Shown here: one piece after another, positions 1 through 48,202 of the stretch | How the letters are laid out: the number at the start of each line of letters is the position of its first letter | How positions within the stretch are numbered: the first letter of the stretch is position 1 | NCBI GenBank assembly: GCA_016935665.1 | Contig: JAFGQN010000080.1 | Span: 1-48,202 of the forward strand | Direction of reading: 5' to 3' | Source: Deltaproteobacteria bacterium | Lineage (GTDB): Bacteria > Myxococcota_A > Polyangia > JAAYKL01 | Length of the DNA stretch: 48,202 bases | The notes under the pieces: generated by a model | The model's database searches: none | Told to the model about the DNA's origin: nothing | Seen by the model: the letters and a program-made list of their open reading frames with translations, nothing else | Program-made: the position numbers and the translations under genes

Positions 1-72
1 ACCATCGGGGAGCTTGTCGACGGTCTGTCGCGCGCCTGGGTAGGCCGAAATCCAAAAACCGAATTTATTTGA
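1..72 (+). CDS. C-terminal end of an unidentified upstream gene (partial)
   Basis: Reading from base 1 gives 23 codons ending in TGA at 70-72, with the C-terminal sequence ...AWVGRNPKTEFI. The start lies outside the window. The stop codon overlaps the ribosome binding site of the next gene, which is what an upstream operon member would look like. The fragment is too short to identify and could be a chance open frame. Confidence 0.4.
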   Translation, partial: TIGELVDGLSRAWVGRNPKTEFI

Positions 73-82
73 GGAGTTTGTG

Positions 83-1588
83 ATGAACGCATTACTTGAC
101 TATTTGAAGAAAACGGACACCCCCGATGCGGCCATGGTGGCCTACCTGGCATCTCTTTGCAAAGTGGCTGAGGTTGCACCGGAAATCGCTGCCAGCGTCG
201 TGCAGGAACTGGCGGATCAGCGCAGCTATCTCAAGCTGATCGCCAGCGAAAACTATTCGTCTCTGTCCACCCAGCTGGCTATGGGAAACCTGCTGACCGA
301 CAAGTACGCCGAAGGGTTCCCGTTCCACCGGTTTTATGCCGGCTGTGACAATGTTGACAACATCGAAGATGTGGCCGCCAAAAAAGCCTGCGAGGTTTTT
401 GGGGCCGAACATGCCTACGTACAGCCCCACAGTGGCGCCGATGCCAACATGATTGCCTACTGGGCTATTTTGAGCACTCGGGTGGAAGTGCCCGCCCTTG
501 AGGAACTGGGAGAAACCAATCCCGCCAACCTCTCCAGGGACGACTGGAACACCATCCGCGAAAAACTGGGCAATCAGCGACTGATGGGACTGGATTATTA
601 TTCGGGCGGCCATCTGACCCACGGATATCGCCACAATGTATCGGCTCAGATGTTCGACGCGTATTCCTACTCCGTAAGTAAGGAAACCGGACTTCTGGAC
701 TACGATGAACTGGAAAAAATGGCCGAGGAAGTCAAACCGCTGATTCTGCTGACCGGGTACAGTGCATACCCCCGTAAAATCGATTTTAAACGCATGCGTC
801 AAATCGCAGACAAAGTTGGCGCGGTACTTATGGTCGACATGGCGCATTTCGCCGGGCTGGTGGCAGGCGGCGTGTTTGAGGGCGATTACAATCCAATTGC
901 CCACGCCCAGGTCGTCACCACCACCACTCACAAAACCCTCAGAGGGCCCCGCGGCGGGATGGTGCTGTGCACCGAGGAATTCGCTGAAGCCGTTGACAAA
1001 GGCTGTCCCATGGTGATTGGCGGACCGCTTCCCCACATGATGGCGGCCAAAGCGGTGGCCTTTACCGAAGCGGGTAAGGATGAGTTTAAAACCTACGCTG
1101 CCAATATCGTTAAAAACTGCCAGGCGCTGGCGGCGGCCAGCATCGAAGAGGGACTGACCGTGGCCACAGGCGGCACCGACAACCATCTGTTTTTAGTGGA
1201 TGTCCGCAATCTGGGACTGAACGGCCGCCAGGCAGAAAGCGTATTGAGAGAATGTGGATTCACCCTCAATCGGAACTCGCTGCCCTTCGACCCCAATGGT
1301 CCCTGGTACACCAGCGGACTCAGACTGGGAACAGCTGCGTTGACCACCCTTGGCATGGGCGTCGATGAAATGAAGGAAATTGCCGCTATCATGGCAAAGG
1401 TACTCAAAAACACAACCCCGGCCACAGTTAAAAAAGGCGCCAAAGCGGGCACACCCAGCAAATCCAAACATCAGATTGACGCCGCCATCGTTAATGAGGC
1501 GAAAACCCGCATCAAAGCGCTCCTTGGCCGCTTCCCGCTGTACAGGGAACTCGACCTCGCCTACCTGCAGGACGCCTTTTGCAAATAG
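83..1588 (+). CDS. glyA: Serine hydroxymethyltransferase, long form
   Basis: This PLP enzyme interconverts serine and glycine with tetrahydrofolate and supplies cytosolic one-carbon units. The family pattern is clear: the early motif LIASENYSS, the aspartate motif MVDMAHFAGLV, and the PLP-lysine motif TTTTHKTLRGPRGG with Lys284. At 501 residues it is longer than the usual ~420. An extra segment at about residues 125-175, between the HSGADAN motif and the YSGGHLTHG motif, accounts for most of this, as in the long chlamydial-type enzymes. A GTG three bases upstream (80) is possible, but GAGGAG at 71-76 is better spaced for the ATG at 83. No strong terminator follows. Confidence 0.95.
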   Translation: MNALLDYLKKTDTPDAAMVAYLASLCKVAEVAPEIAASVVQELADQRSYLKLIASENYSSLSTQLAMGNLLTDKYAEGFPFHRFYAGCDNVDNIEDVAAKKACEVFGAEHAYVQPHSGADANMIAYWAILSTRVEVPALEELGETNPANLSRDDWNTIREKLGNQRLMGLDYYSGGHLTHGYRHNVSAQMFDAYSYSVSKETGLLDYDELEKMAEEVKPLILLTGYSAYPRKIDFKRMRQIADKVGAVLMVDMAHFAGLVAGGVFEGDYNPIAHAQVVTTTTHKTLRGPRGGMVLCTEEFAEAVDKGCPMVIGGPLPHMMAAKAVAFTEAGKDEFKTYAANIVKNCQALAAASIEEGLTVATGGTDNHLFLVDVRNLGLNGRQAESVLRECGFTLNRNSLPFDPNGPWYTSGLRLGTAALTTLGMGVDEMKEIAAIMAKVLKNTTPATVKKGAKAGTPSKSKHQIDAAIVNEAKTRIKALLGRFPLYRELDLAYLQDAFCK

Positions 1589-1770
1589 CCCTGACCGCTG
1601 ATGCCACCATATCTTGTGGTGCAACGTGTTGCCAACCATACAATATGCTGTGTTTCGCTTTCAAATTTTCTGAAAAACCGGGGTTTCTGGCCAGGGATCT
1701 TCCTGACTACGTCTCCTTTGGTCCCCGCTTTGGTCCCCCTTTTGTCCCTTTTTTCTGCAAGGTTACAAAG

Positions 1771-2775
1771 TTATCGGTCTTCAAATTGGCGCAAAATGCC
1801 CAGATTCAGATTTGGATAATGGGCGATGGTGACCAAATCTTCGGGTTTAAGCACGGCTTCGTAAAACCAGAAGTCGCCGTCTTCGAGGAAGAGGCCCCGT
1901 TGCCGTAAGAACTGTTTGCATTTTTGTTCGAGCACGGACGAACTGGCGTCTACCAGTGTGCCAGTTACCTGGAACACCAGTTTGTCTTTGGCGATGAATT
2001 GTTGATTGATGGTCATGGGCGCATTGCGCGATTCCTCCAGCACCCACTCCGGTGGTCTGGCGTCGCCGTGCACATCGAAAAGCACCGACACTTTGTAGCC
2101 CAGACACGGTTGGACCGAAAAAGGCGATTGGCGCATTTCGTCGCCCTGGCAGTGCCCCAATATGTCATTTTGAGGCGACGTTTTAATATCTCTGCGCCTC
2201 CTGAAATCCACGGGCAGATACCAGCGAATGGGGCGCACTTTTTTGAATTTGCCAAGCAGCTTCGCAAATCGACGGGTGGTCAACAAATAAGAGCCAATGA
2301 ATAGAAACAAAGCCGGGGATGCGACCCACAGCAATTCCCATGAATGCCACAAAATGTTCATGTTGGGCCAGTTGATAACAAGTGGAATACCGATGGCGAC
2401 CGCTGCGTAGACAGTGGCGTGGACGCCAAACGACAGCGCCTTTGCATTCGCTGGGACATTTTTTCGAGTGTTTTCCTCATTGGATCGCAGGGTTTCCGAT
2501 ACGGTGACATCGTTTAAATCGAGCCACTGGCTGGCGCCGCATCCCGCGCAGTTGTCTGCAGATGAAACGGACAGGTACCCGCACTGCCCACAGGTATGAA
2601 AACAGTTTTGAATGCGGTGTTCGCCATGGTGGTTTGGGTGTTCCTGCTCCCCCCGCACCATGTTCATCTTGCGGTGGGCCTGCACATAGGCGCGCCGGTC
2701 CCGTCTAAATCGCGACATGTCCCGAAACATTTTTTGCATTGCTGCATGGGTCACACAGGTTGCACCGCCCGCCAT
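1771..2775 (-). CDS. Zinc-ribbon membrane protein with a GIDE-like domain
   Basis: This is a 334-residue protein of unassigned function. A basic N-terminus is followed by a zinc-ribbon with Cys62, Cys65, Cys76 and Cys79. Two hydrophobic segments lie at about 116-135 and 146-166, then a soluble C-terminal domain. The C-terminal part (PCLGYKVSVLFD, a following Trp, then a LVDASSSV stretch and a LEDGD turn) resembles the GIDE domain of MULAN/MAPL-type membrane proteins; this is a by-eye resemblance, not a proven assignment. AAGGAG stands 5 bases before the ATG at 2775. It diverges from the chaperone-like operon starting at 2884, sharing a 108-base intergenic region, so a functional link is plausible but unproven. 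Confidence 0.7.
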   Translation of the reverse strand: MAGGATCVTHAAMQKMFRDMSRFRRDRRAYVQAHRKMNMVRGEQEHPNHHGEHRIQNCFHTCGQCGYLSVSSADNCAGCGASQWLDLNDVTVSETLRSNEENTRKNVPANAKALSFGVHATVYAAVAIGIPLVINWPNMNILWHSWELLWVASPALFLFIGSYLLTTRRFAKLLGKFKKVRPIRWYLPVDFRRRRDIKTSPQNDILGHCQGDEMRQSPFSVQPCLGYKVSVLFDVHGDARPPEWVLEESRNAPMTINQQFIAKDKLVFQVTGTLVDASSSVLEQKCKQFLRQRGLFLEDGDFWFYEAVLKPEDLVTIAHYPNLNLGILRQFEDR

Positions 2776-2804
2776 GGCATCTCCTTTCGACTTGTTTGAA
2801 AATG

Positions 2805-2833
2805 TTGAGCTTCAACGGCACAAATGGTATCAT
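2805..2833 (+). promoter_or_regulatory. Probable sigma70-type promoter for the HSP90-like operon
   Basis: TTGAGC at 2805-2810 (4 of 6 bases of TTGACA) and TATCAT at 2828-2833 (5 of 6 of TATAAT) are separated by exactly 17 bases. Transcription would start near 2840 and give a leader of roughly 45 bases before the ATG at 2884. A short dyad, GTTGA-N3-TCAAC at 2804-2816, overlaps the -35 box and could be an operator. The promoter of the divergent gene was not identified. Confidence 0.5.
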
Positions 2834-2883
2834 GAACCGAAATTTTATTCCATCGCAGATTGGTTATCTTTAAAGGAGTTCCC

Positions 2884-3945
2884 ATGGCAGCAACTGAAGT
2901 GAATGTGTCCCAAAAAACATACAAAGGCGCCGGTATTTCCATCCGCTCGCTGGAAGAATCGCTGGGCGAGGAACGGCAGCGTCAGAATGTGGATTTGGAC
3001 AAACTGAAGTCCCTGAAGAGTCAAAACGAGGAACTGTCCAAAGCGCTGGAACAGGAGATTAAGAAGCTTCGAAAGTTTTCGGATTTTGTGTCAAAAGGCG
3101 ACTTCTCATCCTTTGGCGCCAAATTTAAGGAGTTGATGTCGTATCTGCCGGGAATTGGCAAAATGTTTGTGGGCAAGCGTTCCATTGAACAGCTGCTCAA
3201 ACAGCAGTACGAGATTTCATCCCGGCGCACTCACGAAGTAGCCAACTATGCCGATAGACTGGAAGCGGCGGAGCATGATTTGTACCTGGAAATCCGTCGG
3301 CTGAACGACAAAATTATTGAGCACGCCCAAAACGAGGAGGTGGCGGCGGACAATGTGCTGGCGTTAAAGACATCCCTGGAAAAGCTGGAACAGGAGCTGG
3401 CGTTGCCAGGGCAGGAAAAAAACGCGGCATACAGGGAAAAAGAGGCCAGTCTCGACAAGGTGAGAGAATTGCTCAGTGAGCATTCCACCAAACTGGAACT
3501 GTACGGTTCGGCGGAAGAGCGCCTGAATCGCCTTAAGGAAAATACCCGTCGCCTGCAGCAGACCATTTCCAATCTGCACTCAGATATTAAAAAATACGTG
3601 ATGGTGGCCACTGAAAAGCTCGATGAAGCGCAGGCCCATATTCAGGCGCTGGGCACGGCAGCGGATGCGTCGGTGGTGATGCTCGATATGAAGGCGTCGC
3701 TGGATTCCATGCAGTCGTCCATCAATGACACCACGAAGTTTGTGAGCGAGACGCAGATGTATTTGCGGGAAAACCTGGATTCTTTGATATCGGATTTGGA
3801 AATGTACGATACGGAAACCCAGACCATGGTGGACGCCAATCTGCAGCGCAGCAAGGCCATTGAAGACGCGCTTATCGACAAGGCGGTTTCCAAAGCCCTT
3901 GAAACCAAACAAAAGAACGCCAAATCCGCCCAGACGCATATTTGA
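2884..3945 (+). CDS. Coiled-coil protein, first gene of the HSP90-like operon
   Basis: The protein has 353 residues and no recognised family. It is nearly all heptad-rich helix, with charged coiled coil at about 20-65 and 105-230. These are interrupted by a more hydrophobic Gly/Phe/Pro segment at about 70-100 (SYLPGIGKMF). A second long helical region at about 240-345 is rich in Asp, Ser and Met. There is no signal peptide or clear membrane segment. The ATG at 2884 is chosen because AAAGGAG sits just before it; an upstream in-frame TTG at 2860 has no such site. Only 15 bases separate it from the next gene. A scaffold or adaptor role for the operon's ATPases is an inference from shape and position only. 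Confidence 0.8.
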   Translation: MAATEVNVSQKTYKGAGISIRSLEESLGEERQRQNVDLDKLKSLKSQNEELSKALEQEIKKLRKFSDFVSKGDFSSFGAKFKELMSYLPGIGKMFVGKRSIEQLLKQQYEISSRRTHEVANYADRLEAAEHDLYLEIRRLNDKIIEHAQNEEVAADNVLALKTSLEKLEQELALPGQEKNAAYREKEASLDKVRELLSEHSTKLELYGSAEERLNRLKENTRRLQQTISNLHSDIKKYVMVATEKLDEAQAHIQALGTAADASVVMLDMKASLDSMQSSINDTTKFVSETQMYLRENLDSLISDLEMYDTETQTMVDANLQRSKAIEDALIDKAVSKALETKQKNAKSAQTHI

Positions 3946-3960
3946 GGCAGTGCACACACC

Positions 3961-4986
3961 ATGAATCGCGCAACACCTGTGAGAGGGGGCGGCCAGACCC
4001 GTTTAAAAACGCCGACTACGCTGGCGCTTTGCGGCGATGAAGCGACCGAATATGTCAATGACCTGTCGTGCTGTATCTCGGAGATTCAACTCAACGACAT
4101 GTATCCACCGTTTCAGCGGGTGCTGCACTCACTGGATGTGATGGACCCCAAAATCAACGGTGGACTGTATCCCACGTTAAAGGTGCGATGCGACGCCGGA
4201 CTTCCGGGGTACAGCGAGTTTGTGCGCGTGCAGTCTGATTATGATTTGTGCGCCGACGAGCTCTCCATGCTGAAATGCCGTCACGATGCCAACGACGCCA
4301 CCGTGCACCCAAAGCTTTGGGCACGGCGGCAGTATCTGGAAACCCTGCAGCAGGCCGCCCCGTTTTGTGAGCAGACCCAGATTCTATTTCGGAAAATTGA
4401 CCGGGCCAATCAAACCGCACTGTTTAGAGTGGTGCTGGACAGATTCAATCCGCAAGGGTTGCTGGAGCGAACCACGGTGGAGTGTGTACAGCACCACCAG
4501 ATATGGACCCGCGAGAATCTGTCGCTGGATGGCAACGATGTGGCGCAGATTCGCGACGATCTTAAAGGCTTGATTTATCGACTCTCTCCATTGGACATAT
4601 CGTTGCTGTTCATTCGTCTCGCGGATACCGCGGGGTTGACGGTCACCCGGGTGATCAAAGGGTCCATTGGACCACTGATATCGCCGCGGGGGGGAGTGAT
4701 GGGGCGCCATGATGATTTGAAAATGGTGGTAGCGGATGGGGCTCTGCTCAGCGCGGGAATTCAGGTGGCCGGCATTGATATGGACGCAGATGTGAACAAC
4801 GATCCGTTCTGCGGGGAGGCAGCGTTATCGGGGGAAGCGAGGGCGCAGTTTTGCAAAGAGAGGAGTCTTCCCCCTGTGTATGTATTTTGCGATCGCAAGT
4901 TTGCGCTGTGTGATGGCGATGTGCCTGCGCTAAAAGCCTATCTGGCAAAGGCAACCACGAAAAATATTGTATACGAGGTGAAGTAA
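3961..4986 (+). CDS. Protein of unknown function in the HSP90-like operon
   Basis: A 341-residue, probably cytosolic protein that I cannot assign to a family. It has scattered cysteines (a Cys-Cys pair near residue 38), no signal peptide and no membrane helix. A Gly/Arg-rich turn (ISPRGGVMGRHDD) near 240-255 is the only conspicuous loop. The ATG at 3961 has only a weak GAGG upstream, so translation may be coupled to the preceding gene, which ends 15 bases earlier. It is followed after 4 bases by the AAA+ ATPase gene. That tight spacing argues for a dedicated partner of the ATPase, but nothing in the sequence shows the function. Confidence 0.75.
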   Translation: MNRATPVRGGGQTRLKTPTTLALCGDEATEYVNDLSCCISEIQLNDMYPPFQRVLHSLDVMDPKINGGLYPTLKVRCDAGLPGYSEFVRVQSDYDLCADELSMLKCRHDANDATVHPKLWARRQYLETLQQAAPFCEQTQILFRKIDRANQTALFRVVLDRFNPQGLLERTTVECVQHHQIWTRENLSLDGNDVAQIRDDLKGLIYRLSPLDISLLFIRLADTAGLTVTRVIKGSIGPLISPRGGVMGRHDDLKMVVADGALLSAGIQVAGIDMDADVNNDPFCGEAALSGEARAQFCKERSLPPVYVFCDRKFALCDGDVPALKAYLAKATTKNIVYEVK

Positions 4987-4990
4987 CCCC

Positions 4991-6628
4991 ATGACGACTT
5001 ATGAAACATCTCAAAACGGATACGCGCATCTGGTCACCTCAGGCATCGCGGCCAGTGGTCTACCGGCGCTTTTCACGCAGCTGGCGCCCGGGGATTTTGG
5101 ATTGACCGAAGATACGCTGTATCTGTTGCAACGGCTTAAGCAGGCCCTGATGGACGCCCATGTGGCCGCCGAAAAAATGAAGTACGCCATCTCGCCGTTA
5201 GGTAACGATGGGCAGGTGGTGGATTTGTCAAAGGAGCAAAAACAGTTTGCCGGACTGTTTGCGCTCAAAGTGTTTACATGGGCCATGTCGGATGCACTGT
5301 CGGAAAAAACGGCGCGTCCGAATGTGGAAGGGGCGTTTGAACTGGACGGTTTTTTGTCCCTGGCGGCCGAACTGGACGACAATTTTGCCGCGCGTATCTC
5401 CAGACTTTTATGTGCGTTTATTAAGAACGATGGAACAGAAGGGGGGGACGAGCAACAAACGACGCATTTGTTTGGCGCAGTGTTTGCGTTTGTACTGCTG
5501 CTTTTGGAGACGGTATCGTCAGTGCTGGAAAGTGGCCGATTCAAACGGTTTGCCGAGCAGGTGGCGTCCCACGAGATGCAAATTGGACTGTTGAGATGGA
5601 AAGGCGTGGTGCCTGTGAAAGTGGCGGCGCAAAAAGCGATGCTGCGGCCTGTGAGCCCCAAAGATATCATCGGCAATGAGACGTATCTCAATGCGGCCAT
5701 GCGTTTGGCAAGGGATGTGGCTGGATATGATTTTGAGCAGCAGAAAAACCCCAAAGACATCAATCCCATCATTTTTGCGTTGGGGCCGCCGGGATGTGGC
5801 AAGACTTTGGTCGCCCATGCGGTGGGCAATTACTTTACAGAATACTGTACTCAAAGGGATATTTCGTCACAGTTTGTGATTATCCGAAAAAACGACTGGG
5901 CGTCATCGTATCAGAACGCCTCAGCGCAAAACCTCATTTCCATTTTTCAAAAACTGCATCGCTTTAATGGCGTGGTGGGCATTTACTGGGCAGACATCGA
6001 TACCGCGCTGGCCAGCCGCGATCAGAAGTCGCTGCGTTCCGAGGAAAAAGCCAATCTGTCGTCGGCGTTCAATATTTTTGATGGGACGCTCATTCCTTTT
6101 GATGGCAAATGGTTCATGATGTGCGACGCCAACAATCTGGAAATGGATGAGGCGCTGCGCACCCGAATTGCCAGAAATCCGTTTAACGCAAATGGTCCAG
6201 AAACGCCGCAGCAGTATGTGCAGCTGTTTTTGGACATACAGTTGAAAAAGGTGGCCAAACACATTCGGTGTGATGACGCACTGTGGCAGGAGATTGGTCA
6301 GATGGCCTGTGACGCGAAAATATCGGGACGCGCCATGGAAGGGTTGGCCAAAAAGGTGATGAGTCGGGTTCAGGACTTTGAATATCCCGACGACTATTTT
6401 AACGCGTCGTTCGAGGAAAAGGGGCAAATCATTGAGTCGTGTTCAAAAACGGTGAGCGGCCAGGAAATTCGGCAAATGGTGGAGGATTATGTTCGCTTCG
6501 AAAAGGAAGAAGAAATGCGACTTTCCCAAAAGCGGTTTAACGACGCTGTGGCCGATGCGGTGTTTGCCATGAATGTGCAAAAGGAAGTGGTGGCAAAGGA
6601 ACTGAATGGATTGAACGATGACCTCTGA
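4991..6628 (+). CDS. AAA+ ATPase of the HSP90-like operon
   Basis: This 545-residue protein has an N-terminal helical region of about 230 residues without a recognised domain, followed by a single AAA+ module. The Walker A motif GPPGCGKT is at 265-272. The Walker B strand VVGIYWADID ends at Asp337, with Ala where the common D-E pair would have its first acidic residue. A sensor-1-like MMCDANN and an arginine-finger-like LRTRIA follow near residue 386. The C-terminus is a charged helix suggestive of coiled coil. By family knowledge it would form a ring that remodels protein substrates; the substrate is unknown. Its last 11 bases overlap the start of the first HSP90-like gene, implying coupled translation. 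Confidence 0.88.
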   Translation: MTTYETSQNGYAHLVTSGIAASGLPALFTQLAPGDFGLTEDTLYLLQRLKQALMDAHVAAEKMKYAISPLGNDGQVVDLSKEQKQFAGLFALKVFTWAMSDALSEKTARPNVEGAFELDGFLSLAAELDDNFAARISRLLCAFIKNDGTEGGDEQQTTHLFGAVFAFVLLLLETVSSVLESGRFKRFAEQVASHEMQIGLLRWKGVVPVKVAAQKAMLRPVSPKDIIGNETYLNAAMRLARDVAGYDFEQQKNPKDINPIIFALGPPGCGKTLVAHAVGNYFTEYCTQRDISSQFVIIRKNDWASSYQNASAQNLISIFQKLHRFNGVVGIYWADIDTALASRDQKSLRSEEKANLSSAFNIFDGTLIPFDGKWFMMCDANNLEMDEALRTRIARNPFNANGPETPQQYVQLFLDIQLKKVAKHIRCDDALWQEIGQMACDAKISGRAMEGLAKKVMSRVQDFEYPDDYFNASFEEKGQIIESCSKTVSGQEIRQMVEDYVRFEKEEEMRLSQKRFNDAVADAVFAMNVQKEVVAKELNGLNDDL

Positions 6629-8450
6629 TGCGCATCTTGAGAGGGAAATCGAACAAAACAGACAGAAGATGGGCGATGCCGCACTGGACACACTGGTTTT
6701 GCAGTTTGCCAATCCATTCGATTTTATAAGGGAGCTGGTGCAAAACAGTTTGGACGCCGGGACGTCGGCGGTGGATGTACGCATTGATATGGAACCGGTG
6801 AATCACCGAGATGCTCTGTGTCGAATCAGTGTGCGGGATTTTGGCGAGGGCATGGATGAACATATTATCGATACCAAACTCACCCGGCTTTTTTCATCGT
6901 CCAAAGAAAATGACCTCACGCGTATTGGCAAATTTGGAATTGGTTTCGTGTCGGTGTTTGCCATTGAACCGCAGGCGGTGATTGTGACCACGGCGCGCGG
7001 GGGACAAAGCTTTGAAGTATTTTTTGATGCGAAGCGACGTTTCGAGAAAACAGTCCTTGATGACCCCTTCGACGGCACTGAGGTAGTGGTCTTAAAAAAA
7101 ATTCAAATTGAGGAATTTGATACATATGCACTGGAGTTGCGAAATAGATTGGATAAATGGTGCAAACATGCTGAACGGGAAATTTACTTTACGAATGCGC
7201 AACAGGACAGCGCGACAAATACGCATCGGCAACGGAGAGCCCGACGCAGTGCACGTCAATCGGTGAATCAGCCCTTTGAGGTAGATGGTTTTTTACCCCT
7301 GCATGTAAAAACCGCCAATGCGGAAATATGCCTCGCGTTTTGTGAGGGAAAACCGTTTTTTGGGTTTTACAATCGCGGGCTCACTCTTTTGGAATCGCAG
7401 GACGAAGAGACGATTGGCGCATACAGGAGATACCTTGGAAACATTTCGTTTAAACTAAATTCGCCATTTCTGGAGCACACACTGACGCGCGATACCCTGT
7501 TGCAGGACAGCAATTTTCATAAGGCCATGTGCAAAGTGGTGGATGCAGCGCGCATTGATTTGGTTGGACACCTTGTGAGTCACATGGAAAAACTGGCGTG
7601 TCAACCGGAACTGACTGCACAGGAACAGCGGGAATATTTTAGATGTCTGGGACTGTTGTATGAATTGCCCAGAGCACTGGACCCCACATTTGGTTTTTCA
7701 GAATGGCTGCAGGACAAAACAAGCAGCCTTGTGGAGAAGACGGCGTTTTGGACCAGCGACTTACGCCTTTTGGAAAAATCAACGGACGCCAGTCGTGCCC
7801 GAATTTTCAGAGATTTGGAGGGGAAAGGGTGTACCCTTGCAGAGGTGGCGCAGCGGGTGGTGATCCATGAGCGACTACTGTATCTGTCGCCATCGCACAA
7901 TCCTCAGATGAATGAATTGGCCAAAGGGGGGCTGATGGTGCTGCTTAGTCCCACGTTCGATACCGGATATGATTTTTTTAAGTCTCATATCGAAATGCTG
8001 CACTTTGGAAAAACCGTGCGAATGTTGCAAAAAGGTGCGTACCCCTACGAAACCATTTCGTTGTCGTCCATGGCACCTCACGAGCAGAAACTGGTGGATG
8101 CGACCATGACGCTGCTGCGCGTATGCGAGGCGCCGATTGTGGAGATTGTTCCTGTCAATCTACTGGGAGATTCGCCATTGGAAATGCCCTTGTCGGGATG
8201 CGTCGGCGCGCATGACACTGTCGTTGTCACGCGAGAGATTGGGTATATGGAGAAAGAACGCGTTTTTTGGAACATACCGGGGTTTTGTTTTCAAAGTCTG
8301 GCGCAACTGTTTAAAACACAACCTCGGCTGGCGACCCTGATGGCGGCACGACAGACCATTTTGGAAACGGTGGACCACGATTGGCTGCGCGCGACATCCC
8401 TTGATAGATGCCTGCAGCATCTGGACGGTGTGGAGTTGTCCCATGAATGA
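6618..8450 (+). CDS. HSP90-like GHKL ATPase, copy 1
   Basis: The 610-residue protein has an intact GHKL nucleotide pocket. The N-box is RELVQNSLDAG with Glu39, Asn43 and Asp46; the G1 box is RDFGEGMD with Asp74; the lid and G2 motif is GKFGIGF at 104-110. Further on, SPFLEHTLTRDTL resembles the HSP90 middle-domain loop whose arginine reaches the gamma-phosphate (VSRE in HtpG). It lacks the usual HtpG C-terminal dimerisation sequence pattern and is clearly not orthologous HtpG. The start ATG at 6618 lies within the end of the AAA+ gene, and the stop overlaps the next gene. The second copy at 10305 is closely similar along its whole length. An ATP-driven chaperone-like role is inferred. Confidence 0.88.
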   Translation: MTSDAHLEREIEQNRQKMGDAALDTLVLQFANPFDFIRELVQNSLDAGTSAVDVRIDMEPVNHRDALCRISVRDFGEGMDEHIIDTKLTRLFSSSKENDLTRIGKFGIGFVSVFAIEPQAVIVTTARGGQSFEVFFDAKRRFEKTVLDDPFDGTEVVVLKKIQIEEFDTYALELRNRLDKWCKHAEREIYFTNAQQDSATNTHRQRRARRSARQSVNQPFEVDGFLPLHVKTANAEICLAFCEGKPFFGFYNRGLTLLESQDEETIGAYRRYLGNISFKLNSPFLEHTLTRDTLLQDSNFHKAMCKVVDAARIDLVGHLVSHMEKLACQPELTAQEQREYFRCLGLLYELPRALDPTFGFSEWLQDKTSSLVEKTAFWTSDLRLLEKSTDASRARIFRDLEGKGCTLAEVAQRVVIHERLLYLSPSHNPQMNELAKGGLMVLLSPTFDTGYDFFKSHIEMLHFGKTVRMLQKGAYPYETISLSSMAPHEQKLVDATMTLLRVCEAPIVEIVPVNLLGDSPLEMPLSGCVGAHDTVVVTREIGYMEKERVFWNIPGFCFQSLAQLFKTQPRLATLMAARQTILETVDHDWLRATSLDRCLQHLDGVELSHE

Positions 8451-10308
8451 GATTGACAGGCTCATTGCACGCAGTCGTAAAAAGGGCGGGTTTTCAAAAA
8501 AGGGGTACTTCACCCTTGAGGCGCAAAAGGCAAAGCAAAAAATTGGGGCGTATGCGTTGCCCGCTGTGGAATATGCGATTTTGGAGTTTATTCAGTCTGC
8601 GACTGCGGTGGGGGCGACGTTTATTGATGTGTCGGTTTCCGGGCATCCGCAAACTGTTTCTTTTGTTGGAGGTAGTTATACGCAATCCGAACTGGCCCAT
8701 CTGTTTGACCATTTACTCATTGATGGGGAAAATTCGCGCAGTCGCGCCATGCGGCGTTTGGCTGTGGGGGTTGTGGCGGTACTTCGCCAGGCATCGTCCA
8801 GTGTGGTGGTAGAAAGCGGCGACGGTACTGTGGCGGGGTCGTGTCGTTTGGAAATTGAAAACCCGGAGTCCCCTTTTGAGGTTGGAAGGCCTGTCGAACC
8901 CATTGATGGCACTTTTGTTCGGTTTGACATCGAACAAACCACCAGCTGGCGCGAAAAACTGGAGACGATATTTGGTCACTCGCTGCTGGGTGTTTCCAGA
9001 GGTGCGGATGGGGCGGGGAGTGATGATGACGACAAATCAGATATGACGTCTCTCGTTTACGAGCGATGCCTTTATTCGTTCGTCCCGTTGCAATTAAACG
9101 GGGAATTGCTCACCGGATATACTGCTGCCAAAGCCATACAACTTCGGCATTTGAAACACGCTGTTGAAATAGATGAAGGGGATTTGTACGGTGGGATTGG
9201 CCTTTCGCGAGATGCGAAGCGCCCAGCAGAGCTGAAGGTGCTTGCCAACGGAATATGGGTGGGTACCCTTTGGCCAAAGTTACCAAAGGGCATTACTGGC
9301 GTGGTGGGATACGAACGGCTGCATCGCACCGCCAGCCAGTATGGAATTGTGATGGATGACCGGGTGTTGGAATTGACGATGCGCCTGAAAAAGTATGTGG
9401 AAATGGTTTTGGTGACGTCTGGCGTTACGAGCAAAGCCCGTCTTGATGCGTTTTTTGAGGTCATGGGGCTGGATGTTGAAAGAGGGGCTGAAACACTCAA
9501 ACACCAGGAAGCGCATTTTAAAAAGCACAACGCCTTGTGTAGCCGGCAACATGCGCGCGAAAAAAAATCGGCAACAGCCAAACCATCAACGATTCATCAT
9601 AAACTGCCAGTGTCTGAAAATGAACCCACCGTGTCTGAAAACAGATTGGGAGTGTCTGAAAACAAACCGTCTGTTTTTGAAAACAAGCCCAGCAAGAGGC
9701 GTGCAACTTTGGAGAAGGCCAACTCGAAGCTCCCCCACCAGGAGGTCCCTAAAGGTGATTGGGGGAATGTATTGAAACCTTTTGGGACTGGTATGATTCA
9801 TTCGCTTCCCTCGAAAAGAGAGTTGACGGCAATGATGGATGCCATGCCGCAAAACGAGTTTATTACCGCTGCTATCAAAGATATTTTACACTTTGTTTTT
9901 TCAATTGAGGACACGGGGGGACAGATGGGAAGAGACTTTGTTGTTGAGATGGACCATCAGATTTCAAAGGCAGTGCGCATCAATGCCACAAGGATTCCCA
10001 AAGAAAAATGGCGACATCCAAACAGACCCGACACGCTGGTGTCGCTGAATCCAGCGCATGAAACGATTGCGCTTATTGTTAAAGACATGCGATTTAATCC
10101 GCTGGGCATATACCAGCTGGTGTTTGTCATTATGAATGAAATACAAAAAAACACCAACAACCAGAAGAATGACACATTTGAACAATGCGAGCTTTCGCTG
10201 TACCGGCCGCTGTTGCGCTGTTTGCAGCCGGACGTGTGGGAACATGTACGCGATGATACTGAGGAAACAACTGCGTTTGACGATGCTGCGGATTGGAGTC
10301 GGATATGA
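8443..10308 (+). CDS. Degenerate GHKL-like partner protein, copy 1
   Basis: This 621-residue protein is encoded directly after HSP90-like copy 1, with an overlap of 8 bases and GGAG ahead of the ATG at 8443. Its N-terminal region appears to be a decayed GHKL fold. LEFIQSATAVGA aligns with the N-box of its neighbour: Glu48 is kept, but Ser52 replaces the Mg-binding Asn and Ala55 the Asp. FVGGSY replaces the G1 DxGxG, and RRLAVGV at 104-110 replaces GKFGIGF. A variable linker with four 7-residue repeats (about 390-417) leads to a C-terminal domain shared with copy 2. It therefore probably does not hydrolyse ATP, and may regulate or pair with the active HSP90-like protein. This alignment was done by eye. 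Confidence 0.78.
   Translation: MNEIDRLIARSRKKGGFSKKGYFTLEAQKAKQKIGAYALPAVEYAILEFIQSATAVGATFIDVSVSGHPQTVSFVGGSYTQSELAHLFDHLLIDGENSRSRAMRRLAVGVVAVLRQASSSVVVESGDGTVAGSCRLEIENPESPFEVGRPVEPIDGTFVRFDIEQTTSWREKLETIFGHSLLGVSRGADGAGSDDDDKSDMTSLVYERCLYSFVPLQLNGELLTGYTAAKAIQLRHLKHAVEIDEGDLYGGIGLSRDAKRPAELKVLANGIWVGTLWPKLPKGITGVVGYERLHRTASQYGIVMDDRVLELTMRLKKYVEMVLVTSGVTSKARLDAFFEVMGLDVERGAETLKHQEAHFKKHNALCSRQHAREKKSATAKPSTIHHKLPVSENEPTVSENRLGVSENKPSVFENKPSKRRATLEKANSKLPHQEVPKGDWGNVLKPFGTGMIHSLPSKRELTAMMDAMPQNEFITAAIKDILHFVFSIEDTGGQMGRDFVVEMDHQISKAVRINATRIPKEKWRHPNRPDTLVSLNPAHETIALIVKDMRFNPLGIYQLVFVIMNEIQKNTNNQKNDTFEQCELSLYRPLLRCLQPDVWEHVRDDTEETTAFDDAADWSRI
9610..9693 (+). repeat. Four 21-bp tandem repeats inside the copy 1 linker
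   Basis: Units begin at 9610, 9631, 9652 and 9673. Each starts GTGTCTGAAAA or a close variant (the last reads GTTTTTGAAAA), encoding Val-Ser/Phe-Glu-Asn followed by three variable residues. The repeat lies in frame in a part of the protein absent from copy 2 at 12125, so it looks like recent linker expansion. Confidence 0.8.
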
Positions 10309-12128
10309 GTCAGGACGTTTATTTACAGGATATAAGTGTAAGGGAAAAGGAAATCGGTGATGCCGCCTTGAAAACGCTGGTGCGGCAGTTTGCCAATCCG
10401 TTCGATTTTATTCGGGAGCTGGTGCAAAACAGTCTGGATGCGGGGACGTCAAGGGTGGATGTGAGTATTGACCTGGAGCCTGTGGATGACGTGTTTGGCC
10501 TGTGTAAGATAGCGGTGCGGGACTATGGTCAGGGAATGGATGAGCAGATTATCGACAGCAAGTTGACGCGTCTTTTTTCCTCGACCAAAGAGGATGACCT
10601 CACCAGCATTGGCAAGTTTGGCATTGGCTTTGTGTCGGTGTTTGCCATTGATCCGGAGGCGGTGATTTTAACTACAGCTCGGGGCGGGCAGGCCTTTGAG
10701 ATTTTTTTTCATAAGGATAAAACCTTTGAAAAAACCGCTTTGCATGAACCTTTTGATGGTACTCAGGTGGTCATTTTAAAGAAAATTAAAAGGGCCCTTT
10801 ATGGACGCCATGTGACACGGCTGCGTGATCGATTAATCAAGTGGTGCAAGCATGCTGAAAAGGAGATTGGCTTTTTTGATTTGCACAAGGAGTGTACCGA
10901 GATGAAACATCGGCGGCGTCGGGGACGTCAAAATAGACATCATTTGATTAATCAACCTTTCGCTGTGGAAGGTTTTTTGCCAACAACGGTCAAATTGGAA
11001 AACGCCGAAATATCCATCGCATTTTCAGAAAAGAACTTTTACGGATTTTACAACCGCGGTCTCACTCTGGCAGAGTCGGAAGGCACAGAGGCCATCGCCG
11101 GGTATGAACGCTATTTGTCGATGGTGTCGTTTAAGATCAACTCTCCATTTTTAGAACACACTTTGACTCGTGACACCATTTTAAAAGATGATCATTATCA
11201 TAAAGCCATTTGTATGGTGGTGGAAGCCGCGCGGATTGATCTGGTTCAAAATCTTGTATCAACAATGGTAAAACTGGCGGCTCGTTTGGCGCCAACCACC
11301 TATGAAAAAAATCAGTACGCCCGCTGTCTGGGATGGCTTTACAAGCTGCCGCGCGCGCTGGATCCCACATTTTTTTTTAAGGAACGATTGGCGGATACCA
11401 CCAGTTCATTGCTCGAAAAAATGGAGGTGTGGCATAAGACAGCAAATCTGGGCGAGAAATCCGTGAACGCCAGTGAGTTGCGAATTTTCAAACGATGTGA
11501 TGGCCAGGTGCTCACCATGAGTGAGTTGGCCCACAAGGTGGTGAAGCAAAAAGGGCGCCTTTATTTCTCCCACGAAGACAATCCGCAGACACAGGAGCTG
11601 CAATCCCGGGATTACACCGTCCTGATGAGTCCATCCACCGAAAGCGCGTTGTCGTTTTTTAAGCGTCATATTCGCGTCGCCTTTCCGGACCAGGATATTG
11701 AAACGCAGTCGCACAGGGAATATCCCTTTGAGGAAGTTTCGCTTAATACACTGGCGTCACATGAACAACAGTTTATCGCTGCGACCATGCATCGGTTGAC
11801 CCACGCCATGGCGCCTGTCGACGTTATCGTTCCAGTTAATTTGCTGGGAGACAACGCCATGGAAGTGTCGTTGGCGGGATGCATTGGCGAGCACGATATT
11901 GGACGCTGTTTTCCCATGATAGAAACGGATGCGCCCATGCCGGTTTTCTGGAACATTCCGGGGATTCTTTTTCAGAGTCTGGCAAAGCTGTTTTTGTCAA
12001 ATCCGGAGCTGGCCACGGTCATCGCTGCGCGACAGACAATTATGGATACCGTTGCCAGCTACAGAATCCGGGTGACATCGCTTAGGCTGTGCATGATGGA
12101 ATTGAACACAGCAGGGGAATTGCCATGA
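10305..12128 (+). CDS. HSP90-like GHKL ATPase, copy 2
   Basis: A 607-residue paralogue of the gene at 6618, with the same motifs: N-box RELVQNSLDAG, G1 box RDYGQGMD, G2 GKFGIGF, and the middle-domain loop SPFLEHTLTRDTI with the conserved Arg. The catalytic set is intact, so it should bind and hydrolyse ATP. The ATG at 10305 overlaps the stop of the preceding gene as ATGA and has GGAG 7 bases upstream; an upstream TTG at 10293 is less likely. Basic residues near 205-215 (RRRRGRQNR) lie in a loop that also varies in copy 1. Having two active copies, each with its own degenerate partner, suggests two specialised heteromeric complexes or substrate ranges; this is inference. Confidence 0.88.
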   Translation: MSQDVYLQDISVREKEIGDAALKTLVRQFANPFDFIRELVQNSLDAGTSRVDVSIDLEPVDDVFGLCKIAVRDYGQGMDEQIIDSKLTRLFSSTKEDDLTSIGKFGIGFVSVFAIDPEAVILTTARGGQAFEIFFHKDKTFEKTALHEPFDGTQVVILKKIKRALYGRHVTRLRDRLIKWCKHAEKEIGFFDLHKECTEMKHRRRRGRQNRHHLINQPFAVEGFLPTTVKLENAEISIAFSEKNFYGFYNRGLTLAESEGTEAIAGYERYLSMVSFKINSPFLEHTLTRDTILKDDHYHKAICMVVEAARIDLVQNLVSTMVKLAARLAPTTYEKNQYARCLGWLYKLPRALDPTFFFKERLADTTSSLLEKMEVWHKTANLGEKSVNASELRIFKRCDGQVLTMSELAHKVVKQKGRLYFSHEDNPQTQELQSRDYTVLMSPSTESALSFFKRHIRVAFPDQDIETQSHREYPFEEVSLNTLASHEQQFIAATMHRLTHAMAPVDVIVPVNLLGDNAMEVSLAGCIGEHDIGRCFPMIETDAPMPVFWNIPGILFQSLAKLFLSNPELATVIAARQTIMDTVASYRIRVTSLRLCMMELNTAGELP

Positions 12129-14248
12129 GCAGTATCGATGAGATTATCAAACGCAGTCGCAAGTCGGGCGGATTTAAAACCAAAGGGTACTTCACGTTGG
12201 AAGCGCAAAAAGCAAAACAGAAAATTGCGGCCTTTGCGCTGCCCGCAGTGGAGTATGCAGTGCTGGAATTTATTCAATCCGCCATAGCAGCCGGGGCAAA
12301 GTTTGTGGATTTGTCAGTGTTGAACAACCAGATTATGCTTTCGTTTGTGGGCGGTTTTTATAGCGGACAGGAATTGGCGCATTTATTTGATTACCTGTTG
12401 CTGGATACGGACGACGCCCGTACTCGGGCCATGCGCCGGTTGGCCGTGGGGATTGCGGCAGTGCTCAAAGACAGTCCCATGGGCGTGGTTATCGAAAGTG
12501 GCAACGGCACCCTGAATGGGTCCTCGCGGCTGGAGATTGCCGATTTGAATTCACCGTTCTCGGTGGGCACCCCGAAAAGTCCCATTGGTGGAACATTCAT
12601 TCGCCTTGCCATTCCAGCAAGAAGTCGCGAGTGGGGCAGATGGCTTGGCGAGGCGCTACAACGTACTATGGAGTCTCTGAATACGGTGGGATACACCATT
12701 ACGGGGGAGGAGAGTGACAGTTCATGGGGCATCTCGTCTCTGGTGTATGAGCGTTGCCTGTATTCCATTGTTCCGCTGCAGCTCAATGGCGAACTGATAA
12801 CCGGATACACGACTCAAAAGGCTATGCAGATGCGTCATTTGCGAGCGCCGGTTGCTTTTGATGAGGGAGATTTGTACGGGGGACTGGGCATGACCTACGA
12901 TGAGGACAGACCGGCAGAAATAAAAGTCCTTACAAATGGCATTTGGGTCACGTCGATAAAGCCCATGCTGCCTCGGGGAATCTCGGGCGTGGTGGGTTAC
13001 GAGCGCCTGCATAAAACCGCCAGTCAATACGGAATTGTGGCTGATGAGCGCATGGCTGAAATGACCGAACGATTGAAGCCATATGTGGATCAGATTTTGG
13101 CCAGATTGGGCCTCACCGCCGAAGAGCGATGGGCAGCGCTGTTTCAGCGACCGATAACCGGGTTGCATATTCCCGATACCACGAATCACTTCGACGTATT
13201 ATCCAAAGATGGGGCACGTACCGCCATTTTGGAGATATGGCCAGCCACAGATGACGACGGGGAGGCCGACAGTATCGATAAGAATGAACAAAATGTGCTG
13301 CAGTTGACGGTGATCAGCGAACGCGGAAGCATTATTGATACAATAGGTGTGCCATTTGAAGGGGAAGCACAGGGCGTACTGCAAATCGATTTTCATTTTT
13401 ACAGCCTCGACATCGTTTACTATCGCACGCTGGAAGAAGCGGACTATCACACGTCCGCATTGGTGGGACTGAAAAGTGAGTTTTACAACGATTTATTTTT
13501 GGCCATGGGCATCGACTGGCGTGCTGCATCTCTGCGGGTAAAGGAAATGGCTCTGGCTCAAAAACAGAATCAGCGCGACGAAGCCGAATTTTTAAAGGAT
13601 TCACGCAACACCTCGTCGGAAGATGTTCCGGATGAAGACCCGTTTTTTCAAACGTTGCTATCTAAAGAAGACGCGACGTCAGCGTCCCTGGCAGCACCGA
13701 CTTCGGCATCCAGCGAGGGAAACGATACTCCCCAGACTCCCGCATTACCCAGACATCACAACACGTTCCCTTCCGCGACGGAGTTGCGCGCTCTGTTTGA
13801 TACCATGGAATTCAAAGACGCCATATGCGCTCAGCTCGCTGAAATCCTGCAGTTTGCCTTTGCCGAATCCAGCAATCGCAAAATTCAAAAAAAGTCTGTG
13901 CGCGTTAAAGTTACGCATCGAAGCCGACTTGAAAAACCGATTCGTATCATTCCAAACGCATTGTCCCAAATGGATGTGGATGAGGGACTCGAACCCTTAC
14001 TGCTGGTGGAAATCAACAGCGACAGCGATAGCATGCAACACCGCTTCGCTCAAATTGCCAAAGATCCGACCATGGTCTACCTGCTGGTGTTCACCATTTT
14101 CGACGAGTTGCGCGAAACCATGGATTCCACCGCAGAAACCCATTTCGAAAAAAGCGAACGCGCCATTTATCGTCCCATGATCATGAACCTGCGTGGGGCG
14201 ATGGGTGCGTCTGAAGCAAAACCTCTTTTGAAACTGCAGAATTCCTGA
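12125..14248 (+). CDS. Degenerate GHKL-like partner protein, copy 2
   Basis: A 707-residue paralogue of the gene at 8443. The shared N-terminus includes KGYFTLEAQKAKQKI and LEFIQSAIAAGAKFVDLSV, in which Glu47 is kept but Ser51 replaces the N-box Asn. The G1 position reads FVGGFYS and the G2 position RRLAVGI, so ATP binding is again doubtful. Compared with copy 1 it carries extra sequence at about 370-470 that looks like an additional beta-rich domain, then a Ser/Pro/Thr-rich linker. The common C-terminal domain (LFTM-type helix, LLVFTIFDELRE, ERAIYRPM) follows. ATGA overlap couples it to the preceding ATPase. The function is unknown; a regulatory pseudo-ATPase or client adaptor is the working idea. 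Confidence 0.78.
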   Translation: MSSIDEIIKRSRKSGGFKTKGYFTLEAQKAKQKIAAFALPAVEYAVLEFIQSAIAAGAKFVDLSVLNNQIMLSFVGGFYSGQELAHLFDYLLLDTDDARTRAMRRLAVGIAAVLKDSPMGVVIESGNGTLNGSSRLEIADLNSPFSVGTPKSPIGGTFIRLAIPARSREWGRWLGEALQRTMESLNTVGYTITGEESDSSWGISSLVYERCLYSIVPLQLNGELITGYTTQKAMQMRHLRAPVAFDEGDLYGGLGMTYDEDRPAEIKVLTNGIWVTSIKPMLPRGISGVVGYERLHKTASQYGIVADERMAEMTERLKPYVDQILARLGLTAEERWAALFQRPITGLHIPDTTNHFDVLSKDGARTAILEIWPATDDDGEADSIDKNEQNVLQLTVISERGSIIDTIGVPFEGEAQGVLQIDFHFYSLDIVYYRTLEEADYHTSALVGLKSEFYNDLFLAMGIDWRAASLRVKEMALAQKQNQRDEAEFLKDSRNTSSEDVPDEDPFFQTLLSKEDATSASLAAPTSASSEGNDTPQTPALPRHHNTFPSATELRALFDTMEFKDAICAQLAEILQFAFAESSNRKIQKKSVRVKVTHRSRLEKPIRIIPNALSQMDVDEGLEPLLLVEINSDSDSMQHRFAQIAKDPTMVYLLVFTIFDELRETMDSTAETHFEKSERAIYRPMIMNLRGAMGASEAKPLLKLQNS

Positions 14249-14270
14249 AAACAGGTTTTTGTATTCAGGA
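14243..14270 (+). terminator. Weak hairpin after the second cassette
   Basis: TCCTGAA at 14243-14249 pairs with TTCAGGA at 14264-14270 around a 14-base loop. An alternative short hairpin, CCTG-AAAA-CAGG, ends in five T residues at 14256-14260. Either could attenuate transcription before the small gene at 14313, but the stems are short. Confidence 0.3.
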
Positions 14271-14312
14271 TTCCTTATACACTAACAGCGGTTCAATAGA
14301 GAAAGCAACACC

Positions 14313-14717
14313 ATGTGGCCACAGTTTGCCAGAGATAAAGGGGAGCCGAAGCATCATTACTCCACGCTGGAAAGTGCGGATGACACGACGGATGCATCAT
14401 CAGAGCAGCGATATGTGTGTCGGGCGTGTGGTGTGCCTGTGACGACAGCGACGGCGCGGATGTCCATAGGTGGTCGGGCCGAGCATACCTTTGCCAATCC
14501 GGGGGCTGACGTTTATACCATTGGCTGCTTTGCCGATGCGCAGAATCTGGTGGTGGCCAGTGAGCCCTCATCGCTGTTTACCTGGTTTCCCGGTTACCAG
14601 TGGCAGGTGACCATTTGCGCCGGTTGCGGGCTGCATCTGGGATGGCTGTATACGGCGGTGAATCGGTTTTACGGTTTGATTATGGACAGATTGTATCTGC
14701 AGGAGAAACCCCCCTGA
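14313..14717 (+). CDS. CULT-domain (cereblon-like) protein
   Basis: The 134-residue protein matches the cereblon ligand-binding (CULT) fold. Cys36, Cys39, Cys102 and Cys105 would hold the structural zinc. Trp91, Trp97 and Trp111 occupy the tri-tryptophan cage, in the contexts TWFPGYQW and HLGW. The Trp-Trp spacings of 6 and 14, and the 5 residues from the second Trp to the third Cys, equal those of human cereblon (Trp380, 386, 400; Cys391). Stand-alone bacterial CULT proteins are known, and the domain binds cyclic imides and related small ligands. Here it would be cytosolic; the N-terminal ~30 residues look disordered. It lies 64 bases after the HSP90-like operon on the same strand and may be its last gene. 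Its biological ligand is unknown. Confidence 0.88.
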   Translation: MWPQFARDKGEPKHHYSTLESADDTTDASSEQRYVCRACGVPVTTATARMSIGGRAEHTFANPGADVYTIGCFADAQNLVVASEPSSLFTWFPGYQWQVTICAGCGLHLGWLYTAVNRFYGLIMDRLYLQEKPP

Positions 14718-14721
14718 CGAC

Positions 14722-14940
14722 TTATGATACATTGAAAAAGCGGTTGCTGGTGCCCCCTTTGCCCACGCGGATACGTATGCCTCGGCCGCATCTGGGGCAA
14801 TGTCCCACGTATGCGGTGCCCGCCTTGTTTTTGTAAATCCGGGCGTAGACATTGCAGCACTCGAACATGATGCCTAAAAACTTTTTGGGTTCGTCTTTTT
14901 CTTTGCCAAGGGTTCTGTTTTTTACGTCGTCGTAATGCAT
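14722..14940 (-). CDS. Small conserved-looking zinc-binding protein
   Basis: A 72-residue protein with Cys28-Cys29 and Cys48-x-x-Cys51 (FECCNVYARIY then GHCPRCG), arranged like a compact zinc ribbon. The following IRIRVGKGGT...RFF stretch suggests a small beta-sheet domain. The first 24 residues are charged and may not be part of the fold; Met25 is an alternative start. No strong ribosome binding site is visible. It ends 4 bases from the convergent CULT gene and is the last of three minus-strand genes. Its function is unknown. Confidence 0.6.
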   Translation of the reverse strand: MHYDDVKNRTLGKEKDEPKKFLGIMFECCNVYARIYKNKAGTAYVGHCPRCGRGIRIRVGKGGTSNRFFNVS

Positions 14941-14985
14941 CCCATATTTAAATCGGCGTTATGGCGGGATCTTTTAAGTTCTTTT

Positions 14986-16170
14986 TCAATGGGATTTGGG
15001 GTTGTCCACGTGGTGGAGGCGCAGGGTGGTAACCCCTTTTTGGCGCAGCCAGTCGAGGGCGTCGAATATTTCTTTTTCAGATGCATAAGACGAAATAATA
15101 AGGCGATCTCCGGGTTGCCAGGAAATGGCATCGGGCCTTTCGCACATCCAGTCGCCTTGCTTGAGGCCCCATTTGAGGGACGAACCATCGGTCAGCCCGG
15201 TGATGGTGTATTTTTCGAGCAGATTGGTGTTGGCCACCAGTTGGGAGGTGTGAATACCCGCCCCCCAGATATATACGTGCCTGGCGTCTGAAAGCTCTGT
15301 GGTCAGTGTGTCGAGGCGGTCCTGCCAGTAACGGATTTCATTATCGCGATAGGTGGTGACAATGGTTTTATTGGTATTGTATTCATTGGGGGCGGTCACC
15401 AGATGGTGTTGCGCTTTGGTGCTGGCCATGACACCGATAATGGGCGACATATTACTGGTGTAGTGCTCCAGCACCGAGATGGGGAAATAACCTGCATCTG
15501 TTATTGCGCGAATAAGATTGGCGCGGGTGAAGCAGTTGATGTGTTCAAAAGCAAAGAAACCGGGAAACAGACTGCCTGGCAATCCCAAAAGAGGCACTTC
15601 CACAAAAAGAAATGATTCTCGTTGGTTGGATTGTAATTCCCGACACTTCAAAAGGGCCGCCACCGGTGAGTAAAGATGCTCCAGCACATGGGTGAGAATG
15701 ATGAGTTCAAACCGCTCGTCGGTATGAAAATCTTCAATGCCCAAAGGGATGCTCTCCACATCGTACAGCCGTTTGGCAATTTCCACCGACGCTCTTCCCG
15801 GTTCCACGCCAAGCACCCGGTCCACGCCGGCTTCCTTGAAACGGGAGAGCGTGTACCCGTCGGAACTGCCAATCTGCAGGGTGCTTTGGGGCAGTCGTCC
15901 CATGGCCCGTTTGACAAATTGCACCTGTTCATCAAGGTCGCGCACCTTGGTGTCGCTGGGCTTTTCCTGGCGTCCCGGATTGGTGTAGACGGCAATGGAA
16001 TCGTAATACGTCATCATTTCTTCAAATGTTACAGTGGGGCTTTGAGCCACCGTGCCGCACGCCGGGCAGATGGAGAATCCGATTTCGGTTGACGGCAGGC
16101 CGGGCAGGGCCCATTGGCTGGAAAACAGCCTCTCCATATCGGTATGGCATATAAAACAGTTGCGTATCAT
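14986..16170 (-). CDS. SAM-dependent C-methyltransferase with zinc-binding N-terminus
   Basis: The 394-residue protein has the three-part layout of sugar C-methyltransferases. The N-terminal zinc site has Cys5, Cys8, Cys35 and Cys38. A class I SAM-binding core follows, with the glycine strand LQIGSSDGYTLSRF, acidic strand LGVEPG and LTHVLEHL. The C-terminal Rossmann-like domain contains VYIWGAGIHTSQL. FFAFEHINCFTRANL is typical of the family. By family knowledge it methylates a carbon of a nucleotide-linked deoxysugar or a similar substrate, but no sugar-biosynthesis neighbours are here, so the substrate is open. It lies 56 bases downstream of the sigma factor gene on the same strand. Confidence 0.82.
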   Translation of the reverse strand: MIRNCFICHTDMERLFSSQWALPGLPSTEIGFSICPACGTVAQSPTVTFEEMMTYYDSIAVYTNPGRQEKPSDTKVRDLDEQVQFVKRAMGRLPQSTLQIGSSDGYTLSRFKEAGVDRVLGVEPGRASVEIAKRLYDVESIPLGIEDFHTDERFELIILTHVLEHLYSPVAALLKCRELQSNQRESFLFVEVPLLGLPGSLFPGFFAFEHINCFTRANLIRAITDAGYFPISVLEHYTSNMSPIIGVMASTKAQHHLVTAPNEYNTNKTIVTTYRDNEIRYWQDRLDTLTTELSDARHVYIWGAGIHTSQLVANTNLLEKYTITGLTDGSSLKWGLKQGDWMCERPDAISWQPGDRLIISSYASEKEIFDALDWLRQKGVTTLRLHHVDNPKSH

Positions 16171-16226
16171 GTGGTCCCCCGGATTCTGTCGGGCGATGAT
16201 GAACTTGCCAGACAGGCAGGTGTGGG

Positions 16227-17483
16227 TTACGCGGCGTCGAGATCCAGTTTGCGGCGGATTTTTTTGAGGGCCTGTTCCTGAATTTGACGAATGCGTTCAC
16301 GGGACAGGTTGTAGTGATTGCCAATTTCCTTGAGCGTCATCTCTTCGCCGTTGTTGTCCAGACCATAGCGCCAGCGGACGATGGTGCGTTCGATGGGGCT
16401 GAGGATTTCAAGAACGGAATTCATGTTCTGTTCCCAAGCGGAGAGCATGGCACTTTCAAACGGGGTCTTGATGTTTTCATCGGCCAGCAAATCGATGTAT
16501 TTACGATTATCCGCGGATGAAATTTCTTTATCCAGAGACGCAATCAATGCCAGTTTGTGTTTTTGCACTTTTTTCAGTTTGCGCGAATTGATACCGGTTT
16601 CCTCCACCAGCTCCTCTTCAGTGGGGGTGCGTCCAAGTCGCAATGTGATGGCGTCTACTGCGCGACCCAGTCGCTGCTGCGCATCCAGCGCGTGGACGGG
16701 AACACGCACTGCCTGTCCCTTGTCGGCGAGGGCACGGCCAATAGCGTGACGAATCCACCAGGAAGCATAGGTGTTAAAACGGAAACCTCGTTTGTAGTCG
16801 AACCGTTCCACCGCTTTTATCAGCCCGAGGTTGCCTTCCTGCACCAGGTCAATGAGCGGCATCTGACCTTTGTCATAACGCCGGGCGATGGATACCACCA
16901 GCCGCAGATTGGCGCGGATGAACGCGTGTTTGGTCATGCGGATGCGGGTGGCCAGCTGTTCTGTTTCCTGTGCCAGTGTCTGCCAGCGTTTGTCCTTTTG
17001 CGTTTCGGGATTGCGCAAAGTAGCCTGAACCACGCGATGGGCTGCCTGAATGAAATCTCGTTTCAAATCCTGCTCGTGCAGTCTGGGAGCGACCTCCTCA
17101 ACCATTTTTTTATAGCGATTGCGTTGATTCACGCTGGGATTTTTATCGTTCAGCTTCGTGGCATATTTTTTCAGCTTGTCCAACCCTTCGACCGTTTGTT
17201 CGGGCTCGAAACAGGCCTGTACATCTTCAATCATCTGAGGTACGAGCTCGAACTCACGAAATGTGATGCACCAGCGATTGATCTCCAGGTCCGCCAGTTT
17301 TTTGGCTTCCTCGATTTCTTCGTCGCATGTGAGCATTTTGTGAGATGCCAACTCGGAGAAATATTTGCTAAGTGTCGGATCATGTTTAGAATTCGACCAG
17401 GTTTTTGCCCGGGAATCGTCGTCTCCGAAGTTTGAATCTGTGAAATTTTTGGGTTTTCGTCCTCTTCTTGCTTTTTCAGTCAT
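16227..17483 (-). CDS. RNA polymerase sigma-70 family factor
   Basis: This 418-residue sigma factor directs RNA polymerase to specific promoters. Region 1.2 is seen near residues 38-62 ([20 protein letters not shown]). A non-conserved insert of roughly 80 residues follows. Region 2 then includes [33 protein letters not shown] and [17 protein letters not shown]. Region 3 and a complete region 4 follow, with the recognition helix [19 protein letters not shown]. The presence of regions 1.2 through 4 makes it a group 1-3 factor rather than an ECF type. It could be the RpoD-like principal factor or a paralogue, as found in multi-sigma myxobacteria; the short N-terminus (no long region 1.1) favours an alternative factor. 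Confidence 0.9.
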
Positions 17484-17534
17484 AGAGTTTTTACCTCTCG
17501 GGAGTCTTACTCCCCGTTTTACAGTTCAACCGGG

Positions 17535-17556
17535 AGATTGAATTGTCGTTCAATCT
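17535..17556. promoter_or_regulatory. Perfect 8-bp inverted repeat upstream of the sigma factor gene
   Basis: AGATTGAA and TTCAATCT are separated by the 6-base spacer TTGTCG, about 50 bases before the sigma gene's start at 17483. The site could be a repressor operator or an RNA hairpin in the sigma mRNA leader. No homologous site was seen elsewhere in the window. Confidence 0.45.
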
Positions 17557-17666
17557 TAAAACTTCTGGACGCTCTGGAGATTGGTGCCCGCTCCGTTGGC
17601 GTCTCCCCCTTGGTATTGAATAAGCGGCAGAGGCGGCGTTTTCTTTAGGCCCAAAAGTGATTTTTT

Positions 17667-17695
17667 TTGTTATTGTGGTGTAAAAAAAGGGTAAT
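17667..17695 (+). promoter_or_regulatory. Possible promoter of the ABC exporter gene
   Basis: TTGTTA at 17667-17672 and GGTAAT at 17690-17695 are separated by 17 bases; each matches 4 of 6 consensus positions. The region is AT-rich. This is the best candidate in the divergent intergenic stretch, but it is weak. Confidence 0.25.
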
Positions 17696-17721
17696 GGTGT
17701 CATAACATCTTGAAATTACGT

Positions 17722-19488
17722 ATGTTTTTTTTACAAAAAAAAATAAAAAAAGTTCGTGAATCCTGGCAGAATGACTTTGGAAGACTATTTGTGTTTCTGC
17801 GTCCGCAATTACCTGCCCTGTTATTTGCCGCGATTTTCATGTCCATTGTGGCGGCCTCCACCGCCGGTTACGCCTACCTGGTGGGGCCGGTACTTAAGTC
17901 CCTGTTTTTAACATCGGAAACAGCGTCGTCTGCTGAAGTGGCAAGCCCGCATTTTTCCTGGATAACAGAGCTGGCAGCGCGACTGGTGCAGGCATCGCCC
18001 TATTTTATAGGTGGTCTGATTATTGGGGTGGCTGTGATTAAAGGCATCGCCTTTTTCATGCAGCGTCTGCTGGTCATCCGTGCGGGACAGCGCGTGCTCT
18101 ACGATTTGCGGGAGCGTATGTACAATGGCGTGCTCCAGATGAATCCCCTGTTTCGGGAAAAAGACACGTCCGGCAATATTGTTAGCCGGTTCAGCGTGGA
18201 TTCCCATGTGGTGGAGCAGGCCGTGACCGGCGGAATCATGTCACTGGTGAGCAATGTGCTGCAGATAGTGGCGCTAACGACCATGGCGTTCAGTTTGTCG
18301 ATGGAGCTGGGACTGCTGGGTCTTGTGGGTTTTCCGCCCATCGCGGTAATGATTTCAAAGCTGGGGCGCGTGTTGCGCGCCAGACAGGGGCAGTTTTACG
18401 ATGCCTGGCATGGGGTGAGTCAGATTGTGGACGAAAGTGTCCTCGGATTGGGATTGCTGCAGTCGTTTGGCGCGGAACAGTTTGCCCAAAAGCGGTTTGA
18501 CGCTCAAAACCGCGCACTCAGACACCATGCAGCGTCCGCCCTTTCTGTATCCGCGTTTTCTTCACCGTTAAATGAAATTCTGGGGACAACCGCGTTGGGG
18601 GTAACCCTGTGGTACGCGCAGTTGCGAATAGAGTCCGGGCATCTCACCCCTGAGGCGTTCATTTCGTTTTTTACGGCGTTGTTTCTCCTGTATCGACCGG
18701 TAAAGGGATTTGGGATGGCGGTGCACGCACTGCAAACCGGATTCGCGGCGCTGGACAAACTCGGTCCCCTGTTGTCACCCACGAATCGATTTACCGGACG
18801 GGAGGTGAGCAGCGAAGGGGTGACGCTGAAAGACGTGACCGCCGGGTACGACAGGGACCAGGCGGTACTTAGACAATTGACATTGACGATTGCCCCGGGC
18901 GAGAAGGTGGCGGTGGTAGGCGAGTCGGGCAGTGGAAAAACGACTTTACTAAATGTACTTTGCGGATATTTGGCGCCCAGTGGCGGTACCGTCGAAAGCC
19001 CCTGGCCAGTGGCGGTGGTGCCGCAGATTCCATTTTTGTTCGACGAAACCATTTATGCCAATGTGGCCCTCGGAAACCCGAATATTACCAATGACATGGT
19101 TGAACGGGCGTGCCTTTTGTCAGGCGTTTTTGAATTTTGCGAAAAGTTGGACGGTGGACTGTTGTACAAAGTCGGGCAAAACGGTAAAAATCTTTCCGCT
19201 GGGGAGAGGCAGCGCGTGTGTCTGGCCCGGGCGCTGGCGAGTGGTCGAACGCTCCTTTTACTGGATGAAGTGACCGCGGCACTGGATGGAAAAAACGAGA
19301 ATATCATCACGGATAGCCTTGCGGGGTTGACAGATGTAACCGTTGTTGCCGTGACGCATCGTGCCAGAACAGCTGCCTTCGCCGCACGTACAGTGGTTTT
19401 GGAAAACGGAACCATTGTGGACGAGGGAACCTTTGACGATCTGATGGAACGTTCGCAGGTGGTTCAGCGCCTGTTCGCCTCTTCCTGA
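17722..19488 (+). CDS. MsbA-like ABC exporter, fused membrane and ATPase domains
   Basis: This 588-residue half-transporter would act as a homodimer in the inner membrane. The N-terminal ~330 residues are the six-helix exporter domain. The ATPase domain carries Walker A GESGSGKTT (near residue 400), the signature LSAGERQR, Walker B LLLLDE, and the switch histidine in AVTHR. The family flips lipids, including lipid A precursors, or exports peptides and drugs; the MsbA assignment is by overall layout only. The N-terminus is strongly basic. The ATG at 17722 is used, but no ribosome binding site is obvious and a TTG at 17710 is possible. It precedes the secreted HEAT-repeat gene by 70 bases. Confidence 0.88.
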   Translation: MFFLQKKIKKVRESWQNDFGRLFVFLRPQLPALLFAAIFMSIVAASTAGYAYLVGPVLKSLFLTSETASSAEVASPHFSWITELAARLVQASPYFIGGLIIGVAVIKGIAFFMQRLLVIRAGQRVLYDLRERMYNGVLQMNPLFREKDTSGNIVSRFSVDSHVVEQAVTGGIMSLVSNVLQIVALTTMAFSLSMELGLLGLVGFPPIAVMISKLGRVLRARQGQFYDAWHGVSQIVDESVLGLGLLQSFGAEQFAQKRFDAQNRALRHHAASALSVSAFSSPLNEILGTTALGVTLWYAQLRIESGHLTPEAFISFFTALFLLYRPVKGFGMAVHALQTGFAALDKLGPLLSPTNRFTGREVSSEGVTLKDVTAGYDRDQAVLRQLTLTIAPGEKVAVVGESGSGKTTLLNVLCGYLAPSGGTVESPWPVAVVPQIPFLFDETIYANVALGNPNITNDMVERACLLSGVFEFCEKLDGGLLYKVGQNGKNLSAGERQRVCLARALASGRTLLLLDEVTAALDGKNENIITDSLAGLTDVTVVAVTHRARTAAFAARTVVLENGTIVDEGTFDDLMERSQVVQRLFASS

Positions 19489-19503
19489 TGACAACAAACT
19501 GTA

Positions 19504-19527
19504 GGGGCAGACCCATGTGTTTGCCCA
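19504..19527. repeat. Short dispersed-type hairpin repeat (GTAGGGGC family)
   Basis: GGGGCAGACCC...TTTGCCC forms a 5-bp stem in the gap between two genes. The GTAGGGGC opening resembles an extragenic palindromic repeat seen in many bacterial genomes; a related copy lies at 48154-48180. Confidence 0.35.
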
Positions 19528-19558
19528 TGAATTGCGGAATGATACAGGAATGGCATAT

Positions 19559-21988
19559 ATGAAAATTATTAAACGATATTTGAATTTAATTACATTAATA
19601 TATCCGCTGCTGGCCAGCGCAGGCGCCCGTGCCGAGGACACCGCTGGCGCTTCCGCCTTGAAAGCATGGTCATTGGGAGACGGCGTCCAATTACGGGCGC
19701 ATGACGGAGTGCTGACCATTGAAAAATCGGGTCGGTCGCTGTGGGAGGCGCCTCTTACCGGAACAGGGGATACCGTCACCGTTTCCAGGGCCGGCAGCGC
19801 CAGAGGCGTCTCGCTGTTTTCCATTACGATGATTGGTGGAGAGTCATCCCATCGTGTCGTTGGATACCTGAAGGGCGGTGGCGTCGAAATCATATGGAAT
19901 GCACCATTGGAATTTTCAGGGGATCCCGGTGAGGAGACCGCGACGGATGTGCGTCTGCTGGATTTGGATGGGGATGGCCGAATGGAGATTGTAAAAGGGA
20001 CCCTGTTTACTCCGGTCCGGTTGTGTGGACGGAGCGATACACCGCTACTGTTTCGGGAACAGTGGGATTTCAATCGCAAAAAGTTTGTGCCAGTTGCCGG
20101 AGAAAGGAATTTGACCCCGTCGGAGACACTGACCGCCGATGGGTCGGCTGAACCGGTTTCCATTGGGAACCTGCGGTTTTTGACGCCTCGAACCGTTTCG
20201 TCATCTACTGGAGATGACAATAGTCCGTTGCTGCTGACGGCACCGACTGCCTTGACGGACGGACGGGGTGAGACTGGCTGGTCTGAAGACTCGGGTGACG
20301 GCACCGGAGAGTTTGTCACTTTTTCCACCCTGGCGCCAACGTGGGAAATTACAACGGTGGGAATTCAAACGGCGCGGCCCGAAAAAGGGGCGATGGGCGC
20401 CAACCGATTTGCTGCCCCCGACGACGTGATTGTAGCGTTTGAAGGCGCCAGTTACCGGTTGAAACTCGACAAGGCGGACGGCATGCAGTGGTTTAAACTG
20501 CCCACGCCTCAAAAGAGTGCCTGTTTATCGGTGGTGCTGGGTAGCAGTACGGGTAAACCGGGCGTGCCCATGTCAATTTTCGAAGTGGGTGTGCAAACGG
20601 AGATGCACCACAAAGAAGGGTTGCAGCGACTGGTCGCCCTATTGGATGACGATGCCCAGGGGGAGCAGACGCTGCAGATTTTGCGAACAGTGGGACAGGT
20701 CGCTTTTGAACCGTTGCGAAAGCAGTGGAAAACGCTCTCTTCGGCAGGCAAGCGTCGCGCAGTACAGTTTATTGCTGAAGCGGCGCCGGTGCAGGGAGCC
20801 CATCTCCTGGCCTCCTTTGGTGTTACCGATGGCCGATATGTGGAGGCAACCTTGCTTGAGGGCCTGAAAAAGTCCGGTGGCAGGGGTGAAAAAGTACTGG
20901 GCAAGTATCTGCACAACAAAAGTGCCCCCAAATTCAAAGCAGCGTTGCATCTGCTTGAAACACTCAATTCCAATGAAGCGTTTGATGTGGTTCTCGCCAC
21001 GCTGCCCAAAGTTCAAAAGGCGCGACAGCGGGCCTTGTTAAAGGGGCTGAGCGCGCTGGCAACGCAGCATGCGGATAGATTGTCCAGGTTGATGACGGAG
21101 GCAGCCAGGGCGCGCGCGGCCAATGACCTGCCTATGATGTTTGGGTTGCTGCGCATTGCCGCAGTCAACGACGCCAGCGCCGAAGAGGCCGCGCTGCTGG
21201 CCAGAGAGGTGTTCGATACAGCCGGATTCGAAGACCAGTACCGGGCATTGCGCATCGTTGGCGCGTCGAAGGTAACCATGTCCATCGCATTTCTGGCCAC
21301 CGTGGCCAACGGCGAAAACAAGTATCTCAGGCAGCTGTCGGCCAAAGCACTTAGCCAGTTTGGCGAAGATGACACCGCACGGGACACGCTTTTTTCCCTG
21401 ACGGCCGATACGGAACCCGGCGTGCAGATTGAAGCCATGAATGCGTTGCTGCAGTTTCATGGCCCCACCAAAAAAGCGGTGTTGCAAAAAGGTATTCAAA
21501 GCCCCTGGCCTCAAGTGCGGGCGCTTGCTGTCAAAAACGCAGCGGATGTTCCGCAAATCCGCAGGTCGCTGGTGTTAAAGGGCCTCAATGATGATCGATT
21601 CATAGTGGCGCTGGAGGCGCTGATTCTGGCCGCAGAAATGCCGGATGCGGAGTTGAACACGCCCATCGTTGACATTTTAACTCAAAGTAAAAATACCAGG
21701 GTGCTGATTCGCGCCACAACCGCCGTATCCAAACGCTGCCAGTCTGACAAAGAAACACTGGACGCGCTGTTTGAATTGTTGCGTCTTGGCGCAAAGCCCC
21801 TGGCCGATGTCAACGAAAAAGTCGTGGCCACCGCTGCGGCCACCGCTCTTGGCGAAATTGGTTCTCCCGCCGCCGTCGAGCATCTGAAAACCGCCCGTCA
21901 AAGCTCCAACCTCACGACAGATAAGGCCATCGACGCAGCGCTGGCCGCAGCTAAGGGCGGCTGCGCAGCCAAGTACACTGCGCCCTGA
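19559..21988 (+). CDS. Secreted HEAT-repeat protein
   Basis: An 809-residue exported protein. The signal peptide has KIIKR, a hydrophobic core and an ASAGARA-ED cleavage site near residue 25. The N-terminal ~200 residues form a beta-rich region with a DLDGDGRMEI calcium-binding-like loop, as in FG-GAP/VCBS modules. Residues about 225-350 (ALTDGRGETGWSE...) resemble a discoidin or glycan-binding beta-sandwich. The remaining ~440 residues are alpha-helical HEAT-like repeats (for example VRALAVKNAADVPQI, ATAAALGEIGSPAAVEHL). The ATG at 19559 is chosen because AGGA ends 9 bases before it and the signal peptide begins there. It probably acts in the periplasm or on the cell surface as a protein-binding scaffold; no enzymatic motif is seen. 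Confidence 0.82.
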   Translation: MKIIKRYLNLITLIYPLLASAGARAEDTAGASALKAWSLGDGVQLRAHDGVLTIEKSGRSLWEAPLTGTGDTVTVSRAGSARGVSLFSITMIGGESSHRVVGYLKGGGVEIIWNAPLEFSGDPGEETATDVRLLDLDGDGRMEIVKGTLFTPVRLCGRSDTPLLFREQWDFNRKKFVPVAGERNLTPSETLTADGSAEPVSIGNLRFLTPRTVSSSTGDDNSPLLLTAPTALTDGRGETGWSEDSGDGTGEFVTFSTLAPTWEITTVGIQTARPEKGAMGANRFAAPDDVIVAFEGASYRLKLDKADGMQWFKLPTPQKSACLSVVLGSSTGKPGVPMSIFEVGVQTEMHHKEGLQRLVALLDDDAQGEQTLQILRTVGQVAFEPLRKQWKTLSSAGKRRAVQFIAEAAPVQGAHLLASFGVTDGRYVEATLLEGLKKSGGRGEKVLGKYLHNKSAPKFKAALHLLETLNSNEAFDVVLATLPKVQKARQRALLKGLSALATQHADRLSRLMTEAARARAANDLPMMFGLLRIAAVNDASAEEAALLAREVFDTAGFEDQYRALRIVGASKVTMSIAFLATVANGENKYLRQLSAKALSQFGEDDTARDTLFSLTADTEPGVQIEAMNALLQFHGPTKKAVLQKGIQSPWPQVRALAVKNAADVPQIRRSLVLKGLNDDRFIVALEALILAAEMPDAELNTPIVDILTQSKNTRVLIRATTAVSKRCQSDKETLDALFELLRLGAKPLADVNEKVVATAAATALGEIGSPAAVEHLKTARQSSNLTTDKAIDAALAAAKGGCAAKYTAP

Positions 21989-22256
21989 AGGACGCGTTTT
22001 AAAGATTGCCTGCCTGCAGAACATTCCTGGATTTACCCCCGTTAATTAATGGAGTCCACTGTCGATGAAGGCTGAAAAGCACCAGATAGGACGGAGACAT
22101 CATGCCTTCGAAAGAGGATCTTAAGATGCCTCCGACAGGATTCCCAATCGAGTCGGGAATGACTGACCGGCATTATTCTGTAATTATCAATGATTTCATT
22201 CTTTGGGAGGTTTGAGTGGATTTGTGTTAGATTTGACGATACTGAAAGGATGAACC
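21989..22256. other. Intergenic stretch with an inverted repeat
   Basis: No gene is seen in these 268 bases. ATTCCC at 22140-22145 and GGGAAT at 22155-22160 form a 6-bp inverted repeat around a 9-base spacer, and look like part of a dispersed extragenic element. GAAAGG just before 22257 serves the next gene. Confidence 0.4.
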
Positions 22257-22988
22257 ATGAATCAGATAATATTTGCGTATCTATTGGCTGTGTGCCTGTT
22301 GTTTGGGGTGGGATGCCAGAAAGCGTCCGGGGTGGGAACAGATACGGATACGACAACGGGTACCGGGTTACCGGGCGACACCGACGACGATTCCACAGCG
22401 ACGGAGCCAGCCGGTGACAGTGAAACGCAAACCGCCGGTGACAGTGAAACGGAAACAGTCATCCCGGATAGCGCCGACACGGGACAGTCGCCAATATCAT
22501 TTGTGATATTCAACGAGTCCAGCGAGACCAAATATATGCAGTTTTTTGGGGAACCGGAAGAGACAGTTCATTGTGCAATGAACGATGTCGAAACCTGTCG
22601 CTTCTTTGCGCCACCGTGTTCAGATAATTGCGCGGATGTTACCCCGGACGACTATTGCCTGATACTTTGCGAATATTGGCCGATGGTGCAGGCCATTGAG
22701 CCGGGTGAAACACTCAACTTTCCATGGCCGGGCAGTTTGTTTGCGGCACAGGTGGCGTTCTGTAAGGACGGCGGCACCTGCTTTTTCGAACTCCCCGCAA
22801 CAGCTGGTGAATACACTGCAGCAATTACGGTTTACAACAGCGTCACCTGTGCTTTTGAGAACCAATGCACTCTGGACAGCGATTCCAGCATCCATGGCGG
22901 CGTGGAGCCATCCGGAGAAGGGGTAATAGTGTCCGCGTCGTTTACGGTGCCAACCAGCGACGATGTGGTGCTGACCATCGTAGAATGA
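22257..22988 (+). CDS. Lipoprotein with Thr/Asp/Glu-rich linker
   Basis: The 243-residue protein has a type II signal peptide ending in the lipobox LFGVGC (lipidated Cys20). A linker of about 50 residues rich in Asp, Thr, Ser and Glu follows, with two copies of AGDSET. The C-terminal domain of about 165 residues has many cysteines (CRFFAPPC, CADV, CLILC, CKDG, CFF, CAFENQC), which would be disulfide-bonded outside the cytoplasm. GAAAGGA stands ahead of the ATG. No function is recognised; it is one of several linker-type lipoproteins in this window. Confidence 0.8.
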   Translation: MNQIIFAYLLAVCLLFGVGCQKASGVGTDTDTTTGTGLPGDTDDDSTATEPAGDSETQTAGDSETETVIPDSADTGQSPISFVIFNESSETKYMQFFGEPEETVHCAMNDVETCRFFAPPCSDNCADVTPDDYCLILCEYWPMVQAIEPGETLNFPWPGSLFAAQVAFCKDGGTCFFELPATAGEYTAAITVYNSVTCAFENQCTLDSDSSIHGGVEPSGEGVIVSASFTVPTSDDVVLTIVE

Positions 22989-23050
22989 TTCATCAACTTC
23001 AAATAGGACCGTTCTTGCAATCGCTTTGATGAAGTGATTAATTGGCAGAC

Positions 23051-23302
23051 ATGAAAATTGTGATTTTGAATGGGGCGCCAGACCATGACACATGGTGTTG
23101 CAGTTCCTGGATAATGGCTTTGGAAGCGTTTTTAAAACAGACACATCAGGTAGCGGTGTTCACGTTGCATCAGATGTCCATTTCGCGCTGCACGGGATGT
23201 TTTGGCTGTTGGGTTAAAACGCCGGGACAGTGTGTGGTGGCCGATGATTCTCACCAGTTGTGCGGCGCATACCAATCCGGGGGGGGGTGGGATTTTTGTT
23301 GA
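23051..23302 (+). pseudogene. Truncated flavodoxin-fold NAD(P)H oxidoreductase remnant
   Basis: The 83-residue frame begins MKIVILNGAP, like the FMN-binding first strand of NADPH-dependent FMN reductase and iron-sulfur flavoprotein families. It contains the family's cysteine motif CTGCFGCWVKTPGQC followed by a DD pair. Such proteins run to about 180-220 residues, but here the frame breaks after DDS into unrelated sequence and a stop, near a run of nine G residues at 23279-23287. The downstream bases give no clear continuation in any frame, so the gene looks deleted rather than merely frameshifted. Function is probably lost. Confidence 0.6.
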
Positions 23303-23593
23303 ACCGCAGAAGACTGCAAAGGCAGTTTGCCAGGCTGGGCAACCGGTTTGCGAAAGTGGGCGATTTTGATACAACACTGGTAGCCAGACTGCGTTCTCTT
23401 GAGCGACTGTCTTCATTCGGTTACTTCCTCGTACAAATTGATTGGCGAGCGGTTTTACTGGCGGTTTCTACTAAAAAAAGCGGGGGCTTCGCATTTGACG
23501 CATGCCACTCCTTTCGCGCCAGTATCCGCTGAGCAGGAAAGGAACAATCAACGCAGCGCAGTTGCGAATGACACGTGATTCGTTGGTCCCAAT
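23303..23593. other. Gene-free stretch, probable decayed sequence
   Basis: No convincing gene is found in these 291 bases between the flavoprotein remnant and the acetyltransferase. A minus-strand frame here contains CVDC but has no plausible start signal. I regard it as debris from the lost 3' part of the neighbouring gene or an insertion. Confidence 0.4.
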
Positions 23594-24142
23594 ATGGAAC
23601 GAATTGAAGAAATGATTCCGATGTATAAATATCCAATTCATAATATTAGAGCGGTGCGCGATTCTGATGTGACCGCGCTGTTGGCGTTCATGGCTCACTG
23701 GGGACCGGAACCGAATGAAATGTCTCCTGAAGATATCTTATTTCAGATTTGTCATTGCCGTCAGCACGTGTCCGGAGAACTGTTCGTGGCGCTGGATAAA
23801 CAGGGGCAAATGATTGCGTATCTGCAAATGACACAGGTGTCGCTTGTGGGATTTTTGCCCGCAGCGGAGGTTGCCGCATTATTGGTTCACTCAGATCTTA
23901 GAAGCCGCGGTATCGGCACGCAGTTGATTGAGTTTGCTCAAAAATGGTGTACACAAAACGGGTTGAACCGACTGCTTGTTTCGTCGCAGCTGCATCGCAC
24001 CGAGGCGCATAGATTCTATAAACGCTGCGGTTTTACGCTTTGGAAACAGTCGGCGGTTTTTGAGATCACAGTGCCCCTGTCTTCTGGCGGACTATCGCAG
24101 CAGCACGAGCAGGTAGATAACTGCAAACGCCAAAAAGAATAG
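23594..24142 (+). CDS. GNAT family N-acetyltransferase
   Basis: A 182-residue acetyl-CoA-dependent transferase. The pyrophosphate-binding motif A is visible as DLRSRGIGTQLIEFA (R-x-x-G-x-G), preceded by the strand AAEVAALLVHS. RTEAHRFYKRCGF matches the conserved C-terminal motif B. It would act in the cytosol on an unidentified amine. The start is uncertain: ATG codons at 23594, 23612 and 23621 are all in frame, and none has a strong ribosome binding site. Its last 51 bases overlap the convergent gene on the other strand, and the terminal Gln/Lys-rich tail lies in this overlap, so its 3' end may have been extended past an original stop. Confidence 0.82.
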   Translation: MERIEEMIPMYKYPIHNIRAVRDSDVTALLAFMAHWGPEPNEMSPEDILFQICHCRQHVSGELFVALDKQGQMIAYLQMTQVSLVGFLPAAEVAALLVHSDLRSRGIGTQLIEFAQKWCTQNGLNRLLVSSQLHRTEAHRFYKRCGFTLWKQSAVFEITVPLSSGGLSQQHEQVDNCKRQKE

Positions 24143-24625
24143 GGATATTCCAATCCGCAGCGGACTCGCCAGCCTGCCGTGAATGCCGGGTTTTTCAACG
24201 GATTGCCAGGGTTTTTGGGGATTGAAATGAACGGTGATATTGGGCTGGCGCTGGTACAGGGACAGATCGCCGACCTTTCGTTCGGTATTCCAGGGGAACA
24301 TGGTCGCCAAATCTCCCATGTAGGTGGCGCCGTTGGCGGTGTACTGATAAAACAGAATCAGATACAGGCTGCCCTTACCATACTTGCTGTAATGCCGTGC
24401 CGGAGTGAGCCGAGTGACATGGGCGGGCGTCTGTTTCCATAACAGTGTCTGCTTTGCGCGATGAAAATGGACAATACGCAATACCCAGTATCCCACGATG
24501 ATGCCGACCCAAAGTATCATGGTCACTTTGTGGTATCCGACCATAAACGTGATGAGTAAACTGAGCAACAACTCCATAAAAAGGAGCCACTGGATGAATC
24601 GAATGATGAATAGTCTCTTTTGCAT
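24092..24625 (-). CDS. DUF3592-like membrane protein
   Basis: The 177-residue protein has two N-terminal transmembrane helices (about 8-32 and 35-52), a beta-rich soluble domain and one C-terminal helix (about 157-175). The soluble part (TPAHVTRL, then LFYQYTANGATYMGD and VHFNPQKPWQSV) has the pattern of DUF3592, a small domain of unknown function in many bacterial inner-membrane proteins. It is convergent with the acetyltransferase gene, overlapping by 51 bases. No functional link is apparent. Confidence 0.75.
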   Translation of the reverse strand: MQKRLFIIRFIQWLLFMELLLSLLITFMVGYHKVTMILWVGIIVGYWVLRIVHFHRAKQTLLWKQTPAHVTRLTPARHYSKYGKGSLYLILFYQYTANGATYMGDLATMFPWNTERKVGDLSLYQRQPNITVHFNPQKPWQSVEKPGIHGRLASPLRIGISLFFLAFAVIYLLVLLR

Positions 24626-24723
24626 AGTGAATGGGCAGCTTAAAAATTGGCGCTAAAATACGTATATTGACATGAAGCAGGATACCGGCAAGGCAATATA
24701 GCCCAAATGCTGCGGGGGTTTGA

Positions 24724-25404
24724 ATGAAGACGCTAAGTATATCGTGGATACATGTTTTGTTGCTCTTTGGGGTTGAGGTCGCGGGGTGCGACCATGTTAC
24801 TGGTCCAGCCTATCCGGGCATCATTTCCGAAAATGCAAATTTGGATTCCGACAGCGACGCAGATTCGGACGGCGATTCCGATGGCGACTCTGACGGCGAT
24901 TCGGACGGGGACTCCGATGGCGATTCCGATGGCGACTCTGACGGAGATTCAGACGGCGATTCAGATGGCGATTCAGATGGCGATTCCGATGGCGACTCCG
25001 ATGGCGACTCCGATGGCGATTCGGACGGAGACTCGGATGCGGAGGACTGTGACAAAGACGCCGACAACTGTGAAGAGTGCTGGAAATGTTCTGCAACCCG
25101 GGGGGAATGTGCTCAATTGGTGGATGATTGTTATGACGATGATCGCTCCGGGGGGTGTGGCGCCTGGCTCAATTGCATTGTCAAAAGCCAATGTGGCGAC
25201 AGTGACCTGAGCGATTGTGTGATGCACATTGATGGGAACGAATTAGTGGAAATCCAGTCCTCGTGTATGTGGATACTGGGATTTTTCAACGTGACCCCGG
25301 TCAATGATGTCGCCGAGATTCTGGCGTGCATCATCTGCACTGAATGCACATCATCGTGTAAATCAGTTGCGTTTTCCTACTGGTACGGGGGATGCAACAG
25401 TTAA
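24724..25404 (+). CDS. SD-repeat lipoprotein with cysteine-rich domain, copy 1
   Basis: A 226-residue lipoprotein with lipidated Cys22 (context VEVAGC) followed by DHVTGPAYP. An acidic linker of Asp-Ser-Asp-Gly repeats (about 41-105) separates the anchor from a C-terminal domain of about 115 residues with 16 or so cysteines. These include CEECWKC, a GGCGAWLNCIV stretch and CIICTECTSSC, and would be disulfide-bonded. The same anchor sequence and cysteine framework occur in the gene at 25588, showing a tandem duplication. The linker may bind calcium or simply extend the domain from the outer membrane. The function is unknown. Confidence 0.82.
   Translation: MKTLSISWIHVLLLFGVEVAGCDHVTGPAYPGIISENANLDSDSDADSDGDSDGDSDGDSDGDSDGDSDGDSDGDSDGDSDGDSDGDSDGDSDGDSDGDSDGDSDAEDCDKDADNCEECWKCSATRGECAQLVDDCYDDDRSGGCGAWLNCIVKSQCGDSDLSDCVMHIDGNELVEIQSSCMWILGFFNVTPVNDVAEILACIICTECTSSCKSVAFSYWYGGCNS
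24844..25038 (+). repeat. Degenerate 12-bp repeat encoding (Asp-Ser-Asp-Gly)n
   Basis: About sixteen 12-base units encode the acidic linker of the lipoprotein. Synonymous codons vary widely between units (GATTCC, GACTCT, GATTCG, GACTCC, GATTCA) while the amino-acid repeat is nearly perfect, so the array is old or selected at protein level. Confidence 0.85.
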
Positions 25405-25587
25405 GGCGTTTGAGAGGTATCGAAAAAAGCGGCGCGGCCAACTGCTGCATGAGGGATAAAAATCAGGTGGTTTTGTCGGATGAATTCATGATCGTTCATT
25501 TTTTATCTAAAGTTGTGTATACCGGAATATGCAGGGATTCATTTGTTAACGCGGTGCAACCTGCAGCGCCGTTGGAGAAGTTGAATA

Positions 25588-26178
25588 ATGAAATTGCAAT
25601 TCCTATGGGTATTCTTGTTGTTTTCGGTGTTTTTTTGTGGACTGGCGGCCTGTGATCATGTGACTGGCCCGGCATATCCAGTCAGTCGGTCTGACGACGC
25701 CAGAGTTGAATCGGATGGGGATACGGATGGGGATACGGATGGGGATACGGATGGGGATACGGATGGGGATACGGATGGGGATACGGATGGGGATACGGAT
25801 GGGGATAGCGATGCGGACGCCTGTGATGCACGGGCGAACAGCTGCGAGGCGTGTTGGGAGTGCGCCGCAAGCACGGGCCGGTGTGCAGAAGAAGTGGACA
25901 ATTGCTATAATGACCCCAGACACGATGGGTGTGGGGATATGCTCGAATGTATTGTGACGACCCAATGTGGCTCCGAAAACATTGAAGAATGTGTCATGAA
26001 TCTGGATCAGGCCGACATATTTGAACTGGGATTTGCCTGCAGCACCGACAGAGATGTGTTGTCTGTGGACGCGTTGAATGGGGTTGCCGATATTCTAAGC
26101 TGCATTGTTTGCTCCGAGTGCACGTCATCGTGCGACTCAATTGATTTTGGTTACATTTATGGCGGGTGCAAAAAGTAG
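25588..26178 (+). CDS. Lipoprotein with (DGDT)n linker and cysteine-rich domain, copy 2
   Basis: A 196-residue paralogue of the preceding lipoprotein. The lipobox is GLAAC (lipidated Cys22) followed by the same DHVTGPAYP. Its linker is made of Asp-Gly-Asp-Thr units, and the C-terminal domain keeps the cysteine framework: CEACWECAASTGRC, CGDMLECIVTTQCG and CIVCSECTSSC. The encoding repeat is almost perfect at DNA level, unlike copy 1, indicating recent expansion. It follows copy 1 by 183 bases; that gap holds no clear gene. The role is unknown; presumably surface-exposed. Confidence 0.82.
   Translation: MKLQFLWVFLLFSVFFCGLAACDHVTGPAYPVSRSDDARVESDGDTDGDTDGDTDGDTDGDTDGDTDGDTDGDSDADACDARANSCEACWECAASTGRCAEEVDNCYNDPRHDGCGDMLECIVTTQCGSENIEECVMNLDQADIFELGFACSTDRDVLSVDALNGVADILSCIVCSECTSSCDSIDFGYIYGGCKK
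25714..25797 (+). repeat. Seven perfect 12-bp tandem repeats (GATGGGGATACG)
   Basis: Seven identical units run without any base change and are followed by a diverged eighth (GATGGGGATAGC). The array encodes Asp-Gly-Asp-Thr. Perfect 12-base units keep the reading frame when copies are gained or lost, so linker length may vary among strains. Confidence 0.92.
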
Positions 26179-26222
26179 GGGAAGGAAACGAAATCAACAA
26201 CCGATTGCCCCAAAGGGCGTGC

Positions 26223-28310
26223 CTACAGATTGCAATCCAGCTGGAGAGTCACTGTCTGTGGGGGCCAGAGGGTGTTTGTGGAATCAAGAACGACGATTTC
26301 GAAGCCATCGGCAGAACTGAATGTGAGATTGTTGGTGCCCCGCTGGATGCAATTGGTCTCCTGGCAGGGATTGGAATCAAACAGCAGCATCTCCAAATCG
26401 CCGGTGAAAGTGGAATCAATGTCGGTGATGGTCAAAGTTGCGTTTGTGACCGACTGGTCCATGGCCAGAATCACCCGGGTTTCCATTCCCATAAAACTGT
26501 CGCCACCGGGATTGCAGGTGGTATTGTAGTCAAAATAGCTGCGAGTGGTAAATTTTCCGTCATTGATCGAGATGGTGACCGTGGGCGCATCGCAGGTCAG
26601 CGTCGCAATATCGTCGCTGTTGGAGTAGATATCGCAGGTGAACCCGGTGATGCTGCCCGGGGTGTAGTCTTCACTGCAGGCGTATGTGGCGCAGATGCCG
26701 TTGGACATACACATTTCCTCGCTTTGAATGCACATCAACTCGCCGCTGTTTTGGGGATCGGGTTGACAGGTGCCGCTGTCCCCAAAGCAATTGAAATTGG
26801 GTGAACAGCTTGAGCCAATATCTCTGATGGCCACAGGCTCACATGTGGGCGTTGTGCCAAATGCGCTTTCAATGCAATTGTAGTCGGGAGCGCAAGGATT
26901 GGGATCAAAGCAATAATGGGTGGAGATGCCGCCATCCACACATTCTCCATCCAGACAGAATTCCGCGGTTCCGTTGCACCGCAGACCGTCGGTACAGGCA
27001 ACGCCGTTTTCGAGGGGGTTTGGGGCGCATTCGTAGCTGTTGGCATCCAGCGCAACACAGCTTTTGGGATCGCACAAGGTGGCCTCACTGTCGCAGGGGT
27101 TGGTTCCCTCTGTACAGGCGCGGGCGGATTCATCACAGGTCACATCGGGATGACAGGGGCTTTGGGGACAAGGGTTTTCCTCGGCGGCAAAGTTGCAGAT
27201 GCCGTCAATACAGAGGAATCCATCGTTGCAAAATTCGGTATCCGCATCACAGTCGTCATTCCCGGTGCAACCACAATTTTGCGTCACTGTGCCATTTACG
27301 CAGCTGTATGATTCAATGCCATTGCCGGTGCGACAGGGGCTGGTGGCCACACACTGACCCAGTCCATCACATCGTTTATCCCCGGTGCAGGTGTCATTTC
27401 CCGTTGCATCCGCATCGCCACAACCGGTGAATGCGGTCACGCTGCATTGAAACTGCGCCGTGCACTCGGATTTTCCAATGCACAAATCGCTGCAATCGGT
27501 CGCGGTGGCACAACAGTCCCCACTTGCGCAGCAGTAGCCATTGCGGCAATACCCGGAGAGGCATTCGTTGCTCGAAGTACAGACACTGCCGTCGGTTTTA
27601 CCTGTCGGCGAGACGCATTTGCCATTTTCGCAGATATTTCCAGCTTGACAGGTTTGGGCCGCATTGGCTGCGGTGCAACTGCTGTAACAGGACACCTGCG
27701 CCGGAGAAACGTCGCAGTTGGCTGCCTGAATGTCCACAGCGTAGGGCGCACATTCCATCGCTGCCGGGATGCAGTTTCCCTGACCGTCGCATACATTTTC
27801 CCCCATACAGGTTTCTGTGCCGGTCATTGTGACGGCGCCGCAGGGGAAATCGTCAAAGGTGTACACGCAGCTGTTGGACACACAATGCGGCATACCGCAG
27901 GCCGAAGACGGACAATCACCGGACTGGCGGCAACAGGCGCCGCCATCGCAGCAAAAACCGTTGCTGCAGTTGCCGGATATGCACTGACAACTGGCCTGGC
28001 AGCTTTCACCCGCACCGAAAGTGGGGACCTTTGGACATGCGATCTGATTACCCGTGTCGGAGTCTGTTGAAACAGGTGTCGAGTCGGTGTCCGAATCGGT
28101 GGATGGCGCATTGGTGACGGTTTCACTGTCGCTGCCAAATGTGTCATTGGGGTCCACTACACACGCACCACCAAGGCAGATTTCACCACGTGGACATTGG
28201 GTGGCGTTTTCGCATTCCGGCGACTTGTCGTCGCCGCACGATACCAGTCCCCACATTCCGAAGAACCACACAGCAACAAAATTGAGCCTGAAAATAGTGT
28301 GTTTATGCAT
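26223..28310 (-). CDS. Large cysteine-rich lipoprotein with a P-domain-like C-terminus
   Basis: A 695-residue lipoprotein. The lipobox GLVSC gives lipidated Cys25, followed by GDDKSPECENATQCPRGEIC, a Thr/Asp/Ser linker, then some 450 residues dense with short cysteine motifs (CISGNC, CCDGGACC, CASGDCC, CVDGG). These resemble small disulfide-stabilised modules of the Dickkopf/EGF kind. The last ~110 residues (VTNATLTITDIDSTFTGDLE...LFDSNP) look like the beta-sandwich P domain that follows subtilisin-like proteases, although no protease is present. AGGAAAGG lies upstream of the ATG. It shares the module style of the larger gene at 28392-31502. Likely displayed on the cell surface. Confidence 0.78.
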   Translation of the reverse strand: MHKHTIFRLNFVAVWFFGMWGLVSCGDDKSPECENATQCPRGEICLGGACVVDPNDTFGSDSETVTNAPSTDSDTDSTPVSTDSDTGNQIACPKVPTFGAGESCQASCQCISGNCSNGFCCDGGACCRQSGDCPSSACGMPHCVSNSCVYTFDDFPCGAVTMTGTETCMGENVCDGQGNCIPAAMECAPYAVDIQAANCDVSPAQVSCYSSCTAANAAQTCQAGNICENGKCVSPTGKTDGSVCTSSNECLSGYCRNGYCCASGDCCATATDCSDLCIGKSECTAQFQCSVTAFTGCGDADATGNDTCTGDKRCDGLGQCVATSPCRTGNGIESYSCVNGTVTQNCGCTGNDDCDADTEFCNDGFLCIDGICNFAAEENPCPQSPCHPDVTCDESARACTEGTNPCDSEATLCDPKSCVALDANSYECAPNPLENGVACTDGLRCNGTAEFCLDGECVDGGISTHYCFDPNPCAPDYNCIESAFGTTPTCEPVAIRDIGSSCSPNFNCFGDSGTCQPDPQNSGELMCIQSEEMCMSNGICATYACSEDYTPGSITGFTCDIYSNSDDIATLTCDAPTVTISINDGKFTTRSYFDYNTTCNPGGDSFMGMETRVILAMDQSVTNATLTITDIDSTFTGDLEMLLFDSNPCQETNCIQRGTNNLTFSSADGFEIVVLDSTNTLWPPQTVTLQLDCNL

Positions 28311-28391
28311 TGATGATGAACCTTTCCTGGTTTTATCCTGATGCGTCTGGCCGTCAGGGGAGTCGTTTGAGCCGGGGAACGCCGGACCGTA

Positions 28392-31300
28392 TCAGCCATC
28401 GAATTTGAGGTTTATGGTGGCACATTGTGTCTCACATGTGGCGAGCTGCGCGGCGGTGAGTGTGGGCGAATACTCAAAGGCGGCGGCGATGCCAACAAAC
28501 TGGTCACAAGTGACGCCATCGATGTTTGTCATTGAGTAGGGCACATAGATGCCGGGATACCAGCCATGATCGCCATCGCTCCAGTTGGCAATGGTCTGCG
28601 TGCAGCGGTCACCGGATGAATTTTCAAAGATGATGGTCATGGTCAGCAGCATGGGCAGACAGTACGCGTACGCGCCATGATCACATTCCCAGCTGGCGGG
28701 TTGGACGCCGCCATCCCAGTGGAATTGCACCGTGCGGCCCGGGATGGTGTCGGTGGCGTTGGTGTCCACCAGCAACACGCACTGGTTGTCCGGGAAAGAA
28801 ATAGTGGCACGGTCCGGATAAATTCCCGAGCTGCCCGAACGAACCAGTCCGAATCCATTGGGATCATTGGGGTCGCAGTCAATATCTTTAAACGGATTGT
28901 AATAAACCGCCAGATCGTATGCACTGCCTGCTTTGGTGCCTCTTACAGCAGGTTGGTAGTAGCCATCCACCATCAGGTAATAGGGTCCGTCATCGGGATT
29001 TAGCGTTGGCGTTTGAACGATGTGGGATTTACCGTTGCTGCACAGCGAATTGCCTTCCGGGTAATAGGGGAGCCCCGAGCCATCATCGTTGAAGATAACG
29101 CGTTCGCCCTTGCAATTGAACAGTCCCAGCATGGTGTCAAACTGGGTATCGGCAACCGACGATTGAAAATCGCATAAACTGGCGGTAAATCGAGTGGCTG
29201 CCTGAACATTCATACGCCACGCTTCATCGTAGCTGTTCCACTCAAACCATCCGTCGCCGCTTTCTCCTTCATACATATCGGCATCATCAGAAGTATTGCC
29301 CGAAAGCAATACTCCAGGAGCGCTTTTGCCAAACGAACCGGTTAGTGTGTCTGGGAAAAACCCTGGGAAGTTTGTTCCGTTAATGGGAACGCCATCCGGA
29401 GCCACCGAGGGGACGCGAACGGTGCCATTGTACCATCTGGAAATGGGAGGGCAGCCATCCGGGGAAAGTTTTGTTACTGACAAATAAAAATCGCCGTTAT
29501 TTTCCAATGAGGGATGTTCGGTGTTGCCTTCCACATAAACATACACCGTGATTGGGCCCGAAGAGAAATCCGACGTATCTTCCAGCACCACCGAGCGGCC
29601 CATGCCGCCATTGTACACACCGGACGTATCAACGCTTTCACAAATATCGTACGACACGGGGTGGAAGCTTGACGCGAGGCAATGATCTTCGTGGGATTTG
29701 TCCGGATGTGTGGCATCCGCGGGAATATAAATATCGCAGTCTTTGGAGTTGATGGCGCCGGCGTTGCAGGAGTCGGCGCCAATGCTTACGTACAGGGCCT
29801 CGTCAAAAGCGGATTCCGAGGATTCCACCTTAATGATATATTCATCGGTTATACCGTCATCGACAGGTTCATACTGGAACATATACACCGCCTCGGGACT
29901 GGCGTGTCCCATTCTGGCGCCGGTAATGGATTCTTTACAGGTGATGTTGCCGGATTCATGCTGATCGGTGGCGCAGGTGGTGCTGCCTTTTGCGTCCAGC
30001 AGCACAATGCCATTGGTGGCGGTAAAATCGCCCAAATGGAAGGCGGTCATGCATGAATCGTTCACTGCGTAAAGCGTGCTGCAGGCGCCTTCCAGTTCGG
30101 TGGCAACGGTACTGTGCACCGTGGACTCGCATTGAGACATGCAGTTGGGACGCAGGGATGAAAACAACGGATTTTCCTGTGCGGTGCACGCGGCGGTTTG
30201 GCCGGACTGTGTCGCATCGAAAACCTCCGCACAGCCACCAATGGCGTCGAGGCAGACGGGTGTGTTGCAAAGAGAAGCCGTGCCACTGCAGGTGATCGGT
30301 AGAGCGCCGCCGCAATTTCCCTGGGAGCCGGAGGGATCACAAACGGGTATTGAACAATCACCGGTATTGGCGTCCACACACACAACGGGTTGTTCCGCCG
30401 GGTAGGTAATTCCAGAGCTGGTCACGCAGTTCCATTCATAACAGGCATTTGTTGTGGGACGAGTGGCGGCATCCAGCGGTTCGCTGAGGGGGACATACTT
30501 CGTGTAACTGGTGTTGTCCGCCGAAGGTACACAGTCCAGGGTGCAGGTATTCTCAAGGCTGCCGGCGCCATAGGTATCGGGAGTGACACGGGGCGAATCG
30601 TACAAACAGGCGCCGCTGCTGTTACATACATCCATTGTACAGATGTTATTGTCCAAATCGCATTCGTTGCCAGGCAACGGTGTATATTCGCACGTATGGG
30701 ATGACAGATTGCATTTCACTGAAACGCAGCTGTCGCTCATAAGCGGATTATACGCATTAGGTGTTTCGCATTCCGCATCATTGATGCATCCGGCAACACA
30801 GTCTTCGTTGCCAAACAGCACAATGCCACTGTCTTCCCTCGGATCGGTATATTTTGAATTTTCGCAGCAGTACAGTCCGATGGTGGCGGCGTCGTTTGTC
30901 GGTGTGTTGGTGGGACTATTATCATCCCACCAGGTGCAACCGCCCCAGCAACTGCAGATGTAAAATCCGTTACACATGGAAGGCCCACACAACCCCACAG
31001 ATTTGCCGGTGCCATCGTCTCCAAAATTAAAACAGGCGCCGCCCTGTTCGTTTTCGTCTCGGCAATCCGTGTGGTCCGAGCACTCACACATTCCGGTATA
31101 TCCCGCCGCTGTGATTCGGGGATATGGGGCCAGTACTGTTTTCACGGCCGGACCCATGTTGCAGGTTCCGCCGCCGCAATCGGCATCCGTTTTGCAAAAT
31201 ATATAACCCAGCGAATCATCGGCGAGTGCGTCCTGTTCCCAGCATTCGTTTGCCTGGCCGGTATTTTCGCAGCATTCGTCGTCCAGAGCCTTCATTTGGG

Positions 31301-31502
31301 GAGGGCTTTGAAAAGGTTCCCAGTAGGGAGAATGGGACGCATCCAAATCACCTGGTGGCAACGCGGATTTAGTGATGGTTATCATGTCGCTCTGTGATTT
31401 ATTTTTACTGAAACTCTTTTTTTCAGCGCATCCGAACAACAGAGCAACCGTTAAAGCGAGATACAGAACCGAGCATCCTCGAAGAAATGTTGACAGGCGC
31501 AT
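28392..31502 (-). CDS. Very large cysteine-rich lipoprotein with PPC-like domains
   Basis: A 1036-residue lipoprotein with lipobox LLFGC (lipidated Cys25). Residues about 70-450 are a succession of short cysteine-rich modules (CSCWGGCTWW, CVAGCIN, CNTPVC and similar). From about 490 to 850 there are two beta-sandwich regions, each with a DxA/DT-L pattern (AFDEALYVS; QFDTMLGLFNC) and a YYLMVDGYY strand, characteristic of bacterial pre-peptidase C-terminal (PPC) domains. The final ~170 residues have no recognised family. It lies upstream of the related gene at 28310 with 81 bases between them, so the two are probably co-transcribed. No catalytic motif was seen; adhesion or surface coat is a guess. 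Confidence 0.78.
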   Translation of the reverse strand: MRLSTFLRGCSVLYLALTVALLFGCAEKKSFSKNKSQSDMITITKSALPPGDLDASHSPYWEPFQSPPQMKALDDECCENTGQANECWEQDALADDSLGYIFCKTDADCGGGTCNMGPAVKTVLAPYPRITAAGYTGMCECSDHTDCRDENEQGGACFNFGDDGTGKSVGLCGPSMCNGFYICSCWGGCTWWDDNSPTNTPTNDAATIGLYCCENSKYTDPREDSGIVLFGNEDCVAGCINDAECETPNAYNPLMSDSCVSVKCNLSSHTCEYTPLPGNECDLDNNICTMDVCNSSGACLYDSPRVTPDTYGAGSLENTCTLDCVPSADNTSYTKYVPLSEPLDAATRPTTNACYEWNCVTSSGITYPAEQPVVCVDANTGDCSIPVCDPSGSQGNCGGALPITCSGTASLCNTPVCLDAIGGCAEVFDATQSGQTAACTAQENPLFSSLRPNCMSQCESTVHSTVATELEGACSTLYAVNDSCMTAFHLGDFTATNGIVLLDAKGSTTCATDQHESGNITCKESITGARMGHASPEAVYMFQYEPVDDGITDEYIIKVESSESAFDEALYVSIGADSCNAGAINSKDCDIYIPADATHPDKSHEDHCLASSFHPVSYDICESVDTSGVYNGGMGRSVVLEDTSDFSSGPITVYVYVEGNTEHPSLENNGDFYLSVTKLSPDGCPPISRWYNGTVRVPSVAPDGVPINGTNFPGFFPDTLTGSFGKSAPGVLLSGNTSDDADMYEGESGDGWFEWNSYDEAWRMNVQAATRFTASLCDFQSSVADTQFDTMLGLFNCKGERVIFNDDGSGLPYYPEGNSLCSNGKSHIVQTPTLNPDDGPYYLMVDGYYQPAVRGTKAGSAYDLAVYYNPFKDIDCDPNDPNGFGLVRSGSSGIYPDRATISFPDNQCVLLVDTNATDTIPGRTVQFHWDGGVQPASWECDHGAYAYCLPMLLTMTIIFENSSGDRCTQTIANWSDGDHGWYPGIYVPYSMTNIDGVTCDQFVGIAAAFEYSPTLTAAQLATCETQCATINLKFDG

Positions 31503-31742
31503 GACAGTCCTTTCTGCCAGGCATTAACCGTCCTGGCCCCCCTTTTTATCTGAATCCATTTTTGTCGTTAACAACAGCGGCATTCAGACCAGCATCGTTT
31601 CATTATAATAAAAGAATTCCATAAATGTAATCAAATTCTGATAGTATTTGTAAAAAATTACCCTGCTGTGAAAATTAATACCCAGGTGTACCGATGAATT
31701 TCGTCGTAGTCTGACCTGGCCTGGCCCGCATTGCCCCCGCGA

Positions 31743-33845
31743 TCATCGGTGGATTTCGACCGGTTGCCGGATCAGCGCCTGAATATTTTTTTTCACAGTG
31801 TCAGGAGAATGAGTGGGCGCTTTGCATTCCCGGTGAGTACACACATAGGCGGTTGGGGCGTCTTTAAGCGCCACCTGATCTTTGGTGTACGGGGCCAGAG
31901 CAGTTAGCTGCGCTGAGTTGGCCTGGGTTTTTTGCAATATCAGCCGATTGCCCGAATCTCCGTTTTGTGCCGCATCCAGCAGCGCCTGGGTGCGCGAATC
32001 ATTGGTTTCGCCCACGACTACGATTTCCAGAGATGGCGCCATTGCAAACTGCAGTCCCAGCATGAAATGGGTGTGTGCCTCCGGCGCGCGATTTGCCGAT
32101 TTATAAAACGCCTGTGCCAGCCTGTCCGCTGCCTCCTCCATAGCAACGTTTCCGAGCATGCGTGACAGCTTCAGCAGGTTGTCCAGCATTACGGAGTTTC
32201 CGGAAGGCAGGGCGCCGTCAAAAAATTCTTTGGGCCGAACAATCAAATCCGTCGATGCCGCATCCGCGAGGTAGTAGCTGCCATCTTCTGCCAAAAATTT
32301 TTTTTTCACGGTTTCTTCCAGGGTGGTCGCCCATTTCAGATACTCGATGTCTTTGGTGGCCTGGTGAAGCTCGATGAGACCAAAAATCAAGAACGCGTAG
32401 TCATCCAGCTGGCCGGTAATGGCGGCATCCCCGTGTCTGTAGCGATGCAGCAGCGCACCATTTGGGTCGGTCATGTTCTCTTTTATGAATGAGGCCGCAT
32501 TTCGGGCAAGCAGCACGTAACTGTCGTTTCGAAGCACACGCCCCGCCCGCGCCAGAGCGGCAATGATCAGTCCGTTCCAATCGGTTAGTATTTTGTCATC
32601 CAGTAATGGAGGTATCCGTTTTTGGCGTTGCTGCAGCAGCTGTTGACGGGGCTGGTCCAGCGCTGCGTCCACACTTACCCGTTTCAGCCATGTTTCCAGT
32701 TGTGCCACGTCCAGATGGGGAATATTGGTTGTGGGAGGCGTCTGATGAGACATAAAATTGCCAAAGGCCGATATTTGAAATGTTTTGGAAAACAGCGCCG
32801 CATCATCCGGGGAAAGGATTTGCGCTATTTCGTTCAGAGTCCAGACGTAATATTTGCCCTCCACACCTTCTGAATCCGCATCTTCGGCGGAAAAGAATCC
32901 GCCCTCTGGTGACCGCATTCTGTCGGCCAGGTAGGTGATGACTTCATTCACCACAATCGCATTTATGGGATTTTCCGTTGTCGCATACGCTTCGGTGTAC
33001 GCCAGCAGTAGCATGGCCTGGTCATAGAGCATTTTTTCGAAGTGCGGAACCAGCCATTCGTCATCCGTGGAATATCGATGAAAGCCAAACCCCAGCTGGT
33101 CGAAAATTCCCCCGGCGCGCATGTTTTTCAGCGTGGTTTCCACCATTTCCAGCGCCAATGGTGTTTTTGTTTGCTGGTAATACCCAAGCAGAAACAGCAG
33201 TGTATGGGGGGTGGGGAATTTGGTGCCTCTGGAAAATCCGCCATGCACCGGGTCAAAATGCCTGGCCAGTCGCTCAAAGGTGGTTTTAAGAAGGCCCTCA
33301 TTCAGTTTGTCCCCGGTGGTGGTGTTTTGGTTGAGGTGTCGCAGCGCAGCTGTAATGTCCGTGGCGCTTTTTAACAGCGTGTTTTTTTCTTTGGTCCATT
33401 TTTCGGCGATGGTTTCCAGCAGGTCAATCAGACCCGTGCTGCCAAATCGGGACTTTTTGGGAATATAGGTGGCAGCAAAAAAGGGTTTCTTCTCCGGTGT
33501 CATGACGATGGTCAATGGCCAGCCACCGCTGCCAGTCAGCAACTGCGCCACGGACATGTAGATATGGTCCACATCCGGGCGCTCCTCTCTATCCACTTTG
33601 ATGGAAATAAAATGTTGATTTAAAGTTCCAGCCACCTCTTCATCCTCGAAAGATTCGTGAGCCATTACGTGACACCAGTGACAGGTTGCGTAACCAATGG
33701 ATAAAAAAATGGGCTTGTCTTCTGCCCTGGCCTTTGCAAATGCGTCGTCGCCCCAGGGATACCAGTCTACCGGGTTATCTTTGTGTTGCAGGAGATAAGG
33801 ACTCTTTTCGTTCTGTAATAGATTCATGTACAGAAACGTAGCCAT
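31743..33845 (-). CDS. SSP411/YyaL-type protein with thioredoxin-like domain
   Basis: A 700-residue protein of the widely conserved spermatogenesis-associated-20/YyaL family. The N-terminal ~170 residues are a thioredoxin-like domain with the CHWC motif at Cys55-Cys58 ([11 protein letters not shown]), preceded by [30 protein letters not shown] and the rest form the (alpha/alpha)6 glycosidase-like barrel typical of the family. Length agrees with the family norm. The biochemical role is poorly known. The ATG at 33845 has no clear ribosome binding site; Met7 (33827) is the family-like start at [10 protein letters not shown] and may be the real one. It diverges from the kinase gene at 34105. Confidence 0.9.
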
Positions 33846-34104
33846 TGGATGCTGAACGTCAAATTGGTGATTAAGTACCAGTATTGCAAATTCGCAAAAT
33901 GGGAGGGGTAAACAAGTTCTGGTGCCGATGCTTTGGCGCCTGTATTTGCGAATCTTCCATGCAACAGAGGTTAATCACACGCGACATTGGTCGATAAACT
34001 AAAGAGTGTAGATTTCGCGGTAAAAAAAACATTTTCAGGTTCGACCGGTTAGATGCGTTGCTTTGGGGACATGATACGGACTGCAGGTATCTTGGAAGTA
34101 AACG

Positions 34105-36255
34105 ATGGAGCCAACAGACAAAATAAAAAAGCATCCCGAGTTGGATACGGCGCCTGAAAAGTTGTACGGGGCGGTTGATTCCAATAATGCATTTATAGGC
34201 GAGGGGATGGAATCCGATGAGTCCCTGGCGGCCTTTCTTAATCCGTTGAATATTGATGTCTCCATTCCGCCTGCACCAATTGCAGCGGTGCAGGCCGATG
34301 CGCAGTTTTATCGGCTGGATCTTACAGATCCCCTTGAGCCCCACGAGCCTGAATTGGCGTTGTTCAATGAATTCGGCAGACTGGCCGATAATTCCACCCG
34401 GGATCATGCCGGAGCGCCGTCCTTTCAAACACACCTGCCGGCTGCGATGGCAATGGGGCAGTCCGAGAGAGTATCATCAACTTCTTCGATACCCCCCCCA
34501 CCCCTTGGCCGATATAAAATTGGACGTTACGAGGTGATATATCCCATGGCGGCAGGGGGGATGGCCAGCGTGCATCTGGGACGATTGTCGGGTCTGGCTG
34601 GATTTGAACGGCTGGTTGCCATTAAGATTATTCATCCCCATTTATCCAACCGGCAAATGTTTGTGGATATGTTCCTTGATGAAGCGAGATTGGCGGCACA
34701 GCTGCACCATCCCAATATCGGCGAAGTGATTGAGGTGGGGGAAGACGACGGATTGCTGTACATGGTGGGCGAACTCATCATTGGGCGCAATCTGCGTGAC
34801 CTGTTCAACCGGGCCCGAAAAAAGGGGGTCATCATATCTCAGCCGCTCATTGCCTACATCATGAGTCGCGTGTGCCGTGGGCTCCATGCGGCCCATGAGC
34901 TGGCGGGAACCGATGGCGAACCACTCCATCTGGTGCATCGTGACGTATCGCCCCGCAATATTATGATTTCCTACGCGGGTGACGTGAAGTTGATTGATTT
35001 TGGCATTGTGCACGCGGAGGGACGTTTGTCACACACTGAGGTGGGGCTGCTTAAAGGCAAGTTCGGATTCGTTTCTCCCGAGCAGGGACGGGGTGAGACG
35101 CTCGACAGACGCAGCGACATATTTTCGGTGGGGGTGACCCTGTATCTGCTGATCACGGGATCCTTGCCGTTCGAATCTCACAATGAACATCGGCGCATTA
35201 TCAAATTGCAAAAAGGCGAATTTCCACCGCCATCTCGTTTGAATCCCAAAACAGCGCCGGACCTGGAACGCATCATTTTAAAAGCCATGCAAACGAGACC
35301 GCAGGACAGGTACCAGACCGCTGCTGAATTGGCGTATGATCTGGAAGGGTTTCTCTCCCATGAGGATCGCGGTGACTATGTGCAGGAGTTAAGCGGTCTG
35401 ATGCGTCAGTTTTTTGCGGAGGAATTGAAATCTCATAAGCAGAAACTGCGCCGCCATCGACGTGAAATGGGAGAGGTATCCACCCGGATTGATCTGAACA
35501 ATGGATTTTCCTCCCGCCATGCCGCATATGACGATTCGGGATTGCAGACGCCGTCTGATTATGGCCGGGACGAAACCGGCGAACAGACAAAAGTGGAGCG
35601 CCCCCCGGTCGAGGCGGTGGAAACGCAGGACTTGATGCGTCCATCTTCCAGTTGGGGAATAAATGGGAAAACAATCATTGCTCCTTTAGGCGCACTTCGC
35701 AGCCGAGAGTGGGTTGTCAGGCGGCGTGGAATTCTGCTGGTCCTGTCAGCGGCAGTGATAATGGGAATCGGTCTCTGGCTGGTTTTAAGCTCGTGGGCAT
35801 CCGAAAATGTTTTGTCGAGGCGTGTTGAACAGGAGACAGATGCGGAAACGGCACTTCATCCGGTTGATCGCGCCACGCTGGGGGCCTCTCTCCAGAAAAG
35901 AAGATTGACTGATTCATCAAAGGCATATCCGGTGGTGTCGCCCAGAATGACGTTGACGCTGGAGACGTCGGTTGTCGATTATGCGGTGATGGTGGATGAT
36001 GTCCTGATTGGCAAGAACGTGAACACACTCAAATTGCTGAAGGATAACAGACAGCATCGGCTGACCGTTTTTAAAGAAGGCGCCCGGTCATTTCAGGCGT
36101 TTTTTACGGCAAATGGCGATAGTCATATTGAGGTCATTCTGGAACCGGAAGAATTGCGGGAGTCGCCTCTGGTCAAAGCGCTTAAGAGAAGCGTTTTGCC
36201 TGTGAAGCAGAAGCCTCCAGAGGCTCCGAAATTGCAGGATAGTCCATACAAGTAG
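34105..36255 (+). CDS. Membrane-anchored Ser/Thr protein kinase
   Basis: The 716-residue protein has an unstructured N-terminus (about 1-138), then a Hanks-type kinase domain from about 141 to 400. Visible motifs are the Gly loop AAGGMASVH, Lys174 in VAIK, Glu193, the catalytic HRDVSPRN with Asp280 and Asn285, DFG at 298-300, and SPEQ. A low-complexity linker precedes a single transmembrane helix at about 541-563. The C-terminal segment (TLETSVVDYAVMVDDVLIG...) resembles the PEGA surface domain. The kinase would face the cytoplasm and the C-terminus the periplasm. GGAAG lies just before the ATG. It heads an operon with the genes at 36275 and 37441. Confidence 0.92.
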   Translation: MEPTDKIKKHPELDTAPEKLYGAVDSNNAFIGEGMESDESLAAFLNPLNIDVSIPPAPIAAVQADAQFYRLDLTDPLEPHEPELALFNEFGRLADNSTRDHAGAPSFQTHLPAAMAMGQSERVSSTSSIPPPPLGRYKIGRYEVIYPMAAGGMASVHLGRLSGLAGFERLVAIKIIHPHLSNRQMFVDMFLDEARLAAQLHHPNIGEVIEVGEDDGLLYMVGELIIGRNLRDLFNRARKKGVIISQPLIAYIMSRVCRGLHAAHELAGTDGEPLHLVHRDVSPRNIMISYAGDVKLIDFGIVHAEGRLSHTEVGLLKGKFGFVSPEQGRGETLDRRSDIFSVGVTLYLLITGSLPFESHNEHRRIIKLQKGEFPPPSRLNPKTAPDLERIILKAMQTRPQDRYQTAAELAYDLEGFLSHEDRGDYVQELSGLMRQFFAEELKSHKQKLRRHRREMGEVSTRIDLNNGFSSRHAAYDDSGLQTPSDYGRDETGEQTKVERPPVEAVETQDLMRPSSSWGINGKTIIAPLGALRSREWVVRRRGILLVLSAAVIMGIGLWLVLSSWASENVLSRRVEQETDAETALHPVDRATLGASLQKRRLTDSSKAYPVVSPRMTLTLETSVVDYAVMVDDVLIGKNVNTLKLLKDNRQHRLTVFKEGARSFQAFFTANGDSHIEVILEPEELRESPLVKALKRSVLPVKQKPPEAPKLQDSPYK

Positions 36256-36274
36256 TTTAGAAGGATAAACGATT

Positions 36275-37441
36275 TTGACAAAAGCGAACTACAGATGGGT
36301 ACCGGATATTGTGAACGTGTTGCTGCTGCCGGTAGTATTACTTTGCGCGCTGCCGGCGGTGGCGCAGGAACCCTGCACTCAATCGGAGGCCATCAAGGTC
36401 ATCCGCGATGGGACCGTCAATGAAAATGCCGGAAGTGACGTTTCAACGGATGGTAACGTAAGCTCGGAGGAGAATGGGGATAAAGGGCAGACATTGGACG
36501 AGAGCTATGCTGTGTCCCAAAAAGATACCGTGGCCGATACCGAATTCAATGAGTCGAAATCGCCGACGGTGGATAAGACCGCGGAAGCACAGCGACTGTT
36601 TGAAAGCGGAAAGAAACTGTTTGAGGCGGGGGAATATGAGGCGGCGATTTCAGCGTTTGAAAAAGCTCAGCAATTGAAACCCCATCCGGCCGTAAAAACC
36701 AATATTGGTTTATGTTACGAGAAGATGGGAGATTTGGCGCGTGCCTACGCCGTGTATACCCAAAGTCTCGAGAATGACGCGGATTTTACTGCACCGTCGT
36801 GGATGAAGGAACATATCAGTGAACTTCGGGGGAAAGTAGTGGTGCTCACGGTGGAATGTCCACGGGATGGTTGCCGAATTATCGTGGACGGTATGGAGCA
36901 GAAAACCTCTCCGTCGAAAGTGTTTCTGATGCCAGGGGAACACGTGGCCGAAGCGTACGATGGCAAAGAGGTGTTCGCGCGTGTCAGTCGCTATCTGCGC
37001 GCCGGCGAAACCAGCCATATCGCTCTGGTTGCACCGGAGACTTCGGCCCCGAAGGTGACGCCGTTGCCACCCAAACCCAAAGTGGAGATACCTCCCAGGA
37101 AACCAGTGGCCAATACCGGAAAACTACCGTTTTCAAACGCATTTTGGGTGGGGGCGGGGGTAACCGCCGGAGCGGGTATTGTCACGATCATTTTTGGGAT
37201 TCAAACACTCAGGGATAAGGACCACTGGACCAGTGACTCCAATCCGGATACTGACCTGAAGAAGTCGGGGGAGCGACATCGGCTGCTGACCAATGTGATG
37301 CTGGGTGTGACGGTGGCCGCAGCGGCCACTACAACTGTGATAGCTGTTTATGGACTGCGGAAGAAAAAAAAGATGGCATCTCCCTCTGTCTCTGCGGCAG
37401 TGGCGCCACTGCCGTATATTTTACTGGAAGGACAGTTTTAA
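36275..37441 (+). CDS. TPR and PEGA domain envelope protein
   Basis: A 388-residue exported protein. The signal peptide ends near ALPAVAQ-E. An acidic disordered stretch follows, then a pair of TPR helices at about 107-165 (LFESGKKLFEAGEYEAAISAF...IGLCYEKMGDLARAYAVY). A PEGA-like beta domain at about 188-250 contains CRIIVDG and MPGEHVAEA. Pro/Lys-rich linker and two hydrophobic segments near 290-312 and 335-358 come last. Translation starts at TTG 36275, with AAGGA upstream and no usable in-frame ATG before the signal peptide. It lies 19 bases after the kinase, and such TPR/PEGA proteins commonly accompany kinases in Myxococcota; a shared envelope pathway is inferred. Confidence 0.83.
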   Translation: MTKANYRWVPDIVNVLLLPVVLLCALPAVAQEPCTQSEAIKVIRDGTVNENAGSDVSTDGNVSSEENGDKGQTLDESYAVSQKDTVADTEFNESKSPTVDKTAEAQRLFESGKKLFEAGEYEAAISAFEKAQQLKPHPAVKTNIGLCYEKMGDLARAYAVYTQSLENDADFTAPSWMKEHISELRGKVVVLTVECPRDGCRIIVDGMEQKTSPSKVFLMPGEHVAEAYDGKEVFARVSRYLRAGETSHIALVAPETSAPKVTPLPPKPKVEIPPRKPVANTGKLPFSNAFWVGAGVTAGAGIVTIIFGIQTLRDKDHWTSDSNPDTDLKKSGERHRLLTNVMLGVTVAAAATTTVIAVYGLRKKKKMASPSVSAAVAPLPYILLEGQF

Positions 37442-38268
37442 TGATGACTCCACACAATATTGGGGAAAGGACGGTAATGCTGCTTTGGGGAATCACAGCA
37501 TTGAGCCATGTGGCCTGCACAGTGGATTTTCCTTCCAAATTGCAGCAGGACACCGCCACGAATGACTCGGCGACGACGGACAGCGATTTCGATAGTGATT
37601 CCGACGGCAGCGATACTCTTTTTGTCACAGACAGTGATTCTTTCTCCGATTCGGTCACTACCGGAACAGAGACCGATACGGATACACTGACGGATACAGA
37701 TACACTGACCGATACGGACACACTGACCGAAACGGATACGGGCTTTTCCACAGATACGATTACTACCTCCCCGACGTGTCTGGTGATATCAGAGTATTTG
37801 GAATATGGCGGCAACAATCGTGCAATTGAATTGTTGAATTGCTCCCCACTTCCATTAAAGATGGAACTGCAATCCATTTGTATTGTCCGGGATGCGGATA
37901 CGGATTGCTCGGCAACCTATACGTTTACCAAGTCTAAGCTTTCGGTCGATAAGGTGGCTACTCTGTGTCACCCCGCATTGGATACAAGCTATTATGGCAC
38001 TTGCACGTATACATCCATCGATATTGCCGGTTTCGATGGGAATGATCGCCTTGTGTTGAAAGACGAAAACGGGGTAGTGATAGATGTGTTTGGCGACCCA
38101 GCCATACCCCCGCCTGCAGGCCAGTGGGCCGGCGTGGAATATCGACGCCACGACTACACACCGTGCCCAGGACAGCCAGGAGTGTCTTGCCCGGTCGACA
38201 GTTATTTCACTCCCATATCAGACACAGATACCCCCTTTGGCGATTTTGGAATAGCGCCTCCCCCATGA
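37441..38268 (+). CDS. Lipoprotein with lamin-tail domain
   Basis: A 275-residue lipoprotein. Its lipobox is SHVAC (Cys26). A Thr/Asp/Ser linker with repeated TDTLTD units spans about 40-110. The C-terminal ~150 residues (VISEYLEYGGNNRAIEL, then GNDRLVLKDENGVVIDVFG) have the signature of the lamin-tail domain found in many secreted bacterial proteins. The ATG at 37441 shares a base with the preceding stop (TAATG), so translation is coupled. An alternative ATG at 37477 has AAGGA in front and would shorten the signal peptide. It is the last of three genes starting with the kinase. Confidence 0.8.
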   Translation: MMTPHNIGERTVMLLWGITALSHVACTVDFPSKLQQDTATNDSATTDSDFDSDSDGSDTLFVTDSDSFSDSVTTGTETDTDTLTDTDTLTDTDTLTETDTGFSTDTITTSPTCLVISEYLEYGGNNRAIELLNCSPLPLKMELQSICIVRDADTDCSATYTFTKSKLSVDKVATLCHPALDTSYYGTCTYTSIDIAGFDGNDRLVLKDENGVVIDVFGDPAIPPPAGQWAGVEYRRHDYTPCPGQPGVSCPVDSYFTPISDTDTPFGDFGIAPPP

Positions 38269-38316
38269 CCCCCCTCAAAGATCTGTCACAAATCCTGAAA
38301 GACCCTTTAAAGATGT

Positions 38317-38460
38317 GAGGGTGTTGTAAAAGGTTGTGTCGACATCCCCCTAACCCCCTTTAAAAGGGAGAACTTTGCGCTGGCTCCCCCTCGACGAGGG
38401 GGCTGGGGGGATGTTGTCACGTATTGTGATGCGTCCAGATTTTCCTTTTACAACAACCTC
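38317..38460. mobile_element. MITE-like 144-bp inverted-repeat element
   Basis: A 17-bp terminal inverted repeat (38317-38333 against 38444-38460) matches at 16 of 17 positions. Inside, GACATCCCCC at 38341 and GGGGGGATGTTGTC near 38405 form a second, imperfect inverted pair, with C- and G-rich arms between. The element encodes nothing and resembles non-autonomous miniature elements or extragenic palindromes. It fills much of the 365-base gap between the lipoprotein gene and the convergent OmpA-like gene. The rest of that gap (38269-38316 and 38461-38633) holds nothing recognisable. Confidence 0.6.
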
Positions 38461-38633
38461 ATGTCGGGTCCGGAGATTATCCCAGATGTAGCGGCAGTTT
38501 TTGGAGTTGGCTTCGGGGTGGCTGGCAAAGGCAAATTTCGAGGAGATCTCTCAGGGAAAATCCCGGGCCCCTTACCATATGTTTGAAATTGATGATTGCT
38601 CAGGGAGCAAATCCGGGAAAGGCTGGGGAGATA

Positions 38634-40766
38634 TTAGAAGTCGTCCTCACTGAAATCCATGGAGTCTTCGTCGCCGCCAGAGTTTCCCTGCGCATCGCCG
38701 GAGCCTCCACCTACACTGAAGTCCATGGTGTCCACGGATTCACCGCCGTCGTCGGTGAAGTCCATGGTGTCATCACCACCTTCACCGGCGCCGGCAGCTG
38801 ACGTATCAGCAGGTTTCGTTGGCGGTCGTTCTATCAACAGATCGACACGATTGTTAGTCATGCGACCGTCGCGGGTGCTGTTGTCGCTCAGCGGGACAGT
38901 GCCGCCATGAGATTCAATGCTGATATTGGCGCCATCCACACCCTGTTTCACCAGATAGTCTTTGATGGCATTGGCGCGGTCGGTGGTGACAACCTTGTCA
39001 CCTTCGGGATCCTCGGTGGCCGCAGTATGAGCGGAAACCTTCAGTTTCCAGGTATTATTACCCTTGAGCACCCCGGCAATAATGTCCAGCGTTTCGTAAG
39101 CGACCTCCCGGTCCTTGAAAATCGATTTTCGTTGTTTGAAAATCAGCTCGTTGGTCAGAATAAACGCTTCAGGGGTGATTTCCACCAGCGCAGCTTTGGC
39201 CTCCGCGCAGCCATCGCCATCGTCGACACCATTCAATGTTTCTTTTTCATTGGGGCATTTGTCTTTTGAATCCGGCACGCCATCATCGTCGTTATCGATT
39301 TCGGGACAGCCATCTTCATCTTCAAATCCGTCTTTGTCCTCCATGGCGGATGGGCAATAATCGTCCGCGTCGAGAACACCGTCATTGTCATTATCGGGAT
39401 CGGGGCAACCGTCTTCATCTTCAAAGCTATCGTAATCTTCGGCCTTGTCGGGACACTGATCCGTGGGCTCCTTGATACCGTCCTCGTCGTGATCCAGGTC
39501 CGGGCACCCGTCGTCGTCTCTGAAACCATCTTTGTCTTCCGGTTCGTTCATACAGGAGTCGTATCCATCCTGTATACCATCCTGGTCATTGTCAGGATCG
39601 GGGCAACCGTCTTCATCCTGGAAGCCATCCAGATCTTCGGGGTTTTCCGGGCATTCGTCGGAATTGTTGTCGATCGTATCTCCATCCACGTCATCTTCGC
39701 TAACCACATAAAACGCATTGGGATCCCGTTTGGTACTGCCGGTCCAGTTGAATCCCAGGATTCCCTGAATCTGCGGTACACCGATACCGCTGATAATTCC
39801 GCCACCCACCGCGAGGACGAACTGAAAATCCTTTTTAACATTGAATTTGGCGCCACCGTCAAACAGCAGCGGTGCGCTTTCCATGTCAAAGAAATTGTCG
39901 GAAACCACGTTTTTTTCGCCGTACAGTTCCCCAAAGAATTCAATGGTAAACGTGTTTGGTTTTACCGCAAGCTCGTAACCGGCGCCACCGGCATATGTGA
40001 TGGCGTGGCCCAGTACGGCGGAGTAATATTCCAATTTTTCTCTTACCTTGAAACCAAGGTTGGCCATAGCGCGGAAGGGACCTTTACGAAAGGATACCAG
40101 ACCCTTGGGAGTCACGGTGACATTGTTCGAGCCAGCGTACCCCTTACCTTGTTTGGTGAGCCGGGTCATTGGAATGGTGGGGATGAGCGCCGCAGAAACG
40201 ACGAAGCCGTCCTTATTTTCCTTTCCCCAAATCCGAGCTTTCAAATGGATGCGAATATCGCCAACAATACCGAACGCATTATATCGGGTATCAGCATCCG
40301 CTTCCACCCAGCGCTCTCCGGTGAAGGCATTGGATTTTTCTTCGGGAACGAATCCGGACTGCCAGGCGTACACCGGCACCGCGATACCCGCCTGAAAGCG
40401 TTTGAGAAAGTTATAACGAAACAGAATGTCTGAAATAATCACACCTTCAACATTGTCAATTGTTGCCTGTACCTGGGAGATGGTGATGTCGTCCCCGCAG
40501 TCTCCATTTGAGTCGCAGGCCAGCGTGACAAACGGGCGATGTTGATAAGACGCAACAAATCCCGCTGATGGCTTGTTGTTTTCTCCAAGCTCGGGGGATT
40601 CCACCGCCAGGAAATTGGAGTTGCCCGGAGCCGGCTCCAGCATGTTGGTTGGAATCTGTTGCTGCTTTTTTGCCAGCGCTGGTGTGCCGGACAATGCGCA
40701 CAGGACAAACGCAACAGTTACACTGAACGGGAAAAACGATTTAATTTTCAATGTGTTTTTTTTCAT
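38634..40766 (-). CDS. OmpA-family outer-membrane protein with type-3 calcium repeats
   Basis: A 710-residue protein. The signal peptide ends at GTPALA. An N-terminal region to about 350 alternates beta strands like an outer-membrane barrel. Residues about 355-515 are thrombospondin type-3-like repeats, each with D-x-D-x-D-G and GCPD/CPE motifs, which bind calcium and form a rigid stalk. An OmpA-like peptidoglycan-binding domain follows (TDRANAIKDYLVKQGVDGANI, then NNRVDLLIERP). The last ~50 residues are acidic and Gly-rich with three TMDF/SMDF motifs. The ATG at 40766 is chosen, since the signal peptide starts there with GAGAG upstream. It is downstream of the TonB-like gene. Confidence 0.92.
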   Translation of the reverse strand: MKKNTLKIKSFFPFSVTVAFVLCALSGTPALAKKQQQIPTNMLEPAPGNSNFLAVESPELGENNKPSAGFVASYQHRPFVTLACDSNGDCGDDITISQVQATIDNVEGVIISDILFRYNFLKRFQAGIAVPVYAWQSGFVPEEKSNAFTGERWVEADADTRYNAFGIVGDIRIHLKARIWGKENKDGFVVSAALIPTIPMTRLTKQGKGYAGSNNVTVTPKGLVSFRKGPFRAMANLGFKVREKLEYYSAVLGHAITYAGGAGYELAVKPNTFTIEFFGELYGEKNVVSDNFFDMESAPLLFDGGAKFNVKKDFQFVLAVGGGIISGIGVPQIQGILGFNWTGSTKRDPNAFYVVSEDDVDGDTIDNNSDECPENPEDLDGFQDEDGCPDPDNDQDGIQDGYDSCMNEPEDKDGFRDDDGCPDLDHDEDGIKEPTDQCPDKAEDYDSFEDEDGCPDPDNDNDGVLDADDYCPSAMEDKDGFEDEDGCPEIDNDDDGVPDSKDKCPNEKETLNGVDDGDGCAEAKAALVEITPEAFILTNELIFKQRKSIFKDREVAYETLDIIAGVLKGNNTWKLKVSAHTAATEDPEGDKVVTTDRANAIKDYLVKQGVDGANISIESHGGTVPLSDNSTRDGRMTNNRVDLLIERPPTKPADTSAAGAGEGGDDTMDFTDDGGESVDTMDFSVGGGSGDAQGNSGGDEDSMDFSEDDF

Positions 40767-40927
40767 CGGTTCTCTCTTCACTACCAGGTTTTTGTCAAGT
40801 TCTACAAACGGCTGACAAAAGTGTATATCGATACAAAATCTTATGCAAAAATCCAACTTGGTTAAATGAACTGTTGACCACCATGATTACGCTTATCTTC
40901 TCACCAGGGCGGACAACAAAGTCGAAT

Positions 40928-41752
40928 TTAGCTATCGAGTATGAATGTATACGTCCAAACAATAATCGTATCAACCGGATTGCCATTTTTATCGAGGGCG
41001 GGGTGCCATTTTTTTTGCATGGCATGCTTTTTGGATGCTTCTCCCAATCCTTTTCCGGGGTCACTGAGGACACGAACCCGCTTCACATTGCCATCTCGGC
41101 CAATAAATACCTGTAGGCGAACCTTTCCTTCGATGCCATCTCTCTTGGCTTCAAATGGATATTCCGGCATGCTGTTGCCCGAATCCATGGGTTCGGGTTT
41201 TTTAGACCAGTCTTTGCTGGGAACAGGTTGAAAAGGACTGGTCTTTTTGGGGACCACCGGGGCGGGCTGGGCGCTTCGCTTTGGTGCAGTGCCACGAACA
41301 GATTTCTGTCCGGGTTTAACACCGGCAAACCTGGTATTCCCTTCGGAACGCGCCAGGTTCCATCCGGCGCCGCTGCCTTCCTTTGCAAAGGTATTGTCAC
41401 CCAGATCAAATACAGGGGGAGCTTCCTTTGTCTCTGGAGGCAAAGGGGGCTCCTCGGGGACTTCGGGTTCCGGCTCGGGAGCAACCGGTTTGGGAGGGGC
41501 TTTGGGTTTGGGTAATTCCTTTGGCGCCTCCGGTTCCGGCTCGGGCTCCGGTTTGGGCTCTGGTTTGGGCTCTGGTTCAGGCTCTGGTTCAGGCTCTGGT
41601 TTCTTTTCTGTATTCATCAGTTCAATGTCCACAGTATCCCACATTTGCTTTAATTTCTGTGGCAAGCCAATCAGCATCAGCGCCACGCCCACATGAATGG
41701 TCACGGAGAGAATCATGGCAATGCTGTGGCGACCAGTGGATTCGGCGTTCAT
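40928..41752 (-). CDS. TonB-like energy transducer
   Basis: The 274-residue protein has an N-terminal signal-anchor helix (about 12-30) and a long Pro-Glu/Pro-Lys repeat region (about 50-110) that would span the periplasm. The C-terminal TonB domain starts near residue 200 (MPEYPFEAKRDGIEGKVRLQVFIGRDGNV...ALDKNGNPVD). By family knowledge it passes proton-motive energy from an ExbB-ExbD motor to outer-membrane proteins. Its start overlaps the stop of the ExbD-like gene by 4 bases (ATGA), so the three motor genes form an operon. The unusually long Pro-rich span fits a wide periplasm. Confidence 0.9.
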   Translation of the reverse strand: MNAESTGRHSIAMILSVTIHVGVALMLIGLPQKLKQMWDTVDIELMNTEKKPEPEPEPEPEPKPEPKPEPEPEPEAPKELPKPKAPPKPVAPEPEPEVPEEPPLPPETKEAPPVFDLGDNTFAKEGSGAGWNLARSEGNTRFAGVKPGQKSVRGTAPKRSAQPAPVVPKKTSPFQPVPSKDWSKKPEPMDSGNSMPEYPFEAKRDGIEGKVRLQVFIGRDGNVKRVRVLSDPGKGLGEASKKHAMQKKWHPALDKNGNPVDTIIVWTYTFILDS

Positions 41753-42168
41753 TTTTCTTCTTTTTGCGGTGCGTCAATGTTGATGGCAAATTTGGAAACG
41801 CCCAGTTGACGGACCAGGTCAATAATGTGGACAACTTTTCCGTGAACGACTTTCGAATCAGCCGCGATAACCACACGAACATCATCGTTGTCTTTCTGGT
41901 TCTTTTTAATGAGAGACGCCAGTTTATCATCACTCGACTTGACACCATCGACGTACATATTGCCGTCTTTGGTGATAGTCACTGCGAGGGTGGTGACCAC
42001 ATCTTCTCCCGTCGCCGCTTCTGGCAGATCCACCGGAATGGATTGGGCAACAATGTAAGTGGCCGTCACCATAAAGATGATCAGCAATACCAGCGATACG
42101 TCGACGAAAGGCGTAATATTAATGCCGCTGATGATTTCCTCGTCATCGTCCTTGATGGTAGACGCCAT
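41749..42168 (-). CDS. ExbD/TolR-type proton-channel subunit
   Basis: A 139-residue inner-membrane protein with one N-terminal helix (about 15-40) containing NITPFVDVSLVLLIIFM. The aspartate in this helix is the proton-path residue in the family. The periplasmic remainder (KDGNMYVDG, RVVIAADSKVVHGKVVHIIDLVRQLG) matches the ExbD/TolR soluble domain. It sits between the ExbB-like gene (4 bases before) and the TonB-like gene (4-base overlap). ExbD is preferred over TolR because of the adjacent TonB-like gene. Confidence 0.93.
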   Translation of the reverse strand: MASTIKDDDEEIISGINITPFVDVSLVLLIIFMVTATYIVAQSIPVDLPEAATGEDVVTTLAVTITKDGNMYVDGVKSSDDKLASLIKKNQKDNDDVRVVIAADSKVVHGKVVHIIDLVRQLGVSKFAINIDAPQKEEK

Positions 42169-42171
42169 GAC

Positions 42172-42810
42172 TTACCCCTTTTTCTTAGCCGGTATTTCCA
42201 TAGCGGAAAGGATGCTGTGTGTGATGGCATCGGCATCTCCCAGCAGTTTTTTAATTCGTCGATTGAATGTGTTGAACGCCACTACTGCGGGGATGGCCAC
42301 CAGCAGACCAATGGCGGTGGCCACCAGCGCTTCGGAGATTCCGGACATTACTGTTGATGCGCCGCCCGCGGTGTTTTCAGAAAGTTGATGAAACGCTTCG
42401 ATAATCCCAATGACCGTGCCCAGAAGTCCTACGAAAGGCGCGTTATTCCCTACTGTACCCAGATATGCCAGGTTTTTTTCAAGTCGCAGTTTTTCGCGAA
42501 TGCGGGCGCTGTTGGCCGCTTCGGATACGGCATCTGTACCATATTCCGCTTCAACCAATGCGGAGGCTGCAATGGATGCCGAGACGCCTTTGATGCCCGA
42601 AAGGAATTCGCGAGCGCCACCAAAATCCTTTTTTTTCAGGAAGTCACGTACTTTGTCTATCAATTCACTCACATTCGGACGTTTGCCAAAGAAGAAGATA
42701 GCGCGTTCGACCATAATGGCAACGGATACGATGGACAGCGCCACCAGTACCCACATCACCCATTCGGCGCCCAAAAGGGCAAAGTTCTTAAACTGTTCGG
42801 TAATGCTCAT
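42172..42810 (-). CDS. ExbB/TolQ/MotA-type motor subunit
   Basis: A 212-residue inner-membrane protein with three predicted helices: about 15-35, 122-145 and 165-185. The family motif FVGLLGTVIGIIEAFHQL is followed by the third helix IGLLVAIPAVVAFNTFNRRI. It would form the pentameric core of the proton-driven motor, with the ExbD-like protein. A ribosome binding site GAGGTC lies 7 bases before the ATG. It is the first gene of the TonB operon; the long gene-poor stretch upstream probably carries its promoter. Confidence 0.93.
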   Translation of the reverse strand: MSITEQFKNFALLGAEWVMWVLVALSIVSVAIMVERAIFFFGKRPNVSELIDKVRDFLKKKDFGGAREFLSGIKGVSASIAASALVEAEYGTDAVSEAANSARIREKLRLEKNLAYLGTVGNNAPFVGLLGTVIGIIEAFHQLSENTAGGASTVMSGISEALVATAIGLLVAIPAVVAFNTFNRRIKKLLGDADAITHSILSAMEIPAKKKG

Positions 42811-43552
42811 TTTAAAGACCTCAAACTCTAACTGTGTTACGTCGTTCAGGATGTGCCGAAGTCATATCCAGAAACATCATTTCGCGCAAGGGCCGTATTG
42901 AAATATTCGGTATAAAGTCGCGCCCTTTCAGTCGGTGTATCCAACAGTGGCTTAGTTCTGCCGGGGTTCAGTTCAGACTCACCGGACGCAAACCTGGAAG
43001 CGCCCCATCTGTTTTTGCTGAAGCTGTCTGACTCCTCGAACATGCAATGTGGTGGTCTTATTCCCCAAATCCGACAGAGAATATGGGCGACAACGGTGTT
43101 TGTTTCACATGTTTGTTCCATACCCGTCACTGAAATGCCAGACGGGTGGGTCATATTTGCATTACAGAAAAAGACCGGGGGGAAAGGACGCAACATGCCT
43201 CAATCAGTTGCGCAAAGGCTTGTTTTCGTTCCGCAGTTGAACCCGTCAGGGATGTGTCCGGATGACAGCATGCATCGTCGCCAGGAAACATCCGAACAGC
43301 GTACCTATCCATCAGCTGGGGATGCAACGAATGACCTTTTTGGCAATCATCCAACGTATACCGTTTTTGCTCGTAGCAGGTCGCCGATTCGTTAAACAGG
43401 GGTACTGCATCCGCTGGCGAGGGATGCCGACGTTGTATTGGGTGTAACGGTTCTTCCGCAGTTGGGGCAGTGAATCGATTTTTGAACCATGAAAGACTCC
43501 TGTAAATAATTCCCCTTGATTTGTGGGACACGGTTTTGGTACTGCACATTTC
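42811..43552. other. Long gene-poor stretch between divergent operons
   Basis: These 742 bases separate the minus-strand TonB operon from the plus-strand metabolic genes. Open frames on both strands look like chance: they are cysteine-rich and compositionally erratic, and lack recognisable domains. The exception is one 32-codon frame with a good ribosome binding site (43392-43490). No promoter consensus strong enough to name was found. The region may be a decayed gene. Confidence 0.45.
43392..43490 (-). CDS. Possible 32-residue zinc-knuckle peptide or remnant
   Basis: A short frame opens at ATG 43490 with AGGAG 7 bases upstream. It begins MVQKSIHCPNCGRTVTP and continues to a TAA stop. CPNCG is half of a typical zinc ribbon; the second Cys pair is missing. 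This suggests either a truncated gene whose remainder decayed in the gene-poor region, or chance. Confidence 0.3.
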   Translation of the reverse strand: MVQKSIHCPNCGRTVTPNTTSASLASGCSTPV

Positions 43553-44005
43553 ATGAAAGATACAAACGGATATGGTCCGCATAATTACTCAGTTTATAAA
43601 TATCGCGTTCTTTATGGGGACACCGATAAAATGGGCATTGTGTATAATGCCAATTATCTGCGGTGGTTTGAAGCAGCGCGCGGCTCGTATTTTCGACGTC
43701 GCGGATTGCCGTACACCGAGGTGGAGGCCGACGGCGTTCAATTGCCTCTGACAGAAGCCAATGTGCGATTTCACAAGCCCGCCACGTACGAGCAGCTTGT
43801 GGATATCAAACTATGGGTATCTGAAATTACGTCGGTACAGGTCAAATTTCAGTATGAAGTTATTTTGGATGGGGATATCCTCGTGCGAGGATATACGCAT
43901 CACGCAGCGATTAATATGTCGCTGGGCAGACCCACCCGTGTCCCGGACAATCTGGTGCACGCCTTGAGCAGTGTGGAAGAAATTTCAGATAATCCCTTTT
44001 TTTGA
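43553..44005 (+). CDS. Acyl-CoA thioesterase, 4HBT/YbgC hotdog family
   Basis: The 150-residue protein has the hotdog-fold signature YGDTDKMGIVYNANYLRWFE near residues 21-40, including the catalytic-region aspartate. HKPATYEQLVDIKLWV and LVRGYTHHAAIN follow as in the family. It would cleave acyl-CoA thioesters in the cytosol; chain-length preference cannot be read from sequence. The ATG at 43553 is used; an upstream GTG at 43523 adds 10 residues without a better ribosome binding site. It lies 42 bases upstream of the aminotransferase gene. Confidence 0.88.
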   Translation: MKDTNGYGPHNYSVYKYRVLYGDTDKMGIVYNANYLRWFEAARGSYFRRRGLPYTEVEADGVQLPLTEANVRFHKPATYEQLVDIKLWVSEITSVQVKFQYEVILDGDILVRGYTHHAAINMSLGRPTRVPDNLVHALSSVEEISDNPFF

Positions 44006-44047
44006 TTCTCGATTGGCAGTATTATCTGCGTTTTTTGGGAGTGCGAA

Positions 44048-45241
44048 ATGACCATCTCCAAACAAATGCGGCGTTATCTGGACAGCGGTTCCCTTATCCG
44101 GAAACTGTTCGAAGAAGGCGCCGCCATGCGTGCCGATGGAACCAATCGGCCGGTGTACGACTTTTCGCTGGGCAATCCATCCCTGGCGCCACCGCAGCAA
44201 TTTGATGATGCATTGGGACGGTACGTGCAAAACGACGCCCGTAGTCTGCACGGCTACATGGCCAACGCCGGATTGACAGAAACTCGTGAAGCAGTGGCCA
44301 GATCGCTGAAGAATGATCACGGACTTTCATTTGACGCCTCCCATGTTCTGATGACCGTGGGTGCTGCCGGCGCAGTGAATGTGGCGCTGAAAACCCTTCT
44401 CAATCCGGGAGATGAAGTACTTGTCTGTAAACCGTACTTTGTGGAATATGAATTTTATGCGGAAAACCATGGTGGAAAACTGATAACTGTGCCGGCTACT
44501 CGGGATTTTAATCTGGATATCGATGCTTTTGCGGCTGCCATAACGCCCCGAACACGGGTGGTGATCATCACCAATCCCAACAATCCCACTGGCGTGATGT
44601 ATCCCCAGGAAACTCTCAATGCCCTGGGAGATGTGTTGCGCAGTAAATCCGCCCAATTGGGTCAGCCTATCTATCTGCTTGATGACGCCCCCTACCGAAA
44701 ACTCGTGTACGATGTTCCCAGGTGCACCAGCAGTTTCAGTGCGTATGAACATACATTGATGGCCACCAGTCATTCCAAGGACTTGAGTCTGCCCGGGGAG
44801 CGGATTGGCTTTCTGGCGCTGTCGCCAAAAATGACGGATTGCAAAATGGTAGCTGCGGGGTGTGCCATCGCTTCGCGTATTCTGGGATTTGTAAATGCGC
44901 CGGCACTGATGCAGTATGTGGCGGCAGCTCTGCAGGATGTGACAATTGACCTGGACTGGTACCGGCGACGGCGCGACCGCCTTTTCACCAGTTTGACCTC
45001 CTATGGGTACGAGATGCCACATCCGGATGGCGCTTTTTATCTGTTTGTTAAAGCACCGGGAGGGGATGATTTTAAGTTCGTGGAGGGGTTGAAAAGACGC
45101 CGCGTATTGACCGTGCCGGGAAGTGGTTTCGGAACGCCAGGTTATTTTCGGATTGCGTACTGTGTAAGCGATAGTATCGTAGAAGAGTCGCTCTCATATT
45201 TCAAAGAAGCAATGGATGAAGTGTATCGTAATTCGGTGTGA
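44048..45241 (+). CDS. PLP-dependent class I/II aminotransferase
   Basis: A 397-residue fold-type I aminotransferase. Visible are YDFSLGNPS, the cofactor-binding TVGAAGAVNVALKTLLNPGDEV, the substrate and PLP motif ITNPNNPTG, the PLP phosphate and ring contacts LDDAPYRKLVYD, and the Schiff-base lysine Lys244 in SHSKDLSLPGERIG. The C-terminal arginine region GYFRIAYC is present. It resembles aspartate/aromatic aminotransferases; the precise substrate pair is not determinable here. GGGAG precedes the ATG. It probably forms a transcription unit with the thioesterase. Confidence 0.92.
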   Translation: MTISKQMRRYLDSGSLIRKLFEEGAAMRADGTNRPVYDFSLGNPSLAPPQQFDDALGRYVQNDARSLHGYMANAGLTETREAVARSLKNDHGLSFDASHVLMTVGAAGAVNVALKTLLNPGDEVLVCKPYFVEYEFYAENHGGKLITVPATRDFNLDIDAFAAAITPRTRVVIITNPNNPTGVMYPQETLNALGDVLRSKSAQLGQPIYLLDDAPYRKLVYDVPRCTSSFSAYEHTLMATSHSKDLSLPGERIGFLALSPKMTDCKMVAAGCAIASRILGFVNAPALMQYVAAALQDVTIDLDWYRRRRDRLFTSLTSYGYEMPHPDGAFYLFVKAPGGDDFKFVEGLKRRRVLTVPGSGFGTPGYFRIAYCVSDSIVEESLSYFKEAMDEVYRNSV

Positions 45242-45342
45242 TTAAAAAAAATTGGTCCATTCCGGTTTCATTTTTCGATTTAACGTGTAGAAAAATGTAC
45301 GACTGGCCGAAATTGATATATACCATTTTTCGAAAACTTAAA

Positions 45343-45360
45343 TGAAGTGACACTACTTCA
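45343..45360. promoter_or_regulatory. 18-bp dyad upstream of the Nfu gene
   Basis: TGAAGT at 45343-45348 and ACTTCA at 45355-45360 form a perfect 6-bp inverted repeat with a 6-base spacer, 26 bases before the start codon. The size suits binding by a dimeric regulator. The only functional hint is the position, directly in front of an iron-sulfur carrier gene. Confidence 0.45.
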
Positions 45361-45386
45361 GGTGAGAAAGGATAACGGGAATTCCC

Positions 45387-45608
45387 ATGGAAGACAAAAT
45401 CAAAGAAATCATTGAACAAAAAATACGTCCTGCATTGCAGATGGACGGCGGTGATATCGAGTACAAAGGTATGGAAGGCAACAACGTGAAAGTTCAGCTG
45501 CAGGGCGCATGCCACGGCTGTCCTTCTGCACAGATTACATTGCAGATGGGTGTGCTTCGCCTGTTGAAAGAGGAAATCCCCGAAATCGAGGGTGTCATTC
45601 CCGTATAA
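45387..45608 (+). CDS. NifU-like (Nfu) iron-sulfur cluster carrier
   Basis: The 73-residue protein is the C-terminal NifU domain on its own. IRPALQMDGGDIEYKGMEGN is followed by the cluster-binding pair Cys42-x-x-Cys45 in GACHGCPSAQITLQ. A dimer would carry a [4Fe-4S] cluster across the interface and pass it to target proteins. GGGAA lies before the ATG at 45387. The next gene starts 8 bases after its stop, so they are likely co-transcribed. Confidence 0.95.
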   Translation: MEDKIKEIIEQKIRPALQMDGGDIEYKGMEGNNVKVQLQGACHGCPSAQITLQMGVLRLLKEEIPEIEGVIPV

Positions 45609-45616
45609 CAACACAT

Positions 45617-46051
45617 ATGACTTTCTTCAGCAAAAGCGATACTATCCTGGTCAAACGCCTTGAGCTATGGGCATCCGAGTATCTTCGGCTCAGTGAGCAA
45701 ATCAAGTCTCTCACCAGGAAGCTGGCGCAGAAGGGGGTTGTGGTAACAACACTTCCGCCCAAGGCAAATCGATTGGATTCGTTTGAAATTTGCCAAATGA
45801 AAGAAAAAATCACCCTTTGCTGTCGCCGCCGGGAAAATATTTTAAAGGGCCTCGATAACTTTGGTGCACTGGTGATTGACAAAACCACCATGGAGATACT
45901 TTTGCCGGGAGGTCCCCTGGAAGGGTCGTGGTTGAGCTGGCAGCCTGGTGAACCATCCATCTCCTGGTGGCGTCTGTCGGCAGATCCGAAAACCACTGAG
46001 CGTCGACAGTTAAGCAGTGCTTCAAGTTTGGCGCGACCGGTGATTCACTGA
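45617..46051 (+). CDS. DUF2203-like protein
   Basis: A 144-residue protein resembling DUF2203. An N-terminal helical part (FSKSDTILVKRLELWASEYL) is followed by a C-terminal segment LVIDKTTMEILLPGGPLEGSWLSWQPGEPSISWW. This recalls the family's ending, in which a cluster of Trp and Gly-Glu residues is diagnostic. No catalytic function is known for the family. The ATG at 45617 lies 8 bases after the Nfu stop with no strong ribosome binding site, suggesting translational coupling. The last residues are Arg/Ser-rich and atypical, so the C-terminus has diverged. Confidence 0.6.
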   Translation: MTFFSKSDTILVKRLELWASEYLRLSEQIKSLTRKLAQKGVVVTTLPPKANRLDSFEICQMKEKITLCCRRRENILKGLDNFGALVIDKTTMEILLPGGPLEGSWLSWQPGEPSISWWRLSADPKTTERRQLSSASSLARPVIH

Positions 46052-46080
46052 AAAAATCACAACAGTATCGGAAAGACCAT

Positions 46081-46668
46081 ATGACTGAACGAGACGAAAA
46101 ACGAGCCAAACTGGCCAAGGCGCTTGAGGACTTTCTGCGCGCCGTGGACAGATCACCTGGAACTTACAAGGAATTGATAGATACCCCGGTGCGAACAGCA
46201 GACATGTGGGTGGACGATATGCTCGATGGTTACGAGTGGGATCCCGGGGCGATTCTCGAAGGGGGACTGCCCGCAACAAATAATCGAGGGATGGTGGTCG
46301 TTAAAGACATTTTCTTTCATTCGGTGTGCCCGCATCATCTGCTGCCCAGTCACGGGTTGGCTCACGTGGCGTATATTCCGGGCGATACCATTGTTGGATT
46401 CTCAAAAATGTCCAGACTGGTGGATTGCTTTGCCCATCGACTGACATTGCAGGAAACCATTGTAAAAGAGGTCTGTGACGCACTGATGACGCATCTGGGC
46501 GCGCGGGGGGCGGCATGCGTGATAGATGCCGAACAGTTTTGCATGATTGTGCGTGGTGTCCGCAAACCCGGCAGTCGTGCCATTACTTCAGATTACGCCG
46601 GCGAATTTTTAACGGATTCCGCGCTGCGAATGGAATTTTTAAACGCCATTGACGCTGAAGAGGCGTAG
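46081..46668 (+). CDS. folE: GTP cyclohydrolase I
   Basis: A 195-residue enzyme that converts GTP to dihydroneopterin triphosphate, the first step of folate and pterin synthesis. The zinc ligands are all present with family spacing: Cys83 and His86 in FHSVCPHHLLP, and Cys154 in EQFCMIVRGV, 71 residues after the first cysteine as in the E. coli enzyme. AHVAYIPGDTIVGFSKMSRLV is the typical core. It would form the toroidal decamer. It follows the DUF2203-like gene by 29 bases. Along with the SHMT gene at the other end of the window, this is a folate-pathway gene, but the two are not adjacent. Confidence 0.95.
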   Translation: MTERDEKRAKLAKALEDFLRAVDRSPGTYKELIDTPVRTADMWVDDMLDGYEWDPGAILEGGLPATNNRGMVVVKDIFFHSVCPHHLLPSHGLAHVAYIPGDTIVGFSKMSRLVDCFAHRLTLQETIVKEVCDALMTHLGARGAACVIDAEQFCMIVRGVRKPGSRAITSDYAGEFLTDSALRMEFLNAIDAEEA

Positions 46669-46725
46669 CCAGCTTCCATTTTTGTCGTATTCTTTCAATC
46701 ATATCTTTATTTTGGGGGGGAACAA

Positions 46726-48051
46726 ATGATGGAAGACGCAATTTCATTGAAAGAGCAGCTACTGCAAAAGATTCACAGCAGGAACATAACGGTTGGCGTG
46801 GTGGGCCAGGGGTACGTGGGCCTGCCACTGGCCGTCAATTTCGCGTTGGCCGATATACCGGTTATCGGTTTCGAAAAAGACGCCAAAAAAGTGGAATGGA
46901 TCAACGGCGGGCGCAGCTATATTGCCGATGTGAGTGAGAACGAATTGCAAAGTGCCATTGGAGAGGGACGCCTTTGTGCCACTGAAGACTTTGCCAGAAT
47001 CGGAGAATGTGATGCAGTCATTATCTGTGTTCCAACTCCCCTGGATGAATTCAGAAAGCCGGATTTGAAGTATGTGGAGGACGCGTGCACGACGGTGGGA
47101 CGATACATGAAAAAAGGAGTGTTCGTTTGTCTTGAAAGCACGACGTTTCCGACGACCACAGAAGACTACGTGGCACCTACTCTGGAAAAGGTGTCGGGGT
47201 ATAAAAAAGAGGAAGATTTCTGGGTGGCCTTCAGTCCGGAGCGCGTGGACCCCGGCAATCAGAAGTTCACCATCAGAAATACCGTTAAAATCATTGGCGC
47301 ACTGTCGCCGGATGGCATGGAGATTGGGATGGATCTGTATGCGTATGCGGTGGAAACCCTTCATCCTGTATCGTCTCCCCGTGTCGCGGAGATGGCCAAG
47401 ATTCTGGAGAATACTTACAGGTTGGTTAATATTTCTCTGGTAAACGAACTGGCGCTGCTGGCCAACCGCATGGATATAAATCTATGGGAAGCCATTGATG
47501 CGGCCAAAACAAAACCCTATGGATTTCAGGCGTTTTATCCGGGCCCAGGCATTGGTGGTCATTGTATTCCGCTGGATCCATTTTATCTGGAATATATTGC
47601 GACAAGGTTCAATTTTGATTTAACGATGATTCACACGGCTGGACAAATTAATACGTTGATGCCCCACCGGATGATGATTCGTATTAATTTCGCTTTGAAT
47701 CGCATTGGCAAAGCACTGAAGGGAACCCGTATCCTGTTTCTGGGTGTCGCTTACAAGCCGGATATTTCAGATGACAGAGAATCTCCGGCCCTCAAAATAA
47801 TAGATGAAGTCGTGCGCAAAGGGGCAATTGTCTCCTATTGCGATCCATATATACCTTTTATTAAAACCGAAGCAGGCCATACTTTCGACAGCGTGCCATT
47901 TGACGAATCCACGATCGCCGCTGCCGACTGTGTGGTGATTACCACCAGGCATTCCCGATTCAACTATGAGTTGATTTTAGCCAATGCCAGGCAGATAGTG
48001 GATTTGCAGAATGTATACAAAGTCCCTCATGAGCGCGTAGTAAAATTGTAG
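46726..48051 (+). CDS. UDP-N-acetyl-hexosamine 6-dehydrogenase (WbpA/WecC type)
   Basis: A 441-residue enzyme of the UDP-glucose/GDP-mannose dehydrogenase family, which oxidises C6 of a UDP-amino sugar in two NAD-dependent steps for surface polysaccharide synthesis. The NAD motif GVVGQGYVGLPLA is near 24-36. The catalytic cysteine is Cys280 in GIGGHCIPLDP, and the C-terminal UDP-binding domain includes LFLGVAYKPDISDDRESP. FSPERVDPGN suits the UDP-GlcNAc (WbpA-like) branch; UDP-glucose or ManNAc specificity cannot be excluded. A G-rich ribosome binding site is just before ATG 46726, and a second ATG follows at 46729. Confidence 0.92.
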   Translation: MMEDAISLKEQLLQKIHSRNITVGVVGQGYVGLPLAVNFALADIPVIGFEKDAKKVEWINGGRSYIADVSENELQSAIGEGRLCATEDFARIGECDAVIICVPTPLDEFRKPDLKYVEDACTTVGRYMKKGVFVCLESTTFPTTTEDYVAPTLEKVSGYKKEEDFWVAFSPERVDPGNQKFTIRNTVKIIGALSPDGMEIGMDLYAYAVETLHPVSSPRVAEMAKILENTYRLVNISLVNELALLANRMDINLWEAIDAAKTKPYGFQAFYPGPGIGGHCIPLDPFYLEYIATRFNFDLTMIHTAGQINTLMPHRMMIRINFALNRIGKALKGTRILFLGVAYKPDISDDRESPALKIIDEVVRKGAIVSYCDPYIPFIKTEAGHTFDSVPFDESTIAAADCVVITTRHSRFNYELILANARQIVDLQNVYKVPHERVVKL

Positions 48052-48153
48052 TCCGTCCCTTCTGTTTATGAGAATCTTTCAGGTATTTCCAAACAATACA
48101 TCAGATTGCTTCGTGGCTAGGGCAATCGCAAAGTCGTCGCTGCAGCAAAATAA

Positions 48154-48180
48154 TGTAGGGCCCGGGGTTTATCCCCGGCC
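48154..48180. repeat. Short dispersed-type hairpin repeat (GTAGGGC variant)
   Basis: CCGGGG-TTTAT-CCCCGG (within 48162-48178) forms a 6-bp GC-rich stem in the non-coding tail of the window, after GTAGGG. It resembles the repeat at 19504-19527. It could also act as a terminator for the preceding gene, but no T-run follows. Confidence 0.35.
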
Positions 48181-48202
48181 GAAAACTGGTTGCGGCGGCA
48201 GA

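Follow-up and report, generated by a model that had tools for sequence, protein, structure and literature searches.

A recurrent bacterial gene cassette combining an AAA+ ATPase with paired HSP90-like and pseudo-HSP90 proteins: a candidate protein-remodelling machine

The window, by which is meant the whole 48,202-bp contig analysed, one of 249 contigs in a host genome of 8.16 Mb, carries a cassette of seven co-directional and mostly overlapping open reading frames on the plus strand (A–G, 2884–14248; Table 1). A first-pass annotation made from the DNA alone had recorded six tightly packed genes: the tight packing and common strand were confirmed, but the number of genes is seven. Of the products it described (a coiled-coil protein, an unknown protein, an AAA+ ATPase and two HSP90-like/degenerate pairs), the AAA+ ATPase and the two pairs were borne out by Pfam and profile comparison. 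Gaps of 15 bp and 4 bp separate A from B and B from C respectively, and the successive overlaps thereafter amount to 11 bp (C/D), 8 bp (D/E, or 4 bp if E starts at its second ATG), 4 bp (E/F) and 4 bp (F/G), the first-pass annotation having given 4–11 bases. Gene A starts with an ATG preceded by an AGGAG site, although gene starts throughout were taken from a home-made ORF caller and are hence uncertain, genes having been missed by it at two of the related loci (L142 and L144). The 55% identity between D and F, combined with the 59% identity between the N-terminal parts of E and G, indicates that D–E and F–G represent a tandem duplication of a pair. The promoter previously proposed ahead of the cassette was rejected, since the match at 2805–2833 proved to be one of 14 when 11.4 ± 2.7 would be expected by chance, and no structured RNA turned up when the window's initial 20 kb were searched.

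Table 1. Positions of the cassette genes, the adjacent gene H and the unshared stretch within the window
Feature	Coordinates	Strand	Description
A	2884..3945	+	353-aa all-helical/coiled-coil protein, core subunit
B	3961..4986	+	341-aa alpha/beta protein, core subunit, without recognised fold
C	4991..6628	+	545-aa AAA+ ATPase; unique N-terminal region of ~220 aa, then classical AAA module
D	6618..8450	+	610-aa HSP90-like ATPase, copy 1; catalytic competence predicted
E	8443..10308	+	621-aa putative pseudo-HSP90 partner of D, copy 1; ATP motifs lost
F	10305..12128	+	607-aa HSP90-like ATPase, copy 2; 55% identity to D
G	12125..14248	+	about 707-aa putative pseudo-HSP90 partner of F, copy 2; 59% identity to E over its N-terminal half
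H	14313..14717	+	Yippee/CULT-like zinc protein; judged to lie outside the system
Unshared stretch holding the cassette	1..16226		absent from two same-genus genomes; left end is the contig end

The next gene downstream (H), which begins 64 bp beyond the cassette on the same strand and is preceded by a foldable inverted repeat (z −2.3), encodes a protein containing CxxC pairs that scored 25.1 bits against PF03226 (Yippee/Mis18), for which the cut-off is 26.6. This CULT protein had initially been counted as part of the system, and a degron- or small-molecule-recognising function had been argued from it. At loci annotated by matching to the eight window proteins, no related cassette had H beside it, and relatives from which the cassette is missing encode homologues of H; it was consequently rejected as a member and is regarded as a neighbour, a decision that leaves the recognition argument unsupported.

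Protein C exceeded the Pfam threshold for the AAA domain (PF00004, 37.5 bits against a cut-off of 21.2), and its closest relative of solved structure is katanin mei-1, with spastin and p97 also among the nearest. In common with katanin, spastin and p97/Cdc48, it combines this classical AAA domain with a Walker A motif (GxPGCGKT in 64 relatives, one copy of which is truncated there), a pore-loop aromatic (Y307, replaced by F in 7/64), the sensor-1 residue N381 and the arginine finger R392, the last two being conserved across the same 64 sequences. The pore-loop region of the family reads DWASSYQNAS in this alignment, and a nearly fixed RRTDWASSYQNASA stretch aligns to the corresponding region of katanin. 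By comparison with the same enzymes, C differs in its unique N-terminal region, in its bacterial operon partners, and in having P/A-D-I-D where they have D-E-I-D. Alignment to mei-1 showed that the Walker B Asp is replaced by P or A and the Glu by Asp; the family motif is YW(P/A)DIDTA in all 64 relatives, none of which shows the canonical hhhhDE, and the ATPase activity of C is for this reason uncertain. In a phylogenetic tree, the window copy sat on a long branch alongside a set made up mainly of Myxococcota (100/99). Only weak AAA matches to C were recovered from PHROGs.

Both D (46.2 bits) and F exceeded the Pfam cut-off for HATPase_c_3, and the best solved match to the D-family profile was full-length E. 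coli HtpG (E = 8.4e-16), with the profile alignment running from residue 10 to residue 582. Like HtpG and HSP90 generally, D and F, which align from the N-terminal into the C-terminal domain of HtpG, retain the N-box, G1, G2 and the middle-domain Arg. Residues N43, D74, G76, G78, G104, G107, G109 and R291 are conserved in the D family, the N-box, DxGxG and GxxGxG motifs being invariant or nearly so in 28 sequences and R291 present in 24 of them; the TLTRD segment of D, which contains R291, was aligned to the NVSRE of HtpG, the Arg of which is the catalytic Arg of HSP90. Catalytic competence is accordingly a prediction for D from its motifs. Its score of 31.5 bits against the HtpG equivalog NF003555, far under the cut-off of 371, identifies D as an HSP90 paralogue rather than HtpG itself, and a separate canonical HSP90 gene lies on another contig of the same genome. 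HtpG is a homodimer that needs no partner gene, whereas D is normally tied to the gene for a pseudo-HSP90 (vide infra). With the NCBIfam model of the sacsin ATPase domain (cut-off 50), F scored 51.7 and D 47.7; the cassette nevertheless differs from sacsin-type HSP90-like repeats in having two separate proteins and an AAA+ partner, and no DnaJ or HEPN domain was recognised. PADLOC matched D and F to the N-terminal ATPase part of TmtA only, and the only PHROGs matches to D were through the GHKL domain (RIIA-like and others). Contig C7 of the host genome encodes an additional HSP90-like protein (L023:6926-9892; 988 aa), adjoining a 629-aa ORF.

No Pfam match was obtained with E or G, nor was any Pfam domain detected in 21 members of the E family. 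Profile–profile comparison did, however, reveal homology between E and D over the N-terminal and middle regions (hhalign 99.0%, E = 5.5e-18, 336 columns). In the E family, Ala, Ser or Cys usually takes the place of the N-box Asn and Phe that of the Asp, and neither DxGxG nor GxxGxG is intact, so that the ATP motifs expected of a catalytic protomer have been lost. This combination of homology to D and motif loss marks E as a pseudo-enzyme homologue of the HSP90-like D, that is, a pseudo-HSP90. Beyond this region, members of the family have a C-terminal extension that ranges in length from about 100 residues to more than 1500, with a mean pairwise identity of 0.20 against 0.28 for the N-terminal part; repeats of the HSP90 middle segment were sought in the long C-terminal part and none was convincing. 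At one locus (L088:12744-18248), an E-type protein bears an N-terminal FHA domain, which hints at a phospho-signal input. E also diverges faster than the core, with mean column identities of 21–24% for E against 50–53% for A and C in sets that are similar rather than identical.

The two families are closely linked: D and E are separated by a median of −4 bp, with 28 of 31 pairs lying within 30 bp, and the identity matrices of 30 pairs correlate at r = 0.82, where the maximum reached in 2000 shuffles was 0.25. D and E thus co-diversify, and pair as cognates.

Proteins A and B, like E and G, gave no convincing family in Pfam, NCBIfam, PADLOC or PHROGs. The AlphaFold2 (AF2) model of A, a family of 26 members, is all-helical and of low confidence (pLDDT 68.7), and no convincing match was found in the PDB either. 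Identification of A as TelA, XhlA, ESCRT-III or an alpha-pore toxin was considered and discarded in the absence of a significant match, and the helical-bundle matches that did appear (E >= 0.009) were judged to be the usual coiled-coil noise. By way of comparison, the model of B is confident (pLDDT 86.7, pTM 0.85), although no PDB fold matched it at E <= 1e-3; its family of 30 members shares invariant P82, G237-P238, D281, V308 and R312. At nearly all loci A adjoins B.

A relatives search located C in six other genomes and in none of 13 other genomes of its own family. When the alignment of the seven C proteins was used as the query in a scan of GTDB species, 64 loci were obtained, many of them from metagenome-assembled genomes (MAGs), in Myxococcota (Nannocystis, Plesiocystis, Enhygromyxa and many MAGs), Elusimicrobiota, Vulcanimicrobiota/Eremiobacterota, Armatimonadota, Planctomycetota and UBP9; as the scan deployed exact short patterns, divergent copies will have been missed. 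The order A-B-C-D-E was recorded at two loci in Myxococcota (L030, L088), one in Armatimonadota (L056), one in Planctomycetota (L064) and six in Elusimicrobiota (L066, L067, L069, L073, L075 and L085), and the order A-B-C-D at two in Vulcanimicrobiota (L057, L058) together with the related L065, the median gaps across loci being −4 bp for B-C and +1 bp for C-D. The genes are therefore adjacent in several phyla and not only here, which had been one of the checks proposed at the outset, and conservation of one order over such distances implies that the cassette is probably a real molecular machine. The earlier statement that no characterised system was known to have this combination also held good: no counterpart was found in Pfam, NCBIfam, PHROGs, PADLOC, the PDB or a literature search covering open papers, and the cassette appears not to have been described previously as a set of bacterial genes.

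Outside the compact arrangement, the components follow two distinct patterns. All 16 genomes in which C stands alone carry a single copy of A elsewhere, and most of the regions retrieved around A have B adjoining it. Their E-type proteins are multi-copy and scattered, and a D gene as a rule immediately precedes that for E. Among 240 genomes of the class, C was detected in 29 and A in 35, and A was present in 29 out of 29 C-bearing genomes (Fisher p = 8e-32, relatedness ignored) and in all 23 genomes with a strong E match, defined by an analyst-chosen cut of E about 1e-50 or better. Conversely, ten of the 29 C-bearing genomes, including the essentially closed genome of Nannocystis exedens, yielded no E match, making the dependency between the core and E one-way. 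Genomes with several D-E pairs carry one A and one C. A single-copy A/B/C core thus exists beside multi-copy cognate D/E modules. Two variants were also encountered: locus L143:4686-15982 is arranged A-B-D-E-E with no AAA+ gene, and three loci (L148, L150, L151) in Myxococcota families lacking A or C hold weaker D-E-like pairs of a wider HSP90/pseudo-HSP90 family, with D of about 560 aa and E of about 1850 aa.

A more distant arrangement was found in Vibrio, Sinorhizobium, Shinella and Rhizobium, whose large replicons encode an AAA protein homologous to C (hhalign 99.5%, E = 1.8e-22). In the Vibrio and Sinorhizobium records this gene is preceded by genes for a coiled-coil protein and a B-like protein, the same order as in the cassette; the B-like protein aligned to B (hhalign 67%, E = 5e-5), whereas the coiled-coil gene corresponds to A by position only (hhalign probability 2%). 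No HSP90-like gene lies next to it in these records; instead, Vibrio has a DUF6638 gene after the AAA gene, and Sinorhizobium has other genes, then an unannotated gene of similar size, then DUF2333. Walker B in the Vibrio relative reads IDDID. The literature search covering open papers found no mention of DUF6638, and the cassette seen at L192:3912-9460, L194:6690-10908 and L196:4643-10192 is apparently undescribed. Together with the C-bearing genomes that gave no E match, this core with no HSP90-like gene beside it indicates that A-B-C can exist without D-E.

The interpretation we tentatively prefer, although we would stop short of calling it probable, is that the cassette specifies an ATP-driven protein-remodelling machine in which an AAA+ core serves HSP90/pseudo-HSP90 clamps. 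According to this scheme, D (and F), as a diverged HSP90, would pair with its cognate pseudo-HSP90 (E or G) to form an asymmetric clamp with a single protomer able to hydrolyse ATP, while the pseudo-HSP90 protomer, with the long variable C-terminal region found in most relatives, would supply regulation or client choice. C would act as the AAA+ motor, with A (a helical scaffold) and B (an adaptor of new fold) as its fixed partners, either on the clamps themselves or on clients handed over by them, in the way that a single AAA+ remodeller can attend to many clamp–client complexes. That D and E form heterodimers, that C assembles as a hexameric ring and threads or unfolds its substrates, the direction of action and the clients are all matters that we infer. 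That the HSP90-like proteins form obligate active/pseudo-HSP90 heterodimers, several specialised pairs to a genome, working with one AAA+ motor and two further proteins, is possible but doubtful. Of the first-pass proposal of a protein-quality-control or stress machine, the conserved AAA+/HSP90-like system itself stands, and the kinds of enzyme involved make a remodelling role plausible.

The nearest functional analogy would be with R2TP of eukaryotes, in which a RUVBL1/2 AAA+ ring and adaptors pass clients to HSP90 (PMC5501727). Both unite an AAA+ protein with HSP90, but C is a classical AAA protein of the katanin/p97 type, and no PIH1D1- or RPAP3-like adaptor was recognised in the cassette. 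The RuvB_N match of C (16.8 bits against a cut-off of 27) confirmed that it is not RuvB-like, and the likeness is hence one of analogy, not of membership.

Three observations tell against the remodelling of HSP90 clamps: the odd Walker B of C in every relative, the occurrence of the core with no E match (ten C genomes) or, in its distant form, with no HSP90-like gene beside it (Vibrio and rhizobia), and the existence of D-E-like pairs in Myxococcota families without A or C. The second of these is equally an argument for the chief rival, namely that A-B-C is autonomous and remodels polymers or membrane complexes in the manner of Vps4 or katanin, the HSP90 pairs (in Myxococcota and others) being one type among interchangeable client adaptors rather than the centre of the system, with DUF6638 or DUF2333 proteins (in Proteobacteria) as others. 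The kinship of C with katanin, spastin and p97 and the elongated, helical form of A in its low-confidence model are consistent with such a role, yet that same model has no significant match to ESCRT-III or a known polymer, the proteobacterial coiled-coil gene is equivalent to A by position alone, and no membrane-related neighbour recurs; on balance we consider this alternative somewhat unlikely.

A role in defence or abortive infection, also raised at first pass, would have the multi-copy, fast-evolving D-E pairs sensing phage proteins and A-B-C providing a common response machinery. Patchy distribution outside the family that holds the Nannocystis-type genomes, location in lineage-specific DNA beside a variable junction, and the faster divergence of E than of the core all point that way, as does the fact that some defence proteins, VcSduA of the Shedu type among them, have GHKL domains (PMC12137116). 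Set against these, the cassette is common within the Nannocystis family, it shows no recognisable domain of a nuclease, a toxin or a membrane effector, and PADLOC 2.0 gave no match to an anti-phage component beyond the shared ATPase domain. The neighbours of 34 loci included no recurring defence or mobile family, several being housekeeping genes (rpoD, dnaG, nuoF, argS), and a defence-island location was rejected for the loci examined. Searches of phage and viral collections found no copies, with 0 viral contigs carrying C, and we regard a defence function as decidedly improbable.

Very improbable is a chaperone module dedicated to a single large product, such as secondary-metabolite megasynthases or the complexes of gliding or secretion, for although HSP90 is a late-stage folding chaperone and the C-bearing genomes of the class are mostly large, the neighbouring genes include no recurrent family of biosynthesis or motility, and the cassette is also found in Elusimicrobiota and in genomes of 3–5 Mb.

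Bacterial HSP90 is generally viewed as a lone and mostly dispensable chaperone, and the HSP90 homodimer as having two ATP sites that are equivalent. Should remodelling of HSP90 clamps by the AAA+ core prove correct, a conserved pair of active and pseudo-HSP90 linked to an AAA+ motor would alter both of these views, would constitute a bacterial counterpart of the eukaryotic HSP90–AAA+ partnership, and would provide a naturally asymmetric HSP90 with which the role of the second ATPase site could be tested directly. The role of each ATP site is a question raised for TRAP1 in PMC5550277. The cassette would further define new protein families, B among them, and its spread over several phyla suggests a useful function.

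With respect to the surroundings of the cassette, neighbours at the related loci vary from lineage to lineage, most of them being housekeeping genes or a mixture (RpoD, DnaG, Nuo, ArgS, MFS and others); as lineage-specific neighbours only, the RpoD/DnaG and Nuo genes were rejected as partners. In the window itself, synteny with two same-genus genomes (G001 and G002) starts exactly at a sigma-factor gene (16227-17483), which abuts the lineage-specific stretch 1-16226. That stretch is at least 16.2 kb long, given that its left end is the end of the contig, and its gain or rearrangement in the lineage of the window is likely. To the left of the sigma-factor gene, G001 and G002 share a gene set with each other, and as the spot is variable in these genomes also, it looks like an insertion hotspot. 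The unshared stretch includes a second, diverged serine hydroxymethyltransferase-like gene (80-1588), with 45% identity to the other copy in the same genome on contig C238; the latter has a counterpart in G002, and the window copy occurs, among the three genomes, in that of the window alone. Further to the right (24724-25404), the window contains an ORF with a long Ser-Asp/Gly-Asp repeat.

Follow-up and report, generated by a model that had tools for sequence, protein, structure and literature searches.

The locus under study raises the question of why, directly after each of two Hsp90-like ATPase genes, there is a gene encoding a similar protein in which the ATP-binding residues have been replaced. 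We addressed it using a 48,202-nucleotide stretch of DNA (hereafter the window) from the contig JAFGQN010000080.1 of a myxobacterium-like member of the Deltaproteobacteria, together with related loci (numbered with the prefix L) from other genomes.

Organisation of the paired genes

Four consecutive genes on the forward strand of the window, from position 6618 to 14248, encode the proteins of interest. P0004 (6618..8450) codes for an active Hsp90-like GHKL ATPase (HATPase_c_3, 5.9e-12) and overlaps P0005 (8443..10308), which codes for a pseudo-Hsp90 subunit, assigned from its structural model, its hhalign match to the active family and its pocket residues. A second active ATPase (HATPase_c_3, 3.7e-11) is encoded by P0006 (10305..12128), which shares an ATGA overlap with P0005, and a second pseudo subunit by P0007 (12125..14248), which shares an ATGA overlap with P0006. 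The two pseudo genes begin with ATG at 8443 and 12125 and end with stops at 10308 and 14248. Alignment showed P0006 to be 55% identical to P0004, and P0007 was 58% identical to P0005 across the N-terminal 344 residues. Two tandem copies of one active-plus-pseudo unit are the best explanation for this arrangement.

Three further forward-strand genes lie upstream. The first, P0001 (2884..3945), encodes a coiled-coil protein of unassigned family whose homologues are found close to active/pseudo pairs in other genomes; blastp and phmmer identified homologous ORFs in L029, L032, L072, L075, L077 and L101, and weaker matches in L074, L082, L103 and L104. P0002 (3961..4986) also belongs to an unassigned family, carries conserved NNDP and DRKF motifs and is a partner gene of the pair, with homologues that adjoin the active gene or sit directly upstream of it in L023, L028, L029, L072, L075, L077, L089 and L101. 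Lastly, P0003 (4991..6628) encodes an AAA+ ATPase (GPPGCGKT; Pfam AAA, 4e-09) and overlaps P0004 by 11 nt. In L029 and L032 a homologue of it immediately precedes the active gene, and in L071 one lies within the same cluster.

Fold and nucleotide pocket of the two subunits

The preliminary description of this DNA had proposed, from the sequence alone, that the products of P0005 and P0007 are degenerate GHKL proteins, a view that would fall if the predicted fold were unrelated. An AlphaFold2 model of P0005 (pLDDT 81, pTM 0.79) bore the proposal out. All of the Foldseek matches listed were to TRAP1/Hsp90, with a best E-value of 2e-14, and the alignment to Hsp90 with VIA-align (Z 17.8, 4.2 Å) extended over 285 residues covering the N-terminal and middle domains. 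The Z-scores obtained against MORC2 (16.4) and GyrB (16.0) likewise identified a Bergerat fold. Within P0005 this fold occupies approximately residues 1-160 and is followed by part of a middle domain to about residue 344, a linker and a C-terminal domain. Viral structures, among them phage rIIA and phage Hsp90-like proteins, also showed structural likeness to the model.

Comparison of profiles built from 18 pseudo and 13 active domains gave an hhalign probability of 98.3% (E 2.2e-14) with 252 columns in register, against 0.3% for an unrelated protein family from the operon used as a negative control, and the pseudo HMM matched active partners directly with E-values down to 1.7e-6. These results show common descent of the pseudo subunit with the neighbouring active GHKL ATPase family. 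Homologous sequence extends across the middle domain; the C-terminal domain is matched more weakly, suggesting that it too is common to both subunits.

The active subunit P0004 (AlphaFold model, pLDDT 85.6) aligned to TRAP1 with a VIA-align Z of 20.1 and to full-length Hsc82 over 480 residues (Z 19.2, rmsd 8.6), showing the N-middle-C domain order. It scored far below the curated cut-offs for HtpG (31.5 of 371 bits) and for HSP90 family protein (37.6 of 455 bits). According to modelled secondary structure and N-terminal lengths, the N-terminal beta1 strand is absent from active subunits and present in pseudo subunits. Active proteins are uniform in length (mostly 530-650 aa) while pseudo proteins are large and variable (mostly about 620-1970 aa).

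Profile-profile alignment to P0004 reproduced the residue changes originally read by eye in the genes at 8443 and 12125. In the N-box the Glu (E48/E39) is retained, Asn43 is replaced by Ser and Asp46 by Ala; the G1 motif D-x-G-x-G has become F-V-G-G-S, and G2 G-K-F-G-I-G has become R-R-L-A-V-G (RRLAVGV or RRLAVGI). We then counted these positions across the family, in 53 active proteins and 61 pseudo proteins. The N-box Asn (Mg ligand), lid Asp and G1 Asp (adenine contact) were each present in all 53 active and in none of the 61 pseudo proteins, and an aromatic residue (F, W or Y) occupied the last of these positions in 55 of the 61 pseudo proteins. In the pseudo G2 motif GxxGxG, the first Gly was Arg in 48/61 and the second Ala in 60/61, while the third was kept in 51/61. 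Active subunits carried the N-box Glu, Asn and Asp, the G1 Asp and Gly and the G2 Gly positions in all 53 cases, and a middle-domain Arg in 52/52; in P0004 and P0006 of the window all GHKL motifs are intact. The equivalent of this Arg, the gamma-phosphate sensor of Hsp90, is Gln in the pseudo subunits of the window and Arg in 11/60 members of the pseudo family. Loss of nucleotide binding by the pseudo subunit is, judged from these residues, the best explanation. The N-box Glu is retained widely but not universally (50/61) and, since this Glu and in some members the middle-domain Arg persist, the pseudo subunit may still play a residual or changed part in ligand binding. Many pseudo members also share a conserved E-S-G-D-G stretch.

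Pairing, constraint and co-evolution

Active-plus-dead pairs are a general feature and recur across the phylum. A sequence search of 377 genomes from this one phylum found both genes in 77, the pseudo gene only in 3, the active gene only in 2 and neither in 295 (Fisher p 6e-74); roughly one sampled genome in five thus carries the pair. The pseudo gene lay directly 3′ of the active gene for 99 of 112 active genes, and the reversed order never occurred. Counted from the other side, 49 of 61 pseudo genes followed an active gene; the gap, most often -4 nt, lay between -22 and +63 nt with a single exception. Pseudo genes with no active neighbour in the stretch examined were seen in L036, L038, L040, L090 and L108, and in L071, L083 and L110 an active gene was accompanied by several pseudo genes; the stoichiometry may therefore differ from 1:1.

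In most comparisons purifying selection acts on the dead domain no less strongly than on its partner. The dN/dS of the pseudo N-domain was 0.15-0.32 in seven of eight compared pairs and 0.61 in the eighth; it was below that of the remainder of the pseudo protein in 8/8 and below the active partner in 6/8. The most constrained part of the pseudo protein is the Hsp90-fold domain including the N-terminal strand and first helix, and the family has the N-terminal signature F-T-L/V ... K-L-R-x-F-x-L-x-x-P-x-x-Y-V-L-E-L-I-Q-A-A followed by R-Q-L-A-L-G-x-N-A. Distance matrices of active and pseudo proteins correlated at 0.87 (best permutation 0.26). The two genes duplicate as a pair and, when paralogues were swapped within genomes, the adjacent partner was favoured in 9/9 tests, by a wide margin in seven.

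Pattern scans of species genomes gave six loci for pattern A3, from Myxococcales, Deltaproteobacteria and unplaced proteobacterial MAGs, and no matches for pattern A2. Plasmid records contained no match to P0005 or P0016, viral contigs no match to a pseudo domain, and the loci no natural active-pseudo fusion. Pfam found no additional domain in the long frames ahead of the active domains in L031 and L032, which were taken to be over-extended, as were the reading frames of L084 and L095. A kinase context was also considered, since L024 has one Ser/Thr kinase gene beside the pair; according to a motif scan and Pfam, this arrangement is not general.

A proposed two-subunit machine and its alternatives

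The recurrence of the pairs suggests a naturally occurring Hsp90 machine of two subunits, only one of which burns ATP. That active and pseudo subunits form a heteromeric machine had been suggested at the outset, and the suggestion gained strong indirect support from near-perfect co-occurrence, fixed order with overlapping stop and start codons, duplication as a pair and matched distance matrices. We consider it probable that the ATPase and its dead Hsp90-fold paralogue form an obligate hetero-oligomer, most likely a dimer by analogy with Hsp90, in which the active arm alone would bind and hydrolyse ATP and the pseudo subunit would only regulate or bind, serving as a structural arm that engages a client or signal. 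The dead arm would retain the interface side of the N-domain dimer, including the beta-strand missing from the active arm, and strand exchange would presumably run one way, from dead to active arm. A fast-evolving insert between the middle and C-terminal domains of the dead arm probably recognises a client or signal. When ATP drives the active arm shut against the dead one, the movement would then remodel or release cargo brought by the dead arm together with its operon partners, namely the coiled-coil protein, the P0002 product and, in some lineages, the AAA+ ATPase.

The pseudo subunit might instead serve a homodimer of the active ATPase as an independent substrate, adaptor or scaffold, akin to a client or co-chaperone, having kept its Hsp90 fold by descent without serving as a second dimer arm. 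Loci with several pseudo genes per active gene, lone pseudo genes and the variable size of pseudo proteins beside uniform active ones would suit such a partner, but the strongest constraint falls on the Hsp90-fold domain, including the strand and helix on the N-N interface side in Hsp90, and the C-terminal domain appears to be common to both subunits; we regard this reading as unlikely. It is rather improbable that the pocket was remodelled for a different small ligand, making the dead arm a sensor that gates the active arm, an idea compatible with a heteromer. The replacements are themselves conserved (the aromatic at the adenine Asp, the G2 Arg and the G2 Ala), as are the E-S-G-D-G stretch and the N-box Glu, although bulky aromatic and Arg side chains are expected to occupy the pocket. 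As for decaying duplicates beside a working chaperone gene, the loss of catalytic residues is what ordinary pseudogenes would show, but long open frames in about 20 families, conserved replacements and near-obligate pairing speak against decay and the low dN/dS of the dead domain already refutes it, leaving this reading scarcely credible.

Neither Pfam nor NCBIfam held a family model above cut-off for the pseudo subunit, and open-licence papers on inactive bacterial GHKL pairs, sacsin-like operons, conflict systems and Hsp90-transglutaminase proteins did not describe the pseudo family. The pair thus defines a sizeable unannotated protein family, absent from the family libraries searched. Inactive STAND NTPases are proposed to act as the invader-sensing part beside active NTPases in bacterial conflict systems (PMC8195603); the idea of an inactive NTPase beside active ones is shared while the fold differs, and that paper makes no mention of GHKL or Hsp90. 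Among PADLOC anti-phage families the pseudo subunit had no match, and active subunits gave only partial matches to the TmtA N-terminus (best 9e-10 over about 100 of 1486 positions). MTOPVIB/TOPOVIBL, compared by description, is likewise a GHKL-fold protein whose ATP residues are altered, and purified Arabidopsis MTOPVIB did not bind ATP (PMC11077084). It is, however, a degenerate Topo VI relative acting in a eukaryotic meiotic complex with SPO11, a partner that is not an active GHKL paralogue. The active subunits also resemble sacsin, P0006 scoring above the cut-offs for the Pfam SACS domain (34.5 bits, cut-off 32.8; P0004 32.7) and the NCBIfam sacsin N-terminal domain (51.7 bits, cut-off 50). 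Sacsin itself is a very large single-chain eukaryotic protein that contains three Hsp90-like modules together with DnaJ and HEPN domains (PMC3710099), whereas here two separate bacterial subunits are encoded.

Hsp90 is an ATP-driven homodimer whose arms are thought to be unequal in action, an inequality that has been examined by engineering mixed dimers. Were the ATPase and the dead arm to sit in separate genes, the effect of one hydrolysis, the contribution of the inert arm and the choice of client side would be directly addressable. The subunits described here share the domain architecture of Hsp90, HtpG and TRAP1, the active one having the N-middle-C order with the catalytic set and the pseudo one the N-terminal and early middle fold. 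In contrast to HtpG and TRAP1, homodimers with identical arms, a second gene here encodes a permanently altered arm, and the active subunit is far under the HtpG cut-off and lacks beta1 in its model. More tentatively, and with somewhat less than even confidence, we propose a natural obligate Hsp90 heterodimer in which a strandless working ATPase arm is joined to a permanently dead, strand-donating arm with an exchangeable client or signal insert, fixing an asymmetry that is transient in Hsp90 homodimers; in a second branch, a periplasmic transglutaminase-like domain would be linked to the pair across the inner membrane. The two arms of TRAP1 dimers differ in function, and closure still takes place in engineered dimers in which one arm is mutated (PMC5550277).

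A predicted Hsp90 fold with an altered ATP pocket

In the preliminary description, the partner genes at 8443-10308 (P0005) and 12125-14248 (P0007) were proposed to encode degenerate GHKL pseudo-ATPases, each lying next to an active Hsp90-like ATPase gene (P0004, 6618-8450; P0006, 10305-12128). Profile-profile alignment of the pseudo and active subunits bore out the altered motifs at each position: in both pseudo subunits of the window the N-box Asn is replaced by Ser and the Asp by Ala, the G1 motif DFGEG reads FVGGS and the G2 motif GKFGIG reads RRLAVG, while the N-box Glu is retained. The proposed GHKL kinship was also recovered, with a probability of 98.3% (E 2.2e-14) over 252 columns that begin at the first helix and run to the end of the matched middle-domain region; a control profile built from homologues of P0002, an operon protein with NNDP and DRKF motifs, gave only 0.3%.

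A census of 61 pseudo and 53 active proteins showed that the Mg-binding Asn, the lid Asp and the adenine-binding Asp are each present in 53/53 actives and 0/61 pseudo subunits, the last being replaced by F, W or Y in 55 of them. The first Gly of G2 is Arg in 48/61 pseudo subunits and the second is Ala in 60/61, and the middle-domain Arg is kept in 11/60 as against 52/52 actives. The N-box Glu is found in 50/61 pseudo subunits and is therefore not strictly required. Since the replacements are conserved, unlike scattered decay, they suggest that the pocket has been selected to be filled or changed.

Structure prediction, also proposed as a check, agreed. Residues 1-344 of P0005, counted from the ATG at 8443, were modelled from a shallow 18-sequence alignment (pLDDT 81, pTM 0.79), and all 50 matches listed by Foldseek belonged to the Hsp90 family (best E 2e-14). 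The model superposed on the N-domain and first part of the middle domain of closed Hsp90 (VIA-align Z 17.8, 4.2 Å, 285 residues), followed by MORC2 (Z 16.4) and GyrB (Z 16.0). The P0004 model (43-sequence shallow alignment, pLDDT 85.6) matched full-length Hsc82 over 480 residues (Z 19.2) and TRAP1 over 369 (Z 20.1). On these sequence and model comparisons, the pair is predicted to be a GHKL machinery of the Hsp90-like kind, divided between one active paralogue and one dead one, an arrangement that is undescribed as far as the family libraries and literature searched show. In a viral structure library, the folds nearest to the P0005 model included phage rIIA lysis-inhibition proteins and phage Hsp90-like proteins.

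Operon layout and pairing across the phylum

The window corresponds to contig 136 in a genome assembly of 8.16 Mb and 249 contigs. Seven genes occupy 2884-14248 on the + strand with hardly any intergenic space, in the order P0001 (coiled-coil), P0002, P0003 (AAA+ ATPase), P0004 (active), P0005 (pseudo), P0006 (active) and P0007 (pseudo). Overlaps amount to 11 nt for P0003/P0004, 8 nt for P0004/P0005 and 4 nt (ATGA) for both P0005/P0006 and P0006/P0007. Identity is 55% between P0004 and P0006 and, across the first 344 residues, 58% between P0005 and P0007; the active-pseudo unit was therefore duplicated as a pair. Just past the operon, 14313-14717 encodes a small Yippee/cereblon-like (CULT-type) zinc-binding protein (Yippee-Mis18 2.1e-5, slightly under the cut-off).

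Among 377 genomes of a single phylum, probably Myxococcota, the pseudo-domain profile matched in 93 and the active profile in 84. When only strong matches were counted (E no worse than about 1e-18 for the pseudo and below 1e-75 for the active profile), 77 genomes held both, three the pseudo alone, two the active alone and 295 neither (Fisher p 6e-74, a statistic that ignores genome relatedness). A pseudo gene lay directly 3' on the same strand for 99/112 active genes, and a nearby opposite-strand pseudo gene for 0/112. Because no more than three active candidates were scored in each genome, the figure of 36 pseudo genes lacking a listed active neighbour is too high. In both active-only genomes the end of the active gene is overlapped by an uncharacterised gene some 1100 codons long, whose product in one of them weakly matches the pseudo profile at its N-terminus (E 7e-4).

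The active-pseudo order was found for 49 of 61 pseudo genes examined with their flanks, the gap being -22 to +63 nt in all but one and most commonly -4. Four others are the second or third pseudo gene in a row (L071, L083, L110), two belong to pairs beyond the cut-off or at the edge of a contig (L032, L087), one to a pair split by insertion of a transposase gene with an rve integrase core (L107, 4559-11310), and five had no active neighbour in the flanking stretch examined. Pairing of an active with a dead subunit is thus real and general within the phylum sampled. At L071, L083 and L110 one active gene precedes two or three successive pseudo genes, which suggests interchangeable dead arms on one motor.

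Homologues of P0001 and P0002 adjoin the pair in many genomes. An AAA+ homologue of P0003 immediately precedes the active gene in L029 and L032, and in L071 one belongs to the same cluster; all three proteins are candidate components of the machine. Neither Pfam nor NCBIfam gave a family above cut-off for P0001, P0002 or the pseudo subunit. Prolyl oligopeptidase genes were seen beside the pair in L103 (11720-15480, 4-nt overlap) and beside a lone pseudo gene in L090 (2251-5394). In a Myxococcales MAG (L023), 1474-3450 encodes a Schlafen AlbA_2 and HATPase_c_4 protein directly upstream of the active gene.

Constraint and co-evolution

Related loci were compared in eight pairs. In seven of these the pseudo Hsp90-fold domain had a dN/dS of 0.15-0.32, and in the remaining, diverged pair it was 0.61; for some comparisons the ratios are rough because synonymous distances exceed 1. 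In 8/8 comparisons the domain's dN/dS was below that of the remainder of its protein, and in 6/8 below that of the active partner. The distance matrices of active and pseudo subunits had a correlation of 0.87, and the highest value reached in 2000 permutations was 0.26. To separate co-evolution from shared species history, adjacent and swapped partners were compared in genomes with two pairs: the adjacent partner fitted at least as well in 9/9 genomes, with about 0.87 versus -0.1 in seven, and the margin was negligible for the window's own recent duplicates and for genome G027.

Subunit anatomy and a second branch

The P0005 model places a β-strand (residues 16-21) ahead of the first helix, and the adjoining Phe23 is among the most conserved residues. 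In closed Hsp90 the same strand element crosses between the arms. The active model begins at the first helix, lacking this strand, and the shortest actives have 24-29 residues ahead of the N-box Glu versus 48 in P0005. The profile of long pseudo C-termini matches active C-termini (up to 1.2e-6), and in a compact pseudo protein of the second branch described below the first half matches the pseudo profile and the second half positions 278-530 of the active profile (E 5e-4); by these comparisons both subunits have a C-terminal domain in common. Relative to actives, the long pseudo subunits (up to 1966 aa) carry between these parts an extra, variable stretch, which is the faster-evolving region.

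This anatomy, as modelled, fits a putative heteromeric Hsp90 in which one arm would be catalytic and the other, inert arm would bear a recognition insert. The idea of such a heteromer is mechanistically sound, because TRAP1 dimers engineered to carry a mutation in one arm are still able to close and are asymmetric (PMC5550277), and MTOPVIB is a degenerate GHKL subunit that does not bind ATP (PMC11077084).

The second, divergent branch of the pair was found in the window's own genome (L134, contig 7, 3576-7792, - strand), with relatives at L135-L138. Its active Hsp90-like protein (988 aa) appears to contain transmembrane segments and, as an insertion separating the middle and C-terminal parts, has a transglutaminase-core domain (PF01841, 1.8e-8); the compact pseudo-GHKL gene (416 aa) follows with a 1-nt overlap.
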